Below are positions 1-64,000 of a stretch of DNA of 64,000 bases, piece after piece (positions within the stretch are counted from its first letter, which is position 1; every line of letters starts with the position of its first letter). Source of the DNA: Pocillopora verrucosa (lineage: Eukaryota; Cnidaria; Anthozoa; Scleractinia; Pocilloporidae); assembly GCF_036669915.1 (NCBI RefSeq), contig NC_089319.1, positions 23,392,524 to 23,456,523 of the forward strand, in the 5' to 3' direction. Under the pieces are notes generated by a model. That model was not told where the DNA came from. It did not search any database and was given only the letters and a program-made list of their open reading frames with translations. Made by a program: the position numbers and the translations under genes.

Positions 1-510
1 TGCCAGCGGCCGGCGCATAGTGTCTTCCTGATGCAACTATAATAATTTTCTTATTTTTACACTGTAAGATGATCATCTAGACGAAAGATAAGTTGGACGA
101 AAGAGCAATTTTGTACATAAATAAGCGTTTAAAAAATAACTGCCAATACGAAGTTAACCGTCTAGACTACTGTATGCTCCAGAAACCACATGACTTTTGT
201 CTCTGCCTTTAAAGTGATTACATATGGTTCTGGTTGCCTTTTTAGATACAAAAGAGTATACTATCCTTTCAAAAAATTCCTTAAATGAGCTAAAGTCTCA
301 ACCTCGAAAGCTGCCATTTTGAATAGCGCTGAGCAGCCTGGATGCTTTCTCATTTAAAAGATCATTATTGGTGCTTGGCAAGATACTTGTAAATGCTTGC
401 CCTTAAATAATTGCAGGCTCATTTTTTTTTTTTTCAGTTGCAATTTTGCGAAAATCAACTGAAATTTAAAGCTGCGTAAGCATTCAATGTATTTTCTCCG
501 TTGGTAATAT

Positions 511-3500
511 TTAAAAGGCTGTATCCATGTTCCCGTAAGTGTGTTCGTCGGTGGCCTCTACACTTGGTTTACGACCGGGATTTTCTAGGGAGGTATCCTT
601 GTCTGGCAGGTCGAGAGGAATCTGGGAATTATTTACTTTGGGCTGTTCGTTCTGGTATATGGCTTGTCCTGGTTGACCATGCTGCATGGCAGGCTCTTTA
701 TATGTACCATTCTTGGTAGGAATGACGTTAACGAAAGTAGTAATGGAGGTCTGATAAAATGGGAAGGGAATCTTTCTCTCTTCTGACGGTATTTCCCAGC
801 CGTTCCCGTAACTTTCCACTGGGTAGGCAGGCTCACCGTGTTTAGGAATGTCAAGTCCTATCACAAATCAAGTATCAGTCTATTAGTTATAGAATCGCTT
901 GAAATTGTTCTTATGGATGTCACGATGAGGGTAAGATGCACGCCATCCCAAAGAACAACTGCGATGGAGACTCTGTCAATTCCATGACAGTTCTATCGGA
1001 AACTGATGTTGCTTTAGCAAAAGTAGATTGCAGGCCCAAACCGCCATCTTTGCCTTTTTAACATTTATAGAATTAGACAAATTTATCAGACCTAAAAAAT
1101 GCAAGAGGTATGTAAACTTCCTTTCAGAACTTTTCTTTTCAGATGTTTCTAGTCTAAGTAGATCCTCAGAGAGGATGGAGCATGTAGCGGTTGAGACTGA
1201 GGTGCCAGAGTATTGATCTGTGTGAGAATGCGTACACGCTAGAAGTAAACAGACCGTGTGAGATCTTTGAACAGGAGAAGTGCCAGGGTTCAAAGGTCAC
1301 TGGACATTTACTATGTTACCTACCTTTTATCTCGACTTCTTTGCTTACACGAAGCTGTCCGAGAAGTTTCAAAAGAAAGAAAAATGAGAAAGCCAGAACT
1401 GCGCACCAGGCCATGATGACAACTAAACCCAGCACGTTCCAGCCAAACAAACGGAATGAATGGTTGTCCCTGGCATAAAAGATGCCAGTTTTCATGTTAA
1501 AGATGGGGGCTGCTAGCACTCCCCAAATACCACCGCCAAGATGAACTGTAGAGAATAAAGAAAGCGACTAATAAGTTTTTTCCTCCTTAAATCAAGAAAA
1601 GGAGTCTCACGCTGTGATTTGTTTGGAAACTCAGGCATCTCTTTTAACCACTCCAGGTCAAAACTAAAGCCAGTTGCGATCAATCTCGGATTTCATTTGG
1701 CCGTTGTTAGTACTTCGGTTGGGGTTTTACGACACTGAATCGAAGAACACTCTCAAAACTGGAACTAACCAACCCTGTTTCGTAAGTTTTGCTTGAGTAA
1801 ACTTTTCACGAAGCATCACATTCGTAATCCGTCGAAACATTCAAGCAACACTTAAGGTGTACGTCACCGATAATTCCCGTAACAACTTACACTTTGAGTC
1901 TGAAGTTGTTTAAGGGAGATCTCTTCTGTCTTTTGCGTGGCTTGATCCTCTCATAGTTTGATGTTGTTCAATTTCTCTTACTTACCAGCCACAGCATCCA
2001 AGGGATCGTCAATCTGAAAACGCAGCATCGCAATACTCCAAGCAACGTAAGTGATTCCTCCGATAATGCCAATGACAAAAGCAGCATAAGGATGAAAGGT
2101 ATTACAGCCTGAACACTGGGAAACCTGTTTTGAAAAACCAAAGTTAGAACTAAGTGCATAAGAGGTCTGTATTTACCACAGATTTTATGAATAGGAGAAG
2201 TTTTCAGGGAAATGCAGTGGACTAATATTCAGCTCGTTGGACTCCGGCTTCTAGCTTTGCCCAGGGTTAAAAGGGTAATTGGGTATTACCGAACTGGGAT
2301 CAATTGTGAGAGGGAGAAGGGGGGGGGGGGGGGGTTGAGAAATGACACTAACCAGAACTGGAATCCGATACACATGATAGCAGCAGTGTGACTGATGATC
2401 GTGTTCGCCGATTTTCAAGCCCAAAACATGACTCATCAGATCGAAAGTATTTTTCTTACCATTCCAGTAAATCCACCGTTCATGGTGAATAACAGACTCC
2501 AGTGTTTTTCTGCAAAGCCCAGACGTTTGATGATCAAGGAAGTCAGTGCACCTGCAGCTCCTAAAAATTGAAGGATGACCTGATCGATTTATTTAATTCA
2601 TATCACAAATCACAGAAGAATTGGTAAAGAAAACACATTTTAAATGTGATGCTATTGACATTTACCTCCAATGACAGTGTTGACAATTACCAGTGACACA
2701 TCATTGGCAGCGCCCTCACCAGCAATGGCTGCATTAGAGCCGCCATTGAATGCCAGGAAACCAAAGAACAGGATGAATCCTCCCAAAGCTGCTTTCTACA
2801 AGTGTAACAAAAATGATTTTTTAAATCTTTCAGCTCCCTGCAAAATGAAGGCGCCAGCATCTATCTGCATTTTCTAGGCCAGGTAATGGCAAATAATATC
2901 AGGTTGAGTACTTACAGGAACAGTATGGCCTTTCAGTGGCATAGGGACACCATTGACAAATCTTCCGATTCTTGGTCCAACAATGGCTGCCCCGACCAAG
3001 GCAACCAGGCCACTAACAGTGTGAACAGCTCCACTTCCAGCAAAGTCCTACCATAAAAAGTATTACAAAACTATCAATATTTTCAATGAGATGTACAGAA
3101 CGAGTCGCAGATATGTACAAATATAGGTATATTGACTTTGTATCTCAAGTATCTCAAAGTTAACCCTTTTCATCTGGAACACTGGCTTACAAGGTGCAGT
3201 AAAACTTTGAGCCACTCAGCGGAGTCCTTGACCTTGAAAAAAGAGTCTAAATAGACGTTCGCGAAGATTGCTGACACTTGTTTAACATGGCATCATTATC
3301 AAATAATTTATTCCCCTCAGAAACGTAAATCATTTTACAGTAAAGTAAACTAGTACGGAAATTTGGTGATCCACGAACAGCATCATATTACCAGGTATAT
3401 AACATTCATATTACATGGTATATAACAGTCATGTTACGTGGTATGTGACAGACATATTACCTGGTATGTAACAGTCATATTACCTAGTGTATAACATTAA

Positions 3501-6500
3501 TAATACCTAGTATATAACATTCATATTACCTGGTATATAACAGTCATGTTATGTGGTGTATAACAGTCATATTACCTGGAATGTAACAGTTCTTGTAACA
3601 TTGTCTTTCGTGTACTCTGCACCAATGAACAGCCAACCATTTACATCCCAAGCCCAGTGACTTACTACTGGATACAAAAAACCTGCAAGAGAGCGAGCAC
3701 TTCATTGTTGTAAATTCAATACAAGTGAACTGATGAGGGAATTAGTATTTACATAAAGACAATTAAACCACAAGAGTTAAAATACTCGTAGTCAATATAT
3801 TAGGAATTATTAATCAGTAAGAACTGACTTTTTCGAATGATTGCCTTTCATCTGAGGATAACTTACCTGTCAAAAACACAGAGTACATCAGATAAGCCTT
3901 AAACTCAGTTCTCTCTGCTAAAGAACCGCTGACAATCGTTGCTGTCGAAGCCGCAAAAACGTAATGAAAAAACCAATGGGAGAATTTTTCAGCTGGTAAA
4001 TCTGCCAGCGCGAAATAGCTGTATCCAATGAAGCCATTGCCTTTTTCTCCAAACCCAAAGGCGTAGCCAAACAACCAGTAAGCCACTGCACCAATAACTG
4101 TAACAATCGAAACGAGACAGAAAATTAATAGCAGGCATAACTTTACTAACGCCAAAGGCCGGGATAATTCTTTAATCAGTGATAGCAATTGTTGCTACGC
4201 AATCCGTTACTTTAGTGTAAGGGACTGGAAACTGAATTGGTAGAAGGATTAATCAGCACGTGATTAACCATTTGTACTTACACGCGTCCAAGAAATTCTT
4301 GAGCAGGATGTTTGTTGTGTTCTTCGATCTTACTGCACCGACTTCAAGAAAAGCAAATCCTGCCTGCATAACTGCAAGAAAAAATGCCACAGAATCCAAA
4401 GATAGTTTTTTAACGAAGGACGCCGAAATATTCTCTCTCCCTTGTTTCGTTCCAAAAGCTACTCAATAGAAAAACATAAGGAATTACTAAACTAAACTAT
4501 CTTAATGGTGCATTTTTTGGGCCGTTTCAGGAATTTGTGATCGTCTCGGCTGGGTTGTTAAAAGCGAGATTTGTTGTAATCCGGTGTCAATCCTAGTATC
4601 CGTAGAATTTTTGTATGTAGCTAACCTCTCAGTGATATGGAGGCTAAGGGCTTACTTTCAAAACATCAGCTTTAGAAACTCTTTACGGTGGCCAATTTAC
4701 ATTATTAACTCAGTCAATAAAAACAAACTTATGTCACAGTTATAATTAATATTGTTTCGAAATCACGGCCTTAATTTGACTGAAAAAACGAGGAGCGAGG
4801 AGGCGGGATTACCCAGAGAGGATAGTAACATCACGTTTTTATTTGTTCATAATTTGTCTGCGTGCAGCCCAGCCTGAAAAAAAAAACCCAAGAAGACAGG
4901 TCTTGAACGGCGATGATAGCGATAAATGTTCATTTGTTCGTTATGTTGGAAAAAAAGGTGTGCAGTAGTGGTCGCCCCCTATCTACTCTAAGGTAAGATT
5001 GCACTGCTGAGATATTCATGACTCGTCACGTTTTGCCTTTGCTATGCCCGTGCTATTCACCCGTCAAACAATATCTACTTGAGTTTGTAGAAGGCAATGC
5101 GTCAAAGATCAAGTAAAACAATATAAAAGTGCTTAGTTGTAGCTGGTAACATCGTCGTTTAGATTATAATTAGAACTTCTACCAATATTCTGTCTGAATT
5201 GTTCGCATATATAATTATTTTGCGTTTTTTTTTCTTAATTCACTTGAATCCGACAGTGCTTCAGCAACGGTTTCAGTCCTTTGTAATAGCACTTCGTTTG
5301 CCGCTATGTTACACAGAAATGATGTTGCGACAATTTGGTTGAGGCCAGCTCGTTAAAGAAGGTACAGTCACCAATTTGTCTCAAACCGTTATATGATGAG
5401 CCTAACCGTAAACATAGAGAAAACATTCGAGATATTCATGGGATGCAGTTTAATGACACTGACATTGTTCGATAGGAAATCAGTTAGGGTTGAGATGCGA
5501 GGCGGTGGTTTCCAAATATTTATAAAAATTTCAGTTCGAGTTTGATGATATGAAAACTACCAGATATCAATATTAGGTAGACAAAAGTTATTTTTAATGG
5601 TTGAACTGCTAGTAAAATATTTGATTGGTACGAATTATAAACAAAAATTGGTGTTTAAAACGTTTTTAATTTATATGCCAGCTCATTTAGCTCTAACAAT
5701 GAGAGTAGACAATAAGGCAGTATTAAGTGCGCAGTTGACATGCAAAATGTTCTGCCTGCTTAGGGTTATACCTCTGTTCGTTATGTTGCACAGAGAACAA
5801 TTCACCTACATCTCACTTCAGCTGCCTTCTTCTCACAAAATGGCACATAAGATCTGGTTTGGAGCGCACTATTGACATTCGTCTTGAGGTTATTGAGCAA
5901 AGATCGTTATTATCATAAAGAAGAATGTAAAAAACCAGTCTAAAAGAGAGCTCCCTAATTATTTAAGGTCATTGAGCACATAATGAATATCTCATGATAG
6001 GCCAACTGATCGATAAAAACTCTTTAAAAAACATTCCAACTTTGAAACTGTATCAAAAATGTCGATGATTTCCGCAATGGGGTTCCTCAGTTATGAACAA
6101 ATAAACGCAAATCAAAGTAAATAAGTTTTCTCTACTAACGTGAGAGGAATCAAAACAACCGTAAGAGTACGTGACGAAGTCACGGCACAGAGTATTGATT
6201 GAGAAGGATTAATGTAGACAAAACTTTCCGGATTGACTTTGTTAAAGTAGAGCATTTGAATAAATATGATAATTACGATTGGAAGACCGCGAAATTATCC
6301 GGACCCTTGCAACTTGGCTTTGATTTAGCGTTTATTCCTCCATTCTCATATCCTAACTACATTGAAATCCTTTCTCACTAATATCAAAATTGTCGGTGTT
6401 TTTTAAAACTGCCTTTTCTCTCAGAAAAGAACATTCCTATAGAGAGTCGCAACTCTAAATGTGAAGACGAACTAAAAAATCTCAGAGCCACTCAAACATA

Positions 6501-6718
6501 ACTATTACCCTATAACATATAGATTTAGCCAAGCCTAAAAGCGGAGCTCGCATTTTTTTTTTTACGGTACGTATGCAAATAAGCACACGACCTTAAAAAA
6601 AAGTCAAGTTATACTCACGAAAGACAAGAATTCCCATGACAATCAGAAACAGTTGGTCAATGTTTCCGCGCAGTGTTTTCAACATAACATCAAGCTCTTG
6701 GGCAGTTAAGTTGGACAT
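511..6718 (-). CDS. AMT: Ammonium transporter, Amt family (10 exons, 532 aa)
   Basis: An 11-helix Amt/MEP family channel for ammonium/ammonia in the plasma membrane. Exons on the minus strand: 6619-6718, 4282-4371, 3867-4097, 3576-3682, 2916-3047, 2666-2795, 2460-2560, 1986-2124, 1324-1545, 511-857. All junctions are GT-AG, phases match, and the exons sum to 533 codons. Family marks: MQAGFAFLE in helix 2, W in the [10 protein letters not shown] segment, the DFAGSGAVH signature with the first pore histidine near residue 185, and VHLGGGIWG with the second pore histidine near residue 345. The N-terminus has an N-L-T glycosylation site and no signal peptide, as expected for animal AMT. The last exon encodes a polar cytoplasmic tail of about 115 residues. 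The ATG follows a TATA box 150 bp upstream. It differs from Rh glycoproteins, which lack the DFAGSG motif. In symbiotic cnidarians such proteins handle nitrogen exchange; that role here is inference. Confidence 0.95.
2319..2334. repeat. Poly-G run (16 nt) in an AMT intron
   Basis: An uninterrupted G tract lies in the intron between exons 7 and 8. A similar T-then-G tract lies at 45270-45292 in an ORP intron. Both are simple repeats; the exact length may be a sequencing estimate. Confidence 0.8.
3384..3590 (-). repeat. Nine-unit 23-bp minisatellite containing the exon 4 splice donor
   Basis: Nine contiguous 23-nt units start at 3384, 3407, 3430, 3453, 3476, 3499, 3522, 3545 and 3568. On the minus strand most contain a CAG/GTAAT-like 5' splice site. 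The last unit (3568-3590) spans the true exon 4/intron junction at 3576/3575, including the final five codons (TVTFQ) of the exon. Eight of the nine units retain the GT; the unit at 3545 has AT instead. Confidence 0.9.
4641..4730 (+). repeat. Degenerate tail of a Penelope-like element in AMT intron 1
   Basis: The segment shares a block (CTTTACGGTGGCCAATTTAC) and the following A/T-rich tail with the 3' end of the Penelope-like insertion at 41926-43136 and with the remnant at 31654-31750. The hammerhead-like part is heavily decayed. The rest of AMT intron 1 (4372-6618) shows no coding sequence that I can support. Confidence 0.55.
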
Positions 6719-6866
6719 TTTGATGTCAATTTTCACCTTGACTAGTTATACCTCACTATACCTAACGAAATACCCGCCAAAAACCGATGAGCCAGGAAGC
6801 TTGCTTTATTACGTAATTCAGTTACGGAGACGAGAAAGAGAGAAGGAAAGTCTGAAATTCTCACTG

Positions 6867-6875
6867 CCTTTTATA
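6867..6875 (-). promoter_or_regulatory. TATA box of the ammonium transporter gene
   Basis: On the minus strand the sequence reads TATAAAAGG, about 145 bp upstream of the AMT start codon. Initiation would be expected near 6840, leaving a short leader of roughly 120 nt. This is a sequence match only; no expression data. Confidence 0.5.
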
Positions 6876-9155
6876 CACTTCATGGCTAAGGGAGTCGCAA
6901 ATTGTTTTCCTTTGTCAGTCCACGTGATTTAAGGATGTTCTTCTTCTTGTGATTGGTCTTTCCCTCGCTAGACTTTGACTCTTGAGGTCCTTGGGAACAA
7001 AAAAACCAAAGTCCGAAGAATTAGTCCGACGGAATGACGCATTAGTTGCCATAGATAAATTTTAGACTCGAACTTGTCACCTGTATACTCGGTGGTCCTG
7101 GAGGGTAAAAACAAAAATAACGAATATTGCGACTGACGGAGTCCTGTTTGTACGGAACTCTTCATACATTAAACGCGAGAAAAATCCCCGATAAACTTCA
7201 AGTTATAGTTCAACACGGTAAAAAGCAGTGAGTTTGGATTGCACATTTAGTTTCGCATTTGCGATGCATCCAAAGATCGATTTGTTTAATCATGTGCTGA
7301 TCAGTCTGTTGCGAACTGAGTAACAACGACACGAACACGACAAAAGCTCAACCGCAAGTCACGCGGAACGAGGCTTTGCTGACCGGCTTACGAACTTTGA
7401 AACTTGTCTTATGTTGGCAAAATTGTGAAACTTCAAAGTTTATAGTGAAAGCAGACTGCTCAAATAGTCTGTCTTGTTTCACCTCATCTTCGGTAGAAAA
7501 GTTTGTCAACAATTCATTTACGGAATATGTGTTGCGTAATATGCAATTTGAACAGACCGGCGGAATGCAAGCTATTTTTCTCTGCTAATTATCTAGTGAA
7601 ACATGACCCGAAGCTAGAGCAGTTTCGTTTGGGAAGCAAGAAACTAAAAGTGTTTAAAATTGGAATTTTTCAAACATTTATGGATGTGACTCCTTGTGAA
7701 CATTGTTCACGAAAACATCCGTTCACGTAAATTCCATATGTCTCTCACGAGGAGGAGGCTGCCGACGCATTTTCGTAAACAAATTGTAGCGAATTGTTAA
7801 TCAGATACTAATGGCTATCCTGACACATCAGGTTGGATTATTTGACCGACGGAAAGCCCCAAAAGAAACTTTGCTGTGTCTTAGAAAGCTTTACAATATC
7901 ACTATGAAAATAATAATTCATGTTTTCAATGAAGTAAATACAATTTGTCAAGTTTTATCTTTTTTATCTTGAGCAGTTCAAAGGGCCCTGCCATATAGAA
8001 AGTTAACATCCTGAAAAGTGCACAACTTTCGCTTTACTAAACCCTAAACCTGGCTGGTTTTAAAGGGGAGAGTGATAAGTATTGAAGGAAAATAATCGAC
8101 TCAAAATTTCTCCTTATCCGGTAGGAGGTGGAATACTATTAGGGGACGCGTAGGAGCACGTACAAAATTAGCATGAGAATTAACGGTAAGTTGAGAACAG
8201 AAAAATAGTTTGATTAACACTAACAAGCAGTAAAGAATTAAGGAAGGTTGGTTGACTTTATTTCGACCATGGAGTCATACACTTAGGGAGAACCCGAATA
8301 ACATTTTTGTAAGAGCTTGTTTATTTGATATACAAGTACAAAAAAAATCTTCCCTCAGCTTGATCTTGTGTGACCCTTGCAATACCGAGATTTCGGTGAA
8401 ATCTTACCTTTTATCTTGTTTGACTAAGGGAAGGCTATTACTTTGTTTTCGCTTGGACCATACTAAGTCCTTTAGAGCGACAAAACGAAAACCACAAAAT
8501 AACATCTGCATCCACATCTTAATCATAAACTCACTTACAAGAATCTCTCCATTTCTTCACCCCTGACACCTTGAAATTTTTCTGTTTTCCCTGACCTCCT
8601 CTATAACTACGACAATCTTTAAAACAACCTTAATATAACTTCTATTGCATTCCACCCCTCGCGCACATCACACGATCCAACTCTAACAAATTCACACCAA
8701 AATTTGACAAAGCATGCAAAATTGAGTCATTAGAATATTACCATCGGCCCAAACTTTCACATTGTAAAACCTTGATACTTTTCGAGACCAAATTCTTTTA
8801 ACTACTAAAATATCGCTCATTATCCTTTTTATGAGGTAGAAATCTTAATATAATTGATATATTACTTTCTTATTGTATGTCCATGTACAATAATCAATTT
8901 TAAACATGTATATTAACATAATTTCAAGAAAAGCATTAAAAAGTATAGAAACGAGAGCGTTTTTTATACTGTCTACATACACGGGAACAAGAAAAAAGTC
9001 ACACATTAACAAATTCTGTAAATCTTATAAAAAATTTTGATCTTGACAATTATTATAACTTCCTTAGAGTATTCATATAACTTACTTTTCTATACGTAAA
9101 TTGGTGCTAGAAGTATATCATTCTTATACATCTATATGTCAGATAATGGTGGTCT
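6876..9155. other. Intergenic: AMT upstream region and choline kinase 3' flank
   Basis: No protein-coding exon, tRNA or clear mobile element is visible. The part nearest AMT (6876-7300) is its presumed promoter region. From about 8560 to 9150 the sequence becomes very AT-rich and probably includes the 3' UTR of the minus-strand kinase gene. Short open frames at 7376-7730 and 8252-8566 have no recognisable motifs or splice context. Confidence 0.5.
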
Positions 9156-12100
9156 TTAAATGAGACCTAACTCTTTCTTGCGATGATGATAAGCTTCGAA
9201 TCGTGCCAAGCCATAATCCTTAGAGACAAAAAAACAAACAAAAGTATTTAAATCTCAATCACTGAGGTACGTATCGTTACAGAAGATTTATTCTTTGTCT
9301 GACGCTGGTCGAGCGAGATCAATTTGCAGAACCCGTTATAACTGAATGGCTTTTCTCGCTTTGTTTAGATTAACAGATTTACCATTGTTTTTTCCTTTTT
9401 TTACCAAACCCAACCAGGAGCTCACCCAAAAGCTAAAAATAAAAAAATAAAATAAGGAAATATGAATTAAATTGGATCTTAGCGAAGTGAGCAACAAAGG
9501 TTTTGTTCCCAAGTAAAATGTTAACGTACCAAATAATTAAATTGGATTCCGTTACCGGCAGAGTTCAATCGCTCTTGTACAACTCCCCACAGACCCCACA
9601 TGAAGTGTGAAGCCAGGGCAAATCTGCAACGAACCAGATTTTAATCGTCTCATAGAGTTCTTGTCCACATAAAATGTTTCATGTTCCTAACAAGTTACAT
9701 AACATTATCGCACACGAGAAGAACATGGATTTCCAGGAGTTGTTTCCATTACCTGTTCACTTGATCTAACAATTCTGATTCCTCTATTGTACACTCAGCT
9801 GAAGTATAATTATTTTCCTTTGTATCTTTTCCAAGGTACGCTCTGATGAAGATCAACTGTCAGAATTATGAAAATAAAGGAAAACGGCTCTTGATCACTG
9901 AGAAGCACTAGACTAATGCATACTGAAGGCCACCTCAATCAGCAAAAATTAGTGCTCACATTATCTTGGTATAGCAAATTTTGCTACACCAAGCATACCG
10001 AGAAGACTCGCAGTAAACATTCAAACCATCTCATACAAGGTCGGAAATAACATAGTCGTGAGAAAAGCAATAGTGCGTCATAATCACTGTACTTCACTTT
10101 GATAAACAACCACAAGCTTTTTACCACATTTACAAACATAAAGGACGTTCACGTGAGGGTTGGAAATGAGGCAAAGCTAAAATATCATGACTGATAAGAT
10201 GTACACGTGAGACAAATAATCAGCAGTGTTCTCTTTGGCTCAAGTCCACTGCTCTATTTGTGAAGTCGCTCTTGCAAATTTTGAGGAATTCATGTCACAC
10301 TGCACCCGCTTTGATGGGAAGGGGAGGAGGGGAGGAGGATGGGGGCTTTTGTGAAATCCTGGAAACATCTGTAGCCACTTTTGTCTAAATGGTGAAAGAG
10401 GCATTTACGCTTAGACTTTGCCAGTGAAGTAAAGGTATCTCTTTAAAGTGGAATAAGTTTCCATACTCTGCTTGAATTAAATTGTTCTGCTGGCCCCTGG
10501 GTGATTTTAAGAATAGACAAAGAGACAGGAACAAGGGGCCTTATTGACCGTAGTCACACCTCAGTCTCCAATTTCCTCTCAGAAAACAAGAAAAGTCACT
10601 GAGAACCAACAGAACCTAGCAAAGTTGGTATCAGCACCAAATAAAGGTTTGCAGCCAATTCACCTGTTGTTCTTTGCTGGGCCAACTTTTAAGAGACATG
10701 GAAAAGTATTGTGGAGGAGGAACAGAGTAGTCAAACATCCACTCACAAAAATGGTTTGCTAAGTCAAAAGCCCTGAAATAAAAACAGAAAGATAACCAGC
10801 TGATACTCAAAGTGTTAAATTTGTACAATCTTCTTTCATTTTGCAGAATCTGCTTGTAAATAAGTGATGAGAATCTCACAAATCATCATCTTGGGACAAA
10901 AACTCCATTCTCAGGACTTTACAAAAAATGTTGTATGGTCTGGCTTTGTTCATGAGAAATACTTTTGAAATCTTTGATTGAAAGGAATAATACCAATCTC
11001 AGAAAACTAATTGACTTTGAGGTTAAGAGGTTATAAACATTTAACACCTGATGGCATTATCTATGGGGTGGGTGGCGTGGATTTGGGGATAATTGATATA
11101 TAAAGGCTGCAGCTCATACACTGAAGGATGGTTCAGCTTTTCAGGTAAGGTTGTTGAGTCATGTTGGTCTAAGGTACAAATAGAATTCCTAGAAGTTTGT
11201 TATGAGAGGTGGGACATCATATCAATTAAATGTTACTGTTGAGCACTTAAAATGACTTCTAGAATAGCCTTCCCAAAGGGCTTGTATATTGCATATGGAG
11301 ATATTTACCTGTAATTGTAGGCACTAAATTCAAAGTCTATCAGCTTTAAGTCAAAATCTTCTTCATTATTTTCTTGCAGTTCTTTGGAGACTCTCAAAAT
11401 ATTGCCTAAATAAATAAGCAGACTCCAGTCATACACTATGGAATATATATGAACTGAAAATACAAAACAAAATACAATATGAACTATGGGAGGTGAAAAA
11501 GAAAAAAGACATGAAGATGAGGAGAAGAAAAGAGGCTGAAAAAATAGAAATGTTTTCAGTTTTGTAAGCCTACAAACTGGCTGTGTTTTGGATGAGGAAT
11601 GAATCAATGAGACAAGTTTGTCTAAGGTGGGGTAGAACTGAGTGAGGAGAGGGGGCAGGGCGAGGGATTCACAAGCTCTACTAACTCTATGCTTATGTAC
11701 TGCTTCCCTTTCACATTCACCTTTTATTTTGTTTTTCCTGTTGTAGGTTATTACCAAATATATTTACCTTGTTGGAGATCATTATGGCAAAATTTAACTG
11801 GTCCTGGTGAAGTTGCCATTTCTAAATAGTTTCTGGAAGATATCACAACAACTATAAAAATGAAATTAGAATAACAGATTTACAACAGTCTTTTGTCTTT
11901 ATAAAATAACTTTTCAGTGCTTCACTCATCCAGAGCTTTAGCAGATGTAGTAATCAGAGTGCATGTGCTAAGTATCTTAGTTATTTTATTAACAGTTGTA
12001 CTTAAAAAAATTGAAGAGATGGTGGTAAAAAAGCCCTTAGTGATGTTAGATTATTAATTTTCACCTTTTTTTTTTTTTTGCCCTTTCCCTCCCCTATCCA

Positions 12101-15100
12101 ATTATGAATGAACAATTTCATGTCACAAAGTGAAAAAAAGTGGAACAGGAGCACTAGGATGTTTGTCAATTGGATGTCTGTCCCTGTTTTCCAACACAGT
12201 TTGTCAGCTCGAAGATAATAGTGTCAAGGCAGCTGAGAGGTGTTTCTGTTCTGCTAAATTTATTTGACCTTCCTCATAAAAAATGTGGGGCTCTAGAATA
12301 TCTTTAAGTAAGTAATTATGTAACTTGTTACCTTAAAAAATCATATTCTTTTTTTAAATCTATACTTTTGAGTTTGGCCAACTTCACAGCTTTATCTTGT
12401 TCATTAAAATGTGTTTGCAAAGCTTCTTTGCTCCATCTGCCAAATTACAAACAAACTCCAGTTAATTCTCTTGAAATAAGTAAATGAAACCAACAGAAGT
12501 CTAGCTGTAAATACCTTAACCCTCTGACCCCTCAAGTGACTAACACCTAATGTCTCCTAACAATATCAACCCTGAAACACATTAACTAAAGGTCACAAGA
12601 ATAGAGGAAATGATCAACAACTAAAGAAGCTATTGATATTCTCCTTGTCAGCACCTTAGGAAATGTATAGAATACAGTATAGAGAATATGATTAATGATA
12701 TTAAGGAGTAAAGGGTTAACCATAAATAAATATAAATTAAAAAACACTGCTGATTTTGATGCAAAGCAAAATTCTTACTCAGATATTGTGTTCCATAAAT
12801 AATCTGGATCCTTGCAGAGGGGTAGTTGTAATTGATGATACTCCGCCGTTTTCTGTGCAATTCTCACTGACAATTCAGGTTTTGCCAGATCCTCTCTTGC
12901 AAGACTTTTTGCCTATGTATATAAAAAAAATTATCTGAATACAATATAATCCTCCACTGACTTTCTTTTTCCAGTGTCTTAAACTGGTTTGTGGTTCTTG
13001 ACTGTTTCAATAATCCTACCTAAGATGGATGAGCTCAAGTAAAAAACAATTAAAATACAAACCACTGACCATAATACACAACTGTTATCTAAGAAATTCT
13101 GACCCCATCAATTACAGCCAGCCTCTACAAATACAATTCTTGAGTATTTGGGAAAATTATTTATCTCTTTCTGCAAAATTTACTGCCTTTTTTTTTAAAC
13201 ACGAGAACTCTCTCTTTCTCAAGGAACTTCTTCTTTCTCACAAAATTAATTTATATTTTTCCTCCAACTTCAAAACATCATGGAATAAATTTGGTCTTTT
13301 TATAATTTGTACAACAAAGCAGCCACATATGCTCCCAAAATCCATAAAAAATGAAACTTAACCTTGAGTAGTATATAGAATGAGCCTATTTAGATTGTAT
13401 ATTTGGTTTACCATTTTCAGATCATGTAATAAGGCCCTATCTAGAGATATGTTTCTTTCCAAATTCTTTTTATTCACCTACTTAATATGTGTGCATGATT
13501 TACAAAAGATAAATCTGGGAATTCTCTTGAGACCTGAAATGGGTAAACAAGTGGTAGGCTTGTATTAAGACACAGGTGATAGACAGTAGATGTAAGAAGT
13601 GATGAAGATTTGTATAAAATACATTTGATCTGCATTTAATGCATGTACTTGCCTTGTTGCTAGAAGTATTCTGAAAAGCCAGTTTTCCTACATTAGGTGG
13701 CCCATCATGGCAAAAAATAGCGTTTTTTACTGTTTTTCATTATACCCCTATTCTGTGGAAACTACATAAAGCTGTCAACTCATATTACGCAGTAACCCTG
13801 CCATTCCCCATGAGCAACTGCTCATTACAAGTTGATTGCAGTAACAGAACATCCTGGAAAAGAAAGATTTCGTGTGACATTCGCATGATTGCATGACATT
13901 TTGAGTTTCTGATCATGTTCCATCACAAAATCTCTCATCTACCATCTACCGTCTATTGTCTACTGTCTCCTGTCTATCATCCATTGTCCATCAGCTATTG
14001 TATATCTTCTATCAACTATCGACTATTGTCTATCATCTATCGTCTATCGTCTATCATCTATCATCTATCATCTATTATCTATCATCTATCCTCTATCATC
14101 TACTGTCTACAGTCTATCATAGGTCCATGTGATTGTCAAAACTGCCCCACCACATAAATTTCTTGCTCTATAGATAAGCTATCTATTTTAACACTAACCA
14201 TAAGTAATTCCTCCAATCTACCCTCAGGAAATATAGCAAAAAGCTTTGGTCCAATATTCCATTCTGAAAGCAAGGCAAAAACAACCGAATCTGCAATTAG
14301 GCAACCAATACTTGTGACAAGTTCATCGTACAGCGGACCATAGATGCGCAAGACAACTTTTCTCCTCTCTTCTTTCCCAACTCCATAACTTTCGGGGAGG
14401 GAACAAATGTATAACTTGTTGCTCAGGCCACCTCTAAAAAAAAAGCACATCATTTCATGCCATGATATACATACATACATACACACACACATATATATGT
14501 ATACATACATACATACGTTTATTGCAACTCCCAAGCTGGGTTTTTCAGTTACAAAACCTACATTAAAATTATTGTAATATTATAGTAACATTGTATTGGC
14601 CTAAAAATATATATAAGTGAAAACTAAGGCTAGTATAATATAAATACAAAAGGCCAGTATACGTTAAAAACACTAGTGAACTAAAACAAAAATTAGACAA
14701 GAATAGAAGATTGAAATGATTCATCTGTGTGTGACATTTCCAGTGAGGAGCGCATTCGGTAGGCGGAGCCTAAAGGCCTTTACATTCTCAGCTGCTTTTA
14801 AGTCATTTGGGAGGTTATTCCACAATTTGCATCCGCGATATGTGAATGCACATTGCCCAGAGGACAGGTGGCATCGTGGGATGTGGAGCAGATTACATGA
14901 TCTTGTTACCCTACTATGAATATGAGATCGTGGGACAAACATGTTAGCCAGATATTCAGGAACTAAATTATTTACACATTTAAATACCATTACAGCATTG
15001 TTAAAATAAAGTCTCTCCTCAACAGTGAGCCAATTAAGAGATTTTATGCCTTGGGAGATGTGGTCAAATTTCTTAAAACCTAATACAATACAAAGTTCTG

Positions 15101-16129
15101 CACTAGCTGAAGCTTCTTTATATTTCTTTGAGATGTGTTAGCCCATACAGTTGAACAATAATATATTGTACTAAAAACAAAAGCGTTCATCAAAAGTAAA
15201 AGGGTTTTCCTGTCCAAGAGGTGTTTAATCCTGCTAATCGGTACTAGTTTGAAAATACAGTTAGAAGTAGTTTTAGCAACATGATCGTTATATGTTAAGG
15301 ACTGGTCGATGTAGACTCCAAGGAGAGCTGAAGAGCTTTGCAGCACCCTTTGCTTAAGAAGCCTAGACTGGCTTCGCCAATGTACTTGGTTACACTTAGG
15401 AAAATCTCTCTCGTTAAAAACGTGTAAAAATAAATGCACAATTCAGTTTTAACTAATCAATTCTGGAAGACGATTCCTGTGAATTTACTAATAGTTTGGA
15501 TACAAGTAAACGCATTTGGATTTTCTATAAATAAACAATTATTAAAGTAGCTGGTGTGTATCTTGGAGAGGTTCCACGGGGATGGCTTTATCACAAAGAA
15601 TGTTCAATAATTTATTCACGGCTACGTGCTTCCTTAAACGCACTCGTCGTAAGAACTCCTCTCTCCGTAAAAATGAAAATAATAGACTGCTAACAGATCA
15701 AAAGTAAAGGTGAAGAAAGCAACAATTTTCCTTCTAAATTTAACCAAGAGACGCGTGTAACTTGACCCTCGTTAGACTTCGACCTTTGAATAAAATGTTT
15801 CGCCAAAGACACCAGCTTGTAGCTCCAATACCTCGCCTGTGATCCAGTATGTAATCAATTGTTTTAATATAGGCTTCTTCAACAACCAATAGAGACCGCA
15901 GAATGATTGGATGATTGATTATGCACACACTTACAAATCGGCGTTGGTACTTATTAAAGGAAAGACTTCATAAAAAACAATAGCATAAAAGCTCGTACCC
16001 TAACACTTGAATGGAAAAATCATCTATGGATATGTTTCTCCAGCTTCCTCCTAAGTACTGATTACACCACTGGTGCGCCTTCTTTTTGAAATCAAAGGTA
16101 ATTTCATTGGAAACGCTAGCCATGGACAT
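9156..16129 (-). CDS. Choline/ethanolamine kinase (10 exons, about 378 aa)
   Basis: Cytosolic kinase for the first step of the Kennedy pathway: ATP plus choline (or ethanolamine) gives the phosphobase used for phosphatidylcholine or phosphatidylethanolamine. Exons: 15999-16129, 14199-14433, 12779-12912, 12332-12436, 11768-11832, 11309-11405, 10664-10772, 9753-9856, 9530-9623, 9156-9218; they close in frame at 379 codons. Motifs in order: CNQYLGGSW at the N-terminus, GGLSNKLY nucleotide-binding loop, FPEGRLEE, Brenner's phosphotransferase motif HNDLQQGN (catalytic Asp near residue 220), the choline kinase motif IDFEFSAYNYR (Asp near 247), FDLANHFCEW and FALASHFMWGLW. Length matches the family. 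The start is ATG at 16129 or 16123; an ATG at 16171 would add 14 residues that look unlike the family. I cannot separate CHKA/B from ETNK by eye, but the GGLSN and FEFSAYNYR forms favour the choline kinase branch. Confidence 0.93.
13930..14121. repeat. CTATCAT-type 7-bp minisatellite in kinase intron 2
   Basis: An imperfect array of units of the form CTATCAT/CTATCGT/CTACTGT runs for about 190 bp just downstream of exon 2 of the kinase gene. The core at 14020-14105 is the most regular part. Confidence 0.85.
14467..14518 (-). repeat. CATA/CA/TA microsatellite forming the LINE 3' tail
   Basis: On the minus strand the LINE 3' UTR ends in GGGAGTTGCAATAAACGT and runs directly into ATGT repeats, then TA and GT repeats. 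Simple-repeat tails of this kind mark the 3' end of many CR1/L2-type elements. The tract stops about 33 bp before the splice acceptor of kinase exon 2. Confidence 0.75.
14519..15440 (-). mobile_element. 5'-truncated non-LTR retrotransposon (LINE) fragment, CR1/L2-like
   Basis: The minus strand encodes the C-terminal part of a LINE reverse transcriptase. One block (about 15340-15080) contains LLGVYIDQSLTYNDHV, YYCSTVWA and IKKLQLVQNF. The next (14990-14721), in a different frame, contains the end-domain pattern FTYRGCKLWNNLP followed by FRLRLPNALL. The break between the blocks is a frameshift or small deletion, so the copy is dead. It is followed by about 200 bp of presumed 3' UTR and an ATGT-type microsatellite tail. 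It sits in kinase intron 1 (14434-15998) in the same orientation as the gene. The subfamily is a guess from the ORF end and tail type. Confidence 0.75.
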
Positions 16130-16253
16130 CAGAACAGTTGTGTCAGCCTTTAGCAGTAAGTAATAGACCAACCCTCTCCTCCCACAGGGAAATCAGGGGG
16201 TGCTATTTGAAGCGCAGGCGCACAACGTCCTTTCTCTTCATCCCCTTTCCAAA
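16130..16253. promoter_or_regulatory. Bidirectional promoter between choline kinase and RPL27A, with TOP motif
   Basis: The start codons of the minus-strand kinase gene and the plus-strand ribosomal protein gene are only about 124 bp apart. Just upstream of the ribosomal ATG is a pyrimidine tract (16229-16239, CCTTTCTCTTC, followed by a second C/T-rich run), which fits a 5' terminal oligopyrimidine start as used by ribosomal protein genes. No TATA box is visible. Confidence 0.65.
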
Positions 16254-18667
<2,414 letters not shown>

Positions 18668-18690
18668 AAATTCATGCAACTGTACAAAAT

Positions 18691-18696
18691 AATAAA
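18691..18696 (+). terminator. Polyadenylation signal of RPL27A
   Basis: AATAAA lies 24 bp after the RPL27A stop codon, giving a very short 3' UTR, as is typical of ribosomal protein mRNAs. Confidence 0.85.
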
Positions 18697-21465
18697 AGTT
18701 TTCTGGTTGGAGTCTCTGTTTCCAGTTACTTTTAAGTCAGATCAAACCTCCCCTAAATTCTCTGTTCTCTGTTGCATTGTTCTTTGACCCAAACAAAAAC
18801 TATTTTTACAATAGCTAATAGAATGCTTGTCATCCAAGAGGAGTATGAACTTACAATTTGTCGAAACTGGACCATAGCAATTGAAATTTTCAATCATCAG
18901 AAGTTTTGACAAGACTGTGAAGAGTGAATTTTGCAATTGAAAATCTGCAGTTCTGATTTAGTTTTTTGCAGGCAATCCCTCACCCTTAAAGGGAATCCAT
19001 TTTCCCCGGAGGGGAGGGGGACTTGCTACAGTTTGAGTGTTAAAGGGAAATAATAGTAACCAATAATAGTTAAATGAAATAAAAGACAAGAAAAAAACAG
19101 AAGAAAAAGAGCGTTCCTTCAGAGTTGGCCATTGAACAACTAAAGACTGTTGAAGATTTAGATATAATCAGGATTAAAAACATGTAAGCTAAGTCTTTGT
19201 TCAGTTGTCATTGTATTCCTGGTCCTTTGAGTGTTAGCTTCTCTGTCCTACTTGACTTCCGAACATGGGGTCTCTACAGTCAAGGGCTTAACATCTACCC
19301 ATTGAAAGATTTAAGATGTTTGGATTAGACATTGTATACCAATGCTTTGCGATCTGATAATGGTGTTGAAATTTACATCAACTTTATTTACAAAGGAAAA
19401 ATCACTGAGATATGACATCCCCAGAATGCACAATTACTGAGCCTACTCTACCTGAGTTGGACAACAAGCTGGGAAAATTGCTGATTAAATGATAGAAGTA
19501 GCAGACATCTAACAATTATGCCTGCATGGAAAATCTGCACTGACCTGACAAACATGTAAACATTAAAACATTACAAGCTAATACATTGAATACTTTAAAG
19601 TAAAGATCCCACTCAACAACAATAGATTGACCACAAACACAACCATAAGCTGTGTAATAATACATAAATTAAAATTAACCTTTATATAGTAATGTATGCA
19701 GTATTGTAATTCTTATGCAATACAATATGAACTAGTCTGAAGACAAAAATATATGCCCAGTTGCTATTTCACAACTATTTATAATATATATATATATATA
19801 TAATATATATGTGTGTGTGGTGTGTGTGTGTATGTATGTATATATATATATATATATATATAGTCTCCATAGAATTGCTATGAAATTTGAAAGAATGTGA
19901 ACATCAGTGTTATTTATGAAGTGTTACTGGAAAAAGACAATCAGACTTGTGAAGACTAAACCATAAGTAGTAACAGTAGTTAGTTTCTGGTTTTCAGATT
20001 TGATCACATTTTCCTGACTTCTACTGTGATTGTTCAGAGTACCACTGACAAGTAAAATTCAATTCAAAGTGTTCACAATTTGCACAGTCCTATAATGACA
20101 AATGTATTTAGTGGACCTTGTAGATGTAGATTTATAGTAAAATGAACCTGCACCCAGCATACAACTGCATGGGGTAGATGCAGACACATCTCTGGTTACT
20201 AACATTAATGGAAAAATAGAGTCTGTAGGTGGCTCTGCACCAACCCCACAAGTGTTCTTTTCCCTATCCTAATGAATATTAATGTGCAATTGTCATTCAG
20301 TGATATTTTTTTTTAAGTTCAGATTCAAAACTAAAGTCATAAATGATTTTTCTACTACTGTGTCATCCCACATATGGGAAACTACCTTGACTTGTCTGCC
20401 AATGATTGTAAATTTGTGATGCACTTTTGAAACACCTAATAAAAATTATATTTGTCATAATTTATCAATCAGTGCATTGTTAAAAGAGAGTGGACTTGTT
20501 TTAAGCCACCTGAAACAAACAAACTGAAGACAAACCAATCATACCACAACCAAGCTCAAGTTCATTCGTCAGAGCTTTTGGTTTGATCTGATTTGTAACC
20601 AGCAAAAATACAGAAAAGTGAATTATCTAATTATTACATGTATTTTTACATGATCTTGCATTAGTTTTCCTCTTTATTCCTTCTATTTCAAGCTATCACC
20701 CTTAATTTGAAAACCTGAAAAAAGAATACTGATAACAACTAGTATTCCACAGTTTACAACTCTTCATTTTTTACCTCTGAACTATTCTTTTGTGCATGTT
20801 TGAGTATGCCATGAGGTTACAATAAACATTAAAAAACTGAGCTGTTTTGTTTCGACAAAAACAATTTATTACCTTGAATTCAGATAAACGACAATTTGAC
20901 TTGCAAATACTCTTTACTAACAGTGAAACGTAGTAACATTTCAAATGCTTAGATTTTCTCCAATAACACACAGTGCATCTGTTCAATATTTATGTCATGT
21001 ACATAAACAAGCTTTGTCCTTTTATCTTGGAAAGCTATCACACTTAACAAAATGCTGGCAGAAGGACTGCATGACAAGTAAATGTTGCTTTTCATGAATT
21101 AACCTTCAGTTCCCAAGATCTGATCATTAATTCTCCTTTCTACCCCCTTCCATTTCCCTGTGGATTAGTTAAATTAATTTGGTGTTAGGACATCACAACA
21201 CCATCCAGCTAATAAATTTGACAAATTCCATTTTACTGGATAGTATAATAATATTTTGAGGAAATGATAGAGAGTAACCTAAACTGGGAGTTTAAGAGAT
21301 AAAAATGACCAAAGCTGGCCAAAGAATCAATAGTAATAATAATTATTTAAAAAAACAGCCAAAAACATTGGAACTTTTCTGGTGTTGATATGAGGGGAAA
21401 TTGGATGTTCAATTCTAACAACCACCAGTATATTACATCTCATATTCATTAACAAAATAATTAAC
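18697..21465. other. Intergenic between RPL27A and the TIF1 gene
   Basis: AT-rich sequence between two convergent genes. It holds a dinucleotide microsatellite at 19785-19861 and probably the 3' UTR of the minus-strand TIF1 gene at its right end. I see no exon, tRNA or conserved motif. The short open frames here have no splice context or family resemblance. Confidence 0.5.
19785..19861. repeat. (TA)n-(GT)n-(TA)n microsatellite
   Basis: Alternating TA repeats flank a short run of GT/GTAT repeats over about 75 bp. Long TA tracts can extrude cruciforms, but this is an ordinary microsatellite. Confidence 0.9.
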
Positions 21466-24400
21466 TTATGGATTCAAGATATACATGCGAGCTTCATCTT
21501 TCTTCCTCTTTGGTTTGGGTTCTCCAGTTGCCTCAACAAACTCAGGGATGTACTTTTTTAGTAAAGTATCAAAATACAATTCTAGGTTGTGACCCATTTT
21601 TCCAACTTCAGATGTTGCCTGAAAAAACATAATAAAGTCAGGAAGTCACTAACAGTTCTGCGGGATTTGCAAATAATAAACCCCTCCTCGAAAACTGCAG
21701 TCTAGAAGTAGTTTACCTTACAAAGTAGGTTTTGCGTCAATTCAACTGTATTGGATTTCATATGCTTAGCTTTCATCAACCCATTTGCTTTCTGTTAGCA
21801 TTCACAATTCAATGTACACGTATGCTGTACATATATGCTGAGGTAGTGAAGTGTTAAAACACTTGCCAAGCTTGTCCCTGTTTTCATAGCATGAACTGAC
21901 CAGTGGCATTTCAACTGTCCTTACCTCTCTGGGTGGAATACCACTCCATTAAAATTAAGTAGCTGAGTCATTTCCCTACAGGATTGATGGTACATATTTA
22001 TTCAATTGACTCGCCCTGAGAGCAAATAATTTTTGGACCCCTTAAAGATGAGAGAATGACTTTGCCATAAGTTACTCCTCAATACTCAATAGACACTTAC
22101 CTCATTAAATATTGCACAATTGTCAAAGATTAATCGGCAATCTGCAACAAACTCACTGAAGCTTTGGTAATGAGCAAAGTTTTGAGTTTGAAGCTTGGCA
22201 CGAACATTTGAAAGATCCATTGGCTTTGAAATAACTTTATAGTAATTAGGAACCTTTAAAAGAAATGGCAAAAAGCAAGTTGTGATTTATAGCATGTAGA
22301 AAAAGAAGCATTTGTTTTGAGACAAATTCTCCTTAAACAATGACGAACTGTACAGCCACGTGCATTTACATATCATTTCGGGAGATTAAGGAAAATCTTT
22401 AGTCCCTGAACTTAATGTCATGGTCAGTGGCCTTGACCAAACTCCTAAGGGAGCTGAGCCTATTGTTTTCAGAAAACAAGTGAGAGAAGGAAGGACCAAG
22501 TACCAGTAAGTGAATCTGAGCTCACATCAATGCTTACTTCATTAACCTTCAAAAGTAAAATGCACATAAGTGAAATGATCACTAGTCTTGGGTCTGCTTC
22601 ACCAATGTATAAATCTGTCACTTACATCCATCAGTTTCTGAGGCAAGGTAAATATTTTGACAAGGCGACTAGAAAACAGGTTATTTATCAATTACTTTGA
22701 GTTATAAATAATCTATGTGTAGGTAAAATAATTGCACTAACCGATTTACTGACTCGTTGTTGAAATGGAATACTTTCTGCATGACAATACAGCTCTAGAA
22801 GAATCTTTTCACAAGCCTGAATGACAAAAAATCTAGTTTACTGGTAAACTCTCACACTGACTGACCAAAAAAAAAAAAAAAAAGGACTGAGCAAACCTCA
22901 AGTTTAACATGGCTTGCAGATTTCTGAAGTTTGACAGCCCCTCTCCCTTCCCCTTTCCCCAGCCCTAGTAATATAATTATCAGTTGAGGAACACTTTAGA
23001 ATAAACAATAAATCTTCATGACCACCTAACAAAGATATGTACTGAAATCTGTAAAGAAAATAATCTTTCAGATCTAAGAAGTTAGCACTTTGACATTCAA
23101 ATTTATTCAGTGGGCCAACAAACCTTGTTACCTTTGGGCATACATAACTGAATAACATAATAAATGCCATGGAAAAAAAAAACAGTTTTGCTAACCATGA
23201 CTGTGAAATAGATTTTGTGAGTGGTACTTTAATTCCACATTTTCCATTCATTCTTCAGCATTACAGTACCTTATAAACCCTTGTTTACTCTACATTTCAA
23301 TGTGTTTGAAAGAGGCTGTGTAGATACAGAAACAGTCCTCTATTACCTAACATGTAGTATTGAGAACTTGCAACCAAAAGAAAAAGTTACCTTTCTCTCA
23401 TACTCAGTCAGACCACTGCAAGATGATCGTCTTTTATTGCCCGGCTGAACAACTTCTTTATCTTTTTGGCAAAAGATAAAACAAGTTAAATTTCACATTA
23501 AGTAGTGTTTGATTTTCCACCTTCAGGATTGCAAAGTGTACGTCAATTTTGAGCAATTTAAATGCCTTTTATTATACAGGGTGTATTTGTTCATGCATTT
23601 GTAGTGTCTCCAACTACCACAGGTAAGCTTGAAAATACATAACACAACATTTTTTTTTTTTTTAATTTTTTTAATTAACTTTGTGACATTTTTCATACCT
23701 TTCTGTTTTAATGAATTCCAATCAACCAGTTGACATAAACCACAACTCCAAGAATCACTGTTGAAGACAACAAATATTTCCACTTAAATATGTCATTTAG
23801 AGGTTCCCTGGAGAAGTCTTCACCTCAGTGCAGTATCCCTGAGTTCAATGTAACAGTTTAGGGTTTTGCTTTGGGCTGTAGATGTGAACACCTTTTGAGG
23901 GGTCTACTAAGCTGTGTTGAGGTTACAGTACATATCAGGTATAGTAGGTTATCCAGAAAAAGGACTGAACAAGCAGAAAAAACTGACACAGTCTGCACTG
24001 ATGTAGAATGTAAGAGCGCAACCTCTAACTAAGCATGGTAGCGGATCTTCTCAAGATAATTTATGCACACTAAGAGCTTGTAACAAACAAAGCAAATATT
24101 GACATCCTTAGGAACAAACCTTGGAGTAGCAGAAAGGCAAGGCACATGACATTGTAAGTGGTACACTTTAGGGCATGTATCACAACAAAGAAGTTCTCCA
24201 CCATTGCGACACACTGCACACCAATCATCATTTGAGCTGGTCTCATCAATTCCACTCTCTCCACTAGTGGTGTCATCTTGTTGCTGCTGTAGATTGAAAA
24301 TTCAAAACATTGATGGCATCTACATGTCATATCAATAAGAAAGTTGATAAGAATATAAACAGATATGAACTGTGTACCATCAATTTGACCATGGAAGTTT

Positions 24401-27400
24401 CTTATGACATGCAGACTTCTTCCTTCCCTACCTTCTTCATTGATTCGTGACAAGGGGAGAATTCTGTGGGAGATTCTGGCTTTTCCTGCTTGACCTTGAC
24501 TGGTGGTGGGGAGGTTGTCACAGGGGATGCGGCTGGATCAGGGATTCCCTGGGTACTATTACTCCTCTTTCTCACTGGGAGTAGTTTGGGAACTTGGAGA
24601 GGAACTCCAGCATCTAACAATTCTTGAGAACTATGACTTCTCTTTAACACAGGAAGTAATCTTGGCACCTTTGAATCCCCAATTCCAGTTGGAGAGGTTG
24701 GACCTGAAAAATATAAGTTATTTTAAAAACCATCCTAAATTAAATAGGGATATTCCTTCTCTTCATGGATGCAATATTTTTCCATCCCAGGCTACTTACA
24801 GCACAAGGTCAGTTACCAAAACAACTCACCAATATGTCTTAAACTGTCTACATGGGTAGAGGCATATTGGGAGACTACAAGAGTTGAGTATCTTGTCCCA
24901 GACAAAAAAGAGAAAAAAGACACTCTGCAACAATTTTTTTAGTAATATAGTATAAATGTTTTTAGGTTGGCTCACCTTGAAGTACACCACCTCCTTTATT
25001 CACAATTACTAAAAAAAATTATTCATTTTGTGCTTTCCTTAATAAAATATAGAAACCATCTTATTGAAATTATTCAAAATAACATAAATGCATGCAAAAA
25101 AATACTTCTTTTCGACCAGAAACTCAATCTATGTTACAAAATGTTGTTTTCATTACACATAAATAATTTGGCTCTCACACTTCCTTGTAATCCATTCAAA
25201 GTGAAAGCAAGAATTTTCATAGGAAGCCTACAATTAACATATTTCCTAATGACACTTCATATCAAAATTACTTTCTCGTTAGCACTTTAACTATTATGTG
25301 TAATGTGCTGATTACCAATCGTTAATACTATCTTTCACGTGTTTTCAAACCATTAGTTCTTGGCCTTTACAAGTAAAACTAAATCCTGGAGCTTTAGAAT
25401 TTGACCATATTTTGAAGTCTTCTATGCTAGATGGATCTATAACTGCTGTTACTTCACGTCACTCTGCCTGTTTTTATAATTTACATGTCTTGTTAACTTG
25501 TCGATGATGATCTGATGTAGCTGATTCCCTTTTAAGCCATCATATTCACTTTTCAAATTTGTAATCAGTGTCAATTTTCTACATTTTTCATCTTACTGCT
25601 CCCTTCCATTTCTAACTTGACAAAAACAAGCCTTAATAATTCAAAGATCTCCATAAAACTAATGTCAATTGAATCAGATCTAAAACCAATGTCTCAAATA
25701 TAGCTATCCAACTTAAGTTTAACTGTGCAGTTGCAAAAACTGAGAATACAATTGTAATTACTTACATCATGAATATGATTGATGGTAAAAATCACTGCAA
25801 CACTGTAAATATATATAAGTCCAAGTTATAAATTTGTTACAACAGTGTGATCTTATGCTTGGTATATCTAAATCATTGATATCATGCAATGCTTGTGCCT
25901 TATATTGATTCTTCAAGTTATTCTGTCATACATGACAAATATTATAAACACAATAAACAGAGGAATTTTGTAAATATATTCTTGTTTTGTAATGAGGTAA
26001 AAAAACAAAAACAAAAACATATGATTCTGCCACAAGAAATTGAGACTCAAACCTTAGGGTTTTACAGTCTAATGCTTTAACACTGGACTACATGAAAATT
26101 GTGGGTGAATTGTCATGTAAGCCATATTCCACCATGTAGATTTGTTAACAGCCTCTGTCAAACTGCTTGGATCACCAATGTCAAATGCACCATGTACAAA
26201 CAGTTTGTAAATATTTAACAATAAAACCAAATTTGTTGCAGATTTAAATTAATGGCCATGTCAAAATTTTTCAGTGGTCATTATATAAATATTTACCTTT
26301 CATGATCAGGAAAAGGCTATATTGCTGTAATAGTGAAATGCTAAGCTGCTTTATTTGGCTTCAAGAGCCAAGTCATTGTTTTATTTAAAGAAACTGAAAC
26401 AATGCCTTTGAATTTCACTTTCAGGTTCTAAAGTTATAAAGTTTTGGCCATTAACAAGGCTTCTATCTCCAGTTCCCTTTTACATGGTAAAAAGGACTTC
26501 AAACAAATAAACCATTTAAAAAACTTGAAGGAATCTCAGGTGAAAAATTGATGTGGTTCTCATTTTCACTTGATTCCAATCTTATATTTTGCTAATTTTA
26601 ACCAAGCAAATTATTACACCGTAAGATTTAAAAATAACTTGGCTCAAACTGGCTAAGATTTCTTATTTCAGTTGTTAACCACTACAATATAAGGTTCTAT
26701 TCAAGTAAATATGAGAGAAAACTGGAACAAGATATCATCTAATTTATAGGTTTAATCATTCAATGAGTGCACCCAGATCATTTCAAATGTAGCGTATGAC
26801 TTAGTGCCTATTGAGGTATATTTCAGTTTTACAGGAAATATATACTTTTTTCTCATACACCACACACTACTAACTTTTTCTCTTGATCTCATTTTCTTTA
26901 TACAACTGTGCTAGATGTAATTTTATTGTGCTGGAAATTCAAATCAAGTTATGGTTAAAATGATCATTACTTTTTAAAATAAAGGTGAAATTAAGGTTCT
27001 GGTACAATTTTGCCAAACATGAATCAGAATCATGAGAGAAAAAAAAACAGCATCTCTTTGTGTTGAGATGGTGTTTTAATAAAAATAATACAATTGCATG
27101 GATTATGAGGTTTTCACTCTGTGTAACAAGTAAAAATTTTATTATCAAAAAAATAAAAATGTTGTGGAGTCCAGTTATCTTAAAGATTGTCTGGTTATAT
27201 AGTTCTAGACAACTATTGCTAATATTCAGTTCATATAAGGAAACAATTAGAAATCTTAGTAATGATTGCTATTGCATAAGCCACAGGAAAAGGGTAGAGA
27301 CTCCTTTAAATTCAAGAAATTGTAATAAACTGTAATCTGTCAGGATTTGCTCCATAAGTCATAACAATGATACAAATCTGGAACACAAATCTTCCAAATA

Positions 27401-29777
27401 AGTAACAATGCTATGACTTCTGGAAATCCAACGCAAATAAAGATACACATATCCTCTCAAAATGAGATTTTAAGGACATCTGTTTAAACAAAATAAAAAA
27501 TGTCCCACCAAAAAATAGCAGCATTTACATTTAATTTAATTCACCCATTCAACAGTAACTTTAAATCTAAAGAACTGATGATCCATTCCAAATGATTTCA
27601 GAAGATAACACAAACTTCTGTACATGAGAATTGATGTGATTAAATTCTAGAATGTACTAACAGGAACAGGCACATCATAATAAAAAATGAGTCCATTAAA
27701 ATAACTGGGATGACTCCTTCAGGTCTTAACCTTACACACTGACCTTGGAGGACAGGCTTGAACATGCAGCAAGATTTTATTTTAAAAGATAATAAAAAAT
27801 AAGATATAAACCAATTCAAAATGTATGGCATTTGATTCCAAGAACCATAACATTTGACATGAAACAAAGAATCGTGAGAAACTAGCTTTTTCATGAAATA
27901 CTGAAAAATCCAGAGTGATTTTCTGAGCAGTTGAAGGGGCGATACTGTTCATCTCTTTAAAAAAAACTACATTCACATGCTAAATTACCTTTCAAGACTT
28001 GAGTTGATTTCTCACTGGCTACTGGTTGCTCGTCCCAACCATTTTGTTTAAATGAAGAACCTGATGAATCACTAAGCGGTGATGTACTCTGGTGACTATG
28101 GTTGCTTCCAGTGCTGGGTGGTCTGGGTGGAGGAGACTTGATTGCAATTTTACTACCAATATCCTGGAAGTGCCGTAGAGGGAGGGTGTTACCATTTCGA
28201 ACAGAGCGCGGGGGTGACAAGCGTGAGATATTCGACAAGTTACTGACATTTGGGCTCCTCTGTGCAAAAGAAAAGCTATTTGTAGAAATTCCAGTTCCTG
28301 GTTTTACTGTAAGGCTACGTGTTGCAGATGGTAATGACAAGCGAGATACGCCATTTGCTGACACCACACCAACTTTGGTATTCATATTGATGCCTGCACC
28401 AGATGGATGAACTATGGCAGCCTGAAGGGAGGGGTACTTCGTAGAATAGGTCTGGCTTCCAGGAGGTCCTAAACGCTTATTGACAGCTGAAAGAGCTTCA
28501 ATAGGATTGGGTCTTGAAGAACTATTTGAACTGACTGGACGATTTGACATAGCTGTTGATACAGTGCTGTTTGGCAGACCAGTGAAACTACTAGCATTGG
28601 ACAATCCACGAAATGAATTGGTATTAGTTCTGTCAGCTGGAGTCATAACACTTCCAAGTTTACCAATCACAGCACAGAGCTTTTCTGTTTCAACAGAGAA
28701 CTTCAAATCACTATGAGCTACTGGAAGAACATTGTACTTCAAGCTTAACAGATTTTGGATTCTTGAACTTAGCTGTCTTTTGCTATACAACAATCCCATG
28801 TCGCTACCATTCTTTAATACATGTCTGGTGAAGCCATAATTGTGTTGAAGGATCTTCTGCATTAGGCGGAGGTCTTTATTCTGCTTGGACAAAAGTTTGT
28901 GTTTAAAAAGTACAAGTGCTTTTAATTCTTGCAACAGAACGTTCTCTCTTTGTCTGACAGCTTTCACAAGCATCTCCGACGACTTTTTTATTTCAGATAC
29001 AATGGTTTCCTCACGTTCTTGTAAACCTTTCGCCGCTTTTTCAACTTCGCGAATTGAGTCAGTCAAAGGCTGTGCTTGTTCGTACAGTCTATTTAATTGT
29101 CCCCTAAGGTTATCCCTGTAGTTCACTGCTGCCTCTTTTATAAACTGGTATTTATGATCTTTATGTTCAAGAAGTTGACAATCCCTGCAAGTCAATTTTT
29201 CGCAGTTGGCACAGAAGAGTTTAAGGGCTTCTTGAGGGTGAGTGCTACAAAAAATCGGTTTCACGTCCGAGGACTCGGAGTTTTCCAAATACTCGGCCTC
29301 TGATTGAATTTTATGATCCTTCGTTACTCTCACTCGCTGATGAGCAGAAACACAAGCATCACAGAGCCAATCGCTACAGTTCAAACAAAAAGACGAAGCC
29401 GGACTGTTGTCTTCGCATGAGGTGCAGAAACGGTTTATGTTTTCTTGATTTCTTTGCAGTTTTCCCATGTTCTCTAAGACAAACTGGTTATCCAGGAAGC
29501 CTAGTACTCCTTTCGGGGGAACCAAAAACTCTTGACCACAATTTGGACATTTCAGCCTTGGGATCGAATTCGAAGATGTACTGGCTGAGGTCGAAGGGGC
29601 TTTTTCTCGTTGTTGTTCGGCAAAACGTTCCTCCAAGCAATTTAAACAAAAAGAGTGAAGGCAAGGCAAAAGCTTCGGGCTTGTGTCCACCGGCGGCTTT
29701 TTACAAAGCCCACACAGCATAAAGACGGACTCTTCTTCTTGATCATCGGCGTTACCAGTAGCACTTCCTTCGCTCAT
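21466..29777 (-). CDS. TIF1 family TRIM protein, TRIM24/TRIM33-like (8 exons, about 912 aa)
   Basis: Nuclear chromatin reader and probable E3 ligase. Exons: 27989-29777, 24432-24703, 24120-24286, 23699-23757, 23391-23461, 22742-22816, 22101-22253, 21466-21618; phases match and the sum is 913 codons. The large first exon carries a RING finger (residues about 22-86, CGLC to CPNC), B-box 1 (about 115-160), B-box 2 (about 175-215) and a coiled coil to about 320, then a Ser/Pro-rich linker. Later exons give a PHD finger ([14 protein letters not shown] from about residue 709, ending WSCGLC) and a bromodomain ([15 protein letters not shown], acidic-aromatic end with the FDNCAIFNE stretch carrying the acetyl-lysine Asn). 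The PHD finger is split between two exons. Domain order is diagnostic of TIF1; the C-terminal tail is shorter than in vertebrate TRIM33. Vertebrate members repress or tune nuclear receptor and SMAD transcription; the partner here is unknown. Confidence 0.92.
26038..26095 (-). mobile_element. tRNA-derived SINE-like fragment in TIF1 intron 1
   Basis: On the minus strand an A-box-like stretch (TAGTCCAGTGTTAAAGCATT, about 26092-26073) is followed at tRNA spacing by a B-box-like GGTTTGAGTCTCA (26053-26041). The boxes are imperfect and no full cloverleaf is evident, so this fits a SINE head and not a functional tRNA. The rest of this 3.3-kb intron (24704-27988) holds no exon that I can support. Confidence 0.5.
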
Positions 29778-29853
29778 TTTGATACCAAAGGAATCGCCTT
29801 AATTGTCGCGCAAATGGCCCACCAACTATCACCAAATCGTCCGTGCCCTACTC

Positions 29854-29864
29854 AAAATGGCGGG
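29854..29864 (+). promoter_or_regulatory. YY1-like ATGGCGG motif near the TIF1 start
   Basis: AAAATGGCGGG lies 77 bp upstream of the TIF1 start codon. ATGGCGGC-type sites bound by YY1 sit near transcription starts of many animal housekeeping genes. A second one (AATATGGCGGCC, 57805-57816) lies among the alternative ORP first exons. Motif match only. Confidence 0.3.
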
Positions 29865-32800
29865 ATAATGAACATGGCTTCCGCGCTTCCATTGACAAGA
29901 AATCACCCTGTGACGTCACCGGAGTAGCATTTCGCATTTATGAATATTTCAAAACAAGTTTAATTCCTTTGTTGTTAGCTCAGATTCGCTCGTTTCGATT
30001 TGAGTTTGTATCTTGACTAAATAAAACTTACCAGGTACTTTCCCTGAGCGCCGAACAACAGTTTTTGAGAGTTAAAAAAGATACGACTAAGGACAATTTG
30101 GCATAGGTCTAGACGGGGCACGAACTCGAAAATACACGCGAAACAAGCAAAGACAGACACTAACACAATGCAAATCTAATTGATCATGCATTCCACCGAC
30201 ACTTCCGACAAGTTATTGTCAAGTCCAATCGAGTGGATGACTGGAGGGTCAAAACCTTACTTGGTAAACAAAAAATACAGAACTTGTTTCCGCCTATTAC
30301 GGCAGGACACCCCACACCACCGTTCCTCACGCACATATATACACACCCCCACCAGGAAAAGAGTTAATATCTTTTGTTTATTTTCTAATGCAATCTTTGA
30401 ACGTCCGCTTATTGTTCAAACACAACTGCAACAACACAGAAATTTGGGGATGTATGTTTTGATCGTCAGCCCTTGCAAGCTCTTTTCCAATCCAGCCGTT
30501 TCTCCTAAATTTGGCACCTACATATTGAATTTCAGCATAGTGGTTCAGAACGGATCAGGAAAGATCGTATCCTCCCTGTCTGGATTTTTTAATTCAATTT
30601 TATCTCTTTCCATCTGATTATTTCTTAACTTGGAATTACGGCCAAACCTGTATAGTAAATCTTCCCTCCTCTCTATCAACATCATCAGGTTTTCCTTCAA
30701 GCCACAGTTTTTAAAACGAAAGCAACGGGAGGTGTCAAATTACATTTAAAACTTGTCACCAACTTTGCGAAGACAACGCTCTTTACAAAAATTGCTCGCA
30801 AGAGAAAGAAAAATTGAAGTTTTTCTCAACAAGCAGTGTCCGCGATTACAATTCCTTTCCATTGCCAAGCTCTTAACATACTCAAGAAAAGTTTTCTTGA
30901 CCCCTGCTTCCCTTGTTTGAGTCTGCCTCTGCATATATATTCCTACTGCGATATAATTGGGTTATCAGACGCGATATCCATATGCAGACTAGGTATCCAC
31001 ATAGGTGGAGGAAATGTTTAATTCATATCTGCCTTTTGAGCTGGTATGCGCAGAAAAAGAACTTCTCAAAATTTGGGAAAGGTCACTGTCACTGGTAAAT
31101 AAAACTTGTTTTTGTTTTTAGAACCTTTGCGAGAGTCTCAGCCTGCAAAACGTGTGAAGTTGTTTTGTGCTGTGAAGAACTGATCCCCTCTAACTGACTG
31201 TGCGAGGGCTCAGTTGCAATCTTTGGCAAACTTTCTCATATTATAATGATGGATAGTGATGTCGAAAGTGTTAAGGTTTTGCGAGGTAATAGAACTAGTG
31301 CACTCATGCACGCCTGGTTCACGAGAATGGTGCACAGGCAGGGGACGAATGTTAAGGCCGGCCTTCAATTGTAATGGCTGGAAAAGCACAAGCAAGCCTG
31401 ACGATGAATTGATTTCCACGGTCCCCTGGCTCCTGTTTTTCGGAAAATAACCGGCTTAGCGTTAACTTGAAAATGTCTTTCTTGAATTCATCCCCTCTCC
31501 CTATGAAAGGGGATGGAAGCAGTGGTGTTAGTGAATCAGAGGTTGAACAAGCTTCGTACTCAGACAAATTGACTGGGAAAGGCCGAACTTTTTGAAGGCC
31601 CTACCGAACAGTGATACAAAATTACCTCTTGCAGCTAAAAAACGTCCATCATTTCGCTCTGACAAAGGGCTAAGGCTCCAAACGTCGGCATAAGAAACTT
31701 TCTACGGTGGCCAATTTACATTATCAACTCCGTTGATAAAACTAAATTACATCATAGGAGACTTTTGCCAACGTAAAACTTCCAGGTCTCGTTTCATTGT
31801 TTCCTTGAAAAAAAAACAACAATATAACAAAAAAGAAAAAGGGAAAAACAACAACAACAAAAGTAGCAACGAGAACTTTGTTCTGAGGATAAATTTACTA
31901 CACTAAATGACGTAAGCTTTGTCAATCATATCGCTTCGCATGATTTGGCTTAAAGCAGGTTTTAACTTAAGCTCGCTCTCTTCGATTGGTTAAAATTAAA
32001 AACAATATGAAAAAATTTCTGGACACTGACAGGGTGATTAAAGTTCCAGGCAGTCTGTTTTAGAGGACTGAACCCGAGGCAGTATAAAAAAATTGAACGC
32101 GCGCAGGAAATGCATCCTCAGGACGCCGTCAAGTGAAAAGAAAGCGAAAGAAGGGAGCCGTCCATGTATGAAGCAAATTGGCACATGCTTATAATAATCA
32201 TACGGAAATAATTCAAAGGGTTAATAAACTGATATACTGATATAGGTATTAACATTGGTTCTCTACTTGTATTTTCCATTTTCCTTACATGTGGTAAAAG
32301 TATTTGGAAGCAAGACTTCCGCGAAGTAAGGAGCTTTAAAAAATAACGATAACAGAAGAAAAGAAAAAAAGGTAAATTTAAGTGTTTTTTTCATTCATTT
32401 TGAAGCAGCGCATGTGTATGATAGACTAAATAACCTTGCGTGACTCCGTCACTTCGAGTCACTTTTTTCTGGGAATTAACTCGATCTAAACGACTCGCTA
32501 GACCTCAGTGCCTTGATTCTGGATATTAGGATTTGATCTCTTGAAGAGCAATGAAATTCTGCTGACTATTTACACGTAAATTTATTTACTGCGGTTCCCA
32601 GCGGGTTACATCGGTCGGAAATCTTGTGTACAGAAAACAATTACATTTCAAAATGTATTTTTATTCGCTCGTTTTGTGTTTTGATCGATTTCATTCGGTT
32701 TACAAGGCTGCTTTGTCGAGAATCAATTGGATGTATTTCAAGACCAAAGATCTTTTATTTACATCTTTAATGCCACCTGTCTTTTTCAGTCGACTTCTTT

Positions 32801-34225
32801 TATCTCTGCTCTCTAACACAATCTCATTTAAATCAAATTTACTTCACTTTGGGAGACACTGATCGACTGTCTCTAACTCTGATCAATCTCTCTACCTCTC
32901 TCTCTGATTATCCCTGACTTATACTAATTCTACAGAAAACGCTTTTATATTCATTAGCAGAAGGCATGTGTGGGCATGCTGCCCAACTGACCTTGGAAGA
33001 TTAAACATCTGTTGTCAGAACACAAACCCAGACATTTTTGAACAACAATCTGCCTAATGCTTCCGATCAATCGAATGAATCTTTGACTGTGTAAGCCTAA
33101 ACAAAAGCTTTAGTGTGGGCCCAAGGCAAGGTCAGAAGACGTCCTCTTATGGAATTTGAACAACACAGTCATAACTTGGAGACTCATCGCGATAACTTCG
33201 GACCTGGCCGATTCAAATAGTAACTAAATGCTAAATATAAGCAAATGAATAAAATCGTAATTAACCATTTCAATACCTCATAACAATTCCATGCGAAACC
33301 GAACTCAAAAGTGATTTTCATTCTTAACTCAAACGCGGAAGAAGATATCAAATTCTCCGAGTTAATGATTTTGTTATGATGCCTTTTAATAACATATTTG
33401 CACACTTATCTTGAAGAAGAGCTTGTGACCCTAGGCGTTTGTTTAGAAGAGAGCATTCTCCTGCCCTGTCAGAGTTGAAATGCTTATTTTTTTCATCAGT
33501 AAAGCTGACCCAAAGCATCGCGAAAGAAGAAATCCAATAACTAGGTAGAGTGGTGGTGTGAAGAATCATGGGAACACTTGTGGCCCTCAGTAACGGCGTA
33601 TCTCAACTTGATGTGGGGGAGAGGGAGGGGAAGAACACTTGCTCCAAGCGCTCCAACCCCGTCTTTTGAAGCAACAAGTTATCCGGGCGTTCAAGCTTCG
33701 CTCCGATCATAAGAACCATATTTATTTCTTCTTTTTTTGCTGATAGCTAAAAAAAGCAGACGAAGACAAAATAAAAACTTACTAAATAGCTGTGACTGGC
33801 AAAGCAAACGTATTGAATTTACAAGCTATGAAGACTATGAAGCGAGAAAAATTGAGTGAGTTATCTTAACAAGGTACTTTCGTCAATTTCCCATGAATAA
33901 CAATGGTTTGATCATGATTTGATTATCATCAACCCTCTTCCTCTTCTCTGGAATTTCCGGGAAACTTCAACCGAGTTTGTGATCAACATCGGTGCCTGTT
34001 TACCTAACTATGCAGTTTAAGCTACTTTAAGTCGGTTGACTTTGAGTGTAAACAGCTATTGTTGTCATGAACTAGCGGTCAGAATTATATAATTCTCTTT
34101 AACGCATTCTTTTTTTTTTCTCCAATTGTTCTTTTAATTGTTATAGACATTTTTCACTCTCTTCTCGGATTTTTTTTTTCTTAATCGAAAATACAGTTCT
34201 TAAGGAATTTCAAAATCAAAAGTCC
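29865..34225. other. Intergenic upstream of TIF1
   Basis: About 4.4 kb without a supportable gene. A 145-codon open frame at 30180-30617 has low-complexity composition, no domain and no splice context, and I treat it as chance. A Penelope-like tail remnant lies at 31654-31750. The remainder is AT-rich with A/T homopolymer runs. Confidence 0.45.
31654..31750 (+). repeat. Penelope-like element 3' tail remnant
   Basis: Aligns over its length with the 3' end of the Penelope-like copy at 41926-43136 read on the minus strand: CGCTCTGACAAAGGGCTAAG, AAACGTC, then CTACGGTGGCCAATTTAC and ACTAAATTAC. Two hammerhead core positions are changed (CTGACAA for CTGACGA, CAAA for GAAA), so any ribozyme would be dead. 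No reverse transcriptase or endonuclease sequence is attached. Confidence 0.65.
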
Positions 34226-34522
34226 CTAGGGACGAGGTTTGACTAAAGGCACCTTTGTGTGAACAGAACGCTGGCAGGCTAAGAAAACAAAGGTGTTAAA
34301 ATAATTAGCGACTCTTAAATCCTTATGAAAACCGCCATCGATGAATTTCGTGAAGTCTTTCAACCCTTTGGTGATAAAGTCCTCTGATCTAACTGTGTCA
34401 TACTCGTCAGCTGTTTTGTTCGCGTGACCTCGCAAAACAGGCACAAACCAAAATAACGGGTGAGTTTGAACACAGACTGATGATTGAAAGTAAGATTGAG
34501 CCTTTTTCGTAGTGAAACTCAT
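34226..34522 (-). CDS. Uncharacterised 98-codon ORF, divergent from FAIM-like gene A
   Basis: A single open frame from ATG to TAG, starting 168 bp from the ATG of the plus-strand gene at 34691. The predicted protein has a hydrophobic stretch (HPLFWFVPVL, about residues 22-31), an acidic-basic middle and a second hydrophobic stretch (YFNTFVFLACQ). Codon use looks reasonable and the composition is protein-like, but I recognise no family. It may be a small gene, one exon of a larger one, or chance. Confidence 0.3.
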   Translation of the reverse strand: MSFTTKKAQSYFQSSVCVQTHPLFWFVPVLRGHANKTADEYDTVRSEDFITKGLKDFTKFIDGGFHKDLRVANYFNTFVFLACQRSVHTKVPLVKPRP

Positions 34523-34690
34523 AACTGTTGGCTGCCTACAAACAAAAACATAGCATACTGCGGCTAACTGGGGTATATTTAATGTGATTGGTAGTTTTCG
34601 TGTGTCAATGACGTTATGAATATTAATAGTAATTTTGTTTCAATTCCCGCGACCTAAGGCGCAAATTGGGTCATCAACCAGCTACGAGTA

Positions 34691-35251
34691 ATGAAGGCTT
34701 GTTTGAGGAAAACTTCAAAACGCTGGGAAAAGACTTTCAACTTCAGCTCGGGAAGTAAACACTATTCTGTCGAACTAGTTCGTATAAAGCGTTTTTGTGG
34801 CGAAGAATTTCGTATATTTACAAATGGACTACAGATTACTCGTGCAACATTTAAGCGTCTCAATGGCTTAGCTGTGTGCAATAGGAGCGAACAATTCGCT
34901 TGGGAGTTTGATGGCCGTTCTTTTCTGTTGATGATTGTACCTGGAACATGGTCGATGACAGAGTATCATTTGCTGATCGACGGTTTTCAGATAGACTTGA
35001 ATCTCACTCCATCAGATCTGTGGAGAAGACGAGGGTGGATTCTTGTTTATTTTGGGCTCATCGAGGTGTTGATTGGAGTTTCATTGGAATCGTTACGATA
35101 CTTTGAGGACACTGTGCCTTCTCCGTATGTTGTTGTATGGGAGCTACTAGGCCGCGTTTTATTAATATTTGGCTTGTTAAAGATTGTGGAGGGTTTAACC
35201 TCACATGTGGTGAGACATTCTAATCGTTATGGGCCAGTTTACACAGTGTAG
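34691..35251 (+). CDS. Intronless membrane protein with FAIM-like beta domain, copy A (186 aa)
   Basis: Function unknown. Residues about 20-108 look like one beta-rich repeat of the FAIM1 type: HYSVELVR, FRIFTNGLQI, FAWEFDGRSFLLMI and EYHLLIDGFQI alternate hydrophobic strands with N/D-G turns. This is followed by DLWRRRG and two hydrophobic segments (about 115-135 and 146-167) and a short C-terminal tail ending YTV. No signal peptide is visible, so the domain is probably cytosolic with a two-helix C-terminal anchor. The ATG is in the stretch AGTAATGAAG and the frame is open to a single stop. It is homologous to copy B 1.7 kb downstream. The FAIM link rests on strand-turn pattern only. An intronless gene in an intron-rich neighbourhood suggests origin by retroposition or an intron-poor lineage-specific family. 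Confidence 0.7.
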   Translation: MKACLRKTSKRWEKTFNFSSGSKHYSVELVRIKRFCGEEFRIFTNGLQITRATFKRLNGLAVCNRSEQFAWEFDGRSFLLMIVPGTWSMTEYHLLIDGFQIDLNLTPSDLWRRRGWILVYFGLIEVLIGVSLESLRYFEDTVPSPYVVVWELLGRVLLIFGLLKIVEGLTSHVVRHSNRYGPVYTV

Positions 35252-36978
35252 GAAAACTTCAAACCACATATTACTAATTCAGCACATTTTCATCCAGGCA
35301 AAACGAAGTTAAAAATATCCAGCACTACAAACTATGAATCCGATCAAACTCTAAAGCATTGTGAAATTATTCATAATATCATGTTGACTCTAATATGTAT
35401 TAAAATATGTTCTCTGTTGTTTTCGTTTTGAGTTTTGTTTACAACAATACAGCGTCATTTGGGAGTGAGATTTATCACGAACGGAGTATGAAAAGAAATT
35501 GCACAAAACTTATCGAGAAAATACAGACGATTGTTTCGTGACTGCTTCCGTAACTTAACGTCAATGTTTAAAATCGTTCGATCTGGGCTTAAAAATCGTT
35601 TGATCTGAGCATAGCAACAAAGTAAATGACAATCAATACAGCGTTTACGTTGTTTTTAAATCAAGATGATTGAAACATTATATAACCAATACTGATGTGA
35701 AGTACGCGTGAAACGAAAAGAAAGCAAATACTTTTTCAAATTCAATAGCACTTCAAAACATCTGGGCACATGTCCCTTAAGAATTTTCTTACGAAGTATT
35801 CGTTTGTTGTTGTTAGAAACCTAGCCCTCATTACTTCTTTTATCAGCAAATCCTTACCCCGCTTTATCACCTGCTTTTGTAATGCTTCATCTCCTAAGAG
35901 AGAAACACAATAAACTAATTCTTATTTTTCCAACCTATAGGAGGTCATCGCTAAATAATATCGTCAGAATATTGCTTTTTGCCACACTTCAACCACACCA
36001 AATAAATTATTAAGCTTCACACTGCTGTCTTCAAGGTAACCATTTCATTTCCATAACACTAATCTTTGCAGGTGTACATTGTTTTGCCCGCGCGCATAAA
36101 GTGTTCCTGTCGAAATATCATTTTCAGACTTGGCACCTTGTATTCTTTGGAATGGTTCTCGTTATTGGAAAAGCAATCAAAACAAAAGGTTTATGGTGTT
36201 CAGCGAATCTTTGTTCGATTAAATCGATCAAAATCAACAACAGCTGAAGTAAAAAAATTGGAATATGGAAAGGTATCGAAGATTGTTTTCTTCATTTATA
36301 AACTGTATGCATAATGAAGTAAGGGACCGTGCGGAAACCTTACCAAAATGTTATTTAAAATGTATGTTTTTCTGTGATTTTTACTTAATGATTATCTTTT
36401 TTGATAGAATTATGCAAAATTTGTACATGGAATATAGCTAGTAATCGATCATTCAGTTATGAAAATAAAAAGAGAAAAGTCTTGGAACGCTTTGCATCTG
36501 TTAAAAAGAATCAAGCATCACGCACTCACACAAGTTGTGGGGAAGAATATTCAAGCAACTAAATTCTGGAAGCTACGTTCGGGTATGAGTATCTCATATT
36601 GATTTATAGTCGAGTCGGGGCTTATAGAGGGTTGCTTGCACTTTTTGCTGTTAAATGTTTATAATGTAGCTTCTATTTTGGCCAATCAACAGGAAGAAGT
36701 CAAACAGTTTGTCACGCCATAGAAAGTATCTTACAAATACGTGTGTCACACTTCAATTCTCTTGTCAGCTGGGTGATCGATCTCCATTACACTTTTGGGT
36801 TGCGGATAATTTTTCGCAATTACGACTTAAAATTCCATTGGTTAAGCGAAAACCCACAGATAAAAGCACAGTGACTAAGCAGAGGGTCTTTTAAGACCTT
36901 TTAATCCGAAATTAATCGCAAAGTTCTGAGCGAAGGTTGAAGCACATACTCTATTGTTGTTGTCGAAGAACGCCAGAG
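35252..36978. other. Spacer between the FAIM-like paralogues
   Basis: Contains no supportable exon. A short open frame at 36066-36314 is not related to the flanking genes. The spacer is presumed to hold the 3' UTR of copy A and the promoter of copy B. Confidence 0.5.
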
Positions 36979-37548
36979 ATGCCTTGTTGTAAAACCACTT
37001 GTACATGGGCCCAGAACCTCAAGGTTGGTCCTGAATATCGACAGTATACAGTACAGCTGGTTCGTGAAATTGGTTGCGTTTGTGAAGGGTACCGTATCTA
37101 CGTTAATGGACATGAACTGGAGCATCATGGATTGACTTACAATCCATGTAGCCCTCTTTGCTTTGGTGGCGGACAGTACGAGTGGGAACAAGATGGTCAT
37201 TCATTCATTCTCGTTTTCAATTCGTTGTCGTGGACGAACTACTTTGGAGGTTTTCGCCTATTCATAGATGGCACAGATGTGAATACTGGGCGTGAATTTT
37301 CGTCGTTTTGGCGGCGCCGTGGGTTGCAAGTTATGTTCGCTGGCCTAGTGTTGCTGTTCTTGGGTACAACTTTATCATTGATATTTCATTATGCACTTTC
37401 TAGGCGAACGCATTTAATTGCTGTCGGCTATGCTTTCTTTATTACTGGTGTGGTTTATATTTTGCTCGGGCTCATTCCAGTCTTACGATTCCGAAAACCA
37501 CGGTATGACAGGGCTGCCGCAGTGGAGTATACAGCTAACACAGTGTGA
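36979..37548 (+). CDS. Intronless membrane protein with FAIM-like beta domain, copy B (189 aa)
   Basis: Paralogue of the gene at 34691, in the same orientation. I start it at the ATG at 36979 (MPCCKTTCTW), because the frame upstream lacks an ATG. Shared features in order: YTVQLVR, YRIYVNGHEL, YEWEQDGHSFILVF, FRLFIDGTDV, SSFWRRRG, then two membrane segments (VMFAGLVLLFLGTTLSLIF and LIAVGYAFFITGVVYILLG) and a C-terminal tail ending NTV. The N-terminus is Cys-rich (CC, C, then C-x-C near GCVCEG), which could allow palmitoylation or metal binding. The WRRRG block before the first helix is the best conserved shared motif and would place positive charge on the cytosolic face. Function is unknown; a cell-death role by analogy with FAIM would be speculation. 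Confidence 0.72.
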   Translation: MPCCKTTCTWAQNLKVGPEYRQYTVQLVREIGCVCEGYRIYVNGHELEHHGLTYNPCSPLCFGGGQYEWEQDGHSFILVFNSLSWTNYFGGFRLFIDGTDVNTGREFSSFWRRRGLQVMFAGLVLLFLGTTLSLIFHYALSRRTHLIAVGYAFFITGVVYILLGLIPVLRFRKPRYDRAAAVEYTANTV

Positions 37549-40500
37549 TGCAAATCCGCATTTCAAGTGGTTCTTAGGACTTATGGCTTAGATTGAAGGT
37601 CGATAAGAGTTTACTGCTACAGTTTATCAAAGTGTTTCTTACACAGCGACCAGCTCTATTCGACGCCTGAATAGGTTAGCAGCTAAATATATCAAATGCG
37701 TTAAATTCACAATACATTTTTTGTATTTTATTACCTTCTCAAGAGGTCATGTCATTTTCGTGAAATATGTTATCGAAAAGAAATTAAATCATGTTGGATG
37801 CTCATTAGGTCATAATTTATAGTGGTTTTATAGCTATGACATTAGGCATTAACTATGATTGATCTTCACCGGCATTTTCCATAAATATGTACCTGATTTG
37901 CTGTCAATTTGAAAAGCCTTTTCACTTGAAAATAATCTGAACATTTCGTTCTTAATTTTACTTTGGTTTTGAAGTTTCCCTTGTATTTGGTAATTTAGCT
38001 CTAGTTGTGGCTTGAATGAGTACTTTTGAGGTTTAGCTATCAGTAATGCACACTTTCTGTTACATTTACATCTTACCAAGAATTTATGAAAGGTAAAATG
38101 GGCTTGCTTAGAAAGGCAGACATTTCATGTAGTTTTCATGGGAGTGAGCCTCTTAATTAAGAAAAAATGTAATTACACTGGGAGGGAAGGGGTTCAGAAA
38201 ATACTGAGAACTATTCTTTCACCACAGAAATCCTAGGAAAAAATTGGATTGCATGGAACACTTAGGTCAAGGTGAAAGCAGTCAATAAACATTTTCTTTT
38301 CAGTGCATTCTCCTTTTTTTTACAACATGTATTATATATCTACACACAGAACAGATTTCAAATGTTGGCTTGTGGTGATTGTGCATTAGTAACATTTTTA
38401 TGCACTGGGTGCAGTATAGATTGCTATGCTATTTATCAGGTACTTATCATTTGTGTTGTCATGTTTATTACTTATCTCTTCACATATTTGCATTGTTCAA
38501 ATATTAAGAAATATTTATGTTTTATAAGGTCCACATTTCCAAGACTATACTATATAGGTGTAAGTCTTGACTGTAAAAATTAAAAATTGGTGTTCTTTGG
38601 AACACCAACTATGAATGACAATAGTGTGACATTAGTATAGGTAGAATTTCTTAGATCAAGTGATTCTTTTAGAAGTTGTGTTTTTGTAGATTTGATTATC
38701 ATTTTGACAGAAATGCCAAATATTTGACAAGACATAAATTCTACACATAGGTAAAAAAGTCCTCAAGGAGACACTGAAAAGTCATGGTGTTCTTCTTTTT
38801 ATGGAAAAGTACAGAGCCTTTTGATAGGAATTTAAAATGGTAACTCATCCTTTTTCAAAGTTTTATAATTATTACTCAAAAGACAGGTTAGTTTGAATTT
38901 TTGGGTTGGGATACTGAAGCTTCAAATTTATTGGTGCATATCACGTAAGATTTCCCCTCCAGCTGCTACACATATTGTGGTAAATTAAGTATGAGAATTT
39001 GGTGTTGACTAAGACAACCATCTTTGCTGAGTATCCTCATTACCTGTTTTACTGGATTGTCTATGGATTACTGGATTGTTGCAGCGTTTAGATCACCCCT
39101 GATGAAGGCACTAGACAGGAGTGTTGAAACGTTGGGTCTATGAATTGTAACTTCTTCGGTTACATTCATTAAATTGGCAAACCAGAGTAGCATCAAACTA
39201 TGTCCGATTGTCCACCTGGTTGCCCTGTGAACTTTAATATATTTTGTTGGGAGAAGTTACCTATCAATCGCTTCAGGTGTTGTGCAGTGACATCATCTTA
39301 TTAAAAAAAAAAAAAATTGAATTACACACAAATAGTATCAAAACTTTCAGTTTAATATTCAGTTGTGCAGAATACCATTCACTAAAATCTCCTCACAAAA
39401 ATCTTATGTCAAGTTCTTTATTCTTTTGATTGAATTCCTGACCCTACCTAAGGTTCTTTTCTCTTAAACTCCTGTAAAATTGTGCCAAAATTTGTGGAGT
39501 CCCATGCTAAAAACACAACTCCCTATGATCCATATAGAGCAAATAAAACATGCTGACTAGAACAATAATTTTTTTAAACCTTAGGTTGCTCAAAATTGAC
39601 CAGGTTTGATAACAAAGAGACTGAAATAAAATGTTACGAACCAAACTGTTCTAAGATCCTGTGCTATGCAGGTGAGACTCGGGTCTGTGATAAAAATGTG
39701 AAGTTCACCAACTCCACTTAATTAAAATGAGTTCAAATTTGATCTTTTATTTATTATAACTAACAAGTAACAATCATAAATAACTATAATTACCTCTATC
39801 TGATATCTTTGTTCTGAGTTTTATAAATATGAGGGTAAAATATGTTCACCACTATTCATTTTTTTCTTAAATTTTCTTTTTTTGAAGGGCATCAGCTGAA
39901 ATCTCTTTCATGTCCCTAACTAAAAGAAACTTTTTAAAAACTTTGTGAAGCTGGTTTCAGGCTGATTAATTTTTAATATAAGTTTAAATATATTTATATC
40001 TTCTGATTGTGTTGTTTGCTTCATACGATTGTGAGTTAATCATCAAGTACAATCTATTTGATTATGCTTACAATCAAACAAACAATTTCTTAACATTTTT
40101 AATACATCTACAGTGTAGCTTTTGTGAAATGCAACAAAACTCACCCCCACCCTTCTAAACACTGATTATCAAGATGGCACATCTGTCCAATTTGAGCTAA
40201 ATTACCGTTCTTTCAAAAATATTTTACTCTACAACCAAAGTGAGAAGAAATGGGACTTTACTATGTTGTTGAGCAAACACAAGTTGGTTTTCTAATCAGA
40301 ATATTTTCCATCTCAAATTCACTTGAAAATATACCTTTAAGTGTTAAGATAACTATTGTTCATTTTTGAGCTTTTCCCAATTTCAGTGAAATCCAAACTT
40401 CATGGGACAGCACACAACAAAAACATCTCTTCCATCCCTTTTAAATACTTTTTTAAAATTTCATTAGAATAATTTGGGTATTTTAAGTAGCTAGGCAGGA
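37549..40500. other. Between FAIM-like gene B and the ORP gene
   Basis: Three kilobases between convergent genes, AT-rich. It should contain the 3' UTRs of copy B (left) and ORP (right). A hammerhead-like repeat lies at 39091-39145. Open frames at 38272-38583 and 39244-39429 are low-complexity and unsupported. Confidence 0.45.
39091..39145 (+). ncRNA. Hammerhead-like motif, retroelement remnant
   Basis: CTGATGA at 39099-39105 is followed after a 20-nt segment capable of pairing (GGCACT with AGTGTT) by GAAAC at 39126-39130 and GTTGGGTC. This order, CUGANGA then stem II then GAAAC, is that of hammerhead ribozymes and of the hammerhead-like motifs found in Penelope-like retroelements. No coding sequence is attached. 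Activity is not established. Confidence 0.45.
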
Positions 40501-43090
40501 TCATCTTCTATAATACCAATGGAAAAATCCTTGAGTTATAATGAACATCAAGAGTAAGAGCCAGTCTTTGAACTGAAGAGTAGCAAGATCATCCTGATGA
40601 GAGGAGTAATGGCGACGCAAATCACTTCTAATTGCCCTCATCTGTTGAACACACTCCTTCTGTAGATCTTTGAGTGGCTGGAAAGCTTTCTCAAGAGCTG
40701 CAAGGTCAATGCCTTCCTTAACACTCGAATCATCATCATCATCCTCAATGCTGCTGGAATGTTCAGCTTCAGGATCAGGTGTTGATGCACCTGAGTGGTC
40801 AATGGAACTACGTCGTGATCCCTTTGCTTGGCCGCCACATCGTGATCGACCAGATGAAGGCCGCTTTCGTTTTGAAATTGGCTTCTTGTTATCTGGTTGG
40901 ACACTGAGTAAGCTTGTTGTTCGTACCATGGGTGCTTTGAGGCGATACTGTGTTTTGATGATTCCATCATTTTCATACTCCTTCAGGTCCGTCATTGGAT
41001 CCCAGGGTCTTACACTACAAAAAATAAATGTAGATGAAAGTCGCAAAACTACAACAACAACAAAATATATAAGCCTCATACTCTCTTGTTTGTAGAGAAG
41101 GCTGACAGCATCCAATATAAGATAATGAAATGTTAATCAGATGCTTACTCTCTGTACTTGTAAAGCCATCGGTTGATAGCATTAGGAGCAGTTGGATCAC
41201 GTTCAAACAGTTTAGGAATCCATTCCACTCCATTTTCTCTTCTTTCACGGTGACCTTTCCGCTGTGCCTCCTCAAGAGTGAACTTTTCGTTTGTTGCTTT
41301 TTCCTGACAATTTTGTAGAAAATGGTTGTACACAATGTTAACCTTTATTTTTTCGACTGGTTTACAAGGCAGTAAGAGATTGCACAACTAATTACAAAGT
41401 ATGGTGGAGCAAAAGCATTGCAATGTTGCTCAAGTTCAGCACTTGCCAATTGAAAATTACTGAAACAAGATCTCCCTACCTGATCATTAACTTTAATAGC
41501 ATCACTGACATTTATCCAGAGCCTGTATGTGGAAAAGTAATTTTAAGAGAGCAGTTATACATCATCCAAAGACACAACACCACCATAATGTGACCCCATG
41601 AGTCACCATACAGACATGTTGAAGTAAGAATTATATACTATATCTAAACAAGATATGACATACTTCTCAGATTCAAATTCTCCTTGGGTGTTGTACTCCA
41701 CCAAATGTCTGGGAAGTCTCTGTTCTCGGATTTCAGGAGTTGGGTCCCAAAACAGCTCAGGAAGAGGTTCCACTTCCTGAAGAAAAGAAATAGAAGTCAC
41801 TTTACAACTTCTTAAGTGGTCACAACACTTTTAAAAGGACAGTAATTTGCAGACCATGCTCACTAGACACATGCTCTACACTAGGGAGATGAAGGAAGAG
41901 GTGCAACAGAACCATACGCTTAATAGCAGGTAATTTAGTGTTAACAACTGGGTTGAAAACGTAAATTAGCCACCGTAAAGGATAAAAAAGTTGACGTTTC
42001 GAGCGTTAGCCCTTCGTCAGAGCGATTAGAGGAATTGTGGGTTGTGTGTGGGTTTATATGCAGAAAGTGGAGCTACGCCATTGGTGGGAATATGGTGACG
42101 AGAAAACAGGAATAAATTAGTTGAATGAAAAGCGCTCGTTGGTTCCGTGGGGATTAAGGGTGCCGATTTGGAATATAAATTTTTGTTCTAGTGTTTTACG
42201 GCTTTCCGAACTGCCTTGATGTAAGGAAAGGCCGCAAACTGTCATGTGCTGTTTAGAATGATTAGGAAGATTAAAGTGTCTAGCGACTGGTTTAGATGCG
42301 TCCTTGTCATTTCTTTCCACATCGCGAAGGTGTTCTCGGAATCGGTCACCCAGTCGTCTTCCTCTTTCGCCGATGTATAACTTATTGCAATAAGTGCAAG
42401 TTATACAGTAAATAACATTGGCGGAGGTACACGTAAAGTGATCAATGATCTTAATGGATCTTTTGGGTCCCGATATTTTCTCTACGTTATGAATGAAAGT
42501 ACAAGTTTTGCATCGTGAGCGAGCGCATTTAAAAGTTCCAGATTGGTCATTGGTTTGAAATGAACTCCTGACTAAAAAGTTGACTATGTTTTTGTCACGT
42601 TTGAATGAAATAAGTGGTGGTTGCGAAAAGATAGTGCCAGTCTCTGAATCGTTTTGGAGTAATTTAAAATTTTTAAGAATGATAGATTGAACTGCGTGGT
42701 TGTGAGGGTGAAATGTAAGAGTAAATGGAATGCGGTCAGTGTTTTCCTTCTCGGCCGTTTTTAGTGCTGCCTGTCGATCGATTTGTTGGGCACGGTGGTA
42801 GCCCGCTTGAACGACAGAAACAGGATAGCCACGTTTATCGAAAAACTAGCACATTGCCTCTGATTTTTCGGAAAAATCAGAGTCGTCACTACATAAACGA
42901 CGAAGTCTGAGAAACTGTGAAAAAGGTATGGAGTTCTTGACGTGTGATGGATGTGAAGATGAATACAACAAGTAACTATGTGAATCTGTAGGTTTGTAGT
43001 AAACACTAGTACATAAGCCGTTATGCCGTTAAGCCGGTTTCGTTACGTTTTCAACCCAGTTGTTAACACTAAATTACCTGCTATGCTCTT

Positions 43091-43130
<40 letters not shown>

Positions 43131-46100
43131 TTTATTCATACGCTTAATAAGTCTTGCCCCCCCATTCGCTTTATAGAACTATAATTTTGACATGGGTGTG
43201 AAGAGCCCATCTTTAGATTTTACATTTCTCTGACTGATACATAAATAAGATTGTGTTTCTGTACTCACCCCTGCAGGAACTGGAGTTTTAAGGTCTGTGA
43301 TAAGAATCTCACCATCCTTACAGGGAGACAAAAGAACAGACCATTTTCCATTTAATTGGAAGATATATAGCATACACATTGACAAAAGACGTATTATTTA
43401 GAGAGATACTTACCCACTTTCCTTCTATTCTACACAATGTTTCCTTTCCCATTTTAATCTTGCCAGCAACATAATTAGATTCCCCACTCTTCTTCCAGAA
43501 TGGCTAAAATAATGACAAAGGTATGATTTCATTTAGATGGCAAAGTCAGCTGCTGAGTCTGGTATCTCATCCGACAGGAGCTGCAGTATTGCTCTTTCCC
43601 CCTGGATGGAATCCCACTCCATCAAAGTTTTCCCCCTATAAAGTTTCCTGACAGTTCACTTGTCCTTACAGACACTCCTGAGTGGAGAGAGGTACTCATA
43701 GAGAAAGTGTCCTGCCTAAGAACACAGCACAAGCTCTGAAGGGGCTTGGACCCAAATTTCTTTGACATTGGCGCTCCACTCACAGAAACCCTTGATCTTC
43801 TTACCTTAAGTTTGAATTCAATTTCAGCCTTGTACCCAGTCTTCTCACAGTTTATGGTAATGACTCCTCCTAACTCCATTGTTAGCGTGCCAATCAAAAT
43901 ACCTGAAAATCAAGAAAAAGATGACAGTACATGAAACAAAAACAGCAGAACAATTATAAACAGCTTTCAGCTAAATATTTTAGCTCAAAGGTTTAGTTTT
44001 CCCTTTGATTCTACCTTTTCAGGGAAACAGTTCTTTCATCTCTATCATCTCAGTTACCAATCTCAGTAACAGTTCAAGATAAATTAAGTTAAATTAATAT
44101 ATTAATTTACTTTACAAATTAATTTACAAATTAAGGTAGTGTCCTTGTGATGTTCTTTTTTTGGATTGCTGTTCACTTCAACTTTCAAAAATGTTATTCG
44201 GTAGGTAGTGGATCTTTTGAATATCTGAATTTTAGATCTTACCTTCAAAAAAAATTTTTTTAAAGATGCCTAAGGCTATAGAGCCACAGCTCTAATGTAA
44301 GTTACCTAGCAATACACTATGAAAAAGAACAAACCTTTACAATGAGCATATGGCATACTCATGACGTATTCTTCTCCAAACCTCAGCAAAGTTAAGGTAG
44401 CAGTTCCATCCAAAATGGCAGAGGATGAATTCCCTACCAGGGAAAACACACACTTAAGATTAGATCTTGAGAAAGGTTTATTGAATTGGAGGGGATTTAC
44501 ATATTTTTCATAAAAATTGGCTTCTCTACATATTTAGTCTACCTTACTGCAATGTTTTTGTTTTTCACAGTGAGGCAAGAAAGTATAAAGCATGTCGAGG
44601 AGATCTTACAAGATCCTGGTAGACAGCCAAGCTTTTCATCTCACAAAGTTCATGCTCCAGTCAGTCAGATCAAAAAAATTGGACAAGTGTACTTAACCGG
44701 ACCCACAAAAAAAGGTCACAAGGCAAATACTATTAATAATAAAACTACCAGTTACCATAAAATTTGGACTTGGCCAAGCAAGAGCAGTTGACTACATATC
44801 CCTCTTTTCTATTGGACACATAGAATGCTGATACTGGAGGATGGTGGGAAACTTGTTCTGCGACAAAGTATGTCTTGGTACCATTAGGATTACCCCAGTA
44901 ACAGCGGAACGTCTCACCAAGGATAGGGTTGTAAGGTTTCTTCAAACCCTATGAATAATTATCAGAAAGATAGTTATTCAAATGATTGTCAATTGGTGAT
45001 ATACATTCTGGTACCATACACAGGATAAGTCAGATTTTAGATATTCTGGTTTTTTTATTCAAAAGTTTGGTACATCAACAATGTACAAATTTACAGTACT
45101 AAGGGGTAAGCTCAATTTCTCTCACCAACCTTGGGTTTCTTGTAAAATCCTGACAAATACCACCTGACTACTTCCTTGATTCTGCTGTAGGCATCCTCCT
45201 CTCTTGCAGCTCTACATAATTTATAAATTAAAAAATGTTACCATTTGCAAATATCTTTTTGTAATTTTTTTTTTTTTTAGGGGGGGGGGGGGTTAAGGTC
45301 TACTCCTATCCCCTCAGAGTTGTTCTTCCCACCACATAACCTTATTTTCAATGTTTCTTTCAATCTGATGACTATAAAAAATCACCCAAGTCACATTGAA
45401 CTTGATGTAGAATGGGGTGGGTGTAAAATAAGAGTAAGACTTGATCAAATAGGATTTGTGAACTGTTTACCTGGACAAAATGTCACAATGGAAGTAGAAG
45501 TCTGAAAGCTTGTCTAAAAATGACCTAGGTTCCAGAATAAAGGTTGGTAAAGTAACCCTTGAAAGATCCATGCCTGGCTTGACCTGTTGAGCATTTAAAT
45601 GGTCGGTGTTAACATTATTTTGGTAACTGCTGTACCAATAGGTGGGAAACCTAGCTTACTAACAAGTTCCGTGTAGCATTCACCCACATCATTTGAATAA
45701 GCTTCAAATCTTCACCCTTATCCAGCAGATCTTAAAACATTTTCCTCTTAAAAGATCTTAAAAATTTTTTTCGAATGGAATTTACTGTCCCCTCTAATCT
45801 CCAAAGCTCATTTCACCTGACCTGTTTTAAAAGTGCCCACAGAATACTTTTGTTTTCATCTTCAATCTCCTCTAGTGCCTCACCAGCCTAACAAAAACAA
45901 TACTAAAAATAATTCATGCTGAACAGTACATTTCTTTCAACAATTAAGCAGTATTAAGCAATACATTTCCTACAATTCTTTCCACATCTACAGGTACACT
46001 TCGACTACACCTTTGGTCTGTCCAAATTGGAGTCTCAATGAATATTTGAACAACAATTGAGCTCCATAAAAATCAAATAAAAGCTTTTCAGGACTAAAAA

Positions 46101-49100
46101 AGTTATGAGCCTTTTTCCGATATAAAAGAATCGAGCTGATTACTTGGTTCAGTGTATGTTTTGTACTTAAAACCATGGCATGGAACTTTCACAGCAACAT
46201 GCTCGTCCCAGGCACTAAAACATTTCTTAAAAAGTTGTTTAATTAAAATATAAATTCTACACAACATGATTTTTGCTCTAAAGGCAGAGAAAGCCAGTTA
46301 CATATGGTAAAAAGCCAAAATAGTTTTGAATGAAGAATTGCCCAGAAGTTTGCACCTGTCCAAGATATTCCTCCCCTTTCTCTCCAACATAAATTGTTTC
46401 TTCAACAGGACCCTCTTCCATCTCCTCTTCACCATCTGTGATTAACAAAATATACGATTTCAACAACATAACTGTAACAACAATGAGATTAAGGGTTAGG
46501 TCAAATCTACTAAATAAATTTAATGTAAAATTTGACTAGGAAAAAATCATCTGTTCCCTTACCAACTGCTTGCTGGATAATGCATTGAAATTGTGGGAAG
46601 TAACTCAATGAGGAAGGGATAAGCAGGTTCAGGACAGGACAATCTATTTGTGGATAACGTTAATTTTGCCACTTGTTTGGGGCAAGAACTACCTACCTCT
46701 TCCAAGTGGCCCTATCGTGTCATCCAATTCATTATCAGAGTCAGATTTTTCCTATGAACAAAACACAATAAGGGAAAAATAGAGAATGTAAAAAAAAGAA
46801 CTAAAAATTGGTGTAGTTATAAATTGCATTTTTGATGTTCACAATAAAATAAAAACCCCGTCAATTGTTATGAGGGATGTTAAAAGAACAACACCAAAAA
46901 AACAAGTTACACAATGTGGGAGAGAAAACAAACACTCTTCTCAAACTAACTAACCCTAACCTAACCCCAACCCTAACCCTTAGATAAATAAATGATACAA
47001 AAATAATATCTAACCATTCCATCATTGCTGTCATAATCTTGATCTGTTAAAGAAGGAAAAAGCCATTTTTACACATGATATATATATAAAAATTTGTATG
47101 TGTACCTTTTATATCCCCTCTACAATCAAACAAACTAATAAAAGCATAAAAAACTGAAAAAACCAAAACAAGTAAGAAATAACTGACCTTGAATGGCTGG
47201 AATTCCACTGTCATCCTCTCTGTCTTCCTTGTCATCCTTACCATACAGCTCACTTAACCTTCCAGTATAAAAAAGGCATGTCATGATTTTTATTAAATCC
47301 AAGCATCACATATCACATTGAAGGATAATTTTTTTTAGACATACATTCCTTTGTTGTCTTTTTGATTGCTGTATCCCTGATTCTGAGCAACTTCTAAAGC
47401 ATCTAACCAGCACCGTCCTATTCAAATCAAAATGTAGCAGTTGTCTTTAGCACAAATAATGTTTAGATTAGTTGTACAATGAAACAGAGCTCAAATTCTT
47501 ATCTGCTGTAACAAGGAATGGAGCAACAATGTACATCAGTACATGAAGAGTGATATTCTGGCAACAGTGACTGAGATTTCTACAATCTATTCAGAAGTTT
47601 TAATCAGAGTTAGATATCATATACAACACTTACCATCAGATTCAGAGTCTGCTCGTAAAATAAGGTGATCCTTCGGCATAGGTTGAGCAATTGAACCAGC
47701 CAGCTCTCCTTTTGGTCCTCTTGTTGCCCACATGTAGTGCTCAAGTGGATGGTAGATTTTAAAACAGAATCCTTCTTTCTTGGAAGGTCTTTGTAAAATC
47801 TCACAGCCATTCAATAGAACAGTGCCTACCCACTGGCCATGCTGTGGAAAGAAAGCAGAGCTGAGTCACTAATACTTGCCATGATAATATATGGACCTTA
47901 GTTTATAAGTTGCAAATGCACCTGAAATAAAATTACTAAATTTGTACTTGAAAAAATTTCAATTTAGTTCATACCTTTGCACTTTTGTAAATAAGCAGCA
48001 TACCAGGCTTAACAACACACCAAAACTTCTGCCAGCCTTTCAAGGTGCCACGAACCTTACAGTTGTCAAAAAAGTTGATTAAGGATGTGTTGAATTGTAA
48101 AAATTATTTTTACATCAAAGTTGCAGAAAAATAACTGCTACAAATTATCCTCACCTTGAGCCAGGAGGAAAGTATGATCACTGAAGGGTCTTTCAGTGCA
48201 CTAGCTAACTCTTTTATTCTGCGTTTCTGTTCTTGTCTGTAACTCTCTTTCATTGCCTTGAAAGACAGATATATGAAAAATTATCCTCTGGAAGAATTAC
48301 AATCCAAGTATACACTGTCCCAAAATCCTATTGAACTTCTTGTAAAGAAAATTGTCCTAATTTGTACACTCTGAGAGTATATTGGTTGATTTTTCTTAGA
48401 AAATGTTTCTACCAGTAAGATTTGATAATTTGGGTCACAATTTATTGTCATCATCATAAACATGTGTGTCAAGTGTACCACCTCTTCATTAAAGGTCATG
48501 CCTTTACCATAAAGTTGAAGTTACTTCATCCCCACAAACATACACACACACACCAACAGACAGACACACACACATAATTATAGTTATCTGGCCAGTACTT
48601 GTTTGACCAGCAAAAAACATTCATGGATATAGTTATCTAAAATTAAAACTTACCTTGAAACTTTCCTTTGAAGTTTTCCTTGGAAACAGTGGGGATTTGT
48701 CTGGCACAGAAAGTCTTTTTTCCAAACTCTGCTGTCATTTCAAAATGAATTTAATATTAGCAAAAGTATCTAATCATATAAAATTGTACAGACTAGCAGA
48801 ATCAACATTCTCTTTGTACTTCTATCAAAGCTTTTAGCACAAAGAAATATGAGTCTTTTAATATTTTAACTAAAAGCTAACAACAATTTCATTTTTTAAA
48901 TTTTTGACTTGACAATAGCAAATCTTTCACCCTTCATGCAAGAGTTCAATAAAATATAATTTTTTGAATCCCTTGATTTTACACAAAAACACGAGCCCAA
49001 AATGACTTCACTGTTGTTTCTGACCAGTAATAACTCCAACTCCTTTTTCAAGGAGGAATTTTGAACTCTGGTATTTTCTAAACCTGTGATGTACAGTTTA

Positions 49101-52100
49101 TAAGCTACATGCAAGTTGCTGTTCAATGTAAGACTCTTAATACAATACATAATTTAAATAAAACACATTGTAACTGCCCAAGTGATATTTACCAGCCTCT
49201 CTTTATCTCTGTCCTTCTTATCCAGCTTAACAGGTGGGGTTGAATTCCTTGGACTTGGACCATCAAATTTAAAACTACCTTCTCCCTCATCTTGTGCTTA
49301 AAAAAAGGAAGGAAATTTTCTTAAAATGTTGCTTTGGATGATATTGCAAAATGCTGTTTGTTATCATCCTGACCTTAACAATCATACTGTTGATAACCAT
49401 TGACCAGAATCAATCAATATTTATTACAATTAAGTTATCACCACAATCTGATGTATTAAAAAAATTTTCTGAACAGCAATATAGAAATACTGGCCAGGTT
49501 AATGTGCATAGTGTTAAATCTCTGATGACAGCGTACAATATAACTCATAACTGGCAGAAGAACAGTTAAGACACAATTGTTAAGTCATGTACCTTGGAAA
49601 AAATTACAGGTATTTTTATCTTTTTAGAGCATATAAATACTGGCACAAAAGGAAAGTGATTAAATCTATTAAAAAAGAAGTTACATACAAGGTTAAACTG
49701 CACATAATGAATGTTCCTAAAAAATTCGACCTATTCAATAAATATATCATTTGCTAACTTAAGCTTTATGAGGTCACAAATCAAAGAAAATTTTAGGAAA
49801 ATGAGAAAAACATCATGATACCCAATCTTATGAAAGATGTCTAATTTACAAATAAAAATTTTGAAAAGACATCATCTTGCACAACTAGTAGTTGCTGTAG
49901 TTTAAAGCTCAAATGAAGCAATTGACGTGAAAAAATTGACTAAATAAATACACTAAAAGAAAAAGGAATTATACTCTTTCAAGTAAAAATATCTTAAAGG
50001 TTAAAATGCTGATTCCCAGCTAATTTTGAACTGTTTTAGTTTAAATACATATTGCTTCTGTCAGAAAACAATGAAGGCTAAATCAACTTGAAACTTGTTT
50101 GATTTATATTTTTCTTGTTCAAGATATATTGTGACGATATAAGTGTAAATCAGAGTAAACATGAACAAACTATATACATTGTAAAAACAGACAATTTCAA
50201 AACTACAACACCCATCAAATTTAAATTGTACCCTTTTAAAACCCATATTGTGGCGTATAGCAGTGTTTCTCTGCAATATTTTTGGCCTTAATATCACAAT
50301 CACGTGAAAATATTTAAATATTACTTATACTGATACTAATGATTACACTACAATATCCTTTCAAAAAGTGAATCAAAATAATTTAGAGACAAACAATAAT
50401 TCAAATTTCCTGCTGTGTTTGATATCAAAGTTATAAATTTAACTTGATTGCTTGAGCAAATGTTACTTGGAAATTAATTGTGGCTTCAGATTGATCAATA
50501 TTGACTGTGGTAAAATGATCATAGGAAGTTTTTAAATTGTCTTCTACCGACTGAAAAGTGTGATGAGCGAATGCCATTCAAAGCAATCTGGTTTCACTGC
50601 CCTTCATTCAAGAATGCAAAACATTTGAAAACCTATATGAGCAGTACAAAACATTTCAATAAAAGCAAAATAAACCTGATGCTTAAATAAACCAGCCCAG
50701 GCTCCAACCTGACTATTTTTTACAGCCTTTTCAGAACATGACAACATGTAAAAAAGGAAAATATATGTACTATTTCAGTGGACAATTTAATTTCCATTCT
50801 GGCTGTGATTAATTTTTCATTACCTATAGATTATACCGGTAATATTTTGCTTACTCAGACAGGAATTGAAATTTGCCACAGATATATGACGAGAGATTTC
50901 CACTGACATTACAAGCCATCATCAGGTTTCTCAGGGCAAAATAGTATAGCTAAGTTACCATTAAAACATGTAGCTCTGCAAGCCACAATATTTCACCAAA
51001 AAGGCTTTCATGCATTTAAAATTTCTCCTCCTCATACCAGCTGTCAGGAAAAGATAATCTTCACCACAATTCATTAATGTCATTATCATAACACTGAATT
51101 CAAATTGTGTATACTCCTTTCATGATAAGCTTTCTCTGACTTATTGAGGTTGGGGCACCCAAAGACATTTAACTCCTATTTAAATTGAATTTGTAAAATT
51201 TTGAGGTCACATTGACAAGAATGTATGGGAGAAATCATTGCACCAAACTACTAAGAAATCAATGACAATAATTTATGAAACAGGGCCTATCCTTCTTTGC
51301 TTTCAGATCCAGTCTAGAATATTGTTATCACAAAGGAAAGGGAACTTTGCAAGTCCTTTTGAAATACAGTTTATACTGAAAGTAATCATCAAGAAATAAT
51401 ATAACCCAAAATGCTTCCTGGCTATAAATTTAAGTGAACAAGTTTAAAGGGGAAAAACTAACAGAAAGGGTAATGGATAAAAAGATAGACATGAAAGTGT
51501 TTAGACACAATGACTCAATTTTACTTTGCCAAAATATTCTGACTACTGGATAGCTCTTTCATTGAACTCTAGCAAATACCATCTAATTATATGCCCCCTA
51601 TGTTTACATGCACAAATCAACAATAGACATTATTTCCTACAAACTGAATTTACCTTGTCTTCGTTTCCCCTTATCCTTCCTTGCTAACATAGCAAGTTAA
51701 AATGGAAATTCACAAGTACCACAATATGTTGGAAAAACATTAAATTGAGCTTGAAATGACAGTTTCTGTTTCAAAATAGATAACAATTTCCTGTTACTGG
51801 CAAGGTAGCCCTTTCATGAGAAAGCTACAGGTTCATCTCTGAATAACCCGTAATCCAAACATTTTCATCCACACAAAGCTATAAATCAAGAAACCTATCA
51901 ATTACCTGAGAAAGCAAATGTGTGGTATCAACAAAATCTTCCCAAAATATGAATTATTCAAAAGCCAATAAAATCTTACATATTCAGACTAAACTTTTTA
52001 ATTCAAATTTTTAAGTGCCATTTTCATTTGTGCTTCATGCATGTAAATAAGCCTGTATTCTCAATACTACAATGAATATTGCTTCAACAAATGGAACAAG

Positions 52101-55100
52101 AAAGCAAAAAAAGCTACAGACAGCCAATTTAGAACAAAAGGAACAAAATTGGATTCCATAAATTTCAGACATCCTGTTCTGATCAAAACAATTTCCACGG
52201 ATGTTTATTCAATTAAGTCAGATACCCTGTCATCTAGTAAAAGATGTACAGAGAGCTAAATTTGGAAATGAACCTTATAGCAGTGTGCACAACTTTATGG
52301 AAGAAATACTTTAATCAGGCATGTTTAAATCTATTTTTCTTTTGCAATATGTAAGAAGTATTATTCGGAAATTATCTTATCATAATTTGTGAGGAAGTGC
52401 AACTTAAGTGGAAATTTTCTATAGACATAAACTAAATTTATATTTATTTAAAAATATTTTCACCTACTGTACATTCAACTCTGGAAATACACTCAGTATC
52501 AGTCTGGTACACAAACTATATCTTGACACAAAATTTTCATTAAACACTGCAAATTTGTTCAAAGTTATGTATTACAGAGTTCATTAAGAATTTCACCAAT
52601 AAATGTCTCTTCTATCATTTTACACAGAGCACAAACATCAGATACCGAGACAGTTGTAAAACAAATTTGACAACAAAGCAAAAAAAATTGTACATACTCG
52701 TTATGAAAATGTATTTTCATTTACAGCTATACTGTGTTTATCTAATAAATTGAAACAATTACTTTTAAAAACACAATAAATAGCCCTTGGGCATTGCTAG
52801 AAATTTGGGTTTCTTAAAATGCGCTCCCTCTGCAGAGAAATTTGCTATCACTAGTTGTCATTGTTATAAAAATAGTCTTGACATGCCTTTACGTCAGAGT
52901 CACCACTTTCACCTTGAACTTTCCATTTCAAGGTGCAAGCAGGTAATGCAGGGTGAACAAGATTTTGGGATGATTTTTTAGCACATGGTGCAATCATGCA
53001 GGAGAGCTCCTCATTACTCTCTGGCAGAGGTAAGGGGACTTGCTTAATTCTCTTCAATTCCTTGTTCATGATAGCTTTCATTATCATGGCTGACATTGAG
53101 ACCCTTCTACCAGTATTTTGGGGATGACTGTGAGCATATACAACATTGTGGCTATGAGAGAAAAGCTTGAAAAGGACATTTGACACACTCCTACATTCAC
53201 AGAAAAACACCAAACAACTTTGATTGTTTTCATTTCTTTCTACTTAGAGAGCTGGCCTTTTGAGCAATATCATTTTAAATGCTGAATGGGCAACTTGGTA
53301 GAGCAAATGTTTATTGTTTAAGAAACAGTTAACTGTAACTCCCTCACAAACTGTGGACAATTGTTACCATAACATACACCATGTGCTTTGCTATCTGCAG
53401 AAGAGCAAGTTATCTTCTAAACAGTTTGATCTTTAAACAAAACTATATATGAGTTAATTAACAGCAAAAGACACTGTAAATCCTTTTTGATACCCTGCAG
53501 AAACACAAAACTTTCCCAGTGAAGGAGAAGGTGCTGATAACTATGTTCTTGATCTGATCTTATAGCTAAGGTTTGCCAGATTTCTCATTGCTCAGGCTAA
53601 CACACAGATTTTCAGGATTTTAAAAAAAAAAATCATAGAAATTTGAGGCTTAAACCGATCCAAAAATTTATTTGTAGGAAAAGTACAGATAACAAGAAAA
53701 GAAGAGTTTTGAGGCATCAGGCACACTTAAAGAATTGTCTAAGCCTGTAACTTACCCAGTGGACTTGACTGTGTGCTGCGGTCTTCTTCACCATTTTCAA
53801 TGTTAGATTTTCCTCGAGATAAACTTCCCAGTAGAAGTGCTGTGTCAGCTGAAGTGAAAAGAAAAATAACACTATTTTGAGCCACCTCATTTTTTCCAAA
53901 AATAAAAACCACACTAATTGATCTGTTGTTGCATGAATGTCTTATGTTTAGAACCTTTCCGCACTAGCCAAAAGAGTTGTTCATTTAGACAAATTTTCAA
54001 TCACTTGCAACAAAATTTGTCCTGGGTAAAAACTGGACAAAATCAACTAAATAAACAAATCCCTGTGAAACTTGTCTATCATTTGTGGTAAAAGCTACTA
54101 CTGGTGAGTAATTGAACTGAAATCAGATTACTAGAAAGGCAAAAATTGTCTTTTAATGCAAAACTCAGGGATTATAAATTTTTAAGATGATTTAGGATAA
54201 ATCCTTGAAATTGGAGGTGGAATCCTTTGAAAAGCTATTCTGGCCAGTCTTATGAACGAATGACACCGCTGAGACGTTGATGGAATTTGGCAGCTTCAAA
54301 CACTTTTGATGTGGATGCAACAGACAAAACAAAAATTTTGTCACGTCAAAATTTTTTTTTTTTTTAATTTTTTTTGGACAATTCTAGTTTTGTTCACTAG
54401 TGCAGAAAGGCCCTTGGCAAAGTTACATGTTAAATTTTAAGTTACAAGAGCAGGCTGCTTGAATTTTCTTTGAGGTTGCAATGAACCCTTTAGTCTAAGA
54501 TAAGCAAATCTTTAGGTATACAATGCTGTTTTTACCCATCGTGCAGTCTCAAACAATTCAAAGGATAGAAATCAAAGTTTTATGCAAAACTTATGACAAA
54601 ATTTCACAAGAGTAAATGATTAAGTGTCACAAAAACAATCTGCATTCTTCTTGCAAACTACTTTATAATTGAGAAAGGTGTTTTTTGTCTGATCACAAGC
54701 ATGGGACAAAGAAAAACTTTTGAGTCCCCATGAGGAATCAAAACTCAGACCTTTGGATTCAGCACTTCAATGCTCAACTACTGAGCCACAGAGACTACAG
54801 TGAGCAAGGACTATTCCAAAGTTCTTATGACACATCCTGTATACTGCTAGAATCAACAATGTCAATAGCGTCATGTTTGTAAACAGAATAAGAGAGATGG
54901 TTAGTTTTGAGCTCAGTAAAGAAATATATAGATTTCATAGTTCCTTAATCAAAGGAATTATATAATTCCTTTATATACAAAAAAAGGTTTTTTTGCAAAA
55001 CTTATGGCAAAATTTCACAAGAGGAAATGATTAAGTGTGACTATAACAACTTGCATTCTTCTTGCAAACTACATTATAATTCCACTGTGAATATATGAAA

Positions 55101-56747
55101 GTCAAATATTATTGAACTGCAGATAAAGATGTGAATAGGAAATCGATCTTCACACTAATGAACATTACTTGAGCAGTAGTGAAAATAAGGCTTGATAAAA
55201 ACTCAGCCCTGTTTGGGATTTGAACCCATGACCTCTGCAATACAGGTGCAGAGGTTACTGAAAGAATAGGTAATTTTGACATGCTTAACAACAGACTGGA
55301 AAACATGTGAAACTTCCAACCACTCTTCTCAATCTTTCACCTTTTCTTCTTTATTTAATTTTTTTAATCACTAAGTTGATATTATTGCAAGCCTTTTTCT
55401 GGCTTGATGCCTGCAACAGGCCACTCTCTTGAGAAAAAAATTAATATCCTAAGTCACTGAATGTTTGGTACATTAAAGGAGAAATTTTCCTTGATTCTAT
55501 AAGTGCAGTAAATATCAAAAAAAATATAGGCAACAAAGTGTGACATCACTTCAAGGCTGGGGATGACTAACACAGATCTCAAAAAAACAGCAACACAATA
55601 TGGTTATGACAGTGTTCAATAACACAGGACCCCAAAACTCAAGCAAGACTCACATAAATATCACATCAATTCAACTCCAAGCACAGGAAAAGAGAATTGT
55701 ATAACCTCTCTACAGACAAATAAAAAACAAAAACTACTTCAGCAAAAACAAAGCGATGCATAGCTTTTCATGCAAACCTTGCCACCTCCAGTTAGTATTC
55801 AAAATAACCACAGGTTACAGCATTCATATGAGAAAATCTTGACAAGCTGGGAATCAAAATAAGACACTAACTTATAACTTTAAGTGAAGCATTATGTGGA
55901 TTAATAGTGAAGTGTTACTACCACAAATACTGCCTGCCTTGTTAAAAAGTTTGGATTCCCTGAAACACATTCAAGGCCAAAGCATATGTTAAGCACATTA
56001 TCATAACAATTAAATGTTGTGGTTATTTAGACTCAGAAACAAACTGTTTTTGAGTTATTAAAGATACATGATAGCCAAATATATTCTCTGAACATCACCT
56101 CTCTTCAAATATCTCTTAGTAGAAGATAAAGTTTTATCCACATAACCACTTGCTATAAGCAATAGACTTAAAGCTCCAAACAAGGTATTCAAATTTACAT
56201 ATAATGTCAATGCTGTATTTCTTATCAGAGATGCAAATAAACTAATGTTAAAATCATACACAATGAGTTGACTCATTCTCAATTCCAATAAAAATAAGTG
56301 GAAAAATGTTATCGGGGAGTGATGCTGACACTAAATCAATGCATTTGTGATCCAGTGTAAAATTTATCGCTATCTAAAAATACAGAACACCACCGAATGA
56401 TTGAGTGTGTTAATTTCCGAAAAGATGTCTATATTTCCTTAAACCTAAAACGTACAAGTGACATATTTATAAGCTGCTCTCGACCAGAACTTTTAACTGA
56501 TAACCAAGGCATACAAGGAAATCAAAAAGCCTTTTAACACAATATTCTACTGATTCAAACAACTGAGAAAGGCCGTGTCGAAAATCTCACTTTCGATATT
56601 AAAACTTAGTCAATACACAATGCTCAATGTTGTTTTGAGACACTTACCGAGTGAAAACGAACGAAACTTTTTTCGTTTTGGGGTGTTTTTGATTTTCTTT
56701 CCTTCTCCAACATCTGCTTTGGACTCTTCGTCGTTATTAGTCGACAT
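40501..56747 (-). CDS. Oxysterol-binding protein-related protein, ORP5/ORP8 type (25 exons, about 905 aa)
   Basis: Tail-anchored ER protein that exchanges phosphatidylserine for PI4P or PI(4,5)P2 at ER-plasma membrane contacts. Exons: 56648-56747, 53756-53848, 51654-51683, 49193-49296, 48654-48731, 48155-48256, 47975-48055, 47634-47841, 47345-47417, 47188-47258, 47015-47043, 46697-46751, 46356-46435, 45822-45887, 45471-45583, 45130-45211, 44756-44948, 44335-44433, 43805-43902, 43414-43503, 43269-43316, 41664-41776, 41480-41522, 41149-41303, 40501-41014. They sum to 906 codons. PH domain about residues 155-275 ([28 protein letters not shown]), acidic linker, ORD from about 391 with [14 protein letters not shown] and the EQVSHHPP fingerprint (about 486-493). 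The tail holds a basic/Ser-rich stretch, an acidic stretch and a final membrane helix ([18 protein letters not shown]). PH plus C-terminal anchor is specific to ORP5/8. Introns hold Penelope-like, SINE-like and telomere-like repeats. Confidence 0.95.
41923..41964 (+). repeat. Left arm of 42-bp perfect inverted repeat of the Penelope-like insertion
   Basis: This segment is the exact reverse complement of 43043-43084. On the minus strand it is the 3' terminal sequence of the element, immediately inside the target-site duplication. Confidence 0.9.
41990..42026 (-). ncRNA. Hammerhead-like ribozyme motif of the Penelope-like element
   Basis: On the minus strand CTGACGA (42020-42014) is followed by a short hairpin (GGGC, loop TAAC, GCTC), then GAAA (42000-41997) and CGTC. 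This matches the core order of hammerhead ribozymes, which Penelope-like elements are known to carry in their terminal repeats. One extra A precedes stem II and stem III is minimal, so self-cleavage would be weak or need a dimer. Confidence 0.55.
43043..43084 (-). repeat. Right arm of 42-bp perfect inverted repeat of the Penelope-like insertion
   Basis: Exact reverse complement of 41923-41964. About 52 bp of further sequence, including the small palindrome GTTTCTTTAGAAAC, separates it from the right target-site duplication. Inverted terminal copies are typical of Penelope-like insertions. Confidence 0.9.
46945..46982. repeat. Short interstitial telomere-like repeat (CCCTAA)n
   Basis: Imperfect CCCTAA units (CTAACCCTAACCTAACCCC and continuing) run for about 38 bp in the ORP intron between exons 47015-47043 and 46697-46751. 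This equals the TTAGGG animal telomere repeat on the other strand. Confidence 0.8.
50890..50930 (-). ncRNA. Hammerhead-like motif in an ORP intron
   Basis: Minus strand: CTGATGA (50925-50919), an 18-nt spacer (TGGCTTGTAATGTCAGTG), then GAAA (50900-50897) and a TCTC following. The box order and spacing resemble the motifs at 39091 and 41990, but the sequence is a different family. No adjacent coding remnant is visible. Confidence 0.35.
54576..55080. repeat. Pair of about 95-bp direct repeats (54576-54670 and 54986-55080)
   Basis: The two segments share CAAAACTTATG, CAAAATTTCACAAGAG, AAATGATTAAGTGT and GCATTCTTCTTGCAAACTAC with scattered mismatches. Each lies downstream (minus strand) of a tRNA-like head, so they are best read as bodies of two related SINE copies. 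Confidence 0.7.
54721..54800 (-). mobile_element. tRNA-derived SINE-like head 1 in ORP intron 1
   Basis: Minus strand shows an A-box-like TGGCTCAGTAGTTGAGCA and, at tRNA spacing, a B-box-like GAGTTTTGATTCC. It is followed on the same strand by a body segment (54670-54576) that is repeated 410 bp away. Confidence 0.55.
55201..55260 (-). mobile_element. tRNA-derived SINE-like head 2 in ORP intron 1
   Basis: Minus strand contains a near-consensus B box GGTTCAAATCCC (55226-55215). The A box region is diverged. Downstream on the same strand lies the second copy of the body repeat (55080-54986). Confidence 0.5.
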
Positions 56748-57704
56748 TATCCAAACAAAACTTAGGAGAATGCCGATAGAAAGCTCATAACCAGATTTGC
56801 TCTGTTCCTAACAGCGACAAATGGGAACCAGTTCCGTTGGCTTACCGCAAAAAGGTTCTGGGACTATCCAACCCTTTGCATCTCACAAATAATTCATTTC
56901 CTCTTTAACGAGATCGCAGACGGCAATATTTTGCTACTTGGTTCGTAAAAACAGCTATATTTCTTTCTGTGGAACCCCCACAGATTAGGACAAAGGAAAA
57001 CAGTCAATAGTTGTTCAGCGCAAAAGAAATTAAGGCAGATGCAGTTGGTTCTATGCAAATTCAAAACCGAAAATTTTTTAGGATGTTTTAAGCTCACCTT
57101 CCTGAAACACTGATTCTTCCCTGTAAGCGATAATCACATTTTTTATTTAAGCAAAGAAATAAAAACCTTTACACATAGATAATCAAATATTATTTTCGTG
57201 AGAACTAAGTCGTTACCAAGCTGAAGAGCGTCGCTAACTCTTCACAGTTAATTGCCGATATATTTAAGAGGAGTCACCATTTTAAAATGATTCACCATGT
57301 GGAAAATGGAACGTAAAATTAATGTACTTTAAGGGAGGGCACAGTCAGTAAGGAAAACACGAACCCTCTACTCAAAAATATGTCACTGCTCGCCAACAAG
57401 TTCATATTTGGTGGTGTGTCTAACTGACTCGAGCACAACAAGACTTTGAACATAACAAACAAACTATTTCGTACGTTTTGAGCAAAAGATTATACAGAAT
57501 TTTATGACAATTACCATAATCAATTGGGAAAAGTATAAAGAAGGGTAACATTTGTATAGATGAGCATCGTTACCTACGATCTTGGGGATGTGTGATCCCA
57601 GGGTTGGGTGGGAGTCAATTGGGCGATCTCTCCCTAGTCATAAATGTATTCCCAGAGGATCACAAGAGAACAAAATAGAATAAGGGAAGAAAAAAATTAG
57701 GCAC

Positions 57705-57732
57705 CTTTCTCCTCGTTCTTTCGTGAACTCAT
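57705..57732 (-). CDS. Candidate alternative first coding exon of the ORP gene (c)
   Basis: ATG followed by nine codons (MSSRKNEEK) and a phase-1 GT donor (AAAG/GTGCC). Phase 1 matches ORP exon 2 at 53848, so it would splice in frame. It lies 1 kb upstream of the exon used in the main model. Support is limited to start, donor, phase and position. Confidence 0.35.
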
Positions 57733-58252
57733 TTCTGGGTGCGATCCACCGACTGGCTTGGCTGACCAAGACCTGAACGGTCGGTTTGCAATTCAACTTA
57801 CTTCAATATGGCGGCCTATGGCAACTCAACTCAGTAGAAATTTGACGTCAATTTCCAAGCCAGAAGAGATTGACAAAGACTGTACTATGCATATTTTAAA
57901 GCAAGTCAATGTTGATTTTATGCTATAGGCACTGGAGCGAAAGCCTTCGGTCTTAGAAAGTAAAAGAGGTTTGGAAGCGGCCAGTTGTCGGTGATCGATC
58001 ACAAATATACCGGCGAAAGAAAATATGCGCGCCCGCTGTATACACAAATTTTACGTTTTTCCATGTCATTACGACATTTCCGGTGAAACCTTGAGATGCG
58101 ACCTCCCACCAACAAAATTCAAGAATAACTGAGAGCTATGATATCAGTAATATTGTCCGATAGAAGCTGCAAATATGGAAATTGACCCTTCAGGTGCTCG
58201 AATACAAACACAAATTGCCGAACAAAGAATCCTTAAGGGTTTTATTTCATAC

Positions 58253-58625
58253 CATGGTGTATCGGAACAAAACCAGCCGCCAACGAGTCTTCGATCTCAC
58301 TGCAGTCGCTTTCTGCAGAGCTGTCCGTCTGAAAATGACAAACAGAAGAAATTTATGTGTCACTTGATACTCTTAAAATATAACTGGCATAATAATTATA
58401 AACATTCATTCTGTAGCAACATAAAGTTTACGTAGACTGTACAAAAACCACAGCATTAAAATGAATAACAAGTCGTCACATTGTTTTGGTTACAGGACTT
58501 ACATCGTGACCACTCATTCCCGTGGTAACTGGTTCGGTTAAACCCCTTTCTTGCTCAAATTCGAACGGATTGTCGTCGGACGCCCTGATCCTTGGCGTGA
58601 ACTGCGTAGAGTTGTTGAGATCCAT
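58253..58625 (-). CDS. Candidate alternative first coding exons of the ORP gene (b)
   Basis: Two minus-strand exons: 58503-58625 (ATG, 41 codons, beginning MDLNNSTQFTPR, donor GAT/GTAAGT) and 58253-58328 (acceptor TTTTCAG, acidic/Ser-rich TDSSAESDCSEIEDS, donor CATG/GTATGA). The second ends in phase 1, as needed to join ORP exon 2 (53848). Joined to exon 2 this would give an ORP of about 938 aa with a longer acidic N-terminus, comparable to the long vertebrate ORP8 N-terminus. No other minus-strand gene follows that could take these exons. They could instead be a separate small gene. Confidence 0.5.
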
Positions 58626-61600
58626 ACCACTTCGCCTGCTTTATCCTGCGTCAATGGCTTACAACTAACGTAATGCACATGTAAATTTTCCCTTGTAATC
58701 CCGGGAGAGCAGTAAACCACTGAATAAATTAACAAAACATCGACTCTCGGGGGTAGTGAACGTTATTATTGCCGTTTCTATGAAACATGGTAATGGTCAA
58801 GATATCAAATCTAAACAAACAAACAAAACTAATCAGGCGAAGTTCTTCCCAGCGACATAATGATTATGGTAACTATTGCTGGCGTTACTTGGTTGTTTTT
58901 TTTCTTCTGTTTGCAACGCCAGATGGGAAATTGCCGAACATTGTCTTCTGATTCTGATTATCTGATTATCTGTATGCTGCCAGAGTAAGAGTAACCAATG
59001 TCGAGCGTAGTTTGAAGCAATCATTGAAACAATGACCAGGCTCTGTCCAGTAATTTGAGGATGACGTCAGCATCAGACCCTTGTCTGTTGAAAGTAATGC
59101 TGTATTGCAAAGTTGTCCACGAGAACCCTACGAGGACAAAGGCTTTAAAACAAAGTACGCCTTGTCTATGATGAATTGTTATGGAAAATAATTTCCATTA
59201 TCTAGATCCCTTTACCATCCCTTTGTGTCCGCCCTTCAAAGATTGTAAACATTCGAGCAAGGTAAAATCGCTGAGCTATTTAGGCGGTAAAATGAAACCA
59301 GCGAACGTAATCATAAGAAGTCCCGACTTAGGAGGTTTAAGCTGGCTGTCGAGCCAGGAAACAACCTCATACCTGACATACAGTATGAGACTTTCTAATC
59401 TTGCCTGAATCTCTGTAGCACCACCAAGCTTAAGCAATCTGCACTGCCCTTGGAAAATCCAAAGGGTGCGTGAAGTATATTGTGACCTTCAAGAAAATCT
59501 CGATATCACGGCACAAATGATGAATCTGACACCATCAGCTAAAGTTGAATACGATAAAACAGACTGTTCTTTCAGCCCAATGGCCAGATGATACCTTCGT
59601 TAGCTTCTCCCTCTCGCGCCTCTTAGAGATGTAGCAGTCAGCAAGGGTCCTCGAGAAATTGATACGGAAAAAGCTCCGAAGTAGAAAAAGAATAAGTTTT
59701 TCTTCGTCATTTTTGTTGGCGTGCATGACTAATTTTTGCTTTTTTTTCCTTGCTTTTTTCTTTTATTTCTGTAAAGGTACTTTCATTTATTTAATAATAT
59801 TGGCATCGATGACTGTAACGAAACTAAGTGCTAGATGGTTAACAACTTTTATTTATTTGTTCCTTTCCAATGTCTAACGGTCTGGCAATTACTTACGTTA
59901 AATTGATGAAATAAACCTGCTCTTGAAAGGTAATTTCAAGAAGAGGACTTGTTAAGGACTGTGTACAGTTGCCGATTACTCTCCAAAAGAAGCTGATTGG
60001 TACACAGCCTACATAAGTAAAAGTTTAGCGTGTGCAAAGATTAAAAGATCAAAAGAAAATCGGTACACAGCCTACATAAGGGAAGTTTTAGCGTTGAAAG
60101 ATTAAAAGATTAAAGGCTAGTGATGATGGTCGCCACGGATTAAACATCCTTGGTTCCAAGAAAACTACGGAAACTCACTTGCGCTCTGTATTGGCTTGTA
60201 CTGAGAATCTTTTGGTAACTTCACACATGATGTTAATCAAAGCTATTATTTGATCACCAGAATATAATGATTAATATTGCTCAGGTTCAAAGTACGAATA
60301 CTGCGGAAGTGAGTGTGCACAGTTAGCTAGAAAAGCAGCCACGAAAATGATAATAATGAAGGACATTATAATACTTCCTGCTGTGGATTACTTTCCTTTC
60401 ATTTTAAATTCACCAAGTGGCAAAAATTCGTGTAATTCATAAATGATCTTAAACTGGAACATCCTATCGTGACAAAAAGGCCAAATTCCCTAAGCTAAAT
60501 GTATGATTGATTGATCATGGGGATGAAAACGAAGTTTTCCACAAAGACATATACATCAGGTGATACATGTCTATCAAAATTGGGGATGAAAGATGTTTGA
60601 CACTGTTCCGTCTTTTCCCAGAAATCAGTCATTTTAGACCCACATGAGCAAACTGCAGTTCCCGGACTGAATATATTTTCCACATGCTTGATATTGAATA
60701 CTTGTTATCAGTCCAAAGAACACGCTATTTCACGTGAAGTTCATTTGTTCTTGATGGATTCAAAGCGTGTCGCCATTGTATTGTAATTTCTCGTGACAGG
60801 GACATTTGCTAGGAATAAAAAAAAACTTCGATTGCATCATTGAATTTTTAAGATAAACAAATGAAAAATTGGTTAATCTCATAGTGGTTTCAAGTGGTTT
60901 CAGATTCGACTTTTTTCGCTAAATGGTCAAGGTCGCAAAGATCTTAAGTGCAACATCGAAAGTTTGCTGTAGTTGGAAGCTTATCCAGTCTTATTCCTGA
61001 CGTAACAGGAGTTTCTAAGAGGTTACGAAGCGCCGGGTGAGTGAAATTCTGGCTTTGTAGGTTTTTCTTTCAACGATTGTCATATTCACTTGACGGTATC
61101 ATTCTTGAGTGTGGTCTGAAAGTTTGTCCGCCATGCAGCTCGTCGGTTTACTCTTGCGTTTGAGTTTACATGTTCACCGCAGTCCTGCCAAAACCAATCC
61201 TACGGCGTGTTTGCTTAAAGAGCCTCGGGATTAAGATTAAGTGTTATCCACGTAAATTATAAGTAGCATTATTAGCTTTGTGTTGATAAAAGGTTAATAT
61301 TTACGGAGAAAAACCTCTCCCGTTGCATGTTTCGCACCTAAACTTGTTCTTTATAACGGGTAGTATATTTCGTTCGACTGTCAGAGATTCCACTGATACA
61401 AAAGCTGGTCAACATAACGAAATCAGTCGGCCTTCAGTTGCAAGGCCAGCTTCACCAAAAAATGATTTCATATTTACTAACTTAATGGTTGCCTTTGTCC
61501 CCTTATTTTGGCTTTCACGGTCCCCATGACCCTGATATGAAAAAGCAATGAAAAGCACCGAAGCCTTGACCTTGGCTACAACGAAAATTGGAGGGAAATT

Positions 61601-62220
61601 TACCGTGCGTGACTGAATCGCTGCATTGTTGATCAGTTGTTAATTCTGTAGTCTACATAAACTGTAATTCGAGTTCTTAGTCAGTGAAGAACTGCTGTTC
61701 ATTTGCCAAAACTAACTTTTAAATTTTAACTTAATTTGAATTCTTAGCTTACTCTTCCGTAGTCCTTCAGTGCCTTACAAGCTATAAGCAACTCATCACT
61801 TACGTAACAAGGGTGATCGTGCCTCATCATGCATTGAGTTAAACGAATGGACTTTCTTATTTAAGAAAATATTTTTATGTTCAGTGTATTCTTTTAACAC
61901 GCGTACGATTAATTTTTGTATTCCAATGGGTCTATGGTATATCAGGTGAGCCCTTCCCACACCCTCTATATACCATATACGGCGGTGATTTCCTTTGCTA
62001 TAAATAAACTGACACCAAACAATAAACAATGATATCAAAATTCGTGCAACATAATCCAACAAAATTATTCAATCTTTCTTCAACCCACTTACGCGTTTCA
62101 TGATTATTTCCCTATTTCGTTTTCATTTTTAGGCCTTCATTTGGAGCTGAAATATCAAGAGTTTCCTGCAGTCGGTGACAGTGACATTTAACTACAAGAA
62201 CTAACAGGGAAGCTTATAAA
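58626..62220. other. Intergenic between ORP and the SLC16-like gene
   Basis: Divergent promoters are expected at both ends. A splice acceptor (TTTTTAG at 62126-62132) about 90 bp before the SLC16 ATG implies an upstream non-coding exon that I could not place. A short tandem duplication lies at 59999-60111. Open frames in this interval lack motifs and splice context. Confidence 0.45.
59999..60111 (+). repeat. Two-copy tandem duplication, about 63-bp period
   Basis: GGTACACAGCCTACATAAG opens both copies (59999 and 60062). Both continue with a diverged GTTTTAGCG region and a shared AAAGATTAAAAGAT end. Confidence 0.8.
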
Positions 62221-63867
62221 ATGTGTGATAAATTGAAGCACAAGATCGTTAAAAGCGGAGCAAAACCAGATAAAGTCACGACAGTCGGACTTCATGTAGA
62301 CGAAGATTGTCCTGATGGCGGGTACGGTTGGATCATTTGTATGGCTGCTGCCATCATTCAGTTCATTATCCTGGGTATTCATAACAACTTTGGAATTCTC
62401 TACACCTCTTTGATAAGCGATCTTCATTTTAAACCTTCAGATGCAGGTAAAAATTTCAATTTTCAAAGATTTACAGGGGAACTGACTGATTAGTTGTTCA
62501 AAAATTTTGTCGAGTAATCCGGGTTATGATTGCACTCAAAACAAAAATTATTCTGCGCCTTCGAGACGAAGGGCTCTCTTCTCTTTTATATATTATTTTC
62601 AATACTATATTTGCGTCGTACGCGAATGAACTTGTTCATCAAGGGAAAGTCTGTCTGTACGGGGCGCCAAGAGCGAATGAATTATTAAGCCGTTTTTATT
62701 TACATCTATCGAAAGAGTCAACTCGAAGATTTTTCTATCATAGTTAGAAAAATGTTGTCGTTTAGGAAAGGAAATAAATTGAAGTAGAAAAGGGGTTGCA
62801 CATTTTTTTTTCTACATGGTGATCCGTTATTTGAGACCTCTAGTGAATATAAATTTTCTACTTACGTAACATATTAATAAGTTACTTGTATCGTCGGGAA
62901 AACCCTATGCCCAGTAGAGATAAACGCTCAGGTGGCGTGATCAATGTATATTCCACATTCGCTACCTCTGCCTTCTTCTTAGGCCTCTCTGGGTATACAA
63001 GGCAATATTTGTTATCTACCATAGATTCTTAAGTGGCTTTACTTCATTTCAATTTATTGGTGAACTGCAATTTGCAAGAAAAACAAAGGTCGCAACAACT
63101 CGTGATTTCTTTAAGGTCTCAAAGTTGGTAAATCTGGTTAGTGCTTTTTTGCAGTCACGACTGAAAGGATATGCTTGAATTTCGGTGATTGACCTGACTT
63201 GTTAATTACCATATTCGCCATATCCAATTGAATTTTAACGGGAAAGAGTATAGAGCAATGTTTAATTTTGAAAATTCTTCGGTCCAGACTTGGATGAAGA
63301 GGCCGGTCATGCGCGATCCAACGTCATTGATCAGTTTTCTTGTGAAAGTTTACTCGACTCGAATGTTCTGTGTTAGGGCCAAGTTGCTGACTCACTACAG
63401 TCATGTGCCATGTTTTGGTTTGATCTGACTAGCATAACCCCACAATTATTTTCAAAACTGTGCGCCAATTTAGACAAATGAAGTGAAACAATCATTTTTG
63501 CCGTCGTTCGTGAAGATTGGCTGCGTGTATTGGAAGAACTTAGGCATAAAGCAACGAAGGATAAAAGGTTTAAGTGCGCAGTCTGTGCGGATTAAAGAGT
63601 CACCGCGCTAATAACACTTCACTCCCTACTCTTTAGCTTGGGTTGGTTCCATTGCGTTTGGGATGAACTTCCTCTGTGGTCCAATCACCAGCAGCTTATG
63701 TCAGAGATACGGCATTCGTTTGGTGGCGGCGGCTGGAGGTTTAATTGCTTCCCTGGGCCTCTTCCTAACGTCATTCACTAACAGCCTCTACGTCATTTAC
63801 CTCACTTACAGTTTCCTTTGGGGCTTTGGCTCCAGTCTAAACTATGCTCCAACTATGCTTGTATTGG
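62221..63867 (+). CDS. Monocarboxylate-transporter-like SLC16 protein, 5' part
   Basis: Proton-linked or facilitative carrier of monocarboxylates (or another SLC16 substrate) in the plasma membrane, major facilitator superfamily. Two exons are inside the window: 62221-62446 (ATG to GATGCAG, phase-1 donor GTAAAA) and 63637-63867 (acceptor CTCTTTAG, phase-1 donor GTAAGT); the gene continues past 64000. The first exon has the MCT hallmark DGGYGW (residues 32-37) opening helix 1, then IICMAAAIIQFIILGIHNNFG. The second gives helices 2-4, with AWVGSIAFGMNFLCGPITSS, and the loop CQRYGIR between helices 2 and 3. Substrate cannot be told: the discriminating residues in helix 8 and the large loop are outside the window. 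A 5' UTR intron is likely. Confidence 0.88.
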
Positions 63868-64000
63868 GTAAGTAAGAGATCTGTGGCTCAAATGAAAGTT
63901 TTTACATGAGAAAGCCAACAACAGGCACTGCATCGCTGCATTCTCTTTTCACAACTGTTTACTTTCATAAGAGGCCATGAAATCGAAAGGTTGGAGATAG

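Follow-up and report, generated by a model that had tools for sequence, protein, structure and literature searches.

An AMT-type ammonium transporter gene contains a 23-nt minisatellite of nine head-to-tail units that runs across an exon–intron boundary: unit 1 is the end of a coding exon plus its splice donor, and units 2–9 are intronic. We read this array, with a probability of about 0.75, as a mirage-type minisatellite that is mostly neutral for splicing, the first donor being used by virtue of its exon context. It lies in the window, by which we mean the whole 64,000-nt stretch that was analysed (C8:23392524-23456523), in a genome of 353 Mb and 52 contigs.

The array and its host gene

Analysis of the window with TRF revealed the array at 3383-3590 (sense strand minus), with a period of 23, 9.0 copies, 82% match, 0% indels and a score of 262. 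Dinucleotide shuffling of the window gave no score above 69 at period ≥10 in 50 rounds. The host gene occupies 514..4371 on the minus strand. Its nine modelled exons were spliced by hand into one open frame of 499 residues that matches PF00909 (E 1.6e-102); the N-terminal exon or exons are missing from this model, whose first exon starts at 4371 by the AG rule, and the frame is counted from 4372, its first residue not being real. The exon at the array (3576..3682, minus strand), which is supported by the spliced frame and the PF00909 match, is the third in the model, and its earlier label of exon 4 does not conflict with this if one upstream exon is missing. It ends ACA TTC CAG, the exon that follows the host intron (3048..3575, minus strand; 528 nt, phase 0) begins GAC TTT GCT, and the protein across the junction reads T-F-Q/D-F-A-G.

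Alignment of the units, all on the minus strand, assigns the real donor to unit 1 (3590-3568; CAG/GTAAT), which comprises 15 nt of exon (3576-3590) and 8 nt of intron (3568-3575), the latter being the intronic part of the real 5′ splice site, GTAATATG. Proceeding into the intron, unit 2 (3545..3567; CAC/ATAAC) has lost the GT, unit 3 (3522..3544; CAG/GTAATATG) has the same donor as the real one, and units 4 (3499..3521; TAG/GTATT) and 5 (3476..3498; TAG/GTAAT) begin with TAG. Unit 6 (3453..3475; CAG/GTAAT) again has the real donor, with only one of its 23 bases unlike unit 1; it is followed by units 7 (3430..3452; CAC/GTAAC), 8 (3407..3429; CAT/GTAAT) and 9 (3384..3406; CTG/GTAAT). AG/GT is thus present in 5/9 units and GT in 8/9. 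An earlier note on this DNA had described nine 23-nt units at 3384-3590 that include the genuine exon end and donor, and TRF and the unit alignment agree on this; its list of triplets (CAG, TAG, CTG, CAT and CAC), its dead unit at 3545 and its coordinates are likewise correct.

Any two of the nine units differ at 1 to 9 of their 23 bases, and the changes from the intronic consensus in units 1–9 (2, 4, 0, 4, 3, 1, 5, 1 and 2) follow no simple edge effect of the sort looked for in mirages, with inner units homogenised and edges diverged. The intronic consensus is matched by 13 of the exon's last 15 nt, a level reached by none of 127,492 other 15-mers in the window (array region left out), which argues that the overlap of exon and array did not come about by chance and that the units are, as had been proposed, copies of the real exon-end and donor sequence. 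In the same gene model, none of 7 other donors and none of 8 acceptors has an intronic copy beyond the level of shuffles, and an Rfam search of the window gave no match.

A dispersed repeat or transposon as the source of the unit is not supported. The consensus, searched in the whole genome with up to 3 mismatches, gave seven matches, six in the array and one on C5, and the reversed-consensus control gave two, more than the one found outside the array. Since units 2, 4 and 7 are too diverged for this pattern, its reach is limited, and diverged copies elsewhere could escape it.

Age of the array relative to the intron

C8:23332125-23379272 holds four further AMT genes, arranged head to tail on the strand opposite to the array gene; in the second of these, the first 27 residues found no match. 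All four have an intron at the same codon boundary as the host intron, in phase 0 before DFAG, measuring 1506, 181, 129 and 147 nt from the first to the last gene of the cluster. The exon end is also conserved in all four (TCTGTTACATACCAG, TCTGTAACATACCAG, ACTGTAGCATACCAG and TCTGTTACATTCCAG). No TRF array of period ≥7 was found within the four paralogs, and when the four loci were run by themselves, TRF reported nothing beyond a poly-T run in one of them (L003). When copies of each paralog's own donor were sought in its intron, the best match was within the range of single-base shuffles in three of the four; in the fourth (P1) it was 16/23, a level that 2 of 100 shuffles also attained, and we regard this copy as weak and unexplained.

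All four paralogs have the intron in this place and phase and none has the array, so the array is younger than the intron, and the exon end that they share is the source from which it grew in one gene. Judged from these comparisons, the host intron is old and the array is private to one of the five AMT genes, having arisen after its split from the paralogs found. The intronic copies may also preserve something of an older exon end. A is present at −5 in all eight intronic units and in three of the four paralogs, where the present exon has T, like the fourth paralog, and T at −15 in unit 7 matches three of the four paralogs; these agreements cover few sites and are only a hint.

Donor strength and the consequences of downstream splicing

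Donors were scored with a metazoan frequency matrix (PWM), and their pairing with the U1 5′ end was computed with ViennaRNA. Units 1, 3 and 6 are identical across the 11 nt scored (PWM 2.42 and U1 −8.1 kcal/mol each), which bears out the claim of the earlier note that at least two copies, at 3453 and 3522, are full CAG/GTAAT pseudo-donors, as these score equal to the real donor. The other copies are weaker (unit 9, 0.42; unit 5, 0.01; unit 7, −1.09; unit 8, −1.94; unit 4, −2.80; unit 2 has no GT), so that six intronic copies are weakened or dead and two equal the real donor. A real donor far above all copies, which the note had named as an argument for neutrality, was therefore not found. Among the 8 AMT donors in the model, the real donor at the array ranks last by PWM (others 2.94-8.79) and fourth by U1 energy (others −6.8 to −12.1). 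Most copies retain partial U1 pairing, with −5.1 to −8.1 kcal/mol in 5/8. Leakage to the copies is plausible, because units 3 and 6 tie with a real donor that is itself the weakest by PWM.

Folding of the pre-mRNA in three windows gave mean unpaired values of 0.30-0.40 for unit 1, 0.17-0.39 for unit 3 and 0.32-0.41 for unit 6; there is no clear pattern of RNA structure concealing the copies, and unit 1 does not stand out as accessible in the folds. By its local sequence alone the real donor cannot be distinguished from the donors of units 3 and 6. Use of the unit CAGs as acceptors or in recursive splicing was rejected as well: the pyrimidine share upstream of them is 0.44-0.56, compared with 0.56-0.88 at nine AMT acceptors, and by this measure the units look poor as acceptors, the two ranges overlapping at 0.56.

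Translation through any of the later donors gives TFQVI* in 8/8 cases, the TGA being the third codon of the extension, in agreement with the immediate stop that had been predicted for every downstream donor. This TGA sits where units 1 and 2 join, and a message with a retained intron would end there too. Messages carrying such an early stop are expected to undergo NMD.

Nothing among the eight intronic units indicates that donors have been preserved, nor is there a significant indication that they have been purged. Of twenty changes from the consensus, counted by hand, the 9 columns of the donor contain 10 where 7.8 are expected (P(≥10) 0.20), and the donor is altered in six of the eight copies (4.9 expected, P(≥6) 0.30), in tests that treat the units as having no shared ancestry. 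The earlier suggestion that donor competition in the array serves as a tuning device gains no positive evidence, the donor columns not being conserved.

Origin and effect of the array

In our view the duplicated segment consists of the last 15 nt of exon and the first 8 nt of intron. It was copied head to tail, in the direction of the intron only, in one of the five AMT genes of the cluster, and we propose slippage or unequal exchange as the mechanism of expansion. The donor joined to the exon would stay in use; since sequence strength cannot make the choice, it may be picked by exon context and by nearness to the upstream 3′ splice site. The eight intronic copies would meanwhile decay without visible selection, and units 3 or 6 would serve in no more than a small fraction of transcripts, which would have a stop after TFQVI. 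Low-level poison splicing from the copies is possible, and the array is probably harmless.

An unlikely alternative is that the array regulates expression, with units 3 and 6 competing for U1, the resulting stop leading to message decay and the number of units setting AMT output; retention of the intron, which gives the stop right after the exon, would be another route to the same end. This agrees with the equal scores of the donors in units 1, 3 and 6, with the TFQVI* common to all eight downstream donors and with the human IFI6 gene, for which PMC4526556 describes downstream repeat units in use as donors. Against it, the donors in the copies are not conserved (6/8 changed, with the adjacent unit 2 dead), the TGA where units 1 and 2 meet would take effect also when the intron is retained, and all four paralogs do without the array; the amphioxus mirage data, as given in PMC3087553, also suggest no disturbance of regular splicing. 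A more specific and quite improbable form of the idea is that the number of intact CAG/GTAAT copies, now two of eight, varies between alleles and sets the yield of full-length AMT message by poison splicing. If so, ammonium transport would be set in each individual by minisatellite copy number, with the four paralogs that have no array remaining constant.

The copies might instead help the exon, many weak U1 sites recruiting U1 to an exon with a weak donor. This fits the last place of the real donor by PWM and the partial U1 pairing in five of eight copies; we consider it very unlikely, as the same donor is mid-range by U1 pairing energy and the paralog donors GTAAAA and GTAAAC, which also lack +5G, do without an array. 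It is harder still to see the array as an intron in the making, that is, as duplicated proto-splice sites giving rise to a new intron, a model put forward for amphioxus globins and for Drosophila. AG/GT is repeated in 5/9 units and the model has been published (PMC3087553; PMC2891723), but four array-free paralogs have the intron in the same place and phase; for the host intron, intron birth is refuted, as the intron is present in all four and the array came later. Equally little weight falls on false repeat copies introduced in assembly. Repeats are prone to error in genome assembly; here, however, the units are not a stuttered copy, because they differ from one another at 1 to 9 of 23 bases, and the surrounding gene model is clean. 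A mostly neutral minisatellite with the first donor in use is the reading that we retain.

Relation to known boundary minisatellites

The array is a further example of a type of minisatellite that has already been described. PMC3087553, in part citing Canestro et al. 2002, reports mirages in amphioxus Adh3 and in the globins BflGb6 and BflGb9, which are minisatellites across exon–intron boundaries with AG/GT in many of the units, though not in all; unit lengths of 10-72 bp (Adh3) and 150-160 bp (globins), haplotype length variation and somatic instability are reported, and RT-PCR and the Adh3 data suggest, according to the authors, no interference with regular splicing. Like these, the AMT units span an exon–intron boundary of a coding gene (15 nt + 8 nt) and have AG/GT in many but not all cases (5/9), and, as in BflGb9, it is the 3′ boundary of an exon that is copied. 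Unlike them, the AMT array has a 23-nt unit and is known from one assembly, and it goes beyond them in that comparison with paralogs dates it after the intron.

In human IFI6 (6-16/G1P3), two downstream units of a minisatellite act as splice donors and give three mRNAs (PMC4526556, citing Turri et al. 1995, which PMC2572611 also cites). The AMT units are similarly donor-like, with two copies scoring equal to the real donor, whereas every downstream AMT donor would give a stop. Intron gain from tandem repeats has been put forward for Drosophila proto-splice sites (PMC2891723) and for internal tandem repeats in human (PMC2812944). The AMT array resembles this model in its tandem AG/GT copies and departs from it in that the intron predates the duplication, where the model has an intron that was absent before. 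Searches of open-licence PMC papers showed no earlier report of the AMT array among the titles and abstract openings listed.

Five linked AMT genes with one common intron, the array in one alone and the same donor core in three of its units make up a well-controlled natural case in which one can ask how the spliceosome chooses among equal 5′ splice sites at 23-nt multiples, and whether boundary arrays are tolerated or used; as two copies match the real donor, the array could be a small natural splicing experiment. It also shows that boundary repeats can form at an intron of long standing and not only en route to a new one. Apart from these points, it represents ordinary repeat turnover.

Tandem arrays at other exon boundaries

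A base-rate sample of 200 kb (20 stretches of 10 kb from C1-C5, with 5,000 N) holds 29 arrays of period ≥10, overlaps having been merged by eye. Four of the 29 contain a donor-like site and one contains three or more; this last array (L029) is G-rich, and no coding exon end was seen there. By homology one of the 29 is an exon-boundary array, and more could be missed because genes were judged by open frames only. Counting donor and acceptor sides together, boundary-spanning repeats number at least two in the roughly 330 kb examined, which include a window that was itself picked for one.

The second case (L030:6942-7101, period 74) is on the acceptor side and spans the start of an exon in a diacylglycerol-kinase-like gene. 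The open exon follows TTTACAG at 7083, extends to 7384 and matches the diacylglycerol kinase accessory domain (PF00609, E 7.9e-8); PDB sequences gave no match to it. Its start before N-D-L-S-R-V-L is placed by the AG and by a kinase motif. Exon bases 7090-7110 are copied in the intron at 7016-7036 and 6942-6962 (86% identity to the latter). The earlier note had called expansion of a unit across an exon boundary unusual. That the AMT array straddles the boundary stands; its rarity needs qualifying in view of the amphioxus precedents (PMC3087553), IFI6 (PMC4526556) and the L030 array; with this second boundary-spanning case, the AMT array is not unique in the genome and is less of an exception. 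The L030 case fits ordinary repeat turnover and leaves the odds between the readings unchanged; as a second case in a small sample, it hints that such arrays may form often in this genome.

Just ahead of the 23-nt array, the exon of the window's ammonium transporter (AMT) gene contains a weak 12-nt internal repeat (window 3579-3602), seen by eye. Its copies, AATGTTACAAGA and ACTGTTACATTC, were read by eye as the codons N-V-T-R and T-V-T-F, respectively, and the first slippage of the array may have been aided by this repeat.

The window's gene (514-4371, minus strand) is one of five in an AMT cluster, the others lying at C8:23332125-23379272 (L002-L012) on the same contig; these four are arranged head to tail on the plus strand, and the window's gene is inverted at the cluster end. 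In the paralog on L002, the 1506-nt intron contains a 16/23 match to that gene's own donor region, approximately 417 nt past the donor. This score was reached in 2 of 100 shuffles, and the match perhaps reflects either chance or an old copy of the donor region.

A second boundary-spanning repeat, with a 74-nt unit, was found on contig C5 in the sampled stretch L030 (array 6942-7101, exon 7084-7384; together C5:5006942-5007384), where the final copy enters the exon of a diacylglycerol-kinase-like gene by about 20-27 nt at the acceptor. Stretch L029 carries a G-rich minisatellite with a 25-nt unit (5548-5694; C5:2005548-2005694), and the adjoining reading frame is GPCR-like in look, as judged by eye.

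Other repeats in the window include approximately 25 diverged copies of TCTAYCR (13938-14120; 7-nt/21-nt periods) and two 93-nt direct copies with 90% identity, 411 nt apart (54578-54670 and 54989-55081). Two minus-strand regions gave no Pfam match at 0.001: a 242-aa open frame (42120-42845), which by eye resembles a piece of a Penelope-like or GIY-YIG endonuclease, and open frames at 14724-15442 with the appearance, also by eye, of a decayed non-LTR reverse transcriptase end. Minus-strand exons at 24032-29798 probably represent a TRIM24/33/66-like gene; Pfam detected B-box exons, a PHD finger further on, and a weak RING under the curated cut-off.
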